Assembly: GCA_903896015.1 (NCBI GenBank)
Contig: CAITWF010000051.1
Span: forward strand, 1 to 64,000
Origin: an uncultured Opitutia bacterium
Lineage (GTDB): Bacteria; Verrucomicrobiota; Verrucomicrobiia; Opitutales; Opitutaceae
Reading direction: 5' to 3'
Length of the DNA: 64,000 bases
Shown here in pieces: positions 1-64,000 of the stretch (positions are counted from its first letter, which is position 1; each line of letters opens with the position of its first letter). The position numbers and the translations under genes are program-made. Below the pieces are notes generated by a model. The model had not been told where the DNA came from and searched no databases. It was given only the letters and a program-made list of their open reading frames with translations.

Positions 1-264
1 CACCAATCCACTTTTGCTGAACTTGACGGACACAACTGCTTTGGGGAACGCGTGACTGAGCCACGGCGTGCGACTCATCCGCCATGGGCCTTGCGGAGTG
101 TCGGCCGCTTTCGCGGCTTGTTCCTCCGTCAGACCACGGCGCACCAGTTCACGGAAACGGCACGGGCCGCGTTTCCAGTGCTGCCAAATGAGGCAGCGCA
201 GCCGGCGGCGCGTCCACTTTTACAAGGATCGCAGGACGCTGGGCGTCTCGCAGAACCGGAAGTA
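1..264 (-). pseudogene. Group II intron maturase, C-terminal fragment
   Basis: In the minus-strand frame whose last visible codon is bases 3-1, the translation from 264 reads YFRFCETPSVLRSL, stop, KWTRRRLRCLIWQHWKRG, followed by GPWRMSRTPWL. This matches the end of group II intron-encoded proteins (maturase domain X, where family members have a GYF..ETPS..R.LD.WIRRRLR..LW.QWK pattern). A TAA at 222-220 replaces what is normally an Asp or Glu codon, and a TGA at 267-265 precedes the fragment. It is therefore a broken remnant. The reading frame stays open to the window edge, so the rest of the C-terminus probably lies outside. It was not translated as a long ORF because of the stops. Confidence 0.8.
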
Positions 265-311
265 TCACGCTCGGGGAAATGAGAACAACGTAGTGCGCGG
301 AGAACTCTCTC

Positions 312-372
312 ACGCTGGACGATCCCCGAGCTGGGCTGCGCTGCGCAGACCGGCTCGGGGATCGTCCAGCGT
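312..372. repeat. Perfect 20-bp inverted repeat
   Basis: Left arm 312-331 reads ACGCTGGACGATCCCCGAGC and right arm 353-372 is its exact reverse complement, with a 21-base loop between. It sits in the sequence that replaces the missing core of the group II intron, between the two coding fragments. It has no T-run on either side, so it is not a standard intrinsic terminator. It could be a deletion-junction palindrome or a small mobile palindromic repeat. Confidence 0.85.
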
Positions 373-420
373 TCTTCCTCCGCCTTTACTCCAACGGGGG
401 TGGGCAGTTCTAAACGAGCG

Positions 421-771
421 TTAGTGGATCAGTTTTACGCGAGCGTTGATAAGGTTGGCGGGGTCCGCCACCTGTTCCATCAGTCTTTCCTTCTGACCTA
501 GGCTTTCCTGCCGTTCGCTTGCGCGCTCCGACCGGACACTCCGCGGCGGGGACAGGGCGGCTTCACCGCTCGCCTCTGGCGCAGATGACCCCGCGTTCGC
601 GGAGTCGGGTTGTCCTCTCGTCGCCACGGCCACGCTCGGTTTACTCGCTCGCTGCTTGCTCGCGCCCACTCGGGCGCCCCGTTCGGGCCTTCGCTCCAGC
701 TGACTTTCCCGGCCTTCTTCGCTACTACGCCCTGTGCTGACTTCTAGTCGGTGGTCAACCCGTGTCGCCAC
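421..771 (-). pseudogene. Group II intron reverse transcriptase, N-terminal fragment
   Basis: This minus-strand frame encodes 116 residues ending LMEQVADPANLINARVK followed by LIH and a stop. The segment L-M-E-x-V-x-x-x-x-N-L-x-x-A-x-x-R-V-K is the usual N-terminal start of group II intron reverse transcriptases, but the following NKG-x-x-G-x-D part and all polymerase motifs are gone. The upstream half, rich in Arg, Ser and Glu, corresponds to the intron domain IV leader that is open in frame in many such elements. Seen with the maturase tail at 1-264 it indicates an internal deletion. No independent function is expected. Confidence 0.65.
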
Positions 772-1075
772 GCGTCCAGCCCTGACCGCAGTCGGGGCAC
801 CGCGCAGACCTCCTGAGATAAGTCACCCCACCTTTGCTGCACAGCCGCCGGTTCTACGCTGCCGGGCTTCGACCGATATGGACTTCGCGACCTTTTGCCC
901 GCTCGTCCGCCCTTGGCGCCTCTCAGCCGGTTCTTGTGCATCGGCCAGCAGTTTTGCTCCACGCTGCTTTCAGACGGGACCTCGCGGTCACGCCCTTGCC
1001 CTTCGCTACCCTTCGCCTCGGTCAGGCTGGGACGAAGACTTTCACTTCGCTGGTTGGATGACATGCTCAGCATAC

Positions 1076-1106
1076 AAAAAGCGCCGGCCCCGGGCGGCCG
1101 GCGCTT
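1076..1106 (-). terminator. Rho-independent terminator of receptor gene
   Basis: An 11-bp perfect stem (1079-1089 with 1096-1106) encloses a 6-base loop. On the minus strand it is followed by TTTTT (1080-1076). It lies 27 bases after the stop of the TonB receptor at 1134-4343. The stem core GCGCCGGCC is shared with the terminator of the paralogous receptor at 4855-4878. Confidence 0.9.
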
Positions 1107-1133
1107 AAGTTCGAGCGAAGTCGTGCCGGGTGT

Positions 1134-4100
1134 TTAGAACGATCCCTTCACACCGAAAACCCAGTTGGCGCCGTATTGTTCCATGGCACGCAAGGCCGCG
1201 CTCTGGCCCTCGGGCACGTTGGGGGCCGACTTATAGAATTCGTCCTTCACGTTGGTGATATTGCGAATCTGCGTGTAGAGCGAGAGGTAGTTGTTGAACT
1301 TGTAGGAAGCGCGCACGTCGATCTTGGTCATCGCGCCATAGTATTCGCCATAGGTGCTGCTGCTCGGCTTGGCCGCGGTGAAGAGGATTCCCACACCGGC
1401 GTTAAACCGCTTATAGGTGTAACTCGGCGTAAAGCCCCAACGGCGTGGAACGAGGTTGATATGCCGCTGGTTGTCATAAGACCGGCTGTAGGTGATGCCC
1501 ATGTTAATTCCGCGCAGGTATTCACTCTGCAGGAAGCCGAGTGTCTGATTGTAATTGAAATCGAAATTACGATAGCGGTGCACTCCGGGATCGTTCTGCG
1601 TGGAGATGAACTGATAGCCGTCATATTGCGGGTCGGTGACACCGAGCGGAATGCCGTTGTCGTAGGTCTTCGAGGAGATGAAATTCGTCGCCTCGTCCTG
1701 AACGACAGCGACCGAGAGCTGGCCGGGCGATTGACCGCCAAAATAGTAGGACAACCGAGTCTGGGACGTCACATGGTGTTCCGGCTGAAGGTTGGGGTTC
1801 GGGGCCGTGACCGTCGGCGGCGAGGCGTTGTCGTTGATTGCCCACAATCCGGTGAGATTGTCGACCGGAGGCCGGGAGATGCCCTTGTTGACGCCCGCCT
1901 GCCACTCCAGATTCGGGAGAATGTTATACTTAACCAACAAGGACGGAAAATAGTCCGTGTATTCGGACGAACGTTTCACCTTCGGCTTGGTCGTAAACTG
2001 ATAGAACACGCCCGCAACCGACGTGGCGATCGAAGGGCTGACCAGTCCGGTCGTCGCGTTCTTGGTAAACTGGCTAGCGAACGGCGAGTTCAGCATCTGG
2101 ATGGGCGTAAGAGGATCAAATTCCGTGACGGTCGTCTGGGTTTTCTCCGCGCGTACGCCAAAACGGATCTGCAGCTTCGAAGTGAGCCGGGTTGTGCTCT
2201 GGGCATACCCCGCCGAAATCCGTTGGCTAAGGCGACGCTCATTCGCGATGAACGAATTGTAGTAATCGTTTACGTTACCTGTGTCTACGAAGAGCTCGGG
2301 ATGCGCGTGATAGAGATCGGCAATCGCGTGGAACGCGGGGAATGGCGGAACGCCTCCAACGCCGTTAACGTTATATATGTTAAAGCTGTTGGAGCTGTAG
2401 TTGCGAAAATCGTTCGGAGAGACGAACTGCGGCCCTAGGTTACCCCAGTTGCCGATCGCTGTGATCGAATACGTGCCCGTGGCCGGATTGAAGGCAACCG
2501 TGTCACCACCGGGACCGGTGTAGACGTATTTCGCGATTCCGTTCCAATTGTGGTTGATACGATCCTCGTCATCCACCTTGCCACCAACCTTGATGACAGT
2601 CGGGAATTTTTCCATAAACGGCAGCGCATATTGGGCATTTAGCATCTCGGTCCACTTGGCCGTCGTCCAATCTTCCGTGCGATCTTGGGCGCTCGTGCCG
2701 GCGAGCTGGGTGTTGGTGCCGGTCGTCGGCTGACCGAAGTTGGCGATATTAAACCAGTCTTTACCACTGGTCTGTTTGATCGTCCACTCCCATGACTGCG
2801 CGTTCGGGCGAGTGGCAGTAAAGCTGGCCGGCACGCCGCCAATGGCCGCCGTGGAAAAACCGGTGGCGAGTCCGTCGTAGCGATTCTTCGACTTGGAAAA
2901 TGCAATCGAGCCGTCGACGGTGAGCCCACCGAACTTATATTCGAAGCGGGGTGTATATTGACGCGTCCACGTCTTCTTGTCGGCGCCGCCGCCTGCCCAG
3001 TTCACTCCCGGAATGGTGTTGGTTGCGGTCTGGGTGCCGATGTAGCTGGTGATTCCGTCGCCGCCAATCACTCCGCGGCCGTTGTTGACGTTGGTGTTGT
3101 TGTTGCCGGCGGTGAAGACGAAGTCGCGATTCCAGAAATCGCCCGAGAAGTAGCTGTAGACCAAGTTCATCGATAGCACGAGGCGCGGCGTAACCTTCCA
3201 GTCAGCCGTAAGCAAAAGAGCGTCCTTCTGGATCCACTTCGGGCCGTCCTTGAAGTCGATCTGCTGCACCACCATTGGCCGCGTGTCCGTCGCGGTCGGA
3301 GTTGTGTTGTAAGTCATGGTCTCCGTTGTTTGCTCCGTGAGCGACCAGCCGCGGTTCGCACCAAGCAAGATACCCAATTTCTGGTCGAGAAACGATTCAG
3401 CGTAGGTGAACTGCCAGTTGGGTTTCCACTGATATTGGGTCTTCTCACCGGGGTGAATCGCGTTGCCCAGACGGAACTCGTCGCTATTGAAGTTCACACC
3501 AACGTTGTAGTCGAGGCGGCGGCCCTTGCGGTCAAAAGCGCGCTTCGTTTTCATGTTGATCGTGCCGGCGGGCGAGTCGGCGTCGTTTTCCGGGCTCGCA
3601 GTGCGGTTAATTTCGATCGAATCGATACTCGTGATCGAAAAACCCTCGAAGCTAGTCGCTCGCGAGTTCGAGCCACCACCTCGGTTCGCGTCGGCGCTGG
3701 CGGTGCGCTGACCGTCGAACGAGACGCCCACGTACTGGCCGTCCATGCCGCCAAGGCGCGGGCCGCGTGGCTCGGATTCGACATAGTCGAGGTCTACACC
3801 CGGGAGGTACTTCAGGAACTCACCGACGTTGCCGTCCGTCACGTCACCGAAAATATCGGACGATGTCGCGGTGATAATATTCATGTCTTTCCGCTGGGCC
3901 ATGATCGCCTTCGAATTGCCCTCGCGCTGGGAGGCAACAGTGAAGGCCTCCAGTTTCACGACGCCGGAGGAGTCCTTGACGGCGTTTTCGCTGACGTAGG
4001 TGCTGGTGATGTTGATTTCACGGACCGCAATCTGGTCGGCGGTGACGTTGATCGACTCTTTTGCCGTGTTGTAACCGCTGAACGAAACCGAGACAGATGC

Positions 4101-4343
4101 GAGGCCGGCCGGTACGTTGAGAAATTGAAAGGCGCCGGAATCTGACGTGTAGACAACCTGATTGGTCCCTTCCAACCGAACCTCGGCATTGCCGACGTAT
4201 TCTTTGGAGACGGGATTGTAGACGCGGCCCTGAATAGTACCTGTTGCCGTTTGAGCGGACAACGTGGCGGTCGACACAAGCCAGCCGAGCAAGACGGCGG
4301 GCAGCAGAAGCCATTGGATTAGTAGTCGTTTTGGGGTTTTCAT
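1134..4343 (-). CDS. TonB-dependent receptor with carboxypeptidase-regulatory-like domain
   Basis: This 1069-residue outer-membrane receptor would import a ligand, probably an oligosaccharide, using energy from TonB. A signal peptide covers residues 1-30 (MKTPKRLL... to LSAQ). A carboxypeptidase-D regulatory-like beta-sandwich follows (about 35-115, starting TIQGRVYNP). Then comes a TonB-box-like VKLEAFTV (129-136), a plug domain (about 145-270, with PRGPRLGGMDGQYVG) and a beta-barrel that ends in Phe, as expected for outer-membrane insertion. The frame is open further upstream to 4433, but ATG 4343 was chosen because a clean signal peptide starts there. The gene is a tandem paralogue of the receptor at 4902-8108; the two are near-identical over much of the plug and barrel. 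It ends in its own terminator. The ligand is unknown; the nearby fucosidase gives only a hint. Confidence 0.93.
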   Translation of the reverse strand: MKTPKRLLIQWLLLPAVLLGWLVSTATLSAQTATGTIQGRVYNPVSKEYVGNAEVRLEGTNQVVYTSDSGAFQFLNVPAGLASVSVSFSGYNTAKESINVTADQIAVREINITSTYVSENAVKDSSGVVKLEAFTVASQREGNSKAIMAQRKDMNIITATSSDIFGDVTDGNVGEFLKYLPGVDLDYVESEPRGPRLGGMDGQYVGVSFDGQRTASADANRGGGSNSRATSFEGFSITSIDSIEINRTASPENDADSPAGTINMKTKRAFDRKGRRLDYNVGVNFNSDEFRLGNAIHPGEKTQYQWKPNWQFTYAESFLDQKLGILLGANRGWSLTEQTTETMTYNTTPTATDTRPMVVQQIDFKDGPKWIQKDALLLTADWKVTPRLVLSMNLVYSYFSGDFWNRDFVFTAGNNNTNVNNGRGVIGGDGITSYIGTQTATNTIPGVNWAGGGADKKTWTRQYTPRFEYKFGGLTVDGSIAFSKSKNRYDGLATGFSTAAIGGVPASFTATRPNAQSWEWTIKQTSGKDWFNIANFGQPTTGTNTQLAGTSAQDRTEDWTTAKWTEMLNAQYALPFMEKFPTVIKVGGKVDDEDRINHNWNGIAKYVYTGPGGDTVAFNPATGTYSITAIGNWGNLGPQFVSPNDFRNYSSNSFNIYNVNGVGGVPPFPAFHAIADLYHAHPELFVDTGNVNDYYNSFIANERRLSQRISAGYAQSTTRLTSKLQIRFGVRAEKTQTTVTEFDPLTPIQMLNSPFASQFTKNATTGLVSPSIATSVAGVFYQFTTKPKVKRSSEYTDYFPSLLVKYNILPNLEWQAGVNKGISRPPVDNLTGLWAINDNASPPTVTAPNPNLQPEHHVTSQTRLSYYFGGQSPGQLSVAVVQDEATNFISSKTYDNGIPLGVTDPQYDGYQFISTQNDPGVHRYRNFDFNYNQTLGFLQSEYLRGINMGITYSRSYDNQRHINLVPRRWGFTPSYTYKRFNAGVGILFTAAKPSSSTYGEYYGAMTKIDVRASYKFNNYLSLYTQIRNITNVKDEFYKSAPNVPEGQSAALRAMEQYGANWVFGVKGSF

Positions 4344-4486
4344 GGGTTGATGCGAAGCAAGAAAACAGTCGGGCACGCAAAGCGCCTGCAGCTGACGGGG
4401 GACTGGGGACGGAGGGGCGGAAGTGGGGAACACTTCTACCGGGGGTAAAAACTGGAAGAGGCCACCGTGAATTTAATAGCCGATAT

Positions 4487-4519
4487 TAGGCAAGCGCAGA
4501 TTTTGTCAGGGGCCAAAAA
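4487..4519 (-). promoter_or_regulatory. Upstream element shared by the two tandem receptors
   Basis: TAGGCAAGCGCAGA (4487-4500), ten unconserved bases and GGCCAAAAA (4511-4519) recur with the same spacing at 8257-8289. In both cases the block lies about 145-175 bases before the receptor start, while most of the surrounding intergenic sequence differs. This points to a promoter or regulator site. No sigma-70 boxes with good spacing were recognised, so its exact role is open. Confidence 0.6.
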
Positions 4520-4850
4520 TTTTACCGCGCACTGATTCTGCGTTATCCCTAGCCAGCGAGCAGCGATTCATCGTCCGCGCCGGATGAACGCAAACTCAGC
4601 TACGAGAAAGCCATTCCACCGTCCACATTGCCCACGCCCTCTCGATCCTTACACTAAAATGAGCGCAGCCCGAATCTACAACGCCTCCGAACTGGAAAAA
4701 TACCTCGCCTGGCTCCGGCGCTGACGTCGGTTTTCGCGACCACGAATGAATGCAGTCCGCGCACCGCGCCGAGCACAACATCAGTCGGCGACTGCAGATT
4801 GGGCGCCTTCACGTAGCGCCGTGGCTCCGAATGAAGCCGACGCACACAGC
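4520..4850. other. Intergenic region without a recognised gene
   Basis: Between the shared receptor element and the terminator of the next receptor no convincing gene is seen. A 21-codon frame starts at ATG 4659 and ends at TGA 4724 on the plus strand, but it has no clear ribosome site or homologue that I recognise. Other open frames here are short, proline- and arginine-rich and unlike the neighbouring coding sequence. Confidence 0.5.
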
Positions 4851-4878
4851 AAAAAGCGCCGGCCTTGCGGCCGGCGCT
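4851..4878 (-). terminator. Rho-independent terminator of second receptor
   Basis: A 10-bp perfect stem (4855-4864 with 4869-4878) has a TTGC loop. On the minus strand it is followed by a run of T residues (plus-strand AAAAA at 4851-4855, the last base also in the stem). It starts 23 bases after the stop codon of the receptor at 4902-8108. Its stem core matches the terminator at 1076-1106, as expected if the whole transcription unit was duplicated. Confidence 0.9.
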
Positions 4879-4901
4879 GAAACCAAATTCTGGCACTCCG
4901 A

Positions 4902-7900
4902 TCAGAAGGTGCCCTTGACGCCGAACACCCAGTTGGCGCCGTATTCCTCCATATTGCGTAATGCCGGATTCGTACCTTCGATCACATTCGGCGCAGATTT
5001 GTAGTATTCGTCCTTCACGTTCGTGACGTTGCGAACAGTCACGTACAGCTGGACATAATTGCTAATCTTGTACCCGGCCCGGAGGTCAATCTTGGTCATC
5101 GCATTGTAGTATTCACCGTAGGTCAGGCTGCTCGGCTTCGCAGCAGTGAAGAGGATTCCCGCCCCCGCGTTGAACCGCTTATACGTGTAGCTGGGCGTGA
5201 AGCCCCAGCGGCGCGGCACGAGATTGACGTGACGCTGGTTGTCATACGATCGACTGTAAGTGACACCCACGCTGATTCCGCGCAGATACTCGCTGGTCAA
5301 GAAGCCAAGCGTCTGTTGGTAGTTGAAGTCATAATTTCGGTAGCGGTGGACGCCCGGGTCGTTTTGTGTCGAGATAAACTGGTAACCGTCATACTGCGGG
5401 TCAGTCACGCCCAGCGGCGCTCCACTATCATAGGTGTGGTTCGAGATGAAGTTAGTGGCCTCATCCTGAATGAACGCGACTGAGAACTGACCCGGCGAGC
5501 GATCGCCAAAATAGTAAGAAAGACGCGACTGGTAGACCTTGTGGTGCTCCGGAAGCAGATTGGGATTCGGCAGAGTAACCGTCGGTGGCGACACGTTGTC
5601 GTTGATCGCCCACAAGCCGGTGAGGTTGTCGACCGGCGGACGGGCAATAGCCTTGTTGACACCTGCCTGCCACTCAAGATTTGGCGTGATTTGATATTTG
5701 GCCACCACTGAAGGAAAATAGTCGGTGTAGGACGATGTGCGCTTCACCTTGGGATTGGTGGTATACTGATAAAACATACCGGAGACGGAAGTGGCGATAG
5801 ACGGCGAGACGAGGCCGGTGGTCGCATTTTTCGTGAACTGACTCGCGTAGGGCGAACTGAGCATCTGGATCGGCGTCAACGGATTGAATTCCGTCACCGT
5901 GGTGGTGGTCTTTTCCGCGCGGACGCCGTAGCGGAACGTCAACTTCGAGGTGACACGCGTGTCGGCCTGCGCGTAGGCCGCGGCAACCCGCTGGCTGAGA
6001 CGACGCTCGTTCGCGATAAAGGAATTGTAGTAATCGTTCACGTTCGCCGTGTCCACGAACAGCTCCGGGTGCGCATGATAGAGATTGGCGATCTGCTGGA
6101 ACGCGGGGAACGGATTGATGCCGGCGACGCCATTGATATTGGTTATATTGAACATGTTCGTCCCGTAGGAGCGGAACGGAGTGGGCGAGATATAATCCGA
6201 CCCGAGGTTACCCCAGTTGCCGATCGCGGTGATGGCATACGTTCCTGTTGCCGGGTTAAACGCCACCGTGTCGCCGCCGGGCCCGGTGTAGACGTATTTT
6301 GCGACACCATTATAGTTGTGGTTGATTCGGTCTTCATCATCCACCTTGAGGCCGGTTTTTACGACGGTGGGGAATTTTTCCAGAAAGGGTAGTACGTAGC
6401 GGACGTTGAGCGTCTCCGTCCATTTGTCCGTTATCCATTTTTCCACGCGATCTTGGGCGCTGGTGCCAGCGAGTTGGGTGTTGGTGCCCGTGGTCGGTTG
6501 ACCAAAGTTGGCGATATTGAACCAGTCCTTACCGCTCGTTTGTTTGATGTTCCATTCCCACGATTGCGGATTAGGGCGGGTGGCGATAAAGCTCGCCGGC
6601 ACACCGCCGATGGCCGCCGTGGAAAACCCGGTACCGAGTCCGTTATAGCGGTTAGTCGAGTTGGAGTTGGCGATGGCGCCATCGACAGTCAAGCCGCCGA
6701 ACTTGTATTCAAAGCGCGGCGCAAACTGCCGCGTCCACGTCATCTTGTCTGCACCACCACCGCCCCAGTTGACGCCGGAGATCGTATTGCCCGCGGTCTG
6801 GGTGCCAATGACCGTCGTGATGCCGTCGCCACCGATCGTGGCGCGGCCGTTGTTGACGTTGGTATTGTTGTTGCCGGCGGTGAAGATAAAATCACGATTC
6901 CAATAATCGCCGTAGTAGAAGCTGTAGATCATGTTCATCGACAACGTGAGGTGCGGCGTCGCTTTGTAATCGGCGGTGAGCAATAGGGCGTCCTTGCGGA
7001 TAATTTTTGGACCGTCCTTGTAATCGATCTGCTGCAGCACCATTGGGCGCGGGTCGGTGGCCGTGGGCGTGGTGTTATAGGTGATGTTCTCCGTGGTCTG
7101 ATTCGTGATCGACCAGCCACGATTCGCGCCCATGAGGATGCCCAGCTTGTGATCGAAGAACGACTCAGCATAGGAGAACTGCCAGTTGGGCCGGAATTGA
7201 TAGCGGAGGTGCTCGTCAGGATGGTACTGCTGCGCGAGCGTAAATTCGTCGCTGTTGAAGTTCATGCCGACGTTATAAGAGATGCTGCGGCCCTTCTGCT
7301 CAAACGCGCGCTTAGTCTTCATGTTGATTGTGCCGGCCGGCGCATCGGCATCGTTCTCGGGACTGGCGGTGCGGTTGATTTCGATCGAATCAACGGCCGT
7401 GATCGAAAAGCCTTCAAAGCTCGTCGCGCGCGAATTGGATCCGCCGCCGCGATTGGCATCGGCGTTGGCCGTGCGCAGGCCGTCAAAGGAGACGCCGACA
7501 TACTGACCATCCATGCCGCCGAGACGGGGCCCACGCGGCTCAGACTCGACGTAGTCGAGGTCGACGCCGGGGAGATATTTCAGAAATTCGCCGACGTTGC
7601 CGTCGGTCACGTCGCCAAACTGGTCCGCCGACACCGTCGTGACGATGTTCATGTTCTTCCGCTGATCCATGATCGCCTTGGCGTTGCCTTCGCGCGCGGA
7701 CGAGACCGTGAACGCTTCGAGTTTCACGACACCGTCTTTGCTGGTCGCCGATGGAGCTTCCGCCGTGCTGATGAGATTGATTTCACTGAGGGTCGTTTGG
7801 CTGGCCGTGACACTGACTTTTTCGGTCACTGTGTTGTAGCCCTCGTAATTCACGGTCACGATGTGCTCGCCGAGCGGCACATTCAGGAGCTGGAACGTGC

Positions 7901-8108
7901 CGTCGCTTTCAGAGTAGGCCACCTGATTGCTGCCATCGACCCGCACTTCGGCGTTGCGGACGTAGCTTTGGGCTGCGGGGTTGTAAACACGACCCGAGAT
8001 CGTGCTAGTCCCACTTTGCGCGAAAACGATTGCGGTCGAAAAAAGCCAGCCGAGAAATACGGCTGGCCGGAGAAACCATTGGGGTAGTAGTCGTTTGGTA
8101 GTATTCAC
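4902..8108 (-). CDS. TonB-dependent receptor, tandem paralogue
   Basis: This 1068-residue receptor has the same architecture as the one at 1134-4343: signal peptide ending VFAQ, regulatory-like beta-sandwich starting TISGRVYNP, TonB-box-like VKLEAFTV, plug, and barrel ending in Phe. Alignment with the paralogue places its start at GTG 8108 (VNTTKRLL against MKTPKRLL). ATG codons at 8141 and 8234 are alternatives but would put extra residues before the signal peptide. The leader DNA is also similar between the copies, which argues for an untranslated leader. Differences concentrate in the N-terminal sandwich and in scattered barrel positions, so substrate preference may differ slightly. It is divergent from the GH95 fucosidase at 8388, suggesting a fucosylated substrate by context only. 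Confidence 0.92.
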   Translation of the reverse strand: MNTTKRLLPQWFLRPAVFLGWLFSTAIVFAQSGTSTISGRVYNPAAQSYVRNAEVRVDGSNQVAYSESDGTFQLLNVPLGEHIVTVNYEGYNTVTEKVSVTASQTTLSEINLISTAEAPSATSKDGVVKLEAFTVSSAREGNAKAIMDQRKNMNIVTTVSADQFGDVTDGNVGEFLKYLPGVDLDYVESEPRGPRLGGMDGQYVGVSFDGLRTANADANRGGGSNSRATSFEGFSITAVDSIEINRTASPENDADAPAGTINMKTKRAFEQKGRSISYNVGMNFNSDEFTLAQQYHPDEHLRYQFRPNWQFSYAESFFDHKLGILMGANRGWSITNQTTENITYNTTPTATDPRPMVLQQIDYKDGPKIIRKDALLLTADYKATPHLTLSMNMIYSFYYGDYWNRDFIFTAGNNNTNVNNGRATIGGDGITTVIGTQTAGNTISGVNWGGGGADKMTWTRQFAPRFEYKFGGLTVDGAIANSNSTNRYNGLGTGFSTAAIGGVPASFIATRPNPQSWEWNIKQTSGKDWFNIANFGQPTTGTNTQLAGTSAQDRVEKWITDKWTETLNVRYVLPFLEKFPTVVKTGLKVDDEDRINHNYNGVAKYVYTGPGGDTVAFNPATGTYAITAIGNWGNLGSDYISPTPFRSYGTNMFNITNINGVAGINPFPAFQQIANLYHAHPELFVDTANVNDYYNSFIANERRLSQRVAAAYAQADTRVTSKLTFRYGVRAEKTTTTVTEFNPLTPIQMLSSPYASQFTKNATTGLVSPSIATSVSGMFYQYTTNPKVKRTSSYTDYFPSVVAKYQITPNLEWQAGVNKAIARPPVDNLTGLWAINDNVSPPTVTLPNPNLLPEHHKVYQSRLSYYFGDRSPGQFSVAFIQDEATNFISNHTYDSGAPLGVTDPQYDGYQFISTQNDPGVHRYRNYDFNYQQTLGFLTSEYLRGISVGVTYSRSYDNQRHVNLVPRRWGFTPSYTYKRFNAGAGILFTAAKPSSLTYGEYYNAMTKIDLRAGYKISNYVQLYVTVRNVTNVKDEYYKSAPNVIEGTNPALRNMEEYGANWVFGVKGTF

Positions 8109-8256
8109 GGTTTGATTCGAAACAAGAAAACAGGCGGACATGCAGAGCGCCTGATAATGAGCATGCGGGGTGAGAGATCGGGGCGGCAGAGCCGTGAGGC
8201 TTCTGCGAGAGGGGATTAAGACAGAGCTAAACAAACGTGCAGTTAATGATCATTAC

Positions 8257-8289
8257 TAGGCAAGCGCAGAATTTTTCTGCGGCCAAAAA
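8257..8289 (-). promoter_or_regulatory. Shared receptor upstream element, second copy
   Basis: This is the counterpart of 4487-4519: TAGGCAAGCGCAGA at 8257-8270, then ten bases, then GGCCAAAAA at 8281-8289. In this copy GCAGAATTTTTCTGC (8266-8280) forms a perfect palindrome that is only partly kept in the other copy. It lies in the divergent region between the receptor and the GH95 gene and could serve either. Confidence 0.6.
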
Positions 8290-8306
8290 ATCACTCCGAG
8301 GTGATT
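8289..8306. promoter_or_regulatory. Operator-like inverted repeat in divergent region
   Basis: AATCAC-TCCGAG-GTGATT is a perfect 6-bp inverted repeat with a 6-base centre. It lies 82 bases before the GH95 start and about 180 before the receptor start, overlapping the edge of the shared element. It is absent from the first receptor's upstream region, so it may belong to control of the GH95 gene. Short palindromes occur by chance in GC-rich DNA. Confidence 0.35.
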
Positions 8307-8387
8307 CGGCGTGACAAAGAGCCGTGATACCGAGCGTTCTGTTGTCTCCATCCGCCGACCGGAAATGCGCTCACTCCACCCTACCCC

Positions 8388-10916
8388 ATGAGAAAAACAA
8401 TCTTCAGATCGATCACCCTCGCCCTTTCGATCCTCACGCTTGATTGCGCGCGGTCCGCGCCCGCGTCGGCCTCCGATCCGGGAAGCACCACACCGCTCTC
8501 GCTCTGGTATCCCCAGCCCGCCCGCCAATGGGCCGAAGCTCTCCCGATCGGCAATGGCCGCATTGCTGCAATGGTTTTTGGCGGAGCGGCCGATGAACGC
8601 CTCCAACTCAACGAAGACACCGTGTGGGCCGGCAGCCCGCACAATAACAATCAACCCACCGCGCACGACGCGTTCCCGGAAATCCGGCGCCGCATTTTCG
8701 CTGGCGACTATGCGGGGGCGTCGACGCTCGCCGCCGAGAAAGTTCTCCCCGGCGTCGGCAAACCCAACGGCATGTCGTTCCAGCCGGTTGGCGATCTGCG
8801 GCTGCATTTCACCGGCCACGAAAACTTTACCCACTACCTCCGCGAACTCTCACTCGACGACGCCACCGTGCGGATCAGCTACGATGTCGGCAGCGTCCAC
8901 TACACGCGGGAAATCTTCACGTCGCTCACCGACCGCGTCCTCGTTGTCCACCTCACCGCGAGCAAGGCCGGCGCGCTCTCCTTCACCGCCGACTGGGCAA
9001 GCCCGCAACTGCACACCGTTCGCTCCGATCCCGACGGCGCACTCGTCCTCGCCGGCACCGGCCCGGACCAGGAATCGATCCCCGGCAAGGTAAACTTCGA
9101 GGCCCAGCTCCGCGTGCAGCACACCGGCGGCACGCTCGACATCGTCGGCGCCAATCTCGCCCTCGCCAAAGCCACCGAGGCCACGCTGCTCGTCGCCATC
9201 GGCACCAACTTCGTCAACTACCACGATATCTCCGCCGATCCCGCCGCTCGCGCCCGCACCGCGCTCGATACCGCGCAGAAAAAAGATTTCGCCGCGCTCC
9301 ACGCCGCCCACGTCGCCGCCTACCGTGTACAATTCGGCCGCGTCGCCATCGATCTCGGCGCGTCGTCGCCCGAGATTCTCGCGAAGCCCACCGACGAACG
9401 CGTCCGCGACTTCGCCAAGTCGCGCGACCCCCAACTCGCCGCGCTCTATTTCCAATTCGGTCGCTACCTCCTCATCAGTTCGTCGCAACCCGGCTCGCAG
9501 CCCGCGACCCTCCAGGGCAAGTGGAACGATCTCGTCCGTCCGCCTTGGGATTCGAAATACACGGTGAACATCAACACCGAGATGAACTACTGGCCCGCCG
9601 AGCCGACCAATCTCGCCGAGCTGCACGAGCCACTCATCGCGATGGCGCGCGATCTCAGCGTCACTGGTGCGCTCACCGCGCAGACGCTCTATGGCGCGCG
9701 CGGCTGGGTGCTCCACCACAACACCGATCTCTGGCGTATCGCCGGCCCCGTCGACGGACCCGGGCCCGGCATGTGGCCCAGCGGCGGCGGCTGGTTTAGC
9801 GAGCACCTCTGGAATCACTATCTCTACAGCGGCGACGAAGCCTACCTCCGCGACATCTACCCTGTGATGAAGGGCGCTGCCCAATTCTTCCTCGATGTCA
9901 TGGTTGAGGAACCAACGCACCACTGGATCGGCGTGGCGCCGTCCGTCTCGCCCGAAAACGACCCCAAAGCACGGCCAAATAACAAGGGGTCGCGCTTCGA
10001 TTTCGGCATCACGATGGACAACGAGATCCTCTTCGAGCTTTTCACCAACGTCGCCCGCGCCGCGTCAACGCTCGGCCTCGACGTCGATTTCCAAAAACAA
10101 CTGCTCGCCGCCCGCGATCGCCTGCCGCCACTCCAAGTCGGTCGCCACAACCAACTCCAGGAATGGCTCGGCGACTGGGACGATCCGAAGGACACCCACC
10201 GGCACATCTCGCACCTCTACGCCCACTATCCGTCCAACGAGATTTCCCCGCGCCGCACGCCCGCACTCTTCGCCGCCGCGCGCCAGTCACTCGAATATCG
10301 CGGCGATGTTTCGACCGGCTGGTCGATGGGCTGGAAGGTGAATTGCTGGGCCCGCTTCCTCGACGGAAACCGCGCCTACAAACTCCTCACCGATCAGCTT
10401 CGCCTCGTCGGCGAGCTCGGCACCAACATGACCAACGGCGGCGGCACCTATCCCAACCTCTTCGACGCCCACCCCCCGTTTCAGATTGACGGCAACTTCG
10501 GCTGCACCTCCGGTCTCGCCGAACTTTTCGTTCAAAGCCACGATGGGGCCATCGATCTTCTTCCCGCGCTGCCCGACGCGTGGCCCGCCGGCCAAATCGA
10601 CGGCCTCCGCGCCCGCGGCGGTTTCGAGGTCACCTCGCTCGCGTGGACCGCCAGAAAAATCTCCGCGGCAAAGATCCATTCCAAAATCGGCGGCGTCCTC
10701 CGCGTTCGCTCGCGCGTCCCGCTCGCTCGCGCCGACGGCCAAAAACTCGCCGCCTCCAGGGGCGAAAACCCAAATGCGTTTTTCTTCACTCCGCCCGCGC
10801 CCGCCCAATTGATCTCGGCCGAAGCACATCCTGTCGCTTACGCACCCCCGGTCGAGTTCACCTACGATCTTCCCACGAAACCCGGCGAAACGATTGCGCT
10901 CGTCGCAGCTCCCTGA
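8388..10916 (+). CDS. GH95 alpha-L-fucosidase/alpha-L-galactosidase
   Basis: The enzyme is expected to remove terminal alpha-1,2-linked L-fucose (or L-galactose) from glycans by an inverting mechanism. Of 842 residues, about 1-28 form a signal peptide, so it acts in the periplasm or outside. The N-terminal beta-sandwich starts [20 protein letters not shown], typical of GH95, and the rest is an (alpha/alpha)6 barrel. By family comparison the catalytic set is Asn394 and Asn396 in [10 protein letters not shown], the general acid Glu592 in LQEWLGDW, and Asp701 in FQIDGNFG; all are present. Length matches the family. It is divergent from the receptor at 4902-8108. A GH29 fucosidase and a fucose-isomerase-like gene occur about 20 kb downstream. 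Confidence 0.93.
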
Positions 10917-10925
10917 TCCGCACCC

Positions 10926-11183
10926 GTGGAATTCAATCCCGCTCGCCTTGTCTCGATCGCGCTGCTGCTCCTCGCCGTCTTCTGCGCCTGGATCGCGCGT
11001 CGCGATCTCGAGCGCGGCGAGACCAACTGGTTCGCGTGGTCGCGGCTCGCGCGACCCGCTTCGCGCCGCGACGCGCCGTTCCGCTACTGGCTCGCGATGC
11101 TCCTTAATATCCTCGTCGTCCTGATCTTCGCTGTCGCCGGCGCCGCCGCGATGCGCGCGGGCTTCGTTCGCTTCGGTCGCTGA
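10926..11183 (+). CDS. Small two-helix membrane protein
   Basis: The 85-residue product begins at a GTG and has two hydrophobic helices (about residues 7-22 and 57-77) separated by a charged, tryptophan-containing loop (RRDLERGETNWFAWSRL). It starts 9 bases after the GH95 stop and shares its strand, so it may be cotranscribed. I do not recognise a family. Codon use is in line with neighbours, which supports a real gene, but the start is uncertain. Confidence 0.55.
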   Translation: MEFNPARLVSIALLLLAVFCAWIARRDLERGETNWFAWSRLARPASRRDAPFRYWLAMLLNILVVLIFAVAGAAAMRAGFVRFGR

Positions 11184-11236
11184 GCAGCGCCAGCCCGCGC
11201 TTTACGCTGCGCGCTTTTTCCCGCACACGTCATTTT

Positions 11237-11704
11237 ATGCAGGACAAGCCCGATCCTCCGCGGAAAACCTACGGCTTTAAGCCACGCGAGTTCGACCGTG
11301 CCAACCCTTCCCGTCCGGACGATCCATTCGACGCCGCTCCCCCCACCCGCGATCCGGGGATTGTCGCCGCCGACTCTGGCGCCATCGACGTCAACGATCT
11401 CATTCGCTCCGGCGCCGGGGCCGCCCGCCCGCTCGGGTCCAAAGCCACCGCAAATCCAAGCAACGACATCCACGCCATGCTGCGCGAAAATCTGGCGCGA
11501 GCCGACGCCGCTGGATTGAATAACGTCACCCTCCCGCCAAAGCGGACTTCCAAGCGCACTCGCGACTATCTCCTCCTGCTGTTCGGCGGCAACCTCGTCC
11601 TCGCGGTCGCCTTCGTGCTGCAACCCGTCTTCGCTGGCGCGGGTATTGTTCTCTACAACATCGGCCTCGCTTGGATCATGTGGCTGGTGATGGACAAATA
11701 CTGA
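11237..11704 (+). CDS. Unknown membrane protein, paralogue A
   Basis: This 155-residue protein has a polar, proline-rich N-terminal half and two hydrophobic C-terminal helices (about 110-130 and 133-150), ending in Tyr. The N-terminus PDPPRKTYGFKPREF and the later blocks IDVNDLIRSGAG and IHAMLREN recur in the next gene, so the two are a tandem duplicate pair. The conserved blocks lie in the predicted soluble part, suggesting an interaction region on the cytoplasmic face. No catalytic motif is seen and I do not recognise a named family. It lies between GH95 and the DUF1552 gene, which says little about its role. Confidence 0.75.
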   Translation: MQDKPDPPRKTYGFKPREFDRANPSRPDDPFDAAPPTRDPGIVAADSGAIDVNDLIRSGAGAARPLGSKATANPSNDIHAMLRENLARADAAGLNNVTLPPKRTSKRTRDYLLLLFGGNLVLAVAFVLQPVFAGAGIVLYNIGLAWIMWLVMDKY

Positions 11705-11736
11705 TCGCGCGCCGAAGCCCTTCCCGCACCGCCGCC

Positions 11737-12236
11737 ATGCACGACGAGCCCGACCCACCGCGCAAAGTCTACGGCTTCAAGTCGCGCGAATTTGAACGCT
11801 CAAATCCTGTCTCCCCGGCGGCACCCGCTGCTCCCCCGGCCACTGCGCCGGATCCAGGAATTTCGGCAACCAACTCGGGAAAAATTGACGTCAACGATCT
11901 CATTCGCGCCGGTGCCGGCACAGGCAGCCAGCTCGGATCAAACCAGGCCGCGCCCCGCGAAAACGAGATCCACGGCATCCTGCGCGAAAACCTCCAGCGC
12001 GACATCGCCGCGGGCGCCTACGATCTCGGTGTACTGGACGATTCGAAACGCCGCCGCCGCGTTCGCAACTACTGGATCGCGATCGTCCTTTTCGACGCAC
12101 CATTGGCGGCGTTCGTCGTATGGATCGGGCACGGCAGCCAGGCCGCCGTTATACCGTGGGTGTGCGCCATTTCCGCTATCGCGCTCTTCACCTCCTACCT
12201 GACTTGGCAGACGTTTTTTTGCGAACGCACTACTGA
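11737..12236 (+). CDS. Unknown membrane protein, paralogue B, apparent frameshift
   Basis: Paralogue of 11237-11704: it shares PDPPRKVYGFKSREF, IDVNDLIRAGAG and IHGILREN plus two C-terminal helices. The frame from ATG 11737 runs through a T7 tract (12214-12220) and stays open to 12531, entering the opposite strand of the convergent DUF1552 gene with a composition unlike a membrane protein. Adding one T at the tract gives ...TFFLRTHY and a TGA at 12234-12236. That makes 166 residues ending in Tyr like paralogue A, and a clean gap before the DUF1552 stop. A base-call error, a real mutation or slippage at the T tract are all possible. The alternative is the uncorrected 12531 end. Confidence 0.65.
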
Positions 12237-12258
12237 CAGGCCACGCGCTCCTCGGTTC

Positions 12259-13620
12259 TCAAGCAAACTCCAGCCCGCGCATTGTGCCGGTCGACGAAGC
12301 AAACTTGTCCGATTCAATCCCCATGCGTTGCAGCATGGAGACGAACAGATTCGGCAGCGGGTAGTTCCGGTTCGTGTCGAACATCAGGTGCTGCCCGTGG
12401 CGGAAGCCGCCGCCAGCGAAGAGCGTTGGCAGGTTCGTTGTCACGTGCGTGTTCGCGTTGCCGAGATTCGAGCCGTAAAGCACCATCGTCCGATCGAAGA
12501 GCGACTCGCCGTCCTCCTGCACTGCTTTTAAATCCGTGAACAGGTTCGCAAGCAGCTTCATGTGCCACTCGTCGATCGCGTGAAGCTGCGAGAGCTTCGC
12601 GTCGGATTTTCCGTGGTGCGAGAGGTTGTGGTAGCCGTCGCTCGTCTTCACCTCGCCAAACTCGATCGCGGGCGAGTTCACACTGTCGAGCATCAGCGAA
12701 ATCGAACGCGTCGAGTCGGTCTGAAATGCGAGCTTCGCCATGTCATACATCAGCTTCACTTTGTCCATGTATTCGCGCGGACTCCCCGGATCGAGTGGCA
12801 CGGGCACGTTGACGTGCGGCTTCGGCTTCCGCTCCCATTCCTTCGACATCTGCATCCGCTGCTCAAGATCGCGCACGCTGGTGAAATATTGATCCAGTCG
12901 ATCGCGATCGCGCGCCGTGACGCTGCGCTGGAGATCTTTCGCCTGGCCCGCGACCGCATCGAGGATGCTCTGCCCGAGATCGAGGCGTCGCATCTGCGCA
13001 TCAACCTCCGCGGGCGTGCCCTGCACGAAGAGCCGCTTGAACACGTCCGAAGCCTTCTCCTCGCACGGGATGAGCACGCCCGAATTCGTCCACGACAAAC
13101 TCCGCGAACCCTGCGCCACATTCACACCGAGCGTCAGCGACGGGAAACGCGTCAGGTGACCTATGCGTTCGCCGATATATTGATCGAGCGAGATGGAGTT
13201 GCGAAAGCCGCCGCTGCCCGGATGCGGCGCCGCCGTAAGAAAGCAGATATCCGCCGGGTGGCCGGCATCGACGTCGGGATGCGAAACCCCGCTGAACACC
13301 GTGAAGTCGTCGCGATGCTCCTTCAGCTGCTGCAAATACGGCGACAACTCATAGCCACGTCCCGCCTGCTTCGGAAAAAACTGATCCGGCACGAGCCCGA
13401 GGTTGTTGCAGATCGCGAGCATGCGGCGCGGCTTCGCGTTCGGATTTTTCGGATCGTTCGACAACGCCGCCGAAGCGAACGGTGAAATCATCGAGTCGAG
13501 CAGCGGCAGCGAGAGCAGGATGCCCGCGCCCCGAAGAAATTGCCGGCGCGAGAGCGTCGGTCGCGTCGAGACAAACGAGCCGATCGGAGCGGACGAGGAG
13601 GAGGCGTGGCGTTTTTTCAT
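12259..13620 (-). CDS. DUF1552 protein with Tat signal
   Basis: The 453-residue protein carries a twin-arginine signal ([20 protein letters not shown], about 24-43) and belongs to DUF1552, a family of exported proteins from Planctomycetota and Verrucomicrobiota. Their fold is related to DUF1501 and alkaline-phosphatase-like proteins. Family-type blocks include [29 protein letters not shown] and [17 protein letters not shown]-like text near the C-terminus ([15 protein letters not shown] here). Biochemical function is not established. It follows the DUF1592 gene by 22 bases on the same strand; this pair is almost always found together, so they probably act as one exported unit. Confidence 0.9.
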
Positions 13621-13642
13621 GATCGGTTCGGTGGCGTGACGT

Positions 13643-16276
13643 TCACTTGTTCAGAAAAAGATCACTCTGCACGAGGCCGTGGATGAGCGTGCGCACGCCG
13701 TAGTGGCTCGCGGCCGCGCGCTGGAGAATGTGTTCGACCGCCGCGCGATCGCCGAAGCGCACGGGCGCGCCCGTCGCGAAAACGGTGAGCTGCTGCACGA
13801 GGTTGCGCGCGATCTGCGGCTCGTCGTCGAGCAGGAGTTTTTTCAACTCGCGCACGTCGGCAAACGCGCGGCCGTCCGGCAGTGCGCCACTGCAATCCAC
13901 CGGCAGCGCGTCGTGAAACAAAAATTTCTGCCCGCCCTTGCCGATGCCGGGTGCGGCCGTGCCACCCTCGGCGCGGTAGTGATCGCGCCAGCCGCCCATC
14001 ACGTCGAAACTCTCGAGCGCGAAGCCCGCCGGATCTATCTTGGCGTGACACGCCCCACAGCTCTCCTGCGTCCGGTGCTTTTCGAGCTGCTGGCGAATCG
14101 TCGCCGCACCGCGCGTATCGGGATCGACGGCGGGGACGTTCGGCGGCGGCGGGGGTGGCGGCTTGCCCAGGATGCGCTCCATGATCCACGCGCCGCGGAC
14201 GACCGGTGAAGTCGTCGTGCCGTTCGCCGTGACTTTGAGCACGGCCGCCTGCGTCATGAATCCACCGCGCACGCCGCCCGCAGGCAAGTTCACCCGGCGC
14301 AACGCCACGCCCTCAACTCCCGGAATACCGTAGTGCGTCGCGAGCCGCTCGTTCAGGATCGCAAAATCTGACGCGACGACATCGCGCGCCGGAAGATCGC
14401 CGCGCACGAGCTCCGCAAAATAAAGCTGCGATTCTGCCGCGGCCGATTCCGTCAGCGAGTCGTCGAGATAGTAATCACCATAGAGCGTCGAGTCCGGTGC
14501 CGTCCCGACAATCTTCCGCAGATCGAGCCAGTAATCGAGGAACGCATCGACGAAGCGCCGCGACTTCGAATCGTTCAGCAAGCGATCGACCTGCGCGTCG
14601 AGCACCGCGGGCTGATGCAGCGTGTGATTCGCAGCGAGGGCGCGGAGTTCGTCGTCGGGCGGAGAATTCCAAAGAAAAAAACTGAGCCGCGATGCGATCG
14701 CGAAGTCGTCGAGTTTGCCCGGCTTTTCCTCGAGGCAGAGAAATTCCGGCGAGGCCAGCACGGCGGTGTAGCCGGTGATCATCGCCTCGGTGAAATTACT
14801 GCCCGACTTAAGTGCGGCGTCGACGACCGGCAGAAAACGCTTCGCTTCCTCGTCGCCCACCGGCCGACGATACGCGTGCGTGATGAAATTCGCCATGAGC
14901 CGCGCCGCATCTTTTTTCCGATCAGTCGTCACGACTTCGACGCGCGTGCCCGCGCCTTTCGCCGCCGGCTTGAGCGGGAGATCACCGAAGAGCAGGTGTT
15001 GTCCCGCAGTCGGCCACGCGTCGTAAATCGGACCCTCAACTTCGAGCCAGCGAAACGCGACGCCAGGTTGCCCGTCTTTTTCCGCAAGCGGATTCTGGAA
15101 GCGTCCCGCGCCCGGCCGCGAACGGAAGAACCGCGTCGGATCGGGCCGCACCGTCTCGCCCGCCAGCAGCCACACGTCAAGCTCGTGCGCGACCGGCTCG
15201 GGCGTGACGTCGAACGTGCCGAGCCACCGCAAGGCGCGCGGTGGCAGCTCGGAGTAGATCGTCATCGGCTCATTGCGCCGCCCGGGCGTGATGTCGTCGA
15301 GATCAGGGATATACCACTGTTTCTGATCAATCTCCGTGGGCTTTTTCTTGTCCTTGCCCGGGCCGGCCCAGACGGAAAAGGCGTTGAGCCGAATCTTGTA
15401 GTGACCCGCGACGGGCGCGCGAAACTTGTTAAACTTCGGCTCGATCGGCTCGTAGCTGCTCGCGACGACTCCGACTGCCTCTTCATCGCGCTTCTTCTGA
15501 TCGGCGGCACCGACCGTGATCGGCGCCTGTTCGCGGCGCACATCGGGCTGCGCGACCATGCCGAGCATCGGAAACGTCGCACGCTCCGGCGCGTTGTTGA
15601 AGACCGTGAATTTCATCGGACCCGTGAAGCTGCCCTGCTCGCGCGCATAGTAGCGCACGGTGCGCGTCTCGGGTCGCGCGACCTGCGTCGCGAGCGTTTG
15701 GCGCAATGCATAGTCAGCCACACTCAGATAGCGCGCCATCTGCACGTGCGAGACGTCCAGCGCGTCGCCGATCTTGTTGAAACGAAACGCCTCCCCGTCC
15801 TCCGGCAGCGAATCGCGCACCTGCAACCACGGCGCGTGCAATAAATCGCGGAGCGCATTTTCGTATTCGTAGCGGTTGAGCCGGCGCTGCGTCGCGCGGC
15901 CCTCGCGCGCCACGCGCTCGTGATCGGCGGAGTTGAGAATGCCCGCGAGCGCGGCGGTGAATGCCGTGCGGTCGGCTGCGGCCGGCTGCTCGTGTTTTTT
16001 CGGCGGCATCTCGCCCGCAACCACACGATCGTGCACCTTCACCCAAAGCGCAAAATTTTTCGGATCGCCCGGCTGAAGCGTGAGCGACGTCAGGTCGAGA
16101 TCACCCTTCATCGTATCGGCGTCATGGCAGTCGGCGCAGCTTTCCTCGATAAAGCCGGCGACAGGTTTCGGCAGGGGCGCGCCGAAGGACGCAACCGCGA
16201 GCGCGGCTCCCGCGAACACGACGATTTGGCCCGCCCGACGGGCGGAAAGGACGGAAAATAAGGCGAAAGTGAACAT
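13643..16276 (-). CDS. DUF1592-family cytochrome-type protein
   Basis: This 877-residue exported protein has a CxxCH haem motif near the N-terminus (Cys47, Cys50, His51 in CADCH). Family-type blocks follow in the usual order: DUF1587 ([18 protein letters not shown]), DUF1595 ([16 protein letters not shown]), DUF1592 ([20 protein letters not shown]), DUF1588 with a second CxxCH ([20 protein letters not shown]), and DUF1585 at the end. Two haems are possible, suggesting periplasmic electron transfer, but the reaction is unknown. An upstream extension to 16465 exists in frame; ATG 16276 was chosen because it starts a hydrophobic export signal and avoids overlapping the methyltransferase gene. 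It pairs with DUF1552 downstream. Confidence 0.9.
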
Positions 16277-16362
16277 GCCGTGGGGACGCGGTGACCAACG
16301 AAAGACGGCCGCGCGTGCCCGGAGGTTGCAAGCCGCGCGAATCGATCTCGCGCGGCGCCGCC

Positions 16363-17340
16363 TCACTTCCGACCGAGCAATTCCCAGAGCAATACCGCGG
16401 CCGCTACCGAGACGTTGAGCGATTCGACCTTGCTGCTTCCGGGGATCGTCACGAGCCGCCCGCACACCGCCGCCACGTCGGGTGCAAGCCCGGCTTCCTC
16501 GTTGCCGAGAAATAGCGCGAGCGGTTTCCGATCTTTGCCTTTTTCACGCGGCGCATCCGGCCGGCCTCCGCGCGTCGCCGCGCCGACTACATCGTAGCCC
16601 GTCGCGGCGAGCTCGCGCGCAAACGCCACGAGATCCCTCGCGAGCCACACTTCCAGGTGCTCGAATCCGCCCTCCGCCACGCGGTGAGCCGAATCGCTCG
16701 GCCGCGCCGCGCTCACATGATCCGGAATCACGATGCGCGTAATGCCGAAAAACGCAGCCGTGCGCGCGATCGCACCGAGATTGTGCGCATTGCCAATACG
16801 ATCGAGCACCAGCACGGACTCCCCGGCCTTCGCCCACTTCGCTGTTTCGTCCGCGGTTGTAACGCGCAACGGCGGCGCGTAAACCACCGCCACGATTCCG
16901 CCGTGATGGATCGAACCGGCGACTTTTTCCAACTCCGCCGGTTCGACCTGCCGGTAGATTTTTTTCTGCGCCGCGAGCGCCTTGCACATCAACCCGACGC
17001 GCTGGCCGGTCGCATGATCGAAGAAGAGGCGCTTGATCGAGCCCGGATCGCCTGCAAACCGCGCCTTCACCGCCGCAAGTCCGCAGATTTTCAACTCGTC
17101 GTGCCGCGCCGGCCCGCTCCGCGAACCCGCCGCAGCGATCGCCTCATTCGCGCTCATCGGACCCGGGACACCTGCACTCGCGATCGGCGCGCGCGGCGCC
17201 GCCGGCTGCACTTTCACCCCGTGATATTCAGTCGATCCGCGTGGACGCATTGCGCCCGTAGGCGCGACGAATTCATCCGACGTTGGCGTCGAGCGCATGG
17301 CTGGACGCGAGCGCGGATCGGGTTTGGAAAAGTGATGCAT
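16363..17340 (-). CDS. SpoU/TrmH-family RNA 2'-O-methyltransferase
   Basis: The product, 325 residues from ATG 17340, is a SPOUT-class methyltransferase that would methylate a ribose in rRNA or tRNA using S-adenosylmethionine. The three SpoU motifs are clear: [16 protein letters not shown] (motif 1), [10 protein letters not shown] (motif 2) and [18 protein letters not shown] (motif 3), which form the trefoil knot. An N-terminal substrate-binding part ([21 protein letters not shown]) resembles RlmB-type proteins. The first 70 residues are low-complexity and proline-rich. The frame opens earlier at a TTG (17379), but ATG is preferred. RlmB is one candidate; the exact target base cannot be read from the sequence. 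Confidence 0.9.
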
Positions 17341-17430
17341 GTTCGGACAGTGACGCGACCGGCGCGCGAGACCAAACAAAAGTGCGCGCGTTTGGCTTGA
17401 TCTGAAATTACGCCGCAGGACACTCCCGCG

Positions 17431-19602
17431 ATGCCGTCAACGGGCGCTCCCCTCGCCTCCCGCTTTCGCCCTTGGTGGACGGGCGCGTTGCTGTGCGCCC
17501 TCGCTCTCGCCTGCTACTGGCCCGCGCTGCACGGCACTCCGCTCTGGGACGATCAAGCGCACCTCACGACGCCCGAATTGCAATCGCTCGCCGGTCTTAA
17601 GCGCATCTGGTTCGAACTTGGGGCCACGCAACAATATTATCCGCTCCTCCACAGCGCATTCTGGATCGAGCACCGGCTGTGGGGCGATGCGACGTTCGGC
17701 TACCATCTGTTCAACGTGCTGCTGCATGCCACTGCCGCGACACTGTTCGTCTTGATCTTGCGACGCCTATCGATTCCAGGCGCGACACTCGCAGGGTTGA
17801 TTTTCGTCGTTCATCCAGTATCCGTCGAATCGGTCGCGTGGATTTCAGAGCAAAAGAACACGCTCTCGCTCGTGCTCTATTTGCTCGCGGTCCTTGCCTA
17901 CCTGCGGTCCGACGACGATCGGTCGCGGACGAACGCGCGCTGGTGGTATCTCGGAGCGACGCTGCTTTTCGTCTGCGCGCTCCTCTGCAAATCGGTCACC
18001 GCCACGCTCCCCGCCGCGCTGCTCGTACTCGCGTGGTGGCGGCGCGGCCGGCTCGCTTGGCGAGTCGACGTGCTGCCGCTGCTGCCGTGGTTCGCCATCG
18101 CACTCGCGAGCGGGCTATTCACCGCGTGGGTCGAGCACCGCTTCATTATCGGCGCCGAATTCACCCAATTCGATCTCACGCTCGTGCAACGCGTGCTGCT
18201 CGCGAGCCGCATGATTTGGTTTTATCTCGGCAAACTATTTTGGCCGGCGCCGTTGATATTTTTCTACCCGCGTTGGGACGTCGCGTCCTCCCCCCTGGTT
18301 TGGAGCGGATGCCTCTTGGCGGTGGCGGCGGTCACGTTTGCGTTGTGGCGCTTTCGCCGAACCAACCGCGGCCCGCTGGCAGCATGGCTGTTTTTCGTTG
18401 GCTCGCTATTTCCCGCGCTCGGTTTCTTCAACATCTATCCCTTCCTGTTTTCCTATGTCGCGGATCACTTTCAGTATCTGGCCTGCCTCGGTGTCATTGC
18501 TGGCGCTTCGGCCGGGTTCGCCCCGCTGCTCACCGCCGCCCCAGTTCCGTGGCGCACCCTCGGCTGGATTTTTGGCGGCACAGCGATCGCGACGCTCGCG
18601 TTTCTTAGCCACGCGCAAAGCCGGCTCTACACCGATCTCGACACGCTCTACCGCACCACGATCGCGCGCAACCCCGACAGTTGGATCGCGCACAATAATC
18701 TCGGCGCCCACCTACTCGCGCAAAAATCTCCCGCGTCACTCGCCGAAGCCGTGACACATTTTCAGACCGCGCTGCGCCTGAAGCCCGACTACGTCGCGGC
18801 GCACTACAATCTTGGCAAGGCCTATTTTGAAATCCCCGGCCACCTCGCCGACGCCGTTGCGGAAGACGAAACTGCGCTGCGACTTCGTCCGAATTATCCC
18901 GAAGCCCACAACAATCTCGGCAACGCCCTCGCCCTGATACCGGGCCGCCTTGCCGACGCCGTCGCGCATTACGAGGAGGCTCTGCGCGAAAAACCCGGCC
19001 AATCCGAGACGTATTTCAACCTCGGCAACGCGCTCCTGAAAATCCCGGGCCGGCGCAGCGACGCAGCCGTTCAATTCCAAACCACTGTCCGGCTGAAACC
19101 CGATCACGCAAACGCGCATAATAACCTCGGCCTAATCTGGTCGGAAACGCCCGGTCGGACCCCCGACGCGCTCGTCGAGTTTGAAACCGCCGTGCGCTTC
19201 CAGCCCGACTACGCGGAGGCGCACTACAATCTCGCCAACACGCTGCAGAATATTCCCGGCCGTCTCTCCGACGCGCTCGCCCACTACGAGATGGCGCTAC
19301 GGTTGCAGCCAAACGACGCCGATTTTCACAACAACTACGGCGGCGTGCTGCTTAAAGTCCCGGGCCGGTCGAGCGACGCGATCGCGCAGTTCGAAACCGC
19401 GGTCCGGCTCAGCCCAGACTACGCCAAGGCACACTACAATCTGGCGGTCGCACTGCTCCGAGTGCCCGGCCGCCAGCGCGACGCGCGCCTACACGCCGAG
19501 TCGTTCGCCCGCCTCTGGCCCGACCACGCGCAAGCCCGGCAATTTCTCGCCACGTTCGAAGCAAGCCTGCCGCCGCTGAAACCAATCAGCGCCGAACGCT
19601 AA
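17431..19602 (+). CDS. TMTC-like membrane protein with C-terminal TPR array
   Basis: This 723-residue protein has about 10 transmembrane helices (residues ~17-410) and a C-terminal TPR domain. The first loop after helix 1 contains PLWDDQAHL, and a later loop HPVSVESVAWISEQKNTLS, both as in TMTC/PMT-type GT-C glycosyltransferases, which use lipid-linked sugars and need acidic residues in the first loop. A role in protein O-glycosylation is an inference. From residue 433 the protein has eight back-to-back repeats of exactly 35 residues, each starting with a form of I/V-P-G-R-x-x-D-A, one residue longer than the classic TPR. Its stop overlaps the convergent RlmM-like stop in CTAA. A paralogue lies at 52199-54097. 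Confidence 0.85.
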   Translation: MPSTGAPLASRFRPWWTGALLCALALACYWPALHGTPLWDDQAHLTTPELQSLAGLKRIWFELGATQQYYPLLHSAFWIEHRLWGDATFGYHLFNVLLHATAATLFVLILRRLSIPGATLAGLIFVVHPVSVESVAWISEQKNTLSLVLYLLAVLAYLRSDDDRSRTNARWWYLGATLLFVCALLCKSVTATLPAALLVLAWWRRGRLAWRVDVLPLLPWFAIALASGLFTAWVEHRFIIGAEFTQFDLTLVQRVLLASRMIWFYLGKLFWPAPLIFFYPRWDVASSPLVWSGCLLAVAAVTFALWRFRRTNRGPLAAWLFFVGSLFPALGFFNIYPFLFSYVADHFQYLACLGVIAGASAGFAPLLTAAPVPWRTLGWIFGGTAIATLAFLSHAQSRLYTDLDTLYRTTIARNPDSWIAHNNLGAHLLAQKSPASLAEAVTHFQTALRLKPDYVAAHYNLGKAYFEIPGHLADAVAEDETALRLRPNYPEAHNNLGNALALIPGRLADAVAHYEEALREKPGQSETYFNLGNALLKIPGRRSDAAVQFQTTVRLKPDHANAHNNLGLIWSETPGRTPDALVEFETAVRFQPDYAEAHYNLANTLQNIPGRLSDALAHYEMALRLQPNDADFHNNYGGVLLKVPGRSSDAIAQFETAVRLSPDYAKAHYNLAVALLRVPGRQRDARLHAESFARLWPDHAQARQFLATFEASLPPLKPISAER
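18727..19566 (+). repeat. Eight in-frame 105-bp TPR repeats
   Basis: Eight consecutive units of exactly 105 bases (35 codons) encode a TPR variant with a leading PGR motif, for example IPGRLADAVAHYEEALREKP. No insertions or deletions separate the units. DNA identity between units is moderate, so the array is not freshly amplified, but it could still mislead assembly or allow recombination. Confidence 0.85.
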
Positions 19603-20615
19603 CTGCGTACCGTCACCTCGCCCACCACCGTGAATTCCTCGCGATCGTGGTAAAGCTGTCGGATGCGCACGTCCGAGGCGTAGCGCTGAAACGTCGAGTC
19701 CGGCGCGTGTAACTCCCTCAGCAAACCGATCGCGTCGACGCGCCCGAACTTCAGATTGATCACGAAGCACCGGCACCAGCCGCGTGCGAGCCACGGCTCC
19801 ACGATATCGCGTAGCACATGGTGCGGCTCTTCGACCATGTCGCAGAAAAGCCAGTCGAATTTCTCAGCCGAGACCGACGCTGGCGAAAAACGAAACGCGT
19901 CCTCCATCCGGTGTTCGATCGCCGCGTGGCCTAGCGCGCCGCCTTTGAGCGGGCCATTGTCGATCGCGACGACGCGTGCCCCGCGCTTCGCCGCACTGTA
20001 ACTCCATCCGCCGGGCGCCGCGCCGAGATCACAGACCGTTTCGCCCGGCTGCGGCTCGCGGCCGAGCACGACGTAGGCTTCCTCAACCTTAAGATAAGAG
20101 CGTGATGGCGCGAGATCGTCGTCGGCCATCCGGCGCTGGCCATGCACGAGCGCCTCGCGCGCCACGAACATGCGGCCAAAATCCGCGAAGAAAACAAACA
20201 GCCCGCGCGCCGGCCCCGCGCCCCGCGGAATATCGGCAACCGCCAGCTTCGCGACGCGCGAAAGCTTCTTCTTCAGCAACTCGCCGCACGCCGACTCGAC
20301 CGACGAAATCCGCCGGCCGAGTCCCACCAGTTCCGCCGGCCCGAGCCAAACACTCGGCCACGCCGACTCGATCCGCTCGCCGCGCAAGCTCGAAAGAAAA
20401 TAATCCGCCACCCGCGAAGCGAGCGCGTTGACCGACTCGCCCGTCACCTCAATAGGATCGCGCAACGTGAGGTGCGCGAACGCGACGCGCTCCGTCTCGA
20501 TCGGCTTTCCGAGGCGCACCCAACCAGGACCCTTTTCGGTCACGATCGCACCGTGCAGTTCCGCGACCTCGCGGGCGAGCAGCGCTTCGAATCCGGCTTG
20601 GCAGGCGATCAGCAT
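19599..20615 (-). CDS. RlmM-like rRNA 2'-O-ribose methyltransferase
   Basis: The 338-residue protein has an N-terminal THUMP-like region (LIACQAGFEALLAREVAEL) and a C-terminal FtsJ-type methyltransferase domain. The SAM site is VCDLGAAPGGWSYSAAKRGA. The K-D-K-E catalytic tetrad of FtsJ enzymes can be followed in SYLKVEEA, FCDMVEEP, INLKFGR and EEFTVVGE. This fits RlmM, which methylates C2498 of 23S rRNA in E. coli, though the target here is inferred. It overlaps the convergent stop of the TMTC-like gene by 4 bases and ends next to the ribonucleotide reductase gene, which lies upstream on the same strand. Confidence 0.88.
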   Translation of the reverse strand: MLIACQAGFEALLAREVAELHGAIVTEKGPGWVRLGKPIETERVAFAHLTLRDPIEVTGESVNALASRVADYFLSSLRGERIESAWPSVWLGPAELVGLGRRISSVESACGELLKKKLSRVAKLAVADIPRGAGPARGLFVFFADFGRMFVAREALVHGQRRMADDDLAPSRSYLKVEEAYVVLGREPQPGETVCDLGAAPGGWSYSAAKRGARVVAIDNGPLKGGALGHAAIEHRMEDAFRFSPASVSAEKFDWLFCDMVEEPHHVLRDIVEPWLARGWCRCFVINLKFGRVDAIGLLRELHAPDSTFQRYASDVRIRQLYHDREEFTVVGEVTVRS

Positions 20616-20660
20616 CAGCGCGACGCTGCGTGCGCGGCGCGCCGTCGCGATAAAAAAGTT

Positions 20661-22745
20661 TTATACCACTTCGCACGCCCCGCCGGCGCACGCGACGGTT
20701 TGTTTCAGCTCCGTGATGTCCTCGCTTTCCTCGAGGGCGACGTAATCGACGGAGGTGTAAGCGAGGGTGTTCCACTTTGCGATGTCGGCCGCCGTCGAGA
20801 GCGCTTCGCGCGGAGCCTGCGCGTAAGCTTTGTCGCCGCAGTCCTGCAGCATCGCCACGCCGGTGAAGCCGCCGCGATTTTGCCAGATGTAGTCGGCCAC
20901 GGCATCCCACTCGTCCGGCCGCACCGAAATCGTGCACGAGACGTTGTGATGGAGCCCGGGCGAGAATTTTTCGTGGCGCCGGCCGGCCTGCACCCAGTTT
21001 TCCTGCACGAGGCGCACGTAATCGAGGTGCTTCACCGCGGAGAGATCCTCGCGGTAGATGCCGAAGTCCGGGCCCTCGACCGGAAACGTGATCACTTCGG
21101 TGCGGCCGTTCGGATCGTAGACACTCGGCTCGACCATGTGCGGATTCACACGGCGGAAATGATTGTAAATCGGGTCGTGGACGTTGGCCTGCACGCGGCG
21201 GAAATACCGGCGCGAGTGGTGCGGGTGGAGCCCGCTGCTCGTGCCGAGCAGCAGGCTCGCAGTGCCCTCTGGCTTCACGCAAGTGGTGCGTGCCGCGGGC
21301 GCAATGCCGAGCGCGCGGGCGACGATCGCGTTGACGGCTCTCACGATCGCAGCACCGCGGCGAAGCACCGCGGCATCAAGCAACACATCCGGTCGATCCA
21401 ACACGCCGCAGAGCGAGACACCGAGCAACGCCTCCCGCTCAGTGATCAGGCGCGAAACGGGCGAAAGGTAATTGATGTCCGTGTAGCCGGCCTGAAGTGT
21501 GCCGATGAGAGCCGCGTGTGCGCAGAGCCGGAAAAATGCGTCGGGCGTTTCCGCCGCGGCTGCCGAAATCGTCGAGAGGTTGCAGAATTGCACACCAGTC
21601 AACACTTCGCCGATGCGCAGCACGCCGGTGTAGCCGAGTTCGCGCAGGCGGTTCGCCGTCTCGATGTCGATCTTGAGCCGTGGGTGAAGTCCAATTTCGA
21701 CGCAAGGATTCGCCCCGTAGTCCTCGTCCTCAACGAAATAGAAGCCAGGTTCGCCGAATTGCTTCTGCTGCTCGAAGAGCGCGTCGAACTGCGCGCGTGT
21801 CGCTGTGGCGCGTGGGATGACGGCAGAGTTGTTACTCGCGGTGCGCTGCGGGTGATGCTCGAACCAGTTGCCCGTCTTCGCCGCCGCCATTTCGGCATCG
21901 TCCGCCGAGAACAAACAGATCGTCGCCGAGCGCCGCACGCCGCCGGCGAGCACAGCCTTCGCAGCCCACATCACGATGTCGTAGGCTTCGATCGGACGGA
22001 GCTGGCGGCCCGCGGCGCCGTGCAGAATGTGTTCGATGCGCGAGAGCGAGTGAAAGAGCGGCGCCGAGCCCGGCGCGCGTCCACCCGAGGTGCGCAGCGG
22101 CGCGCCTTCACGCCGAATGAGCGAGTAGTCGAACAGCACGGGCCGGCCGGCGACCGAATTTTCCACCAGCGCGTGGAGCGCATCGGCCCAACCCTCGATT
22201 GTGTCAGGCACGATGAACGTCATCGGCGTGACGTGCTCGTCGCGCGGCGCAAGCGCGGGCAGTTTCGCGATGTGCCGCCGCTGCACCGAAAAACCGACGC
22301 CGCAGCCGCACAGCAAAAGATAGAGCGCCTCGCGAAAGGCCTCGACGCGATCGAGGTAGGTGAAGGCGCAGTTGTAGATGCGGGCGTGCTTTTGCAGCGT
22401 GGCCTCGCCGCCGAACTGCAGCGAACGCATCGACGGCAGCACCTCGCGGCGCGTCACCGCGTCGAACGCCGCGCGGACCGCGCGGTGCAGGCCGTCGCGA
22501 CCGAACGTTTCGAGCGCGGCCAGATCCTCGGACGTCACGTCGCCCTGTTCGAGCGCAGCGAGTTTCGCATCAGTAAGCGAGCGCTCCGCATAACGCGTGA
22601 GGTGCATGTCTCGCACGCGGCGGACAGCCTCAGTCCACGTTTCGCGGCGGCGTTTTTCCGGGGCGTAACGCGCGTAGCGCGAGATCGCGATGTAGTCTTG
22701 GAGACCGTTGGTGGGGTGCGAGACCGGCAGCATTTCCGAGGACAT
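20661..22745 (-). CDS. Adenosylcobalamin-dependent ribonucleoside-triphosphate reductase (class II)
   Basis: The protein, 694 residues from ATG 22745, reduces ribonucleotides to deoxyribonucleotides with a B12-derived radical and works with or without oxygen. It resembles the monomeric Lactobacillus type. The radical cysteine is in NPCVEIGLHP with Asn and Glu beside it. Active-site dithiol cysteines are in YNCAF and GVQFCNLST, and a C-terminal swinging pair CAGGAC (C-x4-C) matches Cys731/Cys736 of the model enzyme. The central GTASLLLGTSSGLHPHHSRR block is also typical. ATG 22733 is an alternative start; the frame extends to 22802 without a better signal. No cobalamin riboswitch was found upstream. 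A long open frame on the opposite strand (20142-23018) is a codon-bias shadow. Confidence 0.9.
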   Translation of the reverse strand: MSSEMLPVSHPTNGLQDYIAISRYARYAPEKRRRETWTEAVRRVRDMHLTRYAERSLTDAKLAALEQGDVTSEDLAALETFGRDGLHRAVRAAFDAVTRREVLPSMRSLQFGGEATLQKHARIYNCAFTYLDRVEAFREALYLLLCGCGVGFSVQRRHIAKLPALAPRDEHVTPMTFIVPDTIEGWADALHALVENSVAGRPVLFDYSLIRREGAPLRTSGGRAPGSAPLFHSLSRIEHILHGAAGRQLRPIEAYDIVMWAAKAVLAGGVRRSATICLFSADDAEMAAAKTGNWFEHHPQRTASNNSAVIPRATATRAQFDALFEQQKQFGEPGFYFVEDEDYGANPCVEIGLHPRLKIDIETANRLRELGYTGVLRIGEVLTGVQFCNLSTISAAAAETPDAFFRLCAHAALIGTLQAGYTDINYLSPVSRLITEREALLGVSLCGVLDRPDVLLDAAVLRRGAAIVRAVNAIVARALGIAPAARTTCVKPEGTASLLLGTSSGLHPHHSRRYFRRVQANVHDPIYNHFRRVNPHMVEPSVYDPNGRTEVITFPVEGPDFGIYREDLSAVKHLDYVRLVQENWVQAGRRHEKFSPGLHHNVSCTISVRPDEWDAVADYIWQNRGGFTGVAMLQDCGDKAYAQAPREALSTAADIAKWNTLAYTSVDYVALEESEDITELKQTVACAGGACEVV

Positions 22746-22816
22746 GGCAGTAACGAGAGTTGCAAAGCGGTGCGATCTCCCGCGCCTCCCGGGCGCAGGC
22801 AATCACGAGAGCGCCC

Positions 22817-22863
22817 ACCACAGGTTGTGGTCGTCGGCCTGTCAAACCCCTGCGGCTTGTGGT
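22817..22863 (-). promoter_or_regulatory. Possible NrdR-type operator pair before RNR gene
   Basis: A perfect inverted repeat ACCACA-GGT-TGTGGT lies at 22817-22831, and a second TTGTGGT half-site at 22857-22863 is 32 bases away, about three helical turns. NrdR sites before ribonucleotide reductase genes are paired palindromes with CCACA/TGTGG-like ends and two or three turns between them. The second site lacks a good other half and the A/T-rich centre is missing, so this is tentative. Confidence 0.3.
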
Positions 22864-23014
22864 CGCGATCTATAACCGCGCTTGATGCCAAGCAGTGCGC
22901 AGGCACCTCGCGCGCGCGAAATTTCCGCGTGATCGGCGCCCGGCATGCCGCGCGGCGCGCACAAAATCTGCGCACCGCTTCGCCAGAAAATCGAAAATCT
23001 GAAATCGAAAATTC
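22864..23014. other. Intergenic region with short AT-rich direct repeats
   Basis: No gene is seen between the RNR leader and the SDR stop. Near the SDR end (22986-23013) the motif TCGAAAAT occurs with near copies in tandem (AAAATCGAAAATCTGAAATCGAAAAT-like, written here in short form: TCGAAAATCT then TCGAAAATTC). It is a small AT-rich island in GC-rich DNA. Confidence 0.4.
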
Positions 23015-23797
23015 CTAGAGCCGGTGCAGGTGAAACCCGCCGTCGACGTCGAACACCGCGCCCGTTGAAAATGGAAACCGATCCTCGGCGATCGCGCGGA
23101 CAGCGCGGCCGATGTCATCGGGCCGGCCCCAGCGGCGGATTGGCGTGATGCCGCGTTCGTCGGTCAGGATGAGCTTGTCGTATTTGGCCTTCACGCCGCC
23201 GGTCATGTCGGTCGCGATCACGCCGGGGCGGATTTCGTAGACGTTAATGCCGTCGTTCGCGAGCCGATCGGCGAACACTTTCGTCATCATCGCGAGCCCA
23301 GCCTTAACGACGCAGTAATCGCCGCGGTTGATCGACGCCGTATATGCGGAAATCGAGGTGATGTTGACGATGCGGCCGCGGAAATTCTCCGCGTCAGGTG
23401 ACTGTGCGAGCATCTGCTTCGCGACGAGTTGCGTGAGAAAAAACGGCCCCTTCAAATTGATCGCGAAGAGCCGGTCCATGCTCTCCTCGCCTGCGTCGAG
23501 CAGATCGGCGCGAACGTTGGGCGCGACGCCCGCGTTGTTCACGAGCAGATCGATCCGGCCGAAATTCGCCACCGCCTCGGCGACGAGCCGCGCCCGATCG
23601 GCCGCGACGGAGACATCGCCCTGGACCGTAAAGCCGTCGCCGCCGGCGGCGCGCACGAGCGTGAGCGCCTCCTCGGCGGCGGCGGCGTTGCCCGCGTAGT
23701 TGATGGCGACGCGATAGCCGGCGCGGGCGATTTCAATCGCGATCCCGCGGCCAATGCCGCGGGATGCACCGGTGACGAGGGCGGATTTGTTCGACAT
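23015..23797 (-). CDS. SDR-family NAD(P)-dependent oxidoreductase, 3-ketoacyl-ACP-reductase type
   Basis: This 260-residue enzyme has all classical short-chain dehydrogenase motifs: cofactor site [12 protein letters not shown] (residues 9-20), [10 protein letters not shown], the catalytic Ser in [11 protein letters not shown], and Tyr-x-x-x-Lys in DYCVVKAG. The C-terminus has [10 protein letters not shown]. In databases such proteins are usually called 3-ketoacyl-ACP reductase (FabG-like), but many act on sugars or polyols; the substrate cannot be read from the sequence. ATG 23797 puts the cofactor motif at the usual distance; the frame extends to 23872 without a motif. It is upstream of the RNR gene on the same strand, with a 269-base gap, so probably a separate transcript. 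Confidence 0.9.
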
Positions 23798-23895
23798 ACG
23801 AAACGAGAGATAAGGCCGCGTGCAATGGCTCGGCCAGACTAATTGCCGTTGGGCGAGAACCTGCGGTCCCAATCCGGGTCAGTTTCGTTCAAGCC

Positions 23896-24402
23896 ATGAA
23901 AAAACACCTCATCTCGATCAGCCTCCTCGCGTTGCTCCTTGCCAGTTGCTCGAAGCAGCAAACCGAGGAGGCGAAGGACAAGACCGTCGCCGTCGCGGAA
24001 AAAGCGAAGGATGCCGTCAACACCGCCGTCGACAAAACCGCCGATGCCGCCGTGAAAGTGAAGGACGCGATCGGCGACAAGATGACGGAGTGGAAACTCT
24101 CCCCCGACGACCTCAAGGACGACTTTCAGAAGACCGGCCGCATCGTGCGCTCGAAATCCGCTGCCGCGGGGCAACGCGTGGGCGAGGTCTTTGACGACGC
24201 CCGCATCGTGACTGCCATCAAGGGCAAATATCTCACGGACAACCGCCTTTCCGCGTTCGCCGTCAGCGTAAGCGCCGACAAGGGCATCGTGACTCTGTCG
24301 GGTTCCGTCAAATCGCTCGATCTCGCCGGTCGCGCCATGGCCCTCGCCCTCGATACTGATGGTGTCACGAGCGTGGTGTCCGTGCTGACCGTCACACCTT
24401 AA
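23896..24402 (+). CDS. BON-domain lipoprotein
   Basis: The 168-residue protein has a lipoprotein signal with lipobox LLASC (Cys18) and should be membrane-anchored after export. Residues 20-70 are an Ala/Lys/Asp-rich amphipathic stretch (KDAVNTAVDKTADAAVKVKD) resembling a coiled or natively flexible linker. The C-terminal BON domain (about 100-168) includes IVTAIKGKYLTDNRLS and GIVTLSGSVKSLDLAGRA, as in OsmY-like envelope proteins that bind phospholipid or peptidoglycan surfaces. Such genes are often stress-induced; no promoter motif was recognised. It ends 6 bases from the convergent sulfatase stop. Confidence 0.88.
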   Translation: MKKHLISISLLALLLASCSKQQTEEAKDKTVAVAEKAKDAVNTAVDKTADAAVKVKDAIGDKMTEWKLSPDDLKDDFQKTGRIVRSKSAAAGQRVGEVFDDARIVTAIKGKYLTDNRLSAFAVSVSADKGIVTLSGSVKSLDLAGRAMALALDTDGVTSVVSVLTVTP

Positions 24403-24408
24403 CGATCA

Positions 24409-26004
24409 TCAGGGCGTGAACCGGCTCATCCACGCGATCTCGGGCCAGGTGGAGCGACCCGTGTTGGGCTGCCGCGCGCCGGGCGTGCTGCGGCCGCTCG
24501 TGATGATCTGCGCGAGCTGCACGCCCAGTTTGCGCACGATCTCGGGATGCGCTGAATAGAGGTTGTTTTTTTCGGCTGGATCGACGGCGAGGTCGAACAG
24601 CTGGAACGGCGGCGAACCCACGGGCGCCTTGCCCGGTTTCGGATCGCTCCACCCGCCCGAATCAGGGCAGAGACAAAGTTTCCAGGAACCCTGACGAATC
24701 GCGAACGAGCCGTTGATCGAGTGGTGCACGAGCGCTTGATGGAGCGGAGCCGCCAGCTTTACTCCGGCGAGGACGGGCACCAGACTCACGCTATCTTCGC
24801 CCGCCGAGTCGGGCAATTTCGCATCGACGAGACTGGCGCACGTCGCGAGCAAATCGCCTTGGTAAATCGACTCGTCGCTCGTGCGGCCGGCGGCAACGTG
24901 CCCCGGCCAGCGCACCAGAAATGGAATCCGGTGGCCGCCCTCGTAGATATCAGCCTTCTCGCCGCGCCGTCCCACCTGCGGATCGTGGTGAAATTTTTCG
25001 AGCGCGGGAAAATCCGCCGATGGGCTGCAGCCATTGTCAGCCGTGAAGATCACGAGTGTGTTTTCGTCGAGGTGACGGGCGGCGAGCGCCGCGAGCACCT
25101 GCCCGACTGCATCGTCCACCTGCGCGCAGAAATCACCGTAGGCGGTCGTCTGCGTGCGGCCGGAAAAGTTATGATCCGGCACAATCGGCGTGTGGGGCGC
25201 AGTCAGCGCGAGATAGAGGAAAAATGGCTTCTTCGCGTCCTGCTGGGCAATGTAACTCATGGCCTCCTGCGCTTCGCGCGGGAGCACGTCAACGTGCGCG
25301 AAGCCGTCCGCGGCAAGTCCGCCACGCCACATCGCGGGCAGTTTGCTGCCGCCGATCGCGTGCAGGGCCTGTGCACTCTCGACATGATCGTCGCGCAGCC
25401 AGGCGTAGGGCGGCATGTCCAGCGAGGCACTGATGCCGAGAAACGATTGAAAACCGATCGCGATCGGACCGCCGCCGAAAGGTTTCGTGTAATCGATGCG
25501 TGCCGCCTTCGCCGCGGCGGCGGTAGCGGCGGTCGCGCCGCTGGCTTCGCCGTCCGACGGATCATCGGAGGCCACAGCCAGGGCTGCATCCTTGCGCACC
25601 CAGTTCAGCCCGAGGTGCCACTTGCCGATCATTGCGGTCGCATAACCGTGCTGTTGCAGCAACGCGGGCACCGTGAGCCGGCCGGGTTCGATGAGGGCGG
25701 GCGAGAGACCGTCGCCCACGCCCGATTTTCTCGCGCTGCGCCAGTTGTAGCGCCCGGTCAGGATGGCGTAGCGCGACGGAGTGCAGACGGCGGAGCTGCT
25801 GTGCGCGTCGCTGAACGCAAGCCCCTGCTTCGCGATCTGATCGATGTGGGGCGTCCGCCAGGCGCTGTGCGGATTGAGGGCGGAGACGTCGCCCACCCCC
25901 ATGTCGTCGGCGAGAATGAAAACAATATTGGGCGCCGGGCGCTCTGCCGCCGACGCCGAAATTACCAGCGCCGCAATCAACCAGGAGAAAGGAAGGGAAC
26001 GCAC
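24409..26004 (-). CDS. Sulfatase (arylsulfatase family S1)
   Basis: The enzyme would cut sulfate esters, probably from a polysaccharide. It has 531 residues from a GTG start with a signal peptide (LIAALVISASAA). The S1 signature CTPSRYAILTGRY is present with Cys74, which an anaerobic or FGE-type maturase converts to formylglycine. Metal ligands are expected at Asp33/Asp34 (FILADDMG) and in the later ADNGCS block; GKWHLG is also typical. The frame extends to 26094 from a TTG, but that would put unlikely residues before the signal peptide. It is the last of three minus-strand genes with the AraC regulator and the epimerase. Near fucosidases and a fucose isomerase, a sulfated fucan is a plausible substrate. 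Confidence 0.92.
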   Translation of the reverse strand: MRSLPFSWLIAALVISASAAERPAPNIVFILADDMGVGDVSALNPHSAWRTPHIDQIAKQGLAFSDAHSSSAVCTPSRYAILTGRYNWRSARKSGVGDGLSPALIEPGRLTVPALLQQHGYATAMIGKWHLGLNWVRKDAALAVASDDPSDGEASGATAATAAAAKAARIDYTKPFGGGPIAIGFQSFLGISASLDMPPYAWLRDDHVESAQALHAIGGSKLPAMWRGGLAADGFAHVDVLPREAQEAMSYIAQQDAKKPFFLYLALTAPHTPIVPDHNFSGRTQTTAYGDFCAQVDDAVGQVLAALAARHLDENTLVIFTADNGCSPSADFPALEKFHHDPQVGRRGEKADIYEGGHRIPFLVRWPGHVAAGRTSDESIYQGDLLATCASLVDAKLPDSAGEDSVSLVPVLAGVKLAAPLHQALVHHSINGSFAIRQGSWKLCLCPDSGGWSDPKPGKAPVGSPPFQLFDLAVDPAEKNNLYSAHPEIVRKLGVQLAQIITSGRSTPGARQPNTGRSTWPEIAWMSRFTP

Positions 26005-26059
26005 GCCGGGAGCTTTTGCGGTGCCGCCCGCTTTTCGAGCCCGAATTGCACGAAGGCGA

Positions 26060-27151
26060 TCAGGGTTTCGGCACGACGCCGTGACCGGCGCCAATGTGCG
26101 CGACGGAAATCATTCCGCCGTCGATCGCGTAGCCGCCGTCGAAAGGATTGCTCGCGAGGAAAAACGGCGTATCGAGATCGGCGAAACTGAAGCCACCTTG
26201 CCCCGCCGCGAAACACGCCGACACCGTCATCGCGAGGATCGATTCGACATTGCCGCCGATCATAAGCGAGAGGCCGGCCTGTTTTGCGACGGCGGCAATG
26301 TCGAGCGCCTCAGCGAGGCCGGCCTTCATGAGCTTGATGTTGATCACTTGGGCCGATTTTTCAGCGACGACGCGCCGCGCATCGGCAGCGCTCGTCACGG
26401 TTTCATCGGCGGCGACGAGCCAGCCGCTCTCGGCGATAAGCGCGCGCGCGCCTTCATGATCGCCCTTGGCAAGCCATTGCTCAAGGAGCGCGGGTGCGAT
26501 GCCGCGGGCTTTAAGACCACGAACCAGTTCGCTCGCGGCGGCCCGGGAAACGCCAGCGTTGCCGTCGAGGATGAGCGGCGAGTCGGGCGCGACGGCGTGA
26601 ATCGCCGCGACACGCTCGAGATCGTGCGCCGGGCCGAGTTTGCCGCCGACCTTCACTTTGATCATGCGGATGCCGCGCTTCAGGATCGCGCGTGTGGCGT
26701 CGGCGGCTTCAGCCGCCGAGCCGGTGGTCACGGTCATGTCGGTTTCGAGTTTGGTACCCGCGGCGCCAAAGAATTTCCAAAGCGGCTCGCGATTTTGTTT
26801 CGTGAGCGCGTCAAGAAGGGCCATCTCAAAGGCGCATTGCGCGGAGCCACAAACCGCGCCGCCGCGAGCGCGAAATTCGGCGGCGAGCGCACGCCAATTT
26901 TCCAAGCTTAATTCACGGCCGACGAGCCACGGGCGCGCGGCCTCGAGCGTGGTGAGAGCATCGCGCTGCGTTTCGCCGTTGTAGGGCGGCAGCGGCGCAG
27001 CCTCGCCGTAACCGCGGGTGCCGTCGGCGAGTTCGAGCGTAGCGAGCACGTTGTTCGCCATCGCCTGCGCGCCGCCGGAGATGCCGAACGGCTCGAAGAG
27101 CGGAATGTCGAGGATCGCGACATGAAGGACGCGGATGGAGGTAGAGGCCAT
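26060..27151 (-). CDS. Enolase-superfamily enzyme, dipeptide-epimerase type
   Basis: This 363-residue protein is a member of the mandelate racemase/muconate lactonizing group. The catalytic Lys-x-Lys is in MIKVKVGG, metal ligands are expected in LILDGNAG, LLEQWL and VAADETV, and the second catalytic Lys is in VINIKLMKAG. A DxD motif in the C-terminal part (FADLDTPFF) is typical of dipeptide epimerases, which convert L-Ala-L-Glu-type dipeptides or related ones by racemising the second residue. The gene starts 4 bases after the AraC regulator stop, so it is likely cotranscribed and perhaps regulated with it. Because neighbours are sugar genes, an acid-sugar dehydratase role cannot be excluded. 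Confidence 0.85.
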   Translation of the reverse strand: MASTSIRVLHVAILDIPLFEPFGISGGAQAMANNVLATLELADGTRGYGEAAPLPPYNGETQRDALTTLEAARPWLVGRELSLENWRALAAEFRARGGAVCGSAQCAFEMALLDALTKQNREPLWKFFGAAGTKLETDMTVTTGSAAEAADATRAILKRGIRMIKVKVGGKLGPAHDLERVAAIHAVAPDSPLILDGNAGVSRAAASELVRGLKARGIAPALLEQWLAKGDHEGARALIAESGWLVAADETVTSAADARRVVAEKSAQVINIKLMKAGLAEALDIAAVAKQAGLSLMIGGNVESILAMTVSACFAAGQGGFSFADLDTPFFLASNPFDGGYAIDGGMISVAHIGAGHGVVPKP

Positions 27152-27155
27152 AAAT

Positions 27156-28058
27156 TCAACCGGCGGGCCGGTAGCGGAGCAGATTGCTGGGCGCAACGCC
27201 ATGGACGGATTTGAACGCGCGCGAAAAATGATACGGGTCGGCGAAACCCACGCGCTGCGCAGCCTCCTTCACAAGCCCGCCGTTTTCCACGAGGTGCTCG
27301 GCCGCGATATTCATTTTACGGCGCATGAGATACTGGTAGGGACTCGTGCCCTGGTAGCGGCGGAACCAGCGGCACACGCTCGAGGCCTCCACGCCGGCGG
27401 CGCGCGCAATTTCCTCGAGCGTCGCGAGCCGCTCGGCCTGCGCGTCGATCAGCGCCTTGCACCGGAGAAACGCCTCGCGCGCCGGCTCACTCGCGTGCGG
27501 CGCGAGCGAAGAGGTGTCTTCGATCTTCAGCAGCATCAGCTCGAACAGCACCGCGCAAATCCGCCGCGCCAGCGCGCCCGAGCGCTGGCCCTCGCGCAAC
27601 AGATCCTCGAGCACGCTCGTGACTTCGGCATGGGCCGCGAGCTGGCGGGCGCGCCCCGACGGCACGCCGCAGCGCCGCAGCCGCGCCGGCACCTGCGCGC
27701 CGGCAAATGCCAGGAAATATTTCACCATCGGATCGCGCGGATCAGTGTGGATTTCACAGCGCGTCGTTGGCGTGTAGGCGAAGACGAGGCCCGGGCCGAG
27801 TGGATGCGCCTTACCGTCGAGTTTAACGGAGCCGCGGCCGGACACGACGTATTCGAGCACGTAGAAGGGAAAGTTGCGGCGCGAAATCGTGTAGTCGGGG
27901 TTGCAGTGCTCGCGTCCGCCCATGACGAGCGTGAGCGCGTCGGCGCGGCGCGGCGCGAGGTTGAGGAAAAAATAGCGCGCCCCCGTGACCTGCTGTGAGA
28001 GCAGACCCGAGGCGTCAGACTGGCCGATTTTCTCCATGCAAAAGCCACATCTATCCAT
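27156..28058 (-). CDS. AraC-family transcriptional regulator
   Basis: The 300-residue regulator has an N-terminal cupin-like sensing domain (about 20-160, with FPFYVLEYVVSGRGSV and the GPGLVFAYTP turn) and a C-terminal pair of helix-turn-helix motifs (about 200-298; LATLEEIARAAGVEASSVCR, and VKEAAQRVGFADPYHFSRAF). It is divergent from the fucose-isomerase-like gene at 28147 with 88 bases between them and lies directly upstream of the epimerase, so control of both directions is likely. The ligand is probably a sugar, perhaps fucose; this is inferred from context. ATG 28037 (residue 8) is an alternative start; 28058 has a purine-rich GAGATGGG upstream. Confidence 0.9.
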   Translation of the reverse strand: MDRCGFCMEKIGQSDASGLLSQQVTGARYFFLNLAPRRADALTLVMGGREHCNPDYTISRRNFPFYVLEYVVSGRGSVKLDGKAHPLGPGLVFAYTPTTRCEIHTDPRDPMVKYFLAFAGAQVPARLRRCGVPSGRARQLAAHAEVTSVLEDLLREGQRSGALARRICAVLFELMLLKIEDTSSLAPHASEPAREAFLRCKALIDAQAERLATLEEIARAAGVEASSVCRWFRRYQGTSPYQYLMRRKMNIAAEHLVENGGLVKEAAQRVGFADPYHFSRAFKSVHGVAPSNLLRYRPAG

Positions 28059-28146
28059 TCAACCCATCTCATTTCGAGTGCATTCTTCTAGGCTCTCGCC
28101 GGCCAACTTTCTCTAGGCCACGCTCTCCACTCCAATCCCCTCTCTC

Positions 28147-29769
28147 ATGGCCAAGTCCAAAACCATCCTCCTCGTCGCCTCCGGCGATCTCCGTCAATCC
28201 GCCAACGAAGTCTGCTGGCCCGCCCAGCACGCGATGGAGCAGGCACTCACCGCGGCTGTCGCAAAACTCGGCTACAAGCTCGTGCGCGCCCACCCCTACA
28301 AGCCCGAAGTGAAGCACGGCTTCATCGGCTCGCAGAAGGAGGGCATGGAAGTGTTTTCGAAAATTGATCCGACGACGCCCCTCATCGTCGCCGAGGCGGT
28401 TTGGCAATACTCGCACCATCTCCTCCACGGACTCATCTCGCACCGTGCACCGATCCTCACCGTCGCGAACTGGAGCGGCACGTGGCCCGGTCTTGTGGGC
28501 ATGTTGAATCTCAATGGCTCGCTCACCAAGGCGGGCGTGAAGTATTCCACGCTTTGGAGCGAGGCGTTCACCGACGAGTATTTCCTCAACGGGCTCGCGA
28601 GCTGGTTGAAAACCGGCATCGCGAAACACAAAATCGCTCACGTAAAGCCGCTCGCCAAGGCGTCCGTCCCTGCGAAGGCGAACGCCATTGCGAAAAAAAT
28701 TGCCGATGATCTCCGCCGCCGGAAATCGATCATGGGCATCTTCGACGAGGGCTGCATGGGCATGTTCAACGCGATCATTCCCGACGAACTGCTGTTTCAG
28801 ACCGGCGTCTACAAGGAGCGCCTCTCGCAGTCCGCGCTCTACTACGGCGCCACGCAGGTGAGCGACGCCGAAGCGCGCTCCGTCTACGACTGGCTCGTCG
28901 CGAAGGGCATGAAATTCCACCTCGGCCCGAACGAGGCCACCGATCTCACCGAGAATCAGATTCTCTGGCAGTGCAAAACCTACGTCGCCGCGCTGCGCAT
29001 CGCCGACGAATTCGGCTGCGAATCGATCGGCATCCAATACCAGCAGGGCCTGAAGGATCTCCTGCCCGCGAGCGATCTCGTCGAAGGCATCCTCAACAAC
29101 TCCGATCGACCACCAGTGAAAAACGCCGCCGGCCAGGTCATCCGCGCCGGCCAGCCGCTCACTCACTTCAACGAAGTCGACGAATGCGCCGGCCTCGACG
29201 GCTTGTTCACGAACCGCGTCCACACCGCGCTCGGCCAGCCCGTCGAAAACACGCTCCACGATCTGCGCTGGGGCGATCGCGACTGGTCAGGAACGACGGA
29301 CGACTACGTGTGGGTGTTTCTCATTTCCGGCAGCGCGCCGCCCGCGCACCACATCGACGGCTACAAGGGCACCGACTCCCTCCGCCAGCCGCCGATGTAT
29401 TTTCGTCTCGGTGGCGGCACGGTGCGCGGCATCGCCAAGCCCGGCGAGATTGTGTGGAGTCGCGTCTTCGTCGAAGCCGGCAAGCTCAAGATGGATCTCG
29501 GCCGCGCCAAGGTCATCGCGCTCCCGCAGGCTGAGACCGAGCGCCGCTGGAAAGAGACGACCGTGCAATGGCCGATCATGCACGCAGTCACCTACGGCGT
29601 CTCGCGCGATCAGATGATGGCGCGCCACAAGGCCAACCATATCCAGGTCGCCTACGCGAATTCCGCGAAGGACGCCGACCTCGCGCTCTACACGAAAGCC
29701 GCCCTCGCCCGCGAACTGGGCCTTGAGGTTTGCGTGTGCGGCACGAAGGCTGACGGAAAACAGCTGTGA
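28147..29769 (+). CDS. L-fucose/L-arabinose-isomerase-like protein
   Basis: The 540-residue cytoplasmic protein has no signal peptide and resembles the fucose-isomerase superfamily (ketol isomerases that change L-fucose to L-fuculose with Mn2+). Supporting text includes [16 protein letters not shown] and a late block with [19 protein letters not shown] and [11 protein letters not shown], which supply acidic and His residues suited to metal binding. I could not assign the metal ligands one by one, so the exact reaction is uncertain. It is followed by the GH29 fucosidase and is divergent from an AraC regulator. Fucose released by GH29 or GH95 would be its natural substrate. No kinase or aldolase gene of the pathway is in the window. 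Confidence 0.65.
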
Positions 29770-29824
29770 ATTTTGCGGTCGAGCGCGTTGCCACCAAAGC
29801 GCTTCGCTCTTCCGCTCCAAACCA

Positions 29825-29844
29825 GCGCGTTAAGGCCAACGCGC
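29825..29844 (+). promoter_or_regulatory. Hairpin just before GH29 start codon
   Basis: GCGCGTT-AAGGCC-AACGCGC is a perfect 7-bp inverted repeat ending 7 bases before ATG 29852, where the ribosome site should be. It could form an RNA hairpin that lowers GH29 translation or a protein operator. There is no visible Shine-Dalgarno sequence outside it. Confidence 0.4.
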
Positions 29845-29851
29845 TTCACCT

Positions 29852-31507
29852 ATGAAAACCCCGCTCCGTTTCTTTGCACCGCTTCTCGTCGGCGCCGCGT
29901 GCGCTTTTGGGCAAACCGCCCCCGCGCCCGCCTACTCCACCGCCATCAGCGAACGAACCGACATCAAAACCTACGATGCGGCGCAGCAGGCGCGCATGAA
30001 ATGGTTCAACGACGCGCGGCTCGGCATGTTCATCCACTGGGGCCTTTATGCCGTCCCCGCCGGCCAGTGGCCTGGCCGCACCGACAAAAACCGCGCCGAA
30101 TGGATCATGATTCAGGAGGATATTTCGTCCGCCGAATACGAGAAACTCGCGCCGCAGTTCAACCCGGTGAAGTTCGATGCGAAGGCGTGGGTCGCCGTCG
30201 CGAAGGCCGCCGGCATGAAATACATCGTCATCACCGCGAAGCACCACGACGGGTTTTCGATGTATGACTCGAAGGCCTCACCCTACAACATCGTCGCCGC
30301 CACGCCGTTCAAGCGGGACCCGCTGAAGGAACTCGCCACCGCCTGCCACGACGCCGGCATCGTCTTCTGCGTCTACTATTCAATCGCCGACTGGCACCAC
30401 CCCGAGTCGCCCGCGCCCTATTCGCAGAGGGCTCGCGACCCGGTCACGGGAAAAAACAACCCGAACCGCGGCTTTCACGGCAACCCGAAGCCCGACGCCG
30501 ACGTGAAGAAATACGACGCCTACATGCGCGCCCAGGTCCGCGAACTGCTGACCAACTACGGCCCGATCGGGATTGTCTGGTTCGACGGCGGCGGCGCGTT
30601 TCGCGTCGAAGGCCGCGCGCAAATTCTCGAGGCCGATCAAATGGCCGCGATGATCCACCAGTTGCAGCCCGCCGCGCTCATCAACAATCGCCTCGGCTTC
30701 GACGCCGATTATGGCACGCCCGAGCAGCGCATCCCCGGCGGAAAAACCGTCGAGCCGTTCGAAGTCTGCATGACTCTTAACGGCCACTGGGGCTACAACC
30801 GCTTCGACGACAAATGGAAATCGCCCGCGACCGTCATCCGCAACATCGCCGACATCGTGAGCAAGGGCGGCAACTATCTCCTCAACGTCGGCCCGACCGC
30901 CCAGGGTGAAATTCCCGCCGCGGGCATCGACATCCTGAAAAAAGTCGGCGCGTGGACCACGCTCAACGCCGCCGCGATCTATGGCGCGGGTCCGACACCG
31001 TTCGGCGACGAGCTTGGCTACGAAGACGCGTCGAAGAAAGACAAGGAGGGCAAACCGCTTTGGATCGATCGCAACGACTGGCGCTGCACGACGCAGCCCG
31101 GAAAACTATTCTTTACGCTGCTCAACTGGCCCGGCGAAAAGTTCTCGCTCCCGAAATTCCCAAACACGCTCACCCGTGCCTACCTACTCGCCGATCCGGC
31201 GCACACTGCGCTGAAAGTCGCGGGCGGAGCTGTCGCGCTGCCTGCGTCCGCTCCCACCGAACTCGCCCCCGTGCTGTGTGTCGAGATCGAGGGCAACATC
31301 ACCCCGAGTCGCGCGACCGAAAAGCTCGACGTGCAAAAAAACCAAAGACTCCTGAGCGCCCCCCACCGGCGGGGGGCGTCCGTCCACGGCGTCCCTGCGT
31401 CGCTCTATTTTTTCGCACTGAGATTCTTTTCCAAAAACGCCAGCGCCACCGGCCGGAGATCGCGCGGGAGCGGTTTCTTGTTCCACGTCTCCCAGTCAAA
31501 CGTGTGA
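29852..31507 (+). CDS. GH29 alpha-L-fucosidase
   Basis: A retaining exo-fucosidase with signal peptide (residues 1-20, ending CAFGQ). The catalytic nucleophile is Asp245 in GIVWFDGGGAF; substrate-binding His residues are in MFIHWGLYAVP and VITAKHHDGFSMYD; SKGGNYLLNVGPTAQGE is a family hallmark. As read, the frame gives 551 residues and overlaps the convergent esterase by about 100 bases. The last 55 residues look non-native and cross a GC hairpin. One base fewer in the A7 tract at 31335-31341 gives a stop at 31353-31355 just before the hairpin and a 500-residue protein, closer to the expected end. A base-call error or slippage is possible. It lies 82 bases after the fucose-isomerase-like gene. 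Confidence 0.92.
   Translation: MKTPLRFFAPLLVGAACAFGQTAPAPAYSTAISERTDIKTYDAAQQARMKWFNDARLGMFIHWGLYAVPAGQWPGRTDKNRAEWIMIQEDISSAEYEKLAPQFNPVKFDAKAWVAVAKAAGMKYIVITAKHHDGFSMYDSKASPYNIVAATPFKRDPLKELATACHDAGIVFCVYYSIADWHHPESPAPYSQRARDPVTGKNNPNRGFHGNPKPDADVKKYDAYMRAQVRELLTNYGPIGIVWFDGGGAFRVEGRAQILEADQMAAMIHQLQPAALINNRLGFDADYGTPEQRIPGGKTVEPFEVCMTLNGHWGYNRFDDKWKSPATVIRNIADIVSKGGNYLLNVGPTAQGEIPAAGIDILKKVGAWTTLNAAAIYGAGPTPFGDELGYEDASKKDKEGKPLWIDRNDWRCTTQPGKLFFTLLNWPGEKFSLPKFPNTLTRAYLLADPAHTALKVAGGAVALPASAPTELAPVLCVEIEGNITPSRATEKLDVQKNQRLLSAPHRRGASVHGVPASLYFFALRFFSKNASATGRRSRGSGFLFHVSQSNV
31357..31378. terminator. Hairpin between convergent GH29 and esterase genes
   Basis: An 8-bp GC stem (CGCCCCCC at 31357-31364 with GGGGGGCG at 31371-31378) has the loop ACCGGC. 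On the minus strand it is followed after 15 bases by a T-rich stretch (TTTGGTTTTTTTG); on the plus strand the T-run is missing. It lies between the likely end of GH29 and the esterase stop at 31405, where a two-way terminator would be expected. Confidence 0.5.
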
Positions 31508-32310
31508 CCGATGCCGTCGAGAAAAACTGCCTCGTGCTCCACCCCGCGCTCCGTCAGCACGCGCACGAGCTCCTCCGACTGCGTAAAATCCACGGTGGGA
31601 TCGGCGTGGCCGTGCAACACGAGCACCGGCGGGCAGCCTTTCGCGGCGTGCGTCACCGGTGAAGCCGCGACGAGCAACGGATCGTCCTCCGTCGTCGCGC
31701 CAAACACGGTGCGCGAGCTGCCCATAAGTTTGCGCATCGGCGTGGGCTCACCGTTCGGAGTCGTCTCCTTGCGCGTAAGCAGATCCGTCGGCCCATACAT
31801 GTCGATCACGCAGCGCACCGCGCTCGACACACCGGGATACGGTGCATCGGGTTCGAGCCCCTTTTTGTCAGTCGTAAAGCCGACCATTAGCGCGAGGTGT
31901 CCGCCTGCCGATCCGCCTGCAACCGCGATGCGCGCGAGATCGACGTGATACTCAGAGGCGTGCGCCCGCAGAAAACGCACGGCATTCTTGCAGTCGAGGA
32001 GGCACGTCGGCCACGCACCGGCACCCAGACGGTAGTCGATGCTGACCGCAACATAGCCGGCGTTTGTGAGTGTGCCGCAAATTTCCTTCGCGCGCGCCTC
32101 GTTCTTCGTGCCACCGGTCCAACCGCCGCCGTGAATCCACACGACTGCGGGTGAAAGTTTTCCCGCCGCCGGCGGAGTCGGCAGATAAACGTCCAGCTTC
32201 TCGGCACGATCGGGCGCGAGATAGGCGACGTCTTTGATCAAAGTAGGCTCGGCCAGAACGAGGGCTGGCGCGAGAAACAGCGCCGCAAGGATCGGATGTT
32301 GGATTTTCAT
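31405..32310 (-). CDS. Alpha/beta-hydrolase, exported esterase
   Basis: The 301-residue protein has a signal peptide (1-20) and the HSL/BD-FAE type esterase fold. The oxyanion motif is HGGGWTGG (His60), the nucleophile Ser134 is in GGSAGGH, and the Asp and His are in HGHADPTVD and GIGHTFDW. Such enzymes remove small acyl groups from sugars. It is the last of ten closely packed minus-strand genes that also encode malonate uptake and activation, so removal of a malonyl or acetyl group from a glycan is plausible. It starts 9 bases after the stop of the BNR-type protein. Its stop is convergent with GH29. Confidence 0.9.
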   Translation of the reverse strand: MKIQHPILAALFLAPALVLAEPTLIKDVAYLAPDRAEKLDVYLPTPPAAGKLSPAVVWIHGGGWTGGTKNEARAKEICGTLTNAGYVAVSIDYRLGAGAWPTCLLDCKNAVRFLRAHASEYHVDLARIAVAGGSAGGHLALMVGFTTDKKGLEPDAPYPGVSSAVRCVIDMYGPTDLLTRKETTPNGEPTPMRKLMGSSRTVFGATTEDDPLLVAASPVTHAAKGCPPVLVLHGHADPTVDFTQSEELVRVLTERGVEHEAVFLDGIGHTFDWETWNKKPLPRDLRPVALAFLEKNLSAKK

Positions 32311-32319
32311 GGGGAAATT

Positions 32320-33708
32320 TCAGGAGCCCACCCGCACCGCGTCGCTCAGTTCGGTTTCGGGCAGATCGTAGAGGCGCAGTTCGGCCGGCGGCGGCGCGGA
32401 CTCCCGCGGCAGGTCGCGATTGCGACCGAGCGTTTCCCAGCGCAACACCCACCGCCGGCCCTCGGCGCGCACGCTAATCGACTGCACTTCCATGCCCGGG
32501 TAATCGCTACGCACACGCCGCAAACCTTCCGGCAGCGGCGGATCCAACGGCGGCAGCTCGACGGTTCGTTCGAGTGTGTCCGCCCGCAAACGCCAACGCC
32601 CGCTCCCGTGCGCCGCCGTGGAAAAATTGACCGTAATCGCACCGCCTTTCTCAACGTGCGCGGCTCCGATCGAAACTTCGGCCACAAGCGATCCGCCGCC
32701 GGAAAAATTCCACCGAAAATCCCAGTCGCTCAGCTGCACGAGGTCCCAGCCGCCACCCGCGTGCGGACGCGCTGCATAGGCTTGGGAGTTTCCGTGCGCA
32801 TCATAGCGGTGGTAGGTCACGATCGGGCGATTGGCCGCATCGAAGCCGATCGCCTGCGTCATGTTGATCAGGCCCTCTTTCACCTTCGCCGGATCGATCA
32901 GGTCGCTCGTCGCGAGCGTGATCGGCAGCCTGAGGGATTCGCCGCGGCTGTTTTCCCAGTGCACGAGGTCGCGGCTGCGCGCGTAGCTCAGCGCATGGTT
33001 CGTCTCGGCGACGGGCGACTCGCGCCACATCCACACGAGGTGAAAATAGCCGTCCGGCCCGAGCGTGGGCTCGGTCGCGTAGGCGTTGCGGTGGCCCTCG
33101 CCATCGAGCAGCGGTGTGTCGAGCAGCCGCCGCCAGGTGCGCGTCGCGGAGTCATAAACATTGTAGAGATCGGCGCCATTGCCGCTCGCGCCGTCACGGT
33201 AGCGAAACACGAGATCGCCGGCGGCGGTTTTGAAGAATACGGGATACGTGCAGCGCGTTTCGCGATCGCCCGTCATCCGATCGAGGCGCTCAAGCGTCGC
33301 GACATCGAATGGCGCGCGCGTCCGGTAATACACGAGCGGGTTGACGTGCATGTTGCCCGAGACGTGCAGGCATCCCTCGCGGTCGAGCGCGAGTTTGAGG
33401 AAATTATGGCTGTCCCAATTCGTGATGTTCGAATCGCGGTTCGCTCCCGGCACGGACACGCCCGGCGGCTGCACGCGCGTCCATTTTTTGTCACCGAGTT
33501 TTCGCCCCACGATCGTGAGCCGGCGCTCAGCGTCGTAGTAGGCGATGAACTGGTGCCCTCGCTCCGTCAGCAGTGCAAAGCTCACCGGGTGCCCCGTCCA
33601 CACGCGATCGATCAGCTCTCCCGCGGCTTCGGCGGCGTGACCCAGCCGCGCGGATGCCAACGTGAGGACGACAATGCCGAGACGGACGAGGGCACGAAGG
33701 GACAACAT
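32320..33708 (-). CDS. BNR_4-type beta-propeller protein
   Basis: Of 462 residues from ATG 33708, the first ~28 form a signal peptide (LVRLGIVVLTLASARLGHAA). The rest is a repeated-blade protein with the WDSHNFLKLALDREGCLHV and SGNMHVNPLVYYRTR blocks typical of BNR_4 proteins. Members of this fold include polysaccharide lyases of PL24/25-type and sialidase-like glycosidases; others have no proven activity. A lyase or hydrolase role on an acidic glycan is therefore possible but not shown. The frame extends to 33921, but that would overlap the next gene, so the ATG with a signal peptide was chosen. Gap to the upstream gene is 5 bases. Confidence 0.8.
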   Translation of the reverse strand: MLSLRALVRLGIVVLTLASARLGHAAEAAGELIDRVWTGHPVSFALLTERGHQFIAYYDAERRLTIVGRKLGDKKWTRVQPPGVSVPGANRDSNITNWDSHNFLKLALDREGCLHVSGNMHVNPLVYYRTRAPFDVATLERLDRMTGDRETRCTYPVFFKTAAGDLVFRYRDGASGNGADLYNVYDSATRTWRRLLDTPLLDGEGHRNAYATEPTLGPDGYFHLVWMWRESPVAETNHALSYARSRDLVHWENSRGESLRLPITLATSDLIDPAKVKEGLINMTQAIGFDAANRPIVTYHRYDAHGNSQAYAARPHAGGGWDLVQLSDWDFRWNFSGGGSLVAEVSIGAAHVEKGGAITVNFSTAAHGSGRWRLRADTLERTVELPPLDPPLPEGLRRVRSDYPGMEVQSISVRAEGRRWVLRWETLGRNRDLPRESAPPPAELRLYDLPETELSDAVRVGS

Positions 33709-33713
33709 GCGAC

Positions 33714-34694
33714 TTATCGTTTGACGGCGGGCACGTCGGACGACCAGTCGATTTCCACCCGCGAGAGATACCAGGTTTTCCCTTTGTCGCGGTTGCCCTG
33801 ATAAAAAAGCCACGTGCGACCGTCGCGATCCGCGAAGGAGCCGGGATGGCCGGACTCGGAGGCGTTCCATGCGTCCGGCGCGCCGTTCGGCAGGAGCGGC
33901 TGGACCGACGCACGCGTCCAAGTGAGTCCATCGCTCGAGGAGGCGGCGCCAATTTGCTGCGGCTCGTTGTTGTAGCCGCCAGCGTAAAACATCCAGAGCG
34001 TGTCACCGCGCCGGACGATCGTCGGAGCCTCGATGCAGTTGCGCTCCCACGGCAGCTCCGGCTTCAGGACCGGCGCATCGACAAGCTGGCGCCATTGTCC
34101 TCGGGCGTAGTCGGACGCGAGCGGAGCTGCGGCCACGCCGATCATCTGCACTTTCATCGCCGGATCGCGCGTCGCGAAGAACAGCAGCAGGCGATCGCCG
34201 AGCGGCACCACCTCCGCATCAATCGCCCGACCAACGGTCCACGCGCCGTGCGGCGAGAAAACTGGGTTCGTCGGCTCCCGCGTGAAATGGACGCCATCAT
34301 CGGACCAGGCGTGGCAGATCGCGTCTTTCGGACCGTTACCGTAGGTTTGGTAGAACAAATGCACGCGCCCGTCATGGACCCAAGCGCCCGGCGCGCAGAG
34401 TCCCTGACGATCGCATTCCTGCGCGGGCAACAACTCGCCAATCTTGGTCCAGTGCTCCAAGTCGCGGCTTTCGGCGATGCCGATAGCCCAGCCGTCGTTC
34501 GATCGCTTGTCGCCAAACGGCGGGATGGAATAATACATCAGCGCGCGCTCACCGAACCGGATGACCGAGGGATCCTTCGAGAACGGGCGGCCGCGTGACT
34601 CGTCCGCCCAATACATCGACGGCAGCGGCGGCGCGGCACGGGCCGCGACCAGTCCCGCCATGAGAAGCAACCCAATCTTCGCGACCTTCATCAT
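33714..34694 (-). CDS. Five-bladed beta-propeller glycoside hydrolase (GH43/GH117-like)
   Basis: This 326-residue exported protein has a signal peptide (about 1-20) and a fold of the GH32/43/62/117 kind. Candidate acidic residues are Asp in FSKDPSVIRF, Asp-Ala-Glu in GRAIDAEVVP and Glu in NCIEAPTIV, in the order of base, transition-state stabiliser and acid in such enzymes. Repeated HLFYQTY, LLLFFATRD, LWMFYAGGYNNEP and TWLFYQGNRDKG segments mark the blades. Which family it belongs to cannot be decided without alignment. It overlaps the start side of the operon tightly: its start codon overlaps the stop of the agarase-like gene by 4 bases (34691-34694), so the two are translationally coupled. 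Confidence 0.75.
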   Translation of the reverse strand: MMKVAKIGLLLMAGLVAARAAPPLPSMYWADESRGRPFSKDPSVIRFGERALMYYSIPPFGDKRSNDGWAIGIAESRDLEHWTKIGELLPAQECDRQGLCAPGAWVHDGRVHLFYQTYGNGPKDAICHAWSDDGVHFTREPTNPVFSPHGAWTVGRAIDAEVVPLGDRLLLFFATRDPAMKVQMIGVAAAPLASDYARGQWRQLVDAPVLKPELPWERNCIEAPTIVRRGDTLWMFYAGGYNNEPQQIGAASSSDGLTWTRASVQPLLPNGAPDAWNASESGHPGSFADRDGRTWLFYQGNRDKGKTWYLSRVEIDWSSDVPAVKR

Positions 34695-36082
34695 GGCTTC
34701 GGCGCGCCTCCCCGCGCATCGAAGTAATCCGCTAGGGCGTAAGCCCGCTCGTTGATTCGCTTCGTCGCGGCGAGGAGGTCGGCATACGGCGCGTAGCGAC
34801 TGCTCAGCAGGCCTTTGTTCGAATCCTGATTCGAAGGATCGGCGCGCGTGTCGGCCGGGTCGTTGTCGATGTATTTAAACCAGTGCCAGCCGACGCACAC
34901 GCGCGACTCCAGCAGCCCGAGCGTGAAGTTTTCGTAGAAGCGACCGCGGTCGGCCTGCGTTTTCACGAGCCAACCGGCACCCGTCGTATTCCCGAGGCCC
35001 GAGTCCAGGCCCTTGGCATACCACTCAGTAATAAGGCACGGGCGGCCCGACTCGTGCTCCCACATCGCGAGCCGATCGGGGGCGGGCGTCCAGGCATTGT
35101 AGTAGTTCACCGCGACGACATCGAGATGCTTGCCGGCGGTGCGAAACACCTCCGGAAAACGCAACGCAGCACCGTGGATGCGTGAGCCGAGAAAGAGGTG
35201 GTTTGGATCGTATGTGCGGATCGCGCGACCGACGACCGCGAAATAGCGATCGACGACGACGGCGAGAAAATCCTGCTGATCGCTTTCCGAGATGTCGCGG
35301 GCGGTCGCGGTGGCGCCATGGCGATCGTGGAGAAATTTTTCCGCGGCCGCGTGGCCGGGATCGGCGTCGGGCAGCGCAAGATAGTTGGCGAGCGCCTCGC
35401 GTTTAAAGGGCAGCTCGTTGTCCGAAAAATGCCCGAGCAGGTGCGGGTCGTCCTTGGTGGCGGCAAGCTGCTTCGCGTGTTCGTCGCAAAATTTTTCGAA
35501 GCCCGGATCGAAAACGAAGATACAGTCCTTCGGATAACCAGTATGGCCGGGCTGCTGGAACGTGCCACCGCGCACGTGGCCGTAGGCGCTCATGAAATTC
35601 CAGATGCGCGTGTAGGCGAGCGGCGCGGCGACGGCGGCCAGATGCTCCGTGTCGGACCACGCGCCAAGGCCGTTGAAGGAAAACGCGCGGAGCCAGTCCG
35701 TCGTCTGCGTCGCCCACTGCGCCTCACCGCCGAATTTCTCAGCGAACGCCGCCCGCGAACCGGGCGTGCGTTGCGGCGTGACCGAGACGACGCCCTTATG
35801 GATAAACAGCCCGCCAAGCGGATCGACGAGCCACCAGCGGCCGGCAATTTTTTCGACGCGGAAAAATCCCGTCGCCTTGACGGTGCGGTGCGCGAGGCCG
35901 CCATAATCATCGAGATCGGCGTCAGCGTTCGCTGCGATTGCGGTGGGAAGATCGGCGAGGGTGCGCGTGTCGTAGGTCTTCCACGGACCCGCCGGCTTGG
36001 CGGCGACTTCGACCGGGACGGTCGCGCGCAACGTCGCCGCGAGAAGAAGCAGAACGGGGCAAAGGGTTTTCACAGGGAGCAT
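34691..36082 (-). CDS. Agarase-like glycoside hydrolase (clan A, GH50-like)
   Basis: The 463-residue protein starts with a signal peptide (MLPVKTLCPVLLLLAATLRA) and has a TIM-barrel of clan A. The block GFFRVEKIAGRWWLVDPLGG is typical of GH50-type agarases and relatives. The acid/base Glu is likely in HFSDNELPF and the nucleophile in CLITEWYAKG. Lengths of GH50 enzymes are usually longer (with extra beta-sandwich), so this may be a related subfamily rather than a true agarase. A TTG start at 36094 is possible, but the ATG at 36082 begins the signal peptide. The gene is 8 bases after the GDSL esterase gene and overlaps the next by 4 bases. Confidence 0.75.
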   Translation of the reverse strand: MLPVKTLCPVLLLLAATLRATVPVEVAAKPAGPWKTYDTRTLADLPTAIAANADADLDDYGGLAHRTVKATGFFRVEKIAGRWWLVDPLGGLFIHKGVVSVTPQRTPGSRAAFAEKFGGEAQWATQTTDWLRAFSFNGLGAWSDTEHLAAVAAPLAYTRIWNFMSAYGHVRGGTFQQPGHTGYPKDCIFVFDPGFEKFCDEHAKQLAATKDDPHLLGHFSDNELPFKREALANYLALPDADPGHAAAEKFLHDRHGATATARDISESDQQDFLAVVVDRYFAVVGRAIRTYDPNHLFLGSRIHGAALRFPEVFRTAGKHLDVVAVNYYNAWTPAPDRLAMWEHESGRPCLITEWYAKGLDSGLGNTTGAGWLVKTQADRGRFYENFTLGLLESRVCVGWHWFKYIDNDPADTRADPSNQDSNKGLLSSRYAPYADLLAATKRINERAYALADYFDARGGAPKP

Positions 36083-36090
36083 GACGCAAC

Positions 36091-36852
36091 TCAACGGCCC
36101 CCCGTTTCACCCGCCGCCACTTCCGCCCAGGCGGCGGCGACCACCGGCTTAACAATCGCGGTGAACTCGCTGTAGGCCGGCGGAAAATAGTGGAGCTTGT
36201 CCGGCTTATAGAACTCCATGCGCGGCTCGCCGTCGGGCCGGAAGACGGCCGGATTAAGATCGACGAACGTGCAGTGCGGCGTAACTGCGCAGAGTTCGCG
36301 CACGAGCCGGTTGGCCGTTTCGACGTCGGGCCAGCGGGCGCGCTTGTCGGGCGCCTTGATGATTGAGGCGAACACAAAACGTGTGTCGGGCAGCGCGGTG
36401 CGCAGCTTTTGGAGGAAGTCATGCACCCGCGCAAAGATCGCCTCGGCAGACTCTCCGCCGTTGATGTCGTTGCTGCCGCAATAGTAGACGACGACTTTCG
36501 GCGCGAGCGGATTCACCAGCAAATCGAAGCGCTCCAGCACATCGCTGGTGCGCGAGCCACCAAAAGCACGGTTGCGCACGGGCAACGGCGCGAGGTCGGT
36601 GCGCACCGTCGTCCAGAGACGAAAGATGCTGGAGCCCATGAAGAGAATTTTTCCCGGCGCGACCGGGTCGGCCTTTTCGGCCTCGATCATCTTTTGGATA
36701 TCGGGCTCGAAACGACCGGCCTTCGTTGGATGCGCGGCGGCGTAGGCGCGCCCCTGGGCAAGCGCCGAGTTAAGCGTCGGAGGAAGCTCGGCCGCCGTCA
36801 GCGAGAACGCTGCACCGAATACGCACGCGATCGTTAGGAATCGAGATTTCAT
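36091..36852 (-). CDS. GDSL-type SGNH esterase
   Basis: The 253-residue exported enzyme (signal peptide 1-21) is an SGNH hydrolase. Block I is ILFMGSSIFRLW, with Ser75 as likely nucleophile in a GSS variant of GDS; Gly is in NRAFGGSRTSD, Asn in YYCGSNDINGG, and Asp-x-x-His in KPDKLHYFPP. Such enzymes remove acetyl or other acyl groups from polysaccharides. It lies directly after the malonate transporter gene madM (14-base gap), and together with the second esterase at 31405 it is a good candidate for release of malonyl groups. That substrate is inferred from context only. Confidence 0.88.
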   Translation of the reverse strand: MKSRFLTIACVFGAAFSLTAAELPPTLNSALAQGRAYAAAHPTKAGRFEPDIQKMIEAEKADPVAPGKILFMGSSIFRLWTTVRTDLAPLPVRNRAFGGSRTSDVLERFDLLVNPLAPKVVVYYCGSNDINGGESAEAIFARVHDFLQKLRTALPDTRFVFASIIKAPDKRARWPDVETANRLVRELCAVTPHCTFVDLNPAVFRPDGEPRMEFYKPDKLHYFPPAYSEFTAIVKPVVAAAWAEVAAGETGGR

Positions 36853-36866
36853 GGGAGGAGAAGGCG

Positions 36867-37634
36867 TCAGACCCGCAAAAGCGCGCGCACCGCGAGAAAA
36901 AGTGCCGACGGCCCGAGCAGGCAGCCGAGTCCAGTATAAAAGGTGGCTGCCATAATCCCGTAGGGCACGAGTTTCGGGTCAGTCGCGGCCAGACCGGCGG
37001 AAACCCCGCTGTGCGTGCCCATCGTGGCACCGTAAACCATCGCGGTGTGGGGATTATCGAGTCCGATTTTTTTGGCGAGCAGCGGCGTTGCGATCATCAC
37101 GACGATCGACTTCACCAAGCCGGCGGCGATGCTCAAAGCCATCGCCTCGGAACTCGCGCCGAGCGAGGCTCCCGTGACCGGACCGACGATGTAGGTCACC
37201 GCGCCGGCGGCGATCGTCGTCACGCTCACCGCATCGTGGTAGCCAAAGACCACCGCGATGACCGCGCCGCACGCAAACGAAACGAGCACCCCTGAGAACA
37301 AACCAATCACGACGGGGAGTCCGGACTTTTTTAGCTCCGAAAAACTTGCGCCAAACGCAGTCGCGACGATCGCGAAATCGCGCAGCATCGCGCCGCCCAT
37401 CAGGCCGACGCCCGCAAACATCGGCACGTCCGCGAGACCGTTTTTTCCACCTGTGATCATGCCGCCCACATAGGCCAGCACCAGCCCGCCAAACACCGCG
37501 AGCGCCGAGCCGTGCAGCCGCCCGCGTGTGAGCCGCGTAGAAATAAAATACGACAATCCCATCAACGCCCCCACGAGGGCGAAGGCCGTGAGCAGACCGT
37601 TCTTGAGCAGCGATTGTCGGAGCAGTTCAATCAT
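36867..37634 (-). CDS. madM: Malonate transporter subunit MadM
   Basis: The 255-residue integral membrane protein has about 8-9 helices and matches MadM strongly: LLKNGLLTAFALVGALMGLS at the start, GLMGGAMLRDFAIVATAFGA, TYIVGPVTGASLGASSEAMA and LAATDPKLVPYGIMAATFYT near the end. In Malonomonas rubra MadL and MadM together import malonate with sodium or protons. A clear ribosome site (GAGGAG) precedes its ATG. MadL lies 10 bases upstream. Here the pair sits among polysaccharide genes instead of a malonate decarboxylase cluster, which is unusual. Specificity for malonate is assumed from family identity and from matB next door. Confidence 0.9.
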   Translation of the reverse strand: MIELLRQSLLKNGLLTAFALVGALMGLSYFISTRLTRGRLHGSALAVFGGLVLAYVGGMITGGKNGLADVPMFAGVGLMGGAMLRDFAIVATAFGASFSELKKSGLPVVIGLFSGVLVSFACGAVIAVVFGYHDAVSVTTIAAGAVTYIVGPVTGASLGASSEAMALSIAAGLVKSIVVMIATPLLAKKIGLDNPHTAMVYGATMGTHSGVSAGLAATDPKLVPYGIMAATFYTGLGCLLGPSALFLAVRALLRV

Positions 37635-37644
37635 GCGCGGCTCC

Positions 37645-38004
37645 TCATTTTGGCCGCCCGAGCCGGGCGAGCGCCGGAATCATCGCGAAACTGATCGCCG
37701 TGCCCGCCACGCCTGCAAGAATCGCGAGCGGGCCGCCCTTCACCGAAGCGAGTACGTTTTGCTGTGCAGCCATCGCGACAACGATCGGGATATACATGTT
37801 ACTCCAAAACACGACGCCGGCGGCCGAAGGCGGCGTGAACCGGCCTCGCGCTTTCAACCAGTCCGTGGAAAAAATCAGCAGCAACATCGCGAAGCCCACG
37901 CCACCGATGTTGGCCTTCACGCCGAGCAACGCCCCGAGTTCATCTCCCAGGGTCAATCCGACGAGCGTGGAAACCGCCAGCAGCGCTACGCCGTAAATGG
38001 TCAT
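37645..38004 (-). CDS. madL: Malonate transporter subunit MadL
   Basis: The 119-residue small membrane protein starts at ATG 38004 (MTIYGVALLAVSTLVGLTLG). It contains LLGVKANIGGVGFAMLLLI and SNMYIPIVVAMAAQQNVLA, both characteristic of MadL, and about four transmembrane helices. It works with MadM, whose gene follows after 10 bases. The frame continues upstream to 38235 with an Arg-rich, non-membrane sequence that lies opposite to matB coding sequence, so the later start is correct. Its start is 7 bases after the matB stop, so matB, madL and madM are almost certainly cotranscribed. Confidence 0.9.
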   Translation of the reverse strand: MTIYGVALLAVSTLVGLTLGDELGALLGVKANIGGVGFAMLLLIFSTDWLKARGRFTPPSAAGVVFWSNMYIPIVVAMAAQQNVLASVKGGPLAILAGVAGTAISFAMIPALARLGRPK

Positions 38005-38011
38005 GGCTGCT

Positions 38012-39475
38012 TCATCTTTTCCACGGGGGCAGCAGACGTTTTTGCACCTTGCCGAGCGCCGTGCGCGGAAGAGCATCGATACGGACGAAGGCGCGCGGCT
38101 GCTTGAACGACGCGAGCTGCGAACGCAGCCGTGCGGCCGCAGCCGCCTCGTCAAAAATCGCCTCTTCGACCACAACGTAGGCGACCGGCACCTCGCCGCG
38201 CACCGGATCGGGGGCGCCGACCACGGCCGCTTCATGCACGCCGGGCTGCTCGAGAATCAGCTCCTCGATCTCGCGTGGGTAGATGTTGAAGCCGCCCGAA
38301 ATGATCAGATCGCTGCGGCGGCCTTGGAGCGTGATGTAACCGTCGGTCGCCCGCACGCCCACATCGCCCGTACGAAACCAGCCGTCGCGCCACGCAGCGG
38401 ACGTCGCGTCGGGGCGACGCCAGTAGCCAGAGCAAACATTCGGTCCCTTCACCCAGAGTTCGCCACTCGTGCCGTCGGGCACAGGAGCGCCCGCTTCGTC
38501 GCAAATCTTCACTTCCACGTGCGGCAAAGGCAGTCCCACGGTGCCGGGGCGGCGTTCGCCGTCGAACGGGTTGCTCACATTCATCAGCGTCTCGGTCATG
38601 CCGTAGCGTTCAAGAATCACCGAGCCAAATCGCTGGCGGAATTTTTCGTGTACCTCGGCGGGCAGTGGCGCCGAGCCGGAGACCGCGAGCCGCAGCCGCG
38701 CGCCAAACGATCGCGCGAGCGGTTCAGGAATTTCCAGAAGCCGCACGAACATGGCCGGCACGCCGAAGAACAGCGTGGGCTGGTAGGACTCAAACCATAG
38801 CGGCGCCTGCAAATATTCAAAACGCTCCGTGAGCCGCATGTGGCAGCCGCTGAAGAGCCAGCAATGCACTCCGTTCGCGAGCCCGTGCACATGAAACAAC
38901 GGCAACGTCGCGAGGTAACGATCCGCTTCGGTGATGCGCCAGGCGTTGACGAGCGACTGGCCGTTGGCGGCGAAGTTTCCGTGCGTGAGCACCGCGCCCT
39001 TCGATGCACCCGTCGTGCCCGACGTGTAGATCAGCGCGAGTGGTGTGTCAGCCGCTCCTCCAACGGCCTGCCGATCGGAAGCGTGCGTCGCCGCTTCGGT
39101 TGCGAGCGAATCGACATCCCACACGGGCACACCCGCCGGGAGATACGTGGCCATGTCGCGCGAGGTCACCACCGCCACCGGCTCCGCGTCGGTAAGAATA
39201 TGCCGCAACTCGCGCTCGCGATAGAGCACGTTCACCGGCACGAGCACCACGCCGAGCTTCACCGCCGCCAGCCAGAGATCGATCACCTCGACGCGGTTTT
39301 GCAGGAAGAACGCGAGCCGATCGCCGTGCTTGAGTCCGCGCGCGCGCAGCAGATGGGCGACGCGATTGCTGCGCGCCTCAAGATCGCCGAAAGAAAACGC
39401 CGCTCCGCCAAATTCCAGCGCCGTCCGCGCGGCGCGGCCGAGCAATGAACGGTCTATGAGTGATAGCAGCGACAT
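38012..39475 (-). CDS. matB: Malonyl-CoA synthetase (acyl-CoA ligase MatB type)
   Basis: The 487-residue ANL-family ligase makes malonyl-CoA from malonate, ATP and CoA in the cytoplasm. Core motifs are present: ATP loop YTSGTTGASKGAV, A5 ERYGMTETLMNVSNPFDG, A7 GWFRTGDVG, hinge GRRSDLIISGGFNIYP and the catalytic Lys in PRTALGKVQKR. The text SNPFDGERRPGTVG right after A5 is a hallmark of malonyl-CoA synthetases; the Arg there binds the free carboxylate of malonate. Start ATG 39475 is 10 bases after the upstream glycosidase stop; the frame runs on to 39550 without reason. Product malonyl-CoA could feed fatty-acid synthesis; no malonyl-CoA decarboxylase is present in this window. Confidence 0.88.
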   Translation of the reverse strand: MSLLSLIDRSLLGRAARTALEFGGAAFSFGDLEARSNRVAHLLRARGLKHGDRLAFFLQNRVEVIDLWLAAVKLGVVLVPVNVLYRERELRHILTDAEPVAVVTSRDMATYLPAGVPVWDVDSLATEAATHASDRQAVGGAADTPLALIYTSGTTGASKGAVLTHGNFAANGQSLVNAWRITEADRYLATLPLFHVHGLANGVHCWLFSGCHMRLTERFEYLQAPLWFESYQPTLFFGVPAMFVRLLEIPEPLARSFGARLRLAVSGSAPLPAEVHEKFRQRFGSVILERYGMTETLMNVSNPFDGERRPGTVGLPLPHVEVKICDEAGAPVPDGTSGELWVKGPNVCSGYWRRPDATSAAWRDGWFRTGDVGVRATDGYITLQGRRSDLIISGGFNIYPREIEELILEQPGVHEAAVVGAPDPVRGEVPVAYVVVEEAIFDEAAAAARLRSQLASFKQPRAFVRIDALPRTALGKVQKRLLPPWKR

Positions 39476-39485
39476 GGTGCGAAAG

Positions 39486-41039
39486 TCAGAATTGGGGAAC
39501 AGCCTCGCCATCGGGCGTAGTGCGCGTGGTGGAGAATTTGATTTCACCACGCTCCACGATCACGAGCGGAAAATCGAACAACGGAAGATCGGAAAAGATC
39601 ACCGCCCCCGCTTCGACGCGCGGCGGCTGGAGCGTGCGCACCGAGCCGTCGAGGGGATTGACGATAACGGGCTCCTCAAAGCTGAGCCCTGCACCGCGCA
39701 GCTCAATGCGCGCCGGGCGCGGCGTGTATTCCTGAGGCTGCCAGGGCAGCCAGTAGGCGACCAACGCGGCGCCGTCCTTCGCGCGATAGGCCGCAACCAA
39801 CGGGATCGACGGGTATGCGTCGTCCGACTCACCGATGCCGTTGAACTGACCGGGCGAGAGCACGCGCACGGCGGTGCGCCCGTCAAAGTCGACCGGCAGG
39901 TATCGGCCGTCGAACACCGCGCAGAGATTTTGATAGGCGTAAAACGCGGGCTTGGGTTTGAGTCCCGGGTTGGCCAGGAGGCATTTTTCGTTCACCCCAT
40001 TGCCGCGCACCCGACGACCGGTGGCTTCCGCCGGGTAACCGAGCAGGTGGTCGACGGACTTCAACTCCGGGCGCTGCTGCCGATCCGCCCGGTTGCCACC
40101 GTCGTAGAGTTTGAAAAAATTACTCAGCGAGCACCGCATGAAAAACGTGTCCACGAATGCCTGCCGTAACAGCCACTTCGCCTGCACCGTCTCACCCCAC
40201 GGGCTGACGCCACGAAAGTCCTTCGTGCTGCTCGCCGAGGGGTAGCCACACTCGCCCTGCCAAAGGGCCAGCTTCGAATTGTGCGCGCGGAGTGCAGCCC
40301 AGGTTTCGTCCGCGAAATAAATCCGCGCCTCGGGGAGTGCGGCGTAATTATGAAACGAAACGACATTGACCGCGTGGTCTGTGTCCTCCGCGAGAAACCC
40401 CGCAATGAACTTCGGATCGAGGCCCGCGAGTGCCCCCGCGATGATGACGGCCTCCGGCTGCGCGCGACGAATCCGCGCGGCCGTCAGGCGGACGAGCTTG
40501 CCATAGGCGGCAGCGTCCGGCGGCGCGCCCCAGTAGGCGTAGTGATTCGGCTCGTTCCAGATTTCCCAGTGGGTCACCCGTTCTTTCGCGTGAGCCACGG
40601 CGGCATCAACGTAGCGCAGCCACGCCTCCATCGCCGTCCCATCCAGGACCGGTGGTGCCGGCTTCACGCCGTAAATCAGCCGCCAATCGGGATCGGGGTT
40701 GGGAATGGTGCCGGAGTAGAGCTTGTTGCCATTGCTCAGACACACGAACGGCGTGATGCCGTTAGCACGCGCGGCGTTCACCGGCTCGTCCAACGACGAA
40801 AAATCGTAGCGATCTTTTTCGCGCTCGATGGCCGGCCACGCAGCCAGGAAGCGCGTCCACTTCACGCCGATCTCGCCCGCGCGATTGAAGAGCGTGACGC
40901 GCTCGTTGTCGCCGGCCTGGACGCCCCACGGCGAATCGGCAATGTCGGCCGAGCGGTGTGGCACCACGTAGCCGAGCGGTGCCGCAACCGCGGCGGACAA
41001 CATGAGCAGCGCGACGAGCGCGAGTGGACGCGGCAGCAT
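39486..41039 (-). CDS. Clan-A glycoside hydrolase (GH39/GH5-like)
   Basis: This 517-residue exported enzyme (signal peptide 1-19) has a TIM barrel with acid/base Glu in HWEIWNEPNHYAYWG and nucleophile Glu in LALWQGECGYPS, followed by a C-terminal beta-sandwich. The spacing and the IWNEPN motif fit GH39 and related retaining families (beta-xylosidase, iduronidase, beta-glucosidase types). The sugar removed cannot be told. It is the second gene of the ten-gene unit, 4 bases after the TonB receptor and 10 before matB. Placing a ligase between glycosidases supports one shared function for the whole set. Confidence 0.82.
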   Translation of the reverse strand: MLPRPLALVALLMLSAAVAAPLGYVVPHRSADIADSPWGVQAGDNERVTLFNRAGEIGVKWTRFLAAWPAIEREKDRYDFSSLDEPVNAARANGITPFVCLSNGNKLYSGTIPNPDPDWRLIYGVKPAPPVLDGTAMEAWLRYVDAAVAHAKERVTHWEIWNEPNHYAYWGAPPDAAAYGKLVRLTAARIRRAQPEAVIIAGALAGLDPKFIAGFLAEDTDHAVNVVSFHNYAALPEARIYFADETWAALRAHNSKLALWQGECGYPSASSTKDFRGVSPWGETVQAKWLLRQAFVDTFFMRCSLSNFFKLYDGGNRADRQQRPELKSVDHLLGYPAEATGRRVRGNGVNEKCLLANPGLKPKPAFYAYQNLCAVFDGRYLPVDFDGRTAVRVLSPGQFNGIGESDDAYPSIPLVAAYRAKDGAALVAYWLPWQPQEYTPRPARIELRGAGLSFEEPVIVNPLDGSVRTLQPPRVEAGAVIFSDLPLFDFPLVIVERGEIKFSTTRTTPDGEAVPQF

Positions 41040-41043
41040 CGGT

Positions 41044-43302
41044 TCAGAAGCGCGCGCCGACGGTAACCGATGTCGTGCGCGGCGCGCCGCGAGCTTGGAA
41101 GCCCTCCCAGTATTGGAGGTTCGTCACGTTCTGCACGCGCACGCCAAAGGTGAGGCGCTTGTTCCAGATTGTCGTGCGATAGTTCGCGCCCACGTCCTGC
41201 CGCGTAAAGCCCGGCACGGTGGGCCGGCGGCTGTCGCGAAACACAAAGCTCTGCGTCAGCGAAAGGCCTTTGAGCCAGGTATTCTTGAACTCATATTTGT
41301 GGAAGAAGCTCCACGACTCGCGGCCGGGGCCCTGCGAAACCGGACCGCCCACCGCCGAGGGCGTCGATTTGTTGGCCGTCACAAACGCGTGCAGGTTCGT
41401 GTAGGTCGCGGCGATTTGGTAACCGTCCACAACCTTGACCATGAAGTCAGACTCCCAGCCTTTCGAGCGCGCGGACTGATCCTGCGTGCTGCGGGCGCCC
41501 GTCACCACATTTGGATCGAGGCCGGCCGCGATGATCTCATTTGTGGAGACCTGGCGCACGAGGTTGAGCTGATCGATCATGAAGCCGGCAGCATTGACGT
41601 TAATCCTATCTTGCCAGAACGAACCCTTGAGACCGACGTCGTAGCCGTGCCCCTCGACCTGCTGGGTCAGTGGGTTGCCGAACATATCGATCGAACTCTG
41701 CGGCACGCCGGCAAACGAACGGCTGTAGGACGAATAGAGCGAGAGATCCTTCGACATGCCATAGACTGCGCCGAGAGTCGGCGAATTGGCCTTTTCAAAG
41801 AGCTTTTGATAGCGACCGATGGCGGTCGTCGCGATCGGGTTGGAGAGCACAATGGTGCCTTCGTCGTGGCGCAGGCCGAGTAGCAGGTGCGCGCGATCGT
41901 TGAACATCCCGATGACGTTGGTGAACGCGAGCGCGCGGCGGTGCATTTTATTGTTAAGCCGGTTTTGCGGGAGCGTGTAGCGGGTCGGGTCTAGCATCTG
42001 CGTCCAAGCCGGCTGATCGGTGGCGCCAAAAGTGTAGGCCGTGAGCGCGGGCGTATTGTCGCGATTGCGCACGTCATCGGTATCGACGTATTCACCCTCG
42101 AGCACCGCTTGGTGCGTGAGGCCCCAGTATTTGAACTTACCAAGCAAATCGACGAGGGCCGAGTAGGTCGGAACAGTCTCGTCATCGTTAGTAGAGGAGA
42201 GGGCATCAGTGCTCGGCACGGTGAGGCCGTTAACGACCTTGGTGCTGATCTGCGTGCCGCTGAGACGGAGATCGTCGCGGTGGACGCTCGAGAAATTTCC
42301 GGCGATTCGCAGTGACAACATGTCGTTAAAGCGGTGCTGGATTTGGTTGGAGGCCCGCAGTTGGTGCTCGGTACGGCGGTTGTTGGGCCCGAGGGGGCTG
42401 AAGTCCCAGGGAATGAAGGTGCCGTTGAGGTTGAGGCCGTTGATGTCGCCGTTGCCGTGCCACGTGAGGGCGTTGAGCGGCGAGGTCGAGGCGACCGTGC
42501 TGCGGGGCGAGGGCGGGCTCGCGACGTAGTCGAAATACTCGATCGTCGCGGTGTAGCGGGTGTTGTCGGCAATTTTGTAGGAGAGCGCGCCATAGAGGAC
42601 GGTGCGGTTGGACCACGCGTATTGTTGCCACGAGTCACCGGTCTGACGGACGAACACAAAGCGGGTTGCCAGCTTCTTGTTGATCGGGATCGAGGTGTCG
42701 ATTTCGCCGCGGCGCATGCCCCAGTTGTCGCCGCGCGCGGAGAACGACGCTTCCTGCTTGGGCCGCGGGAGCTTCGAGATCGAGTTGATTGCACCACCGG
42801 GCTCAGCGAGGCCGGAGAGGAGCGAACTCGGGCCCTTCACGACCTCGACGCGATCGATCGTCGCAGAGTCGTAGAGCATGCCGGCAAACGGCTCGCGCTG
42901 GCCGTCGCGGTAATTCTTGTTCTGCCGGAAGCCGCGGACCTGGTAGGTGTTGTTGTCGTTAGTCTGATCCTGACTGCCAACGTTGGTGATGCCGCTCATG
43001 TAGTCGGTCGCGTCGGTGAGGGTGAGCGCGCCTATGTCAGACAGAAACTCGCTGGTGATAACCTGCACGGAGCGCGGCAGATCGCGGAGATTGACGTTGG
43101 TGCGCGTGCCGGAGAGCGCGTTGGTCGCGACCCAGCCGGTGTTGTCATCGGCAACGGTGAATTCCGGGAGCGCGACGATTTCTTCGGCGGGCGGCGCGGC
43201 GGGCATCTTCGCCGGAGTCTGCGATTGCGCGCGCACATGGCTGGTGGCGATGAGCGCCATCGCCAGCGCGAGGGAAGCGAGGGAGGTTGTGGGGGATTTC
43301 AT
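41044..43302 (-). CDS. TonB-dependent receptor, first gene of the malonate/glycan operon
   Basis: The 752-residue outer-membrane receptor has a signal peptide (1-26, ending HVRAQ), a TonB-box-like VALPEFTV (43-50), a plug with LRDLPRSVQVITSEFLSD and VEVVKGPSSLLSGLAEPGG, and a barrel ending in Phe. It lacks the regulatory-like domain of the receptors at 1134 and 4902 and looks more like the FhuE/siderophore type, which in Opitutaceae is common also for glycan uptake. ATG 43302 starts the signal peptide; the frame extends to 43485 across the divergent LacI gene, which is unlikely. It should import the oligosaccharide or glycoside that the downstream enzymes process. Confidence 0.92.
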   Translation of the reverse strand: MKSPTTSLASLALAMALIATSHVRAQSQTPAKMPAAPPAEEIVALPEFTVADDNTGWVATNALSGTRTNVNLRDLPRSVQVITSEFLSDIGALTLTDATDYMSGITNVGSQDQTNDNNTYQVRGFRQNKNYRDGQREPFAGMLYDSATIDRVEVVKGPSSLLSGLAEPGGAINSISKLPRPKQEASFSARGDNWGMRRGEIDTSIPINKKLATRFVFVRQTGDSWQQYAWSNRTVLYGALSYKIADNTRYTATIEYFDYVASPPSPRSTVASTSPLNALTWHGNGDINGLNLNGTFIPWDFSPLGPNNRRTEHQLRASNQIQHRFNDMLSLRIAGNFSSVHRDDLRLSGTQISTKVVNGLTVPSTDALSSTNDDETVPTYSALVDLLGKFKYWGLTHQAVLEGEYVDTDDVRNRDNTPALTAYTFGATDQPAWTQMLDPTRYTLPQNRLNNKMHRRALAFTNVIGMFNDRAHLLLGLRHDEGTIVLSNPIATTAIGRYQKLFEKANSPTLGAVYGMSKDLSLYSSYSRSFAGVPQSSIDMFGNPLTQQVEGHGYDVGLKGSFWQDRINVNAAGFMIDQLNLVRQVSTNEIIAAGLDPNVVTGARSTQDQSARSKGWESDFMVKVVDGYQIAATYTNLHAFVTANKSTPSAVGGPVSQGPGRESWSFFHKYEFKNTWLKGLSLTQSFVFRDSRRPTVPGFTRQDVGANYRTTIWNKRLTFGVRVQNVTNLQYWEGFQARGAPRTTSVTVGARF

Positions 43303-43366
43303 GTTGGTTTGGTCAAAAAAAATTCCGCCATTGCGCCGGTCGGGTCGCCGTGCTCCGTAGGCTTTC
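43303..43366. promoter_or_regulatory. Divergent promoter region, receptor operon and LacI gene
   Basis: Only 64 bases separate the two divergent starts, so both promoters and any LacI operator must lie here or inside the genes. An A-tract (AAAAAAAA near 43315-43322) is present. I saw no clear palindromic operator. Confidence 0.5.
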
Positions 43367-44443
43367 ATGAAGCCGAGCCGCCCCTGCACGATGACCGACG
43401 TCGCCCGCCGCGCGGGGGTGCACGCGGCGACCGTCTCGCGGGCGCTCCGCGACGATCCGCGCATCACGCCGGCCCAGCGCGCCAAGGTGCAGCGGGCGGC
43501 CCAGGAACTCGGCTATCGCACCAATCCGCTGGTCGCGGCGCTCATGAGCGCACGGCGTACTGGCCGCCCGCCCGCTTTCCGCGCGACTATCGCCTACGTT
43601 ACGAACTATCCGCGCGAGCGCGCCGAATGGTTTGCGCGGGCGTTCGGGGATATCCTGCCCGGCGCCCTGAATCGCGCGCGGCTGCAAGGCTACGGCATCG
43701 AGGAGTTCAATCTCGCCGATCCGCCCATCACGCCGCGGCGGGCCGCGGAAATCTTTAAAGCCCGCGGCATCATCGGCGCGATTATCGCTCCGCTGCACTC
43801 GGTGCAGGAATATCCGCAACTCGATTGGGCGCAGCTCTCGACCGTGGCGATTGGCTTGTCGATGACCGAGGTGCCGGTCACGCGCGTGACGCACAATCAC
43901 TTTCAGGGAATGAGTCTGGTCTCGCGCCAGTGCCGCGCCGCCGGCCACGAACGTCTCGGCCTCGTCGTGCAGCGCCGCGTGCATGAAAAAGTCGCCAAGC
44001 GCTGGGCCGCCGCGCTGCTGCTCGAACACTCCGAACTGCCGGCCGCTCGCCGCGTGCCGCCGCTGATCCTCGAAGGCGCGGACGAAGCCGCCTTCCTCGC
44101 GTGGTTTCACCGGCACCGCCCCGACGTCTTGCTGAGCCACGACCTCGAGCCGCTCCGCACCTGGCTGAAACACGCCGGCCTGCAGATTCCGCGCGACGTC
44201 GCCTTTGCAAGCCTCGATCGCCGGGAGCGCGACGGCGATGTCGCGGGCGTCGATCAGGATTACGCTGGCGTCGGTGCCGCCGCCGCCGACCTCCTGATCG
44301 CGATGCTGCACCGCAACGATCGCGGCCTGCCGAGCCAGCCCGTCACGCTGGACCTCGACGGCCAGTGGATCGACGGCACCACACTGCGCCCGGGCTCGCC
44401 GGCAAGGCGAGTCACGGCGCGGGCCGAAGCAACCAAGGGGTAG
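43367..44443 (+). CDS. LacI-family transcriptional regulator
   Basis: The 358-residue protein has the LacI helix-turn-helix (MTDVARRAGVHAATVSRALR, about 9-28) and hinge helix (GYRTNPLVAALMSARR), followed by a periplasmic-binding-protein-like sensor domain. It is divergent from the ten-gene receptor/malonate operon with 64 bases between starts, so it is the likely local regulator. The inducer is probably a sugar released from the substrate. The DNA-binding part and the NPLV.ALM hinge closely resemble the partial LacI protein at 63533, which is also divergent from a TonB receptor. The end is convergent with the GH3 gene. Confidence 0.92.
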   Translation: MKPSRPCTMTDVARRAGVHAATVSRALRDDPRITPAQRAKVQRAAQELGYRTNPLVAALMSARRTGRPPAFRATIAYVTNYPRERAEWFARAFGDILPGALNRARLQGYGIEEFNLADPPITPRRAAEIFKARGIIGAIIAPLHSVQEYPQLDWAQLSTVAIGLSMTEVPVTRVTHNHFQGMSLVSRQCRAAGHERLGLVVQRRVHEKVAKRWAAALLLEHSELPAARRVPPLILEGADEAAFLAWFHRHRPDVLLSHDLEPLRTWLKHAGLQIPRDVAFASLDRRERDGDVAGVDQDYAGVGAAAADLLIAMLHRNDRGLPSQPVTLDLDGQWIDGTTLRPGSPARRVTARAEATKG

Positions 44444-44552
44444 AAGCATCCGGCGCAGACTTCGCGGCCCCGTGGCGCGCGCAATCGTCACTTCGTGCGC
44501 ATCGTTGCACAGATGTTGCTCACGGCGAATGGGCTGCTCCCGCCGCGCAAGC

Positions 44553-47030
44553 TCAGAGCGGATCGACGCGCGACTCCCGCACCGGGAGTTCGTCCGGCGC
44601 CGTGCCGTCGGGCCGCGTGATCACGAATTTTCCCGTCAGCCGCACGTCTTCGCTCGACGCGCCGATGAAAACGGTGAACCCGCCGGGTTCGACGGTCCAT
44701 TTCCCGTCGCGGTCGAACAGCTGGAGATGCTCAGCCGTGAGAGTGAAGCGCACCGGCTTCGTCTCGCCGGGCGCGAGCGAAACGCGCGCGAAGCCACGCA
44801 ACTCCTTTTCCCAGGTCGTCACACTGGAGTAGTCGTCGCGCAGGTAAAGTTGCACCACCTCGTCGCCGGCGCGCGGGCCGGCGTTGGTCACGTCGCAGGT
44901 GACCTCGATCGCCTTGTCCGCCGTCGTGCGTTCCGCGGAAATTTTCAGATTCGCATAGGAGAATTTCGTGTAGCTCAGCCCGAAGCCGAACGGAAACAGC
45001 GGCCCCGTCACCATGCCAGGATCGCGTGATTGCCCGCCCGGATGCGCCGGAAAATTGATCGGAATCTGCCCGACGCTCCGCGGAAACGTCACCGGCAGCC
45101 GGCCACTCGGATTTGTGTCGCCGAACAAAACATCCGCCAGCGCCGCCCCACCCTGCTCCGGCGCGAGCCACATCTCCACGATCGCGGGCACGTGCTTCAC
45201 CGCCCAATTGATTGACAACGGCCTGCCGCTGGAGAGCGCAAGCACGACCGGCTTGCCTGTTGCAACGAGCGCCTCGAGCAACTCTTCCTGATAGCCGGGC
45301 AGCTCCAAACTCGTCCGCCCACCCGACTCGCGGCACAGTTCGTCCGACTCCCCGAGCGCCGCGACAATCACGTCGACCTCCTTCGCGGCCGCGACCGCAT
45401 CCGCGATGCCGGCGCGAACCTTGTCGGAAGACGGCTCCTTGAGCACATCGCTCTCGGGATAGTGCTCGTCCTTCACCGCCACGCCCTGCGCGTAACGCAC
45501 CTCAACGCCCGCCCCGAGCTTGGCTTTCAGCCCGGCGAGCGGCGTGATGAAGTCCAGATGCTGCGGCGCGTAACGCGACCACCATGCGTGGGGATCGTTC
45601 GCCAGCGGGCCGGCCACGAGGATTTTTTTCACCGCCTCCTTTTTCAGCGGCAGGAAGTCCTTTTCGTTTTTCAGCAGCACGATAGATTCGCGCGCGGCGC
45701 GCGCGGCCAGCGCTAGACTCGCCGGCGCCCGGACAATCTTGTCGGCCGCCGCCGGATCGGCGACGTACGGATGATCGAAGAGCCCGAGCCAGAATTTCAC
45801 GCGCAGAATTTCCTTCACGCGTTCATCGATCACGCTCATCGGCAGCGCGCCGCTCGCGACATCTTCGCGCAGCAGCTTCGCGTAGACGTCCGGCTGCGTG
45901 AAGTCCGTCCGAATGTTCAGCCCCGCGGCAACCGCCTGTCTCACCGCGTCGGCCGGCGAGGTCGCGACGCGGTGCTTGCGGAAAATAAATTCCACGGCGC
46001 CGCTGTCGCTGACGACGTAGCCCTTGAAACCAAATTCGCCGCGCAGAATCTCGGTCAGAAACCGGCTGCTCGCCTCGACCGGAATGCCATCGTAGTCGTT
46101 ATAGGAAGCCATCACGCCAAGCGCGCCGCCATCGCGCACCGCGCGGCGAAACGGCGCAAGAAATACCGTCTGCACTTCGCGCCACGTCACCTGCGGGTTC
46201 GTGCGCGCCTCACCGTCGCGCCCGCCCTGCGGCACACTGTAGACCGCGAAATGCTTGAGCGTCGAAACGACGTTCTGCTCCTGGATGCCGCGCACTTCCT
46301 CGACGCCGAGTTCGCTGACGAGAAACGGATCCTCGCCGTAGCTTTCGATGATGCGGCCCCACCGAGGATCGCGCGCGACCTCGAGGATCGGCGAGTAGAC
46401 ATTCGTGTAACCCAGCGCGCGCGCCTCGCAGCCGGTCACGCGCCCGATCTCGCGCACGAGTTCGCGATCAAACGCGCTCGCGACGCCGAGCTGCGCCGGG
46501 AAACTCGTCGCTTTCGTGTGCAGCAAGCCGCGAATGCCCTCGTTGGTCATGTCCGCCGGCACGCCGAGGCGCGTCTGCTCGACGAAGAAGCGCTGCACGT
46601 CGTTGATCGCCCGTGCATGCAGCGAATACGGCAGCTCGTATTTCGACGGCGCGAGGTTGTTCGTCCAACCCGTGTTGCCGTTCATGTGCTCGTCGATGTT
46701 GCCGATGCCGTCCTTCCAAAACGCCGTCACCCATTTGGCCGTCGGCAGTTCATCCTTCAGCACGCGCGAGTAACCGTAGAGCGTGACCATCTGCGCCGTC
46801 TTCTCGTCGGTGTTCATCCGCGCCACCAGATCGGCCACGCGGGCCTCAATCGAGAGGGTCGGATCCTCGTAAGGATCCTTCACGCCGTTCTTGTTAAAAT
46901 CGATCCAGCCCTCGTGGTAAATCGCCGCGGCGGGCTTCGCCTCGACGAAAATTTCAGGCGCAGGGCCGGCAGCGACGAGCGACAGCGGCAGCAACAGCAG
47001 GACACGAGCGAGGGGTACGCGAAGATTCAT
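44553..47030 (-). CDS. GH3 beta-glucosidase-type glycoside hydrolase
   Basis: The 825-residue protein starts at ATG 47030 with a signal peptide (VLLLLPLSLVAAGPA). It has the GH3 N-terminal barrel (RVADLVARMNTDEKTAQMV), the nucleophile Asp in KGYVVSDSGAVEF, the C-terminal alpha/beta sandwich (ESIVLLKNEKDFLPLKK), and a fibronectin-III-like end (AGDEVVQLYLRDDYSS). GH3 enzymes of this layout remove beta-linked glucose or xylose from the non-reducing end. An inserted FWKDGIGNIDEHMNG segment may shape the active site. A broken IS630-type transposase lies directly upstream and may have changed the promoter. It is convergent with the LacI gene and probably monocistronic. Confidence 0.93.
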   Translation of the reverse strand: MNLRVPLARVLLLLPLSLVAAGPAPEIFVEAKPAAAIYHEGWIDFNKNGVKDPYEDPTLSIEARVADLVARMNTDEKTAQMVTLYGYSRVLKDELPTAKWVTAFWKDGIGNIDEHMNGNTGWTNNLAPSKYELPYSLHARAINDVQRFFVEQTRLGVPADMTNEGIRGLLHTKATSFPAQLGVASAFDRELVREIGRVTGCEARALGYTNVYSPILEVARDPRWGRIIESYGEDPFLVSELGVEEVRGIQEQNVVSTLKHFAVYSVPQGGRDGEARTNPQVTWREVQTVFLAPFRRAVRDGGALGVMASYNDYDGIPVEASSRFLTEILRGEFGFKGYVVSDSGAVEFIFRKHRVATSPADAVRQAVAAGLNIRTDFTQPDVYAKLLREDVASGALPMSVIDERVKEILRVKFWLGLFDHPYVADPAAADKIVRAPASLALAARAARESIVLLKNEKDFLPLKKEAVKKILVAGPLANDPHAWWSRYAPQHLDFITPLAGLKAKLGAGVEVRYAQGVAVKDEHYPESDVLKEPSSDKVRAGIADAVAAAKEVDVIVAALGESDELCRESGGRTSLELPGYQEELLEALVATGKPVVLALSSGRPLSINWAVKHVPAIVEMWLAPEQGGAALADVLFGDTNPSGRLPVTFPRSVGQIPINFPAHPGGQSRDPGMVTGPLFPFGFGLSYTKFSYANLKISAERTTADKAIEVTCDVTNAGPRAGDEVVQLYLRDDYSSVTTWEKELRGFARVSLAPGETKPVRFTLTAEHLQLFDRDGKWTVEPGGFTVFIGASSEDVRLTGKFVITRPDGTAPDELPVRESRVDPL

Positions 47031-47097
47031 GGCCCCATGGCTACCATGCGACCGCCCACCCACAAACCCGAAGCCGTGCCCACCGTTGCACAGTAAG

Positions 47098-47695
47098 AAC
47101 CCTTAACTCGCAAATCAGTCGGATCCGGAAGCAGTGCTACCAGGGACGAAGACGATGGTGCGGCCTTCGCGCCGGGCTTTTTTTTAAGGCGCGGCCAAGT
47201 CACGCGCTTCCAGTCCGCGATCGCGGTCTCGTCGCGCTCGATCGCGCGCCGGGTCGGTTGCTGGCAGCTGAAACCCAGTTCGCGCAGGACCCGCCAGACA
47301 TGGCCGGGATGGTAACGCTGGCCCGTTCGCTGCTCGATCAGCTTGGCGACACGGGGCAGCGTCCACACCGCGGTCGCGTGCCCCTGCGCCCGCGGACCCT
47401 CGACCACCGCCACCGCAATCTCGGCTCGCTGTGCGGCGCTCAGCTTGCACTTCGGGCCCGCCGGGCCAGCGCTGCGCAGCGCTGCACTGCCGCCATCCCG
47501 CCACCGCTGCTGCCACTCGTGCGCCGACTGTCGCCGCACCTTGAGCAACCGCGCCACCTCGCTCGGCCCCTTGCCCCGCGCGAACAGTTTCGCCGCCTTC
47601 AATCGCCGTTTCTCCATCACCCCGTGATCGCGTTGTTTTGCCATGTCTCAGCGGATCCTTTGTCAGGCTATTATACGAGTCTTAATAAGCGGCGT
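47098..47695 (-). mobile_element. Possible internally deleted IS630-like element
   Basis: The transposase remnant is flanked by weakly similar inverted ends: on the minus strand ACTCGTATAATAGCC...GGATCCG (around 47680-47651) and on the plus strand ACTCGCAAATCAG...GGATCCG (around 47106-47126). If these are terminal repeats, the element lost its DDE part but kept both ends, and could be moved by a full copy elsewhere. The match needs a 7-base gap and is therefore uncertain. Confidence 0.3.
47144..47644 (-). pseudogene. IS630-family transposase remnant, DDE domain lost
   Basis: From ATG 47644 the protein has the helix-turn-helix part of IS630-type transposases (LFARGKGPSEVARLLKVRR, then RTGQRYHPGHVWRVLRELGF and ERDETAIADWKRVTWPRLKKK). 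At an A8 tract (minus strand of 47178-47185) the frame is wrong by one base: with one extra A it continues ARREGRTIVFV, the usual lead-in to the first catalytic Asp. The match then ends at about 47144, just before the DDE residues. The original frame runs on to 47027 into the GH3 start with unrelated residues. Some IS630 elements use frameshifting at A tracts, so the shift itself may be natural; the truncation is not. Confidence 0.8.
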
Positions 47696-47740
47696 CGATG
47701 TGATCAAGTCAGGCTGATTCGCGAATGCAGGCCGCAGCGC

Positions 47741-47843
47741 TCAACAATTAACTCTTAACAACCAACGCTCAGGATGGAGCAACCCTTCGACACGGACGTT
47801 GCTCGGTTCCTTGAGCGATAAAAGTTAAGCGTTAAACGTTGAA
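47741..47843. repeat. Imperfect palindrome of about 100 bp
   Basis: The arms 47741-47783 and 47798-47843 are inverted copies. The inner part GAGCAAC/GTTGCTC is perfect, CGCTCA-GGA matches with one gap, and the outer TTAAC-x2-TTAAC blocks match with changes. The centre is 14 bases. The outer arms are AT-rich in contrast to the surroundings. It lies between the IS630 remnant and the DUF1080 gene and could be a MITE-like element. Confidence 0.65.
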
Positions 47844-47993
47844 GGTTTCCCCACTCAAGGATCCATCGGATCCGGCTGAGCGTTGAGCCAGTGAGGGCAA
47901 GGCCGATGTGACTCGCGGCAGCGCCCTGCAACGGTTGCCGCAACTTCCCGGTTGCCGTAACCGCGCCGCGTCGCGAACGTCTGGCCCGCGTTC

Positions 47994-49871
47994 ATGAGCC
48001 ACCACCCCTCTCCCCTGCGCGCGTTCGCGTGCGCCTTCCTCGCGATCGCCGCAGCGCACGCGCAATCCCTCATCCCACCCGAGCGCGTGCCGCTCGATTC
48101 GCTCGCAGCCTTTCGCGCGCCGCCCGCCAACTGGCAACTCGCCGGTGGCCTTGCCGGCGATCCGCGCCACGACAAAACCCTCACCCCCACGCCCGGCTTC
48201 GGCGTGCTCGTGAACAACCCTTCCAAAAAGGCACCCGACCCGATCGAAAATCTTTTCACCGCCTGGGAGCACGCCGACCTCGAACTCGATCTCGATTTTC
48301 TGATGGCGCCGGGCTCCAACTCGGGCGTGTTTTTGCAAGGTCGCTATGAAGTGCAGCTCTTCGACAGCTCGGGCGTAAAGACACCAACGTTTGCCGACTG
48401 CGGCGGAATCTACGAGCGATGGGACGACAAACGAGGGAAAGGCAAGGAAGGCTACGAGGGTATCGCGCCGCTCGCCAACGCCTCACACGCGCCCGGCCTT
48501 TGGCAGCATCTGCACATCGAGTTCTTCGCGCCGCGCTTCGATGCCACCGGAAAGAAGGCCAAAAATGCCCGCTTCGCCAAAGTCGTCCTCAACGGCTTCA
48601 CCGTGCAGGAAAACGTCGAGGTCACCGGCCCGACGCGCAGTGCCGCTTTCGACGATGAGAAACCGTTTGGCCCGCTGATGATCCAAGGCGACCACGGTTC
48701 CGTCGCGATTCGCGCGCTTGCGGCGAAACGCTTCGATCCCGCAACGCACGTGGGCGTCGAAAAACTCGGCTACAAACTTTACCCCGGCACTTTCAAAGCC
48801 GTCGGCGACTACGATAAGGAGAAACCCGAGAGTGTCGGCGTGCCTGCGAAATTTTCCCATACCGCCGTAGAGAAGTCCGGAAGGTTCGCGCTCGTTTTCA
48901 CTGGCAAGTTCGTTTTGCCTCATGACGGTGATTATGGGTTTACCGCACAGTCGAACGCCTCCGTTCGCCTGCTGATCGACGACCAGCTGGTCATTGCACC
49001 ACTTGAGCGCAGCTCCGAACCTGGAAAAATCTTTCTGAAAGCCGGCGCCCACGCCTTTCGCCTCGATCAACTGCACACCTCGGGTGGAAAGCCCACGCTC
49101 GATCTCCTGGTGGAGGGACCGGGACTCGCGCCACAGTCGGTAATGGCCAACGAGCCCCGCCCCTCCCGCGAAGTCACCAAAAAGCCGACCCAAATCCCCA
49201 TCGAGCCGATTGGCAACCGTGTGCGGCTGCAGCGCAGTTTCGTGCCGTTCGAGCCGAAGAAACGCCTCTATTGCATCAACGTCGGTTCGCCGACGGGCGT
49301 GAACTACAGCTACGATCTTGAGACCGGCACCGTGCTACGGGTGTGGCGCGGCGGTTTCCTCGATGCCCGCGAGCTGTGGGAGGGCCGCGCCGAGAACCAG
49401 CTCACAATCCCGACAGGGCCGAGCCTTACGTTCGGCGGCAAGCCCACGGTAGCGTTGATTGAGTTTCCGCTTACGGGCGGCTGGCCTGACCAGGCCGACG
49501 CGATGCAGTCGTCGCAGGGCTACACGCTCGAAGCCGATGGCCAGCCGGTGTTCCTGTCGAAGCTTTCCGACATAACGATCCGCGATCGCGTCTCGCCGAT
49601 GGTCGAAGGATCCGGCCTCACGCGCTCGCTCACAATCGGCGGCGAGCTCAACAGCTGGTCGACGTGGGTGCTGCTCGCCGAAGCCGACACGATCACGCCG
49701 CAACCCGGCGGAACCGGCTGGGTCATCGGCGACCGCGAGTGGTATCTCGACTGGCCGAGCGGTTCTGCGCACACGCCCGTAATTCACACGCGTAACGGGA
49801 AGCAGCAGCTCGTGATACGCATCACGAAGCCGGCGCTCAACGCACCCATCAATTACTCCCTCGTCTGGTAA
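47994..49871 (+). CDS. DUF1080 (3-keto-disaccharide hydrolase-type) protein with PA14 domain
   Basis: The 625-residue exported protein (signal peptide 1-23) begins with a DUF1080 jelly-roll (about 25-245) containing DLDFLMAPGSNSGVFLQGRY and YEVQLFDSSG, as in 3-keto-glycoside hydrolases and glucanase-like relatives. A PA14-type domain follows (about 255-390; LVFTGKFVLPHDGDYGFTAQ), probably for carbohydrate binding. The last 220 residues (VRLQRSFVPFEPKKRLYCIN) resemble a part often joined to sorbosone dehydrogenase-like proteins. It precedes such a protein by 7 bases, so the two form a module. An activity on 3-keto sugars is plausible but not shown by the sequence alone. Confidence 0.82.
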   Translation: MSHHPSPLRAFACAFLAIAAAHAQSLIPPERVPLDSLAAFRAPPANWQLAGGLAGDPRHDKTLTPTPGFGVLVNNPSKKAPDPIENLFTAWEHADLELDLDFLMAPGSNSGVFLQGRYEVQLFDSSGVKTPTFADCGGIYERWDDKRGKGKEGYEGIAPLANASHAPGLWQHLHIEFFAPRFDATGKKAKNARFAKVVLNGFTVQENVEVTGPTRSAAFDDEKPFGPLMIQGDHGSVAIRALAAKRFDPATHVGVEKLGYKLYPGTFKAVGDYDKEKPESVGVPAKFSHTAVEKSGRFALVFTGKFVLPHDGDYGFTAQSNASVRLLIDDQLVIAPLERSSEPGKIFLKAGAHAFRLDQLHTSGGKPTLDLLVEGPGLAPQSVMANEPRPSREVTKKPTQIPIEPIGNRVRLQRSFVPFEPKKRLYCINVGSPTGVNYSYDLETGTVLRVWRGGFLDARELWEGRAENQLTIPTGPSLTFGGKPTVALIEFPLTGGWPDQADAMQSSQGYTLEADGQPVFLSKLSDITIRDRVSPMVEGSGLTRSLTIGGELNSWSTWVLLAEADTITPQPGGTGWVIGDREWYLDWPSGSAHTPVIHTRNGKQQLVIRITKPALNAPINYSLVW

Positions 49872-49878
49872 CGCCACG

Positions 49879-51900
49879 ATGAAACGCTTTTTCCTTCCCA
49901 CCCTTTTCCTCGCGACGGCTGCGTCGTCCGCTTTCGCGCAGGTCAACAACCCCTCCTCCGCCGAGCGCTTCGCGAAACCGTCGAGCGAACTCGTCGTGCG
50001 CGAAAACAAATATTACGCGCGCACGCCGCTGGTCGTGCCCGACGACATCGTGCTCGAGACGAGCGGCATTCTTGCGCTGCCCGGAAAAAAACTGATCGTC
50101 ACGACCCGCCGCGGCGAAGTCTGGATCATCGAGGGCGCCTACGACGCGACCGCGAAGCCGAAATTCACACTGTGGGCGTCCGGCCTGCACGAGCCGCTCG
50201 GGATCATACCCGCACCAAAAGGCGGCTACTACATTGCACAGCGCGAGGAACTCACGCGCGTCGCCGACATGGACGGCGACGGCCACGCCGACCTTTTTGA
50301 GACGATCTGCAAGCTCCCGATCTCGGGCGCTTATCACGAATACGCCTTCGGCCCCGTGATGGCGCCAAACGGCAACCTCCGCGTCACGCTCAACGTGGCG
50401 TTCGGCGGCGCAACGCAGGCACCCGCCCCGTGGCGCGGCTGGATTGTGGAGATTACGCCCGACGGACAATTGATCCCGATCGCGGCGGGGCTGCGCTCGC
50501 CGTGCGGATTTACTGTGACGGCGGGGGGCGTGTGGTTTTACGCGGAGAATCAAGGCGAGTGGGCGGGCTCGGGTCGCATCACCGAGATCGAGCCGGGCGA
50601 CTTCATGGGCCATCCGGCCGGGCTCGCGTGGAGCAAACTCGCGGGCTCGACCGTGAAACTGCGGCCCGAGGACATTCAGGATTTTGAAAAACCTTATGTG
50701 GATGTCGCCAAGACCCTGCCCGGCTTGAAGCTGCCGACCGTCTGGTTTCCTCATGCGGTCCTCGGCATCTCGAACTCGGACATCAAGGAAGACACAACCG
50801 GCGGAAAGTTCGGGCCGTTCGCCGGCCAGCTCTTTGTGGGCGATCAGGGCCAGAGCAAAATCATGCGCGTCGCGCTCGAAAAAATCAAAGGCACCTGGCA
50901 AGGCGCAGTGCTCCCGTTTCGCGAGGGCTTCGACTGCGGCATCATCCGGCTCGGCTGGGGCGAGGATGGCTCGCTGTTCGCCGGCGAGACCGCGCGCGGC
51001 TGGGGCTCCGTTGGACCGAGTCAGCAAGGGCTCGAGCGGCTCACGTGGACAGGTGAGACGCCGTTTGAAATCAAGGAAGTCCACGCGCAGCCGGACGGCT
51101 TCGTCCTGACGTTCACCTCGCCGGTTGATCGAGCGACCGCGGAAAAGCTCGAGAGCTACTCGATCGCAGGCTTCACCTATCTTTATCACAAGACCTACGG
51201 CAGCGCACCGGTGAAGCGCATCGGCTGCCCGGTGCGAAAAGTGATCGTTGCACCCGATGGGCTCAGCGTGCGGCTCGCGAGCGGGTGCCTGCGCGAAGGC
51301 TACATCCACGAAATCAAAGCGGCCGGAGTGCGTTCGGCCAACGGCAGCGAAACTCTGGTGCACCCGACGGCCTATTATACGCTCAACCAAATCCCCGGCG
51401 GCGATCGCATCATGCCGGCAGATCCGAAGGACGCGGAGCTATGCGTCGCTCCCGTGCCCGCCGCCGCCAACGCCAGCACCAAGAAGCACCCGAACAAGGC
51501 GCCCGCCGACTGGACCGGCGACGACGGCGACGTGACTCTCCTGCTCGGCACCCAGCCCGGGCTGAAATTCGACAAGACCGAACTCACTGCGAAGGCCGGC
51601 TCCCACGTGCGCCTAGTTTTCCAAAACGGCGATGACATGCTTCATAACTTTGTGCTCTGTGCACCCGGCAAGGGCCAGACGGTGGGCGCCGCGGCGCTGC
51701 TGTTCGGGCTCGACGGCGCGGAGAAAAATTATGTCCCCGATTCCGCCGATGTGCTCTTCCACACCGCGCTCACGCAACCCGGCACGAGCGACACGATTTT
51801 CTTCAGCGCCCCGGCCACGCCCGGCGACTACGATTTCATCTGCAGCTTTCCCGGCCACGCAGCGTTGATGAAGGGCGTGCTGCATGTGACGGCGAAATGA
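49879..51900 (+). CDS. Sorbosone-dehydrogenase-like beta-propeller protein with C-terminal blue-copper domain
   Basis: Of 673 residues the first 20 are a signal peptide. The main part (about 40-400) is a glucose/sorbosone-dehydrogenase-like propeller with VADMDGDGHADLFETICKLP, FVGDQGQSKIMRVALEKIKG and a GETARGWGS turn. From about 560 a cupredoxin domain follows: the copper ligands are His in DDMLHNFVL and Cys-x4-His-x3-Met in FICSFPGHAALMKG, as in azurin and auracyanin. This suggests a periplasmic electron-transfer or dehydrogenase role, with copper as partner. A PQQ cofactor is possible but not evident. The gene follows the DUF1080 protein by 7 bases and overlaps the next start by 4 bases. 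Confidence 0.85.
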   Translation: MKRFFLPTLFLATAASSAFAQVNNPSSAERFAKPSSELVVRENKYYARTPLVVPDDIVLETSGILALPGKKLIVTTRRGEVWIIEGAYDATAKPKFTLWASGLHEPLGIIPAPKGGYYIAQREELTRVADMDGDGHADLFETICKLPISGAYHEYAFGPVMAPNGNLRVTLNVAFGGATQAPAPWRGWIVEITPDGQLIPIAAGLRSPCGFTVTAGGVWFYAENQGEWAGSGRITEIEPGDFMGHPAGLAWSKLAGSTVKLRPEDIQDFEKPYVDVAKTLPGLKLPTVWFPHAVLGISNSDIKEDTTGGKFGPFAGQLFVGDQGQSKIMRVALEKIKGTWQGAVLPFREGFDCGIIRLGWGEDGSLFAGETARGWGSVGPSQQGLERLTWTGETPFEIKEVHAQPDGFVLTFTSPVDRATAEKLESYSIAGFTYLYHKTYGSAPVKRIGCPVRKVIVAPDGLSVRLASGCLREGYIHEIKAAGVRSANGSETLVHPTAYYTLNQIPGGDRIMPADPKDAELCVAPVPAAANASTKKHPNKAPADWTGDDGDVTLLLGTQPGLKFDKTELTAKAGSHVRLVFQNGDDMLHNFVLCAPGKGQTVGAAALLFGLDGAEKNYVPDSADVLFHTALTQPGTSDTIFFSAPATPGDYDFICSFPGHAALMKGVLHVTAK

Positions 51901-52139
51901 GCGCGCACCTTGCTCCGCTGCCGCCCGAGCCGCGCCCCGGCCGCTATCGCCACTACAAGGGCAACGAGTATCGCGTGCTCGGGCTCGCGCGCCATTCCGA
52001 ATCACTGGAGCCGCTTGTCGTCTACCAGGCGCTCTACGGTGAACGCGGACTTTGGGTCCGGCCAGCCGCAATGTTTGTCGAAACCATTGAGGTGACGGGC
52101 CAGCGCGTGCCGCGCTTCGCCTTCGTCGCTCCAGAATAG
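51897..52139 (+). CDS. DUF1653 protein
   Basis: The 80-residue cytoplasmic protein matches DUF1653: PGRYRHYKGNEYRVLGLARH, VVYQALYGERGLWVRPAAMF and a short ending VPRFAFVAPE. The fold is a small beta-barrel-like domain; the function is unknown although the family is widespread. Its ATG overlaps the TGA of the copper-domain protein (ATGA), so translation is coupled, but the family occurs in many contexts and the link may be by chance. Confidence 0.88.
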   Translation: MSAHLAPLPPEPRPGRYRHYKGNEYRVLGLARHSESLEPLVVYQALYGERGLWVRPAAMFVETIEVTGQRVPRFAFVAPE

Positions 52140-52198
52140 GGCGCGGACGCGGCATTGCGCGCCGCGCGACCGCGCCTCACGGTAACGATCGCTCCATC

Positions 52199-54097
52199 GT
52201 GTCCGCGCCGCCTGAAAATCCCTCCCGCTTCACCCCGCGTACCGCCGTCGCATTGATCGTCGTCGCGACGATTGCGGCCTACGCGAACAGCCTCGGCGGC
52301 CCGTTCGTCTACGACGACCGCACCTCGATCCCCGACAACCCGACGATCCGTCATTTCGCGACGGCGTTTTTTCCGCCCCACGCGCTTGGCGAAACAGTCG
52401 GCGGCCGGCCGCTGCTGAATCTCAGCTTCGCGCTCAACTACGCGATCAGCGGCACGGCCGTGTGGAGCTATCACACGCTCAACCTGCTCATCCACCTCGC
52501 GGCGGGACTCGCGCTTTTTGGCGTAGTGCGGCGCACGCTTTCAACTTTCACTGCTCAATCTTCGACTTCGACGGCCTGCGCGGTGGTTCTGCTCTGGACG
52601 CTGCATCCGCTCCAAACCGAATCCGTCACCTACACCGTACAGCGCTCCGAGTCGTTGATGGGGCTATGCTACTTGCTTACGCTTTATTTTTTTGTGCGGA
52701 GCACCAATGCGCCTGCTGAAAAAAAGTGGCCCGCACTTTCTGTCCTCGCGTGCGGGTGCGGCATGGCGAGCAAGGAAGTGGCCGCCTCCGCGCCACTCGT
52801 CGTGTTGCTCTTCGATCGCACGTTTTTCGCCGGCTCGTTTCACGCAGCATGGACGCAACGCAAAAAATACTATCTTGCGCTCGCCACCACGTGGCTGCCA
52901 CTCGCGCTGTTCGTCGCGAGCACCGGCGGCAACCGCGGCGGCACCGCCGGGCTCGACGTGGGCGTCGCGCCATGGGCCTACGGCCTCACCCAATTCCGCG
53001 CGGTCACCCATTACCTCGCGCTCGCGTTCTGGCCCGCGCCGCTCGTCTTCGAATACGGCACCTTCTGGGAAACCGATCCGTTCGCGGTCGTGCCGTTCGC
53101 ACTGCTCGTCATCGGGCTCCTCGGAGTCACAGCGTGGGCGCTCTGGAAAAAACCCGCGCTCGGGTTTCTCGGCGCGTGGTTCTTCGTGATGCTCGCGCCC
53201 ACCTCGCTCATTCCCGGCACCACCCAAATGATCGTCGAGCACCGGATGTATCTCTCGCTCGCCGCCGTCGCGGTGCTCGTCGTGCTCGCGCTGCAGCGTT
53301 GGTGCGGCACGCGCAGCATGATCGCCGCCTATCTCACCACCGCCGTGCTGCTGAGCGTGACGTTCGCCCGCAACGCCGACTACCGCACCGAAATTTCGCT
53401 ATGGGCCGACACCGCGCAGAAACGACCCGCCAACGCCCTCGCCCACTGCAATCTCGCGATCTCGCTCGTCCAAGCCGACCGCCTCGACGAGGCGCTCGTC
53501 CACTACGAACGCTCCCTCGCGCTCGCCGATCGTTCGGCCAACACCCACTACAACTATGCCGTGCTGCTCGCGCGCCTTGATCGCACCGCCGAGGCGCTCA
53601 CGCACTACGAGGCCGCCGTGCGCCTCAAACCCGACTTTGCCTCCGCGCAGGCGAATCTCGGCACGCTGCTGTTTCTGAATCAGCGCGCCGCCGACGCCAT
53701 CCCACACCTGGAGCACGCGCTCCGCCTCAACCCCAACGACAGCGACACCCACTGCACGCTCGCCAACGCCCTCGCCCAAACCAGCCGCGTGCCCGCCGCA
53801 CTCGAACACTACCAGCGCGCCCTCGCCCTCGATCCGGAAAATCCCGAGCACCACTACAACTTTGCCAACACGCTCCTCCTCCTTGGCAACACGTCCGAGG
53901 CGATCGCGCACTACGAACGCGCGCTGCGTGCCCGCCCCGACGAGGCGGACACCCACTACAACCTCGCACTCGCCCTCGAGCAATCCGGCCGCGCCGCCGA
54001 CGCGCTAGCCCAGCTTGAGATCACGCTCCGCCTCCGCCCCAACGATCCCGCTGCGCGCGAAAATCTGGGGCGGCTCCGAGCCACGTTGCGCCCCTAA
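52199..54097 (+). CDS. TMTC-like membrane protein with TPR array, second copy
   Basis: The 632-residue protein has GTG as start, about 9-10 transmembrane helices (residues ~18-390), and six to seven canonical 34-residue TPRs. The first loop has FVYDDRTSIPDNP and a later one LHPLQTESVTYTVQRSESLM, matching the TMTC/GT-C pattern and the protein at 17431. A role in O-linked glycosylation of exported proteins is inferred. Compared with the first copy the TPRs lack the PGR insertion, so the pair has diverged. Its stop overlaps the convergent histidine kinase stop in CTAA, the same arrangement as at 19599-19602. Confidence 0.85.
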   Translation: MSAPPENPSRFTPRTAVALIVVATIAAYANSLGGPFVYDDRTSIPDNPTIRHFATAFFPPHALGETVGGRPLLNLSFALNYAISGTAVWSYHTLNLLIHLAAGLALFGVVRRTLSTFTAQSSTSTACAVVLLWTLHPLQTESVTYTVQRSESLMGLCYLLTLYFFVRSTNAPAEKKWPALSVLACGCGMASKEVAASAPLVVLLFDRTFFAGSFHAAWTQRKKYYLALATTWLPLALFVASTGGNRGGTAGLDVGVAPWAYGLTQFRAVTHYLALAFWPAPLVFEYGTFWETDPFAVVPFALLVIGLLGVTAWALWKKPALGFLGAWFFVMLAPTSLIPGTTQMIVEHRMYLSLAAVAVLVVLALQRWCGTRSMIAAYLTTAVLLSVTFARNADYRTEISLWADTAQKRPANALAHCNLAISLVQADRLDEALVHYERSLALADRSANTHYNYAVLLARLDRTAEALTHYEAAVRLKPDFASAQANLGTLLFLNQRAADAIPHLEHALRLNPNDSDTHCTLANALAQTSRVPAALEHYQRALALDPENPEHHYNFANTLLLLGNTSEAIAHYERALRARPDEADTHYNLALALEQSGRAADALAQLEITLRLRPNDPAARENLGRLRATLRP

Positions 54098-57000
54098 ACC
54101 CGCTCAAGTTGCTGGTGCACCATGCGGAGCAGCTCGCCCACAGGGCACGGCTTCATCAAAACTGACTGCACGCCCAACGCGGTCAGCTCATCGCGCGGTT
54201 CGCGCTGATCGAGCCCAGTCATCGCAACGATCGGCAAGTGCGGATGGCGCGAGCGCAGCGCCGCGACGAGCGCCACGCCGCCCATGACCGGCATCATCAC
54301 GTCCGTTAGCACCAGGCCAATTTCCGCCTCGTGCCGCCGGAAGTTCTCGAGCCCATCCTCGCCGTTCACCGCTGCGCACACGCGATAACCGTGACGCTCC
54401 AGCACGTAGCGAATGGCTTCACGGACATCGCGCTCGTCATCGACCACGAGAATCATCTGGCCGCTCCCCGCGGGCGCGTTGCCGATGGACTCCTTTAAGG
54501 ATGTGCCTCCACCGGGCGTCGCCGGGAGATAAACCCGAAACGTCGCACCCTTTTCGGGCACGGAATCGACGGCCACAAATCCGTCGTAACTGCGCACAAT
54601 CCCGATCGCCGTCGAAAGCCCAAGCCCGGTGCCCTTGCCCAGCGGCTTCGTGGTAAAAAACGGATCGAAAATCCGATCCTTGATCTCAGGCGCAATGCCA
54701 CAGCCGGAGTCACGCACCTCAATCATTACGTAGGGCCCTGCGCGAGAGGTGGGCGGCAGCAACAGATCGCCTGACTCGATCATCAGGTTGGTCGCGAAGA
54801 TCGTGAGTTGTCCGCCCTTCGGCATCGCATCGCGTGCATTGACGCACAGATTGAGTATCACTTGGTGCACCTGCGTGGGATCGGCGAGGACGCTCCAGAG
54901 GTCCGGTGCAATTTCACGCCGCAGTTCGATTTCACGCGGGAACGTCTCCTGCACCACCATGGCCATCTCCTTAAGAACATGCCGGGGTTGCATCAGGCCA
55001 AGCGCGCCCTCGGTCCCACGGCTGAAGGTCAACAGCTGCTTGGTGATTTCCGCCCCGCGCTGCGCTCCCACCTGAACCATCGCCAGCAATTCCCGGTCAT
55101 GTTCCTCCGGCAGCTTGTCCTTAAGCAGACCTGCCACCATCAGCATTGGGGTGAGGATGTTGTTCAAGTCATGCGCTACTCCGCCCGCGAGGGTGCCGAT
55201 CGCCTCCATCCGCTGGCTCTGGCGGTTCTGCGCCTCCATGAGCTTTCGCTCCGTGATATCCTGCTTGATCGCGATGAAGTGCGTGATGACGCCGTTCTCG
55301 TCATGGAGCGGGGTAATCGTCACATCCTCGCTGCGAAACGCACCGTCCTTACGGCGGTTCACAATCTCGCCGCGCCAGACCTTGCCTGCGATGATCGTTT
55401 CCCATAGTTGGCGGTAAAATGCCCGCGATTGCTGGCCTGACTTCAGCAACGCCCCTGAATTCTTTCCTCGCACCGCTTCCAGCGTCCAGCCGCTCATCAC
55501 TGTAAAAGCCGGATTGACCCATTCAATCAGACCTTTCCGGTCGGTGATAACGATGGCGTTGGCAGCGGCCTTGAGTGCCGCGCCGTGCAGGCGCAAGGTG
55601 CGCTCCGCCTCACGCCGGGCCGTGATATCACGATCCATTCCGCGGTAGCCACACCATGTTCCATCGGGCGCAAAGACGGGGACTCCGTTGGTCTCAACAA
55701 CCACGAGTCGTCCGTCGCGGTGGCGGTTGACGTTTTCCAGCGCCTGCACCGGCGCTCGCTTGGCCGCAATTTCGCCGAACACCTGGGCCACGCGAGCCGC
55801 CTCAGCCTCCGGCATGAAATCGAAAGGCGTCTTACCCATCACTTCGTCGGGAGTGTAGCCGAGCAGATCCTTCACACGTGGGCTCGCGTAGGTATAGCGG
55901 GCCTGCGCATCGACTTCCCACACCCAGTCAAACGAGGTTTCCACGAGGGCGCGATAGCGATCCTCGCTGAGACGGAGCGCACGATCTGCGCCTTTTTCTG
56001 CGGTGATATCGCGACTGATCCCGAGCACACCCCGCAGTTTCCGATCCGGACCCCAAAAGGGAGTCTTGAGCGTATCGAAGAGCCGCTGCCTCCCGTCTGG
56101 ATAGCTCACCCACTCCTCGTTGCGCTGAATCTGGAGATTCTCCAGCATGAGAGAATCGAATCGGCAGAACATGTCGGCCATCTCCTTCGGAAACACATCG
56201 TGGTCCTTTTTGCCGATAATCGCCTCGCGCGGCTGACCCACAAACGCAGCGAAGGCCGGATTGCACGCGAGATACGTGCCGTCCGTCGCCTTGAAGAAGA
56301 TCAGATCAGGGATCGAATCGATCAGTGCTTGGATTAACGCAGACTGATTCATCAATTCCGCCTGAGCGCGTTTTGCGGCTGTGACATCTTGCACCAAACC
56401 AACGACGAGTTGCTCGGCCGCATCGAACTCTGCCGTGGAATGAAGGTCGACCACGTCACCTGTGGACGGCCGCACAATCTGAAACTCCACGTCGTAGGCC
56501 GCTTCGCCCGCGAGGAGCCGCCGCATCGCTTCGTCCAGCATGGCGCGTGAATCGGGACGCGTAAACTCCTTGAGGCGCGCGAAGGACAGTTGGTCGTCGC
56601 CGACGCCGTAGATGCGCTTCGCCTCCGGCGAGCCCCAGATCACTCCCGTCTTCAAATTCAGGGCCCATCCGCCGGTAGCACTCATGCGCTGCGAGGCGAA
56701 CAGCCAGCGCTGCGTGCGCTCCAATTCCTCCTCGGCGCGCTTGCGGGCGGAGATGTCCCGCACCACCGCCAGCACGCGGAGACATCCGCCGATCTCCGCC
56801 CGGCGCATCGACACCTCCACCCAAAAGCTCTCCCCAGATACCTTGCGCGCTAACCACTCGAATGTCTGCGGCTCGGAGTGCGCCACCTCTCGGATGCGTG
56901 CGAAAGCCCCTGCCATAGTATGCTCGGCTCCTTCCCCAACCAGCGCGGCCGGAGCCGCCGCCATCAATTCCTCCTTTGAGGCGAAACCATACATGCGCAA

Positions 57001-58476
57001 CATGGTATCGTTGACGTCGAGTAACTGTCCCGTCTCCGCATCGTGAATGAAGATCGCTTCGTTGGTGGCGTTGAAGATCTCCTGATAACTCTGCTCACTC
57101 CGCCGCCGGGCTTCTTCCGCCCGAACGCGCGTAGTCACGTCGTTGAGGTGGACAAGCCGGGTCTTTCGAGCGGACAGGGTGATTTCATTCGCGTAGATAT
57201 CGACCCAGATCAAGCCGCCATCCTTGCGCCGATGACGCCACAACCCGCGGCGACTCGTCCCATCCGCCGCTTCTTTCATGAACTGCCGCAGTGCAGTCAC
57301 GTCTTCTTCCGGTCGAATCTGTTCGATCGTCATCGCCAGAAATTCGGCCCGCGAGTAGCCGTAGAGCTTCACAGCGGCGTCATTGACTTCGAGAAACGCA
57401 AGCGACTGGGCGTCAAAAACCCACATGGGCACGGGACTCGCAGTGAAAAAGAGCTCAAAGCGCCGGTTATCGGCCTGAACCGCCTCCTCGCTGCGTACTT
57501 GATCGGTGATGTCTTGGACAATCACGGTGCGCCGCAAAAGCGCCCCACGAGGGTCGCGGGAATTCTGGCCAAACTCTCGCACCCAGCGCTCTTCGCCATC
57601 CGGCTTCACGATTCGGTAGCGGCGCTTAACCCGTTCGTCGCCGTTCGGCGCTTCCGCGCGGTCAAACCCACGCTGCACGATTGCGCGATCGGCAGGATGC
57701 ACCAGCGAGATCCAGTCCGCCCAATCGCGCGCCTTACTTCTCTGAGGCAAGCCCAGCAACCGGCTAAGCCCGTCGGAGGCGGACCACTCTCCGGTGCGAA
57801 TGTCGACGGTGTAGGAGCCGAGGTTCGCGAGGTGCTGGGCCTGGACGAGACGCCGATTGGACTCCTGCAGTTCAAACAGGAACGTGCGCACGATGAACAC
57901 CATAGCCGCGATCAGGCCAGCACTTAGACCCAGCACCCGCATCCACACTACCGGTGATCGATAATCAAAGTAGTTGTCGGTTCCGCCTTCGACCGTCACC
58001 GGCAACCATCCCGCGGTCCACCCCCACGCCACAACGATCTCGCAACCGATCACGAAGGCGATCGCGGCAAAGCCCGCTCGCATCCCGTAAAACAGCGTCG
58101 TCAGCAATGTGAGCAGCGCCACCAGCATCGCCCAGTTGGGAGTAATGGCGATCGCCAGCGAAAGAATCATCGTGATCGCAAACAGCTCGATCGCAAAAAT
58201 CAAAAACCGCCGCCGGAACGGCCAGCCGCGACAGATTGCAGCCAACAGCGTGGCCACCGAGGCCAGCACCCCCGCCAGAAAAAACGGATCGCTCCGCAGA
58301 TGAGGCAGCCGCAGAAACGTGAGCCCGATGCTCAACACAATCACCGGGCTGACAAACCATAGCGTGTAGTCGAGCACGCGGTAACAATTCTCCACCGGCA
58401 GCAGCGCATTACGACCCTGCCATCGACGCTCCGGCTCCACTTGCGAACGCAGGAAATGGGAGAGGGAAAAGCTCAT
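54094..58476 (-). CDS. Hybrid sensor histidine kinase with seven PAS domains
   Basis: This 1460-residue protein has an N-terminal membrane part of about six helices (residues 30-205) and seven successive PAS domains, recognised by blocks such as LANLGSYTVDI, FTASPVPMWVFDA, FNATNEAIFIHDA, SIPDLIFFKATDG, TSFDWVWEVDAQ and ANAIVITDRKGL. A HisKA domain with GGVAHDLNNILTPMLMVAG, an HATPase with LCVNARDAMPKGG and DSGCGIAPEIKDRIF, and a C-terminal receiver (ILVVDDERD, phospho-acceptor in VLTDVMMPVMGG) complete it. ATG 58476 has a good AAAGGAG ribosome site. There is no response regulator gene nearby, so it is an orphan; the signals sensed are unknown. Confidence 0.92.
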   Translation of the reverse strand: MSFSLSHFLRSQVEPERRWQGRNALLPVENCYRVLDYTLWFVSPVIVLSIGLTFLRLPHLRSDPFFLAGVLASVATLLAAICRGWPFRRRFLIFAIELFAITMILSLAIAITPNWAMLVALLTLLTTLFYGMRAGFAAIAFVIGCEIVVAWGWTAGWLPVTVEGGTDNYFDYRSPVVWMRVLGLSAGLIAAMVFIVRTFLFELQESNRRLVQAQHLANLGSYTVDIRTGEWSASDGLSRLLGLPQRSKARDWADWISLVHPADRAIVQRGFDRAEAPNGDERVKRRYRIVKPDGEERWVREFGQNSRDPRGALLRRTVIVQDITDQVRSEEAVQADNRRFELFFTASPVPMWVFDAQSLAFLEVNDAAVKLYGYSRAEFLAMTIEQIRPEEDVTALRQFMKEAADGTSRRGLWRHRRKDGGLIWVDIYANEITLSARKTRLVHLNDVTTRVRAEEARRRSEQSYQEIFNATNEAIFIHDAETGQLLDVNDTMLRMYGFASKEELMAAAPAALVGEGAEHTMAGAFARIREVAHSEPQTFEWLARKVSGESFWVEVSMRRAEIGGCLRVLAVVRDISARKRAEEELERTQRWLFASQRMSATGGWALNLKTGVIWGSPEAKRIYGVGDDQLSFARLKEFTRPDSRAMLDEAMRRLLAGEAAYDVEFQIVRPSTGDVVDLHSTAEFDAAEQLVVGLVQDVTAAKRAQAELMNQSALIQALIDSIPDLIFFKATDGTYLACNPAFAAFVGQPREAIIGKKDHDVFPKEMADMFCRFDSLMLENLQIQRNEEWVSYPDGRQRLFDTLKTPFWGPDRKLRGVLGISRDITAEKGADRALRLSEDRYRALVETSFDWVWEVDAQARYTYASPRVKDLLGYTPDEVMGKTPFDFMPEAEAARVAQVFGEIAAKRAPVQALENVNRHRDGRLVVVETNGVPVFAPDGTWCGYRGMDRDITARREAERTLRLHGAALKAAANAIVITDRKGLIEWVNPAFTVMSGWTLEAVRGKNSGALLKSGQQSRAFYRQLWETIIAGKVWRGEIVNRRKDGAFRSEDVTITPLHDENGVITHFIAIKQDITERKLMEAQNRQSQRMEAIGTLAGGVAHDLNNILTPMLMVAGLLKDKLPEEHDRELLAMVQVGAQRGAEITKQLLTFSRGTEGALGLMQPRHVLKEMAMVVQETFPREIELRREIAPDLWSVLADPTQVHQVILNLCVNARDAMPKGGQLTIFATNLMIESGDLLLPPTSRAGPYVMIEVRDSGCGIAPEIKDRIFDPFFTTKPLGKGTGLGLSTAIGIVRSYDGFVAVDSVPEKGATFRVYLPATPGGGTSLKESIGNAPAGSGQMILVVDDERDVREAIRYVLERHGYRVCAAVNGEDGLENFRRHEAEIGLVLTDVMMPVMGGVALVAALRSRHPHLPIVAMTGLDQREPRDELTALGVQSVLMKPCPVGELLRMVHQQLERV

Positions 58477-58894
58477 GCCAAAATTCTCCTTTCGTTCGCC
58501 AAGGCACGGGTGCTCCCGGTGCGCACAAAATCGCACCCCGACAAAAGCAATGGAGGGTAAGAAAGCACGGGCCGACGTCAGTCAGTATTCCAGAATCCCC
58601 GCTCCTCCACGGCGCATTTGCGGGCGAACCCTGCTCATTTTTTGGCCGAACGAGGCCGCATCGTTTGCGCGGTCGCGGTTCGGAAAAACGCGCTCCGAAA
58701 TCAGAAAGCCCACCCAAATCAGTGAAGCCTACAGCGAGGCCGCATCGTGGAGTTGGTGCAGCCAGCGGAGATCGCAAGAGCTTATCACCTACGGCGCAGG
58801 GAGTAAGAACACCGGCCCTCGGCGTGGGCCAGGAATAGATTATGGGCCCACCCGGATCCGGCGGTGATGAACGCACTGCCCTCACCGAACGCGT
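58477..58894. other. Intergenic region before the histidine kinase
   Basis: This 418-base stretch lies between the kinase start and the ABC exporter stop. No gene, RNA or clear repeat was recognised; open frames are short with odd composition. It probably contains the kinase promoter and the end signal of the exporter gene. Confidence 0.5.
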
Positions 58895-60763
58895 TCAGTC
58901 GGCGGCGCGTTGCGCAGCTTCTTCCGGCTGGCCGAACTGCAGCGCGCTGAGCCGGCGATAAAGTCCGTCCGGCTTGGCGGACAGTTCCTCGTGGTTGCCA
59001 AACTCGACCACGCGGCCCGCGTCGATCACCGCGATCTTGTCGGCGGTGCGGATCGTGGCAAGCCGGTGGGCGACGATGAAGGTCGTGCGGCCCCGCATGA
59101 GCCCGTCCAGTGCGAGTTGCACGAGCCGCTCGCTTTCGCTGTCGAGGGAGCTGGTCGCCTCATCGAGAATCAGTACCGCAGGATTTTTGAGAATCGCGCG
59201 CGCGATCGCGACGCGCTGGCGCTGGCCGCCGGAAAGCTTGATCCCGCGATCGCCGACCATCGTAGCGTAGCCTTCCGGAAAGACCGAAATAAATTCATCC
59301 GCATTCGCCTGGCGCGCGGCCTCGCGGATCGCGGCGGCATCGGCCCCGGGGCGACCGTAGACAATGTTCTCGGCAATCGTGCCGCCAAACAGCAGGACGT
59401 CCTGCGGCACGATCGCCATCTGTCCGCGGAGCCAGTCGAGCGGATAGTCCCGTGCATCCCGGCCGTCGAAGAGCAGCCGCCCGCTGGCCGGATCGTAGAA
59501 GCGGAGCAACAACGCAGTGAGCGTGGATTTGCCGGCGCCACTCGGGCCGACCAGCGCGATGCGTTCGCCGGGCTGGGCCGCGAGCGTGATGTCGTGCAAC
59601 ACCTCCACTTCGGGCCGGGAGGGGTAGCGAAAATTAACGTTCTCAAATGCCACCTCGCCCCGCAGTCGCGCCGGCCACGGCGCGCCGGCCACGGACGCTT
59701 TGTCGTGAGTGACTTCGATCGTCTCGCGCAAAATTTCGCGCACGCGCTGGGTCGCTCCGACCGTTTTCTGAATCTGGCTGAACAACTCCGCCGCCTGCCC
59801 CATCGCGCCAGCCACAAACGTCGTGTAGAGCACGAAGCGCGTCAGTTCGCCGGGACTGATCTCACCGCTCTGCAACAAACCCGCGCCGAACCAGAGCACG
59901 ATCACGATGCCGCCGAAGAGCGCGAGAATGAAGAACGCCACGAACACCGCGCGCCAGCGCGCCGCGCTGAGCGCCGCGGCGAGCACCCGCCCGTTAGAAC
60001 GCTGATAACGATCCAATTCAAAGGCTTCGTTCGCAAACGCCTTCACACTGGCGATCGCTTGCAGCGTCTCCTCAACGATTGTGTTGGTGGCGGCGAGTTG
60101 ATCCTGCGTCTCGCGCGAGAAGCGCCGCAGCCGCCGGCCGAAGAACACAGCCGCGGCAATCAGGATCGGCAGCGTGCCGAGCATCACCGCCGTCAGCCGG
60201 CCCGAAGTGAGCGCAATCATGACCACGCCGCCGAGCAGGAAAACCGTTTGCCGGCACATCTGCGGCAGGGCATCGATCAGCGCGCCCTCAATCTGCGCGA
60301 CATCGGTCGAGACGCGACTGGTCAGTTCGCCGACGCGGCGCTGGCCGAAAAACGCCATCGGCAGCGAGATGAGCTGCCGATAGCAATCGCGCCGCAGGTC
60401 CGCGAGAGCGCTCTGGCCCACGCGGTTAAACGCAAGTGCGCTGTTGAACGAGGCGAGCGCCTGCAGCGAGACCGAGGCCGCGAGCAGCAGCGCCACTTGG
60501 TTGAGCGTGAGCGCGCCGAGCAACGGAATGATCGCCTTTCCCGGGTGGAGCGCCGCATCGATCAACGTTCCGGCGAGCAGGGGAAAGGCGAGCCCGAGGG
60601 TCGCGCTGACGAACAACGTCGCGAGGCCGGAAAAAAACCGCGCGCGGTAGGGCCGCAGATAGCGCGCGAGCGCCAGCGCTTGCCGCAGGCTTTCGCGGTT
60701 CAGCGGAGCCTTCGGCAGGCGATCGAGCGCGATCTCTTCTTGTGATGGGTTGCGGCGGGCCAT
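58895..60763 (-). CDS. ABC exporter with fused membrane and ATPase domains
   Basis: The 622-residue half-transporter has six helices (about 40-335) and a C-terminal nucleotide-binding domain. Walker A is GPSGAGKST, the Q-loop IVPQDVLLFGG, the signature LSGGQRQRVAIARA, Walker B AVLILDEATSSLD and the H-switch FIVAHRLATI. It resembles the MsbA/ABCB type that flips lipids or exports drugs or peptides, working as a homodimer in the inner membrane. The substrate is unknown. It is 160 bases downstream of the TonB receptor, separated from it by a terminator-like hairpin, so it is probably transcribed separately. Confidence 0.92.
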   Translation of the reverse strand: MARRNPSQEEIALDRLPKAPLNRESLRQALALARYLRPYRARFFSGLATLFVSATLGLAFPLLAGTLIDAALHPGKAIIPLLGALTLNQVALLLAASVSLQALASFNSALAFNRVGQSALADLRRDCYRQLISLPMAFFGQRRVGELTSRVSTDVAQIEGALIDALPQMCRQTVFLLGGVVMIALTSGRLTAVMLGTLPILIAAAVFFGRRLRRFSRETQDQLAATNTIVEETLQAIASVKAFANEAFELDRYQRSNGRVLAAALSAARWRAVFVAFFILALFGGIVIVLWFGAGLLQSGEISPGELTRFVLYTTFVAGAMGQAAELFSQIQKTVGATQRVREILRETIEVTHDKASVAGAPWPARLRGEVAFENVNFRYPSRPEVEVLHDITLAAQPGERIALVGPSGAGKSTLTALLLRFYDPASGRLLFDGRDARDYPLDWLRGQMAIVPQDVLLFGGTIAENIVYGRPGADAAAIREAARQANADEFISVFPEGYATMVGDRGIKLSGGQRQRVAIARAILKNPAVLILDEATSSLDSESERLVQLALDGLMRGRTTFIVAHRLATIRTADKIAVIDAGRVVEFGNHEELSAKPDGLYRRLSALQFGQPEEAAQRAAD

Positions 60764-60803
60764 GGTCGCGCACCTTCACGGCGGAGAAAAAAAACACAAG
60801 GCA

Positions 60804-60827
60804 CCGCCAAAGGAAATTCCTTGGCGG
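60804..60827 (-). terminator. Terminator-like hairpin after fourth receptor
   Basis: CCGCCAAAGGAA (60804-60815) pairs with TTCCTTGGCGG (60817-60827), with one bulged A. On the minus strand a T8 run follows after about 10 bases, and on the plus strand a T6 run follows closely. It lies about 100 bases after the receptor stop at 60924. Confidence 0.6.
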
Positions 60828-60923
60828 CGCGGTTTTTTCGGTGGTCCTCGACGCCGCGGGCGCTCGTCGTGCGCTCCGCGGCAATTCTGCCCTCCGCCGC
60901 TCCAGCGGAGAGCAAGTGATCGC

Positions 60924-63437
60924 TCAGAGCCGTGAGCCGACGTGCGTGAGCGTGTAGCTCAGAATCACACTGCGCCGATCGCCGAGGCCTGCGTTGGTCT
61001 TGAGGTAGTATTTGTCGAAAAGATTATTGAGCGTCAGGCCCATGTTCTGATCCCACCGCTTGTTCAGCCGGGGAAGTTTGTAGTGAAACGTAAGGTTCCA
61101 CAATGTGGCCGACGGCACGCGAATCTTCCACTGATCGGTGTGTGCAGTCAGGGTCGGCACGCCCTTGATGACCGTCATCGTGTCGCCGGCACTCGGAGTC
61201 TGGGTGGGTACCGAGGACACGTAGCTGGCGAGCAGGTTGACGTAGAGACCCTTCAGCGAACCGCCCGTGAAATTGTATTTCAGGTATGCGCTGCCGTTTT
61301 CGGGAGCAACACCGTTAACGCTCCGACCCACGGCTTCGGGATTTAGGCTGCCGAAAAAGGTATAGCGCGAATCGACGCGGCCAAAGCTGCTGCCCACGGT
61401 AATCGCATCTGAAATCACATAGCTCAGATCGGCCTCCCAGCCGCGGCAGAGCTGGTTGCCATCCTGACGCGAAGTCGTGATGAAATTGCCGGAGCCGACA
61501 GGCGACTCGACAACATCGGTCACACTGACGTTGGCCTGCTGCGTATAAAATCCGCCGAGCGTAAAATTGAGCCTCTGGTTGAGCAGGGAGCCCTTGATCC
61601 CATAGTCAAAACCCTTCGAGTTGAAGGGCGCATACGTTGAAGCCGCGATCACGTTGGGCGCGTTGGTTTGATCGACGAAGTAGGCTTGGCTGTAACTGCT
61701 GTAGAGGTGCAGGTTGGGCAGCACTTGATAGTTGAAACCCAAGTTCGGCTTTCGCTGGTGAACGAAGCGACGGACGACACTGCCTCCGGGCTGACCGGAG
61801 CCGCCCTGTCCCGCCGGAAACGGCGGAAATCCGACGCTCGCGAAATTCGTCGTATAGGCCCGCTCGGAGAACAGCACGTTGTCGATGCGCAATCCAGCGT
61901 AGGCGATCAGCCGGCCATTAAGCGCCATCAACTGCTGCCGGATGTTGCCGCCGAGCGAGGTCGTGCGGCGCCGGGTAAGACTGCCGCCGTTCAACGAAGC
62001 ACCGCCGGTCACAGCATTGCCCGGAGGTGTGAAGAGCGCGAGATTATCGGCCTTATACCAGCTGGGAAAATAAGTGACCGGAGCAGTCGGGACATAGTCG
62101 ATCCGACCGTTCACGGTCGCCGGGGCGAGTGTGACCACGCGACCGGAGGTCGCCGCGTTCCACGCTACGAGCGTGGGATCGGTGTTGACGGAATACTCCC
62201 ACGTCGGGTCGTAGCGGTAGTAATCGTTCAGATCGACGGTGAAGAGCGTCTTGTTTTCAATCTTGTGATCAAAAAGGTAGTAGTGGGCAGCGAGGTCGGC
62301 TTGGAAGCCGCCGCCGTCCTCCATGATCTCGCCGCGGGAGGGCAGCGAACCGCGGGTGGTCGTGACCGCCCCACCATTGAGCGGCACGGTGATGGTGCCC
62401 CAGCCGGTGTTTTGGTTATAATCCCAGCGACGGGCGCCAAACTCATAGGCGCCGATGCGCGTGCTCCAAACACGCGACAACTGTTTGTCGTAGGTCGCTG
62501 TGTAGGTGAAGCTGCCACGAGTCAGCTCGCTGTTTGGCCCATAGGGATTGATGCCCGCGAGCGCGGTGTCGTAGCCCACAAAAGTCGAGGTGGCAGTGTT
62601 GTCGGGTGTCGCCGCGCGCGCAACGGCTACGAGCGGAGCGCCGGGCGGCGGGGAATGCTGCACCTGCAGGAAATATTCCGCCGAGAGCTTCAGATGCGAG
62701 CCGTCTGAAAAGTCGTGTTGGATCGCGCCGAAGAGCTCGGTGTTGCGGATGTGACCGAATTCGTCGGGGTAAAACCGACCGCGCTGGGCGAAGTCGAAAA
62801 CGTAGTAGGTCTTGGCCGCCTTATCGAGTGAGCCCTGCGCATAGAACTCGGTCTTGAACTGGTCGTAGCGACCATCGCTCAAACGAATTTCCTGCTGGTC
62901 CTGCTTTTTCGGCTGGAGCGAGACAAAGTTGATCATGCCACCGGGTGAGGAGCGGCCGTAGATGGCGGCGTTCGGCCCGCGGATAATCTCCACGCGATCG
63001 ATGTTGCTCAGGCCGTAGCGGCCGAGGCGGTAGAATCCGTCCTTCATCTGCGACGATGCGCTGAACCCGCGCAGATTGAATGCGCCACCGATGCCGACAC
63101 CGGTTAGACCTCCAATGTAAGTCATGTTCTCGTCGAGCACGGTGATATTGAAATCGTTGAAGAACTCGCTCGTGAGATTCACGATGCTGTAGGGCAGGTT
63201 CACGATCTTCGTGTTGACGCGACTGCCGGTCATCGTCTCCGAAGCGACGTAGCCGTTGACGTCGTTGCCCGACACTTGGAATTCGGACAACTGCACCACC
63301 GACTCCTTCGCGGTGTCATCGCTTTTCAGAGTGGAGGTCGCGGGTGCGGCCCCCGGCGTGGACTGGGCGGCCAGCCGGGCAAAGAGGGCGAGCAGGCACA
63401 GCCCGCGGGAAAAACGTCGAACAGCATTCATGATCAT
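60924..63437 (-). CDS. TonB-dependent receptor, fourth in window
   Basis: The 837-residue receptor has a signal peptide (MNAVRRFSRGLCLLALFARL, cut after LAAQ), a TonB-box-like VVQLSEFQV, a plug with NLPYSIVNLTSEFFNDFN and VEIIRGPNAAIYGRSSPGG, and a long barrel. There is no regulatory-like N-terminal sandwich. ATG 63437 and ATG 63431 are both possible starts, six bases apart; the frame extends to 63557 across the divergent LacI start. Like the receptor at 41044 it faces a LacI regulator, so control by a sugar signal is expected. No glycosidase follows it in this window, so its substrate cannot be guessed. Confidence 0.92.
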   Translation of the reverse strand: MIMNAVRRFSRGLCLLALFARLAAQSTPGAAPATSTLKSDDTAKESVVQLSEFQVSGNDVNGYVASETMTGSRVNTKIVNLPYSIVNLTSEFFNDFNITVLDENMTYIGGLTGVGIGGAFNLRGFSASSQMKDGFYRLGRYGLSNIDRVEIIRGPNAAIYGRSSPGGMINFVSLQPKKQDQQEIRLSDGRYDQFKTEFYAQGSLDKAAKTYYVFDFAQRGRFYPDEFGHIRNTELFGAIQHDFSDGSHLKLSAEYFLQVQHSPPPGAPLVAVARAATPDNTATSTFVGYDTALAGINPYGPNSELTRGSFTYTATYDKQLSRVWSTRIGAYEFGARRWDYNQNTGWGTITVPLNGGAVTTTRGSLPSRGEIMEDGGGFQADLAAHYYLFDHKIENKTLFTVDLNDYYRYDPTWEYSVNTDPTLVAWNAATSGRVVTLAPATVNGRIDYVPTAPVTYFPSWYKADNLALFTPPGNAVTGGASLNGGSLTRRRTTSLGGNIRQQLMALNGRLIAYAGLRIDNVLFSERAYTTNFASVGFPPFPAGQGGSGQPGGSVVRRFVHQRKPNLGFNYQVLPNLHLYSSYSQAYFVDQTNAPNVIAASTYAPFNSKGFDYGIKGSLLNQRLNFTLGGFYTQQANVSVTDVVESPVGSGNFITTSRQDGNQLCRGWEADLSYVISDAITVGSSFGRVDSRYTFFGSLNPEAVGRSVNGVAPENGSAYLKYNFTGGSLKGLYVNLLASYVSSVPTQTPSAGDTMTVIKGVPTLTAHTDQWKIRVPSATLWNLTFHYKLPRLNKRWDQNMGLTLNNLFDKYYLKTNAGLGDRRSVILSYTLTHVGSRL

Positions 63438-63532
63438 TGTCGTGAATTGATTGAGGGGTGGGGAGGTAACCGACGGATGAACGATGAAAATTTCCCTCGG
63501 CAAAGACAGCGCGGCGTCATTCAAATCGTCGC
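63438..63532. promoter_or_regulatory. Divergent promoter region, fourth receptor and LacI gene
   Basis: Ninety-five bases lie between the two divergent starts. A small AT-rich core (GATGAAAATTTCCC near 63483-63496) could hold a promoter element, but no good operator palindrome was found. Confidence 0.4.
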
Positions 63533-64000
63533 ATGGAAAAGATGAAACCGGTCGCATTAAAGGACATTGCCCGGCGCGCCAAAGTGCATCTGTCGACGGT
63601 TTCGCTCGCGCTGCGCAACAGCCCCAACCTGCCCGAGCGCACCCGCGCCCGACTGCAACGCATCGCCCGGCAAATGGGCTACCGGCCCAACCCGCTCGTC
63701 TCCGCTCTGATGGCCCAGCGCGGCCGGCGCAAAGCCGTCGAAGTCCAGGCCGCCCTCGCCTACCTGCTGCTCTATCCGAAGGATTTCTTGTGGCAGCAAA
63801 ATCCCCTCCATCGTTCGATCTTCCAGGGCGTCTGCGAGCGCGCGGCCGAATTCGGCTTCACCGTCACGACCATCGATCTGACGGAACTCGGTCTGACCGC
63901 CGAGCGGCTCGAGTCGATCCTCGCGGCGCGCGGGATCGTCGGCTTGCTGATGCCGCCGTTCGTCCGCGCCTCCGATTCGCTCCGCCAGCTCAACTGGAGC
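63533..64000 (+). CDS. LacI-family transcriptional regulator, partial
   Basis: The gene runs off the window; 156 codons are visible without a stop. The helix-turn-helix reads LKDIARRAKVHLSTVSLALR and the hinge GYRPNPLVSALMAQR, both close to the LacI protein at 43367 (GYRTNPLVAALMSARR). The sensor domain begins VQAALAYLLLYPKDFL. ATG 63533 is the first of two close Met codons (the other at 63542). It is divergent from the TonB receptor at 60924-63437 and is the likely regulator of that gene. Confidence 0.93.
   Translation, partial: MEKMKPVALKDIARRAKVHLSTVSLALRNSPNLPERTRARLQRIARQMGYRPNPLVSALMAQRGRRKAVEVQAALAYLLLYPKDFLWQQNPLHRSIFQGVCERAAEFGFTVTTIDLTELGLTAERLESILAARGIVGLLMPPFVRASDSLRQLNWS

Follow-up and report, generated by a model that had tools for sequence, protein, structure and literature searches.

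The window, a stretch of 64,000 nucleotides from an uncultured Opitutia bacterium, carries a gene cluster in which the import and activation of malonate stand beside a TonB-dependent receptor, secreted esterases and glycosidases. We consider it reasonably probable (about 60%) that the core of this cluster works as a cassette for harvesting malonate from carbohydrate decorated with malonyl groups, with malonyl-CoA passing to lipids and the glycosidases using the bared sugar. The conservation of the core, the exchange of carriers within it and the link between the receptor and MatB argue strongly for malonate, and fairly well for malonyl esters.

Layout and gene identities

The initial annotation described ten tightly packed minus-strand genes at 31405-43302, and our check of the window's open reading frames found all ten, with matching coordinates and gaps. 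Using the best starts and following the order of transcription, the gaps are 4 bases (TonB-GH39), 10 (GH39-MatB), 7 (MatB-MadL), 10 (MadL-MadM), 14 (MadM-GDSL), 8 (GDSL-GH50, or -4 if the TTG start of the GH50-like gene is used), -4 (GH50-GH43), 5 (GH43-BNR_4) and 9 (BNR_4-esterase). All ten genes may form a single transcript. The divergent regulator was absent from the earlier gene list.

28147-29769, plus strand: L-fucose-isomerase-like gene, convergent to the operon (Pfam)
29852-31507, plus strand: GH29 alpha-L-fucosidase, convergent to the operon (Pfam)
31405..32310, minus strand: alpha/beta-hydrolase esterase, secreted, BD-FAE / acetylxylan-esterase-like (Pfam BD-FAE)
32320..33708, minus strand: BNR_4 propeller of GH145/PL27 type, secreted (BNR_4, 5muk, 7esk)
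33714..34694, minus strand: GH43/GH32/GH130-like five-bladed propeller, secreted (Pfam GH43)
34691..36094 (start 36082 or 36094), minus strand: GH50-like glycosidase, secreted (5t3b, 4bq2)
36091..36852, minus strand: SGNH/GDSL esterase, secreted, candidate demalonylase (Pfam Lipase_GDSL_2, AlphaFold)
36867..37634, minus strand: MadM, malonate transporter large subunit, 255 aa (Pfam MadM, TIGR00808)
37645..38004, minus strand: MadL, malonate transporter small subunit, 119 aa (Pfam MadL, TIGR00807)
38012..39475, minus strand: MatB, malonyl-CoA synthetase, cytosolic (PDB matches, motifs)
39486..41039, minus strand: GH39-like (clan A) glycosidase, secreted (Pfam GH39, PslG 4zn2)
41044..43302, minus strand: TonB-dependent outer-membrane receptor, gene 1, with signal peptide (Pfam Plug)
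43367..44443, plus strand: LacI-family regulator, divergent from the operon (Pfam LacI and Peripla_BP_3)
33709..44552, no strand: block missing from the same-genus genome G397 (genome comparison)

MadL and MadM are adjacent and each scores above its NCBIfam equivalog cut-off (MadL: Pfam 153.7 bits, TIGR00807 141.9 against 113.45; MadM: Pfam 369.7 bits, TIGR00808 355.6 against 236.3). MatB matches the Pfam AMP-binding family (307 bits), has the solved malonyl-CoA synthetases 4fuq and 3nyq as its top PDB matches and shows 44-45% identity to annotated proteobacterial MatB; against the NCBIfam malonyl-CoA synthase model it reaches 481 bits, below the cut-off of 558. Its motifs FHxHG, VPxxxxRL, VSGSAPL and ERYGMTE are present, and those of the active site agree with malonyl-CoA synthetases. 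The identities first given to MadLM and MatB are thus upheld by the curated cut-offs for the former and by the closest solved structures for the latter. MatB lacks a signal peptide, while the GDSL esterase and the glycosidases begin with signal-peptide-like sequence.

The GDSL enzyme belongs to the SGNH/GDSL esterases, with blocks I, II, III and V, the catalytic Ser, Asp and His, and an SGNH fold. Blocks I (G73-S75), II (N94-T102, NRAFGGSRT), III (G126-D129) and V (D218-H221) are invariant across 19 sequences. In its AlphaFold model (pLDDT 88) the top structural match is the sialate O-acetylesterase 7pzg (Z 23.4), and its closest structures have acetyl esters as substrates. In core-linked members the motif reads NRAFGGSRT, with Arg at a position that is Glu in the nearest paralogues (NRGFGGSEL); this Arg fits an acyl group that bears a free carboxylate. 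The window's protein is the outlier of the group, at 44-51% identity compared with about 57-95% among other members. The alpha/beta esterase matches BD-FAE (Pfam, 186.7 bits), and its PDB matches include 6xyc and 6mly.

Among the glycosidases, the GH39-like protein scores 24.1 bits against Pfam GH39 (cut-off 26) and matches PslG (4zn2, E 1e-12). Its E163 (WNEPN) and E263 (WQGECG) are invariant in 8 orthologues, and its AlphaFold model is poor (pLDDT 53). The gene first called agarase-like has no Pfam match, yet its PDB sequence matches bear out a GH50-like enzyme: 5t3b (E 5.3e-64 over residues 83-480) and the beta-agarase 4bq2 (E 1e-29), which we take to be GH50 entries, provide a full-domain match to a solved GH50 structure. 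The GH43-like propeller scores 70.3 bits with Pfam GH43, with weak PDB matches. The BNR_4 protein (284 bits; 5muk E 3e-42, 7esk E 4e-11) is GH145-like and reaches 197 bits with the NCBIfam model of the alpha-L-rhamnosidase BT3686, below the cut-off of 700; L-rhamnose-GlcA is a candidate substrate.

The cluster has the TonB receptor, the several CAZyme genes and the regulator expected of a polysaccharide utilization locus (PUL). Orthologues of the LacI regulator (53-64%) lie beside the core in five loci (L001, L112, L113, L140 and L144). We found no conserved palindromic LacI operator upstream of the TonB or lacI genes in 18 loci, and promoter-like matches were no commoner than in shuffled sequence.

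A conserved core and a variable periphery

Our survey covered 252 genomes of this family: 36 have a MatB orthologue, 42 the GDSL subfamily and 31 both. These counts are not independent, because the genomes are related to each other. The order MatB, malonate transporter, GDSL is fixed in 26 loci, of which 9 have MadLM and 17 have MatC (Pfam MatC_N, 118.8 bits, 148/149 positions). These unrelated carriers are interchanged in the same slot of the core, with at least four changes of state on the MatB tree, or three if L108 is set aside. Because this order is kept in more than 25 related genomes, chance is excluded, and because the slot is filled by either MadLM or MatC, malonate is very probably the cargo. 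Fixed order and carrier exchange together also rule out an accidental placement of the MatB/transporter pair beside the esterase. Orthologues of the TonB receptor are found in 20/252 genomes, 17 of which also have a MatB orthologue, and the smallest core (L144) consists of TonB-MatB-MatC-GDSL plus LacI, with no glycosidase. Conservation of gene order in relatives, by which the earlier proposal was to be judged, therefore holds for the core of receptor, GDSL, transporter and MatB and fails for the full ten-gene set.

The glycosidases are the part of the cluster that varies between genomes. In G397, a genome of the same genus, GH3, BNR_4 and alpha/beta esterase genes are contiguous, with BNR_4 starting 4 bases from the stop codon of GH3, and the 10.8-kb block 33709-44552 with GH43, GH50, GDSL, MadM, MadL, MatB, GH39, TonB and LacI is missing. 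Two other genomes (G510, G511) keep the GDSL subfamily, the alpha/beta esterase and a GH39-like gene together without MatB, so neither esterase is tied to malonate alone. The absent block, the varying glycosidases and these MatB-less loci rule out the ten genes as one conserved unit.

It could be argued that the malonate module was simply inserted into a sugar locus, leaving ten genes that share only a promoter. The intact GH3-BNR_4-esterase run in G397 and the changing glycosidases would fit such a composite. However, G450 and G438 show the same combination of the core with GH50, BNR_4 and fucose genes, and G444 and G457 combine it with FucI (FucI adjoins MatB/GDSL in all four, which places the isomerase-like gene near the core in other genera too). 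As the TonB receptor and GDSL also track MatB, this explanation is highly improbable.

Proposed malonate harvesting and its alternatives

The malonyl-CoA decarboxylase MatA (PF05292) was found neither in G000 (97.9% complete) nor in 12 sister genomes, while positive controls (G554, G556 and a Methylobacterium) were detected. For the alpha subunit of malonate decarboxylase (PF16957), G000 has no match and the MatB genomes no full-length match; only 68-column cross-matches appear, in G438 and G456, while the controls G604 and G606 gave full-length matches. Since the known decarboxylases were not found in these genomes, malonyl-CoA probably enters fatty-acid synthesis. In E. coli with its native malonyl-CoA supply blocked, a malonate carrier plus MatB alone sustains fatty-acid and polyketide synthesis from malonate, and MadLM, MdcF and MatC are exchangeable in that system (PMC12303837).

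We propose that the TonB receptor would import an oligosaccharide or glycoside bearing malonyl groups to the periplasm, where the secreted GDSL esterase would cut off the malonyl esters and the alpha/beta esterase could remove other acyl groups. Free malonate would enter the cytosol through MadLM (MatC in sister genomes) and be converted by MatB to malonyl-CoA, most likely for fatty-acid synthesis. The GH39-like, GH50-like, GH43-like and GH145-like enzymes, with the neighbouring fucose genes, would use the bared sugar. Of the original glycan-malonate model we thus retain a conserved malonate uptake and activation module with a TonB receptor and a secreted esterase, and abandon the ten genes as a single unit. 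Its claim that the esterases free malonate is weakened by their presence in MatB-less genomes and strengthened by the order linking GDSL to MatB and the carrier, and the GDSL enzyme is the better candidate demalonylase of the two.

Alternatively, MadLM/MatC and MatB might scavenge dissolved malonate while both esterases deacetylate a glycan, the two functions being merely co-regulated. The acetylesterase kin of GDSL, the genomes with GDSL and the GH39-like gene but no MatB, and the common occurrence elsewhere of MadLM-MatB without a GDSL homologue are all in keeping with this. Yet the MatB-carrier-GDSL order is unchanged across carrier exchange, minimal loci keep receptor and GDSL without any glycosidase, and free malonate should not need a TonB receptor; we regard this alternative as rather unlikely. 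It is improbable that the acid is instead a relative such as methylmalonate or another small dicarboxylate, freed and activated likewise. MatB enzymes do tolerate 2-substituted malonates (PMC6164871), the window's MatB falls under its NCBIfam cut-off and in some loci the gene ahead of MatB encodes an SDF dicarboxylate symporter, but MadL and MadM exceed the equivalog cut-offs for malonate transporters, malonate is the known substrate common to MatC and MadLM (PMC12303837), and the MatB active-site motifs are those of malonyl-CoA synthetases. We give hardly any credence to a siderophore receptor paired with an esterase that cleaves open a siderophore of ester type or with malonyl in it, the malonate genes salvaging the acyl part: the receptor's best NCBIfam match is indeed the siderophore-receptor model TIGR01783, though below cut-off, but the operon contains glycosidases and a LacI-type regulator, and no iron genes occur among the scanned neighbours.

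Relation to known systems

In the literature searched we found nothing relevant on malonylated polysaccharides, malonyl esterases or malonate in PULs, and the suggestion that no locus of this kind has been described agrees with that search. If malonate harvesting is correct, the malonyl groups on environmental glycans are a nutrient that has so far escaped notice, the GDSL subfamily is their genetic marker and malonyl-CoA here is made for building, not burning. It is tempting to speculate, although we hold it less likely than not, that malonyl esters are so common on natural glycans, probably algal or plant ones with fucose, galactose or rhamnose, that a dedicated receptor, a new SGNH demalonylase subfamily and a decarboxylation-free lipid route evolved in one family. 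If the model holds, the cluster would also be a source of candidate demalonylases for the chemistry of plant glycosides, and of a matB-madLM set that naturally lacks a decarboxylase and is useful for malonyl-CoA supply.

The matABC operon (Rhizobium; L264 from Gemmobacter is an example) shares MatB and a malonate carrier with our locus, where MadLM adjoins matB, and MatC itself occurs in sister loci. Unlike matABC, the window's operon and genome lack MatA, and the locus adds a TonB receptor, a secreted esterase and glycosidases. The mad/mdc operons of Malonomonas and Pseudomonas likewise have MadL and MadM, but here malonate decarboxylase is absent and MatB activates malonate instead. Verrucomicrobiota PULs and CAZyme gene clusters also combine a TonB receptor, several secreted glycosidases, esterases and a regulator. 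In contrast to SusC/SusD-type PULs, our cluster has no SusD family member (among the scanned genes at 23015-49871) and would process the acyl group by a dedicated route; to our knowledge, described PULs leave that group to general metabolism. If our reading is right, we know of no earlier natural case in which malonate import and MatB serve a glycan locus. The closest parallel in import and activation without a decarboxylase, feeding fatty acids and polyketides, is E. coli engineered with MatB and MadLM, MatC or MdcF (PMC12303837); that system is man-made and fed free malonate, whereas the window's set occurs in nature and is linked with an esterase and a receptor.

The operon and its sugar genes

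The window's genome is 4.96 Mb and 97.9% complete, and its closest named relative by MadM (80% identity) is the Opitutae MAG L001. The ten genes of the operon, all on the minus strand, span 43302 to 31405; the intergenic gaps are 4, 10, 7, 10, 14, 8 (or −4), −4, 5 and 9 bases. A LacI-family regulator gene is divergent from them. The gene families of the initial annotation match our profile results, with two names sharpened: the 'agarase-like' protein is GH50-like (5t3b, E 5e-64), and the BNR_4 protein groups with GH145 alpha-L-rhamnosidases (5muk, E 3e-42) and, more remotely, with L-Rha-alpha-1,4-GlcA lyase. Because every soluble operon enzyme except MatB has a signal-peptide-like start, de-esterification and glycan cutting would be extracytoplasmic and malonyl-CoA formation cytosolic.

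In G397, the sole other genome of this genus in our search, 4 bases separate a GH3 end from the BNR_4 gene, and the alpha/beta esterase follows. A 10.8 kb block (33709-44552: GH43, GH50, GDSL, MadM, MadL, MatB, GH39, TonB, LacI) is absent there, which could reflect gain in the window's genome or loss in G397, and no MatB, MadM, TonB receptor, GH39 or GDSL subfamily member was found elsewhere in that genome. Since GH3, BNR_4 and esterase are contiguous without the block, the window operon combines a malonate block with a resident sugar operon. G450 and G438 likewise have GH50 and BNR_4 downstream of the malonate core, so this joining is not unique to the window. GH39-like orthologues occur without MatB or MadLM in G075, G510, G511, G583 and G600, beside different TonB receptors where any receptor is visible.

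Conservation of the core and exchange of its carrier

MadM occurs in few genomes (6 of 388 in the phylum Verrucomicrobiota, 15 of 252 in the family Opitutaceae). In the same 252 genomes, MatB orthologues (72-82% identity) occur in 36 and the GDSL subfamily in 42, with both in 31 (Fisher p 3e-25, assuming independent genomes, which they are not). We compared gene order around MatB over stretches no longer than 20 kb. MadL-MadM and then GDSL come after MatB in nine loci (the window, G161, G473, G573, G450, G444, G456, G454 and G438), and in seventeen loci MatC, not MadLM, precedes GDSL (MatC identity: Pfam 118.8 bits in L144); in one of these, G352, MatB-MatC and MatC-GDSL sit on separate contigs owing to contig breaks. 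One clear MatC locus lacks GDSL (L212 in G436), and the remaining GDSL gaps are contig ends. The carrier slot switches state at least four times on the MatB tree, or three without L108, where MadLM lies outside the slot; several deep forks are poorly supported, so these numbers are approximate. Because the slot changes while MatB and GDSL persist, we read this as two unrelated carriers of one acid substituting for each other beside a constant synthetase and esterase. Of the ten-gene operon initially annotated, the MatB-carrier-GDSL core recurs within the family, but the glycosidase genes vary and the ten genes are not one conserved set.

The TonB receptor has orthologues (43-75% identity) in 20 family genomes, 17 of which also have MatB. 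Among the other three, G469 has a short contig with MatB-MatC-GDSL; two are incomplete genomes in which the receptor is fragmentary. Receptor and MatB co-occur, though on separate contigs, in G438, G474 and G449. The smallest complete locus, L144, holds TonB-MatB-MatC-GDSL and LacI with zero glycosidases.

Several loci show further features. MatB of G579 (L140:3019-4344) is short by about 50 residues in a locus without a malonate carrier, possibly a decayed copy. MadM of L116 (G559, a single-contig genome) lies in two overlapping frames, a frameshift or sequencing error. A MAG labelled Proteobacteria (L003, JAFEGB010000349.1) has a MadM 72% identical to the window's, possibly through mis-binning or transfer. 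Many loci carry a further set just upstream of MatB:

L001:2257-4195 and L102:2430-4368 (also L198, L201, L202, L206, L210): SDF sodium:dicarboxylate symporter, DsbA/thioredoxin-like protein and second large receptor-like gene

Synthetase and esterase

The top solved relatives of the window MatB are malonyl-CoA synthetases (4fuq, 3nyq), and it is 44-45% identical to annotated proteobacterial malonyl-CoA synthases. R270 and S293 (512-aa ORF numbering) align with ScMatB R236 and S261, which we take to bind the free carboxylate; the surrounding motifs are unlike those of E. coli FadD and are retained in the orthologues inspected. MatB scores 481 bits, below the NCBIfam cut-off of 558, so its substrate range is a prediction. 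We put the probability that the locus imports and activates malonate at roughly 85%.

The GDSL protein has a standard SGNH fold (AlphaFold, pLDDT 88), with sialate O-acetylesterases from Bacteroides (Z 23) and PAF acetylhydrolase as its closest solved structures, and is the most divergent member of its set. Block II reads NRAFGGSRT in this subfamily versus NRGFGGSEL in the nearest paralogues of the same genomes, a Glu to Arg change near the oxyanion residue. An Arg here would suit an acyl group that keeps a free carboxylate, although this is a hint at most: in G510 and G511, which lack MatB, the GDSLs linked to GH39 carry it as well. We modestly favour a predicted demalonylase. At L160:6991-7617, a GDSL domain is fused in frame to an extra C-terminal part of about 370 residues.

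Glycan substrate and fate of malonyl-CoA

Within the operon and near it, the GH145-like, GH50-like, GH29, fucose-isomerase-like, MR_MLE, SDR and sulfatase genes suggest, by family, a target glycan with L-fucose, galactose and perhaps L-Rha-GlcA ends. A fucose-isomerase-like gene is also near the malonate core in G450, G444, G438 and G457. Upstream in the window lie a large TonB receptor (1134-4433) and a GH95 enzyme (8388-10916; alpha-L-fucosidase or alpha-L-galactosidase family), and genes for fucose-type glycans are thus abundant through much of the window. Marine Verrucomicrobiota have been described as consuming algal polysaccharides rich in fucose and rhamnose, in an account that does not mention malonate (PMC8857213). 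Plant glycosides bearing malonyl groups are well known; our literature search turned up no malonylated polysaccharide. Adjoining the operon (47994-51900) are a 3-keto-disaccharide-hydrolase/PA14 gene and a gene with a plastocyanin domain, and the same pair lies beside malonate loci of other genera (L140, L144, L200, L203, L210); a 3-keto-glycoside step may be part of the pathway.

Known-family malonyl-CoA decarboxylase was found in neither the window genome nor its sister genomes by a search positive in controls, being present in two genomes that carry another MadLM lineage and in the Methylobacterium control; no known-family malonate decarboxylase was found in these genomes. Acetyl-CoA carboxylase is present, so imported malonate would supplement, not replace, that route. 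Whether malonyl-CoA is used for building rather than burning is an even call. At about 9.7-15.8 kb of L104 and L105 (G556, G554), a distinct MadL-MadM-MatB lineage (MatB 35% identical to the window's) precedes sulfatase genes, a second, independent tie of malonate genes to sulfated-glycan genes; both genomes carry malonyl-CoA decarboxylase elsewhere.

A malonate carrier combined with MatB fed fatty acids and polyketides in E. coli, where MadLM, MdcF and MatC each worked (PMC12303837). The locus described here represents a new, well-conserved form of malonate use tied to glycan uptake, and the finding is open to direct experimental test.
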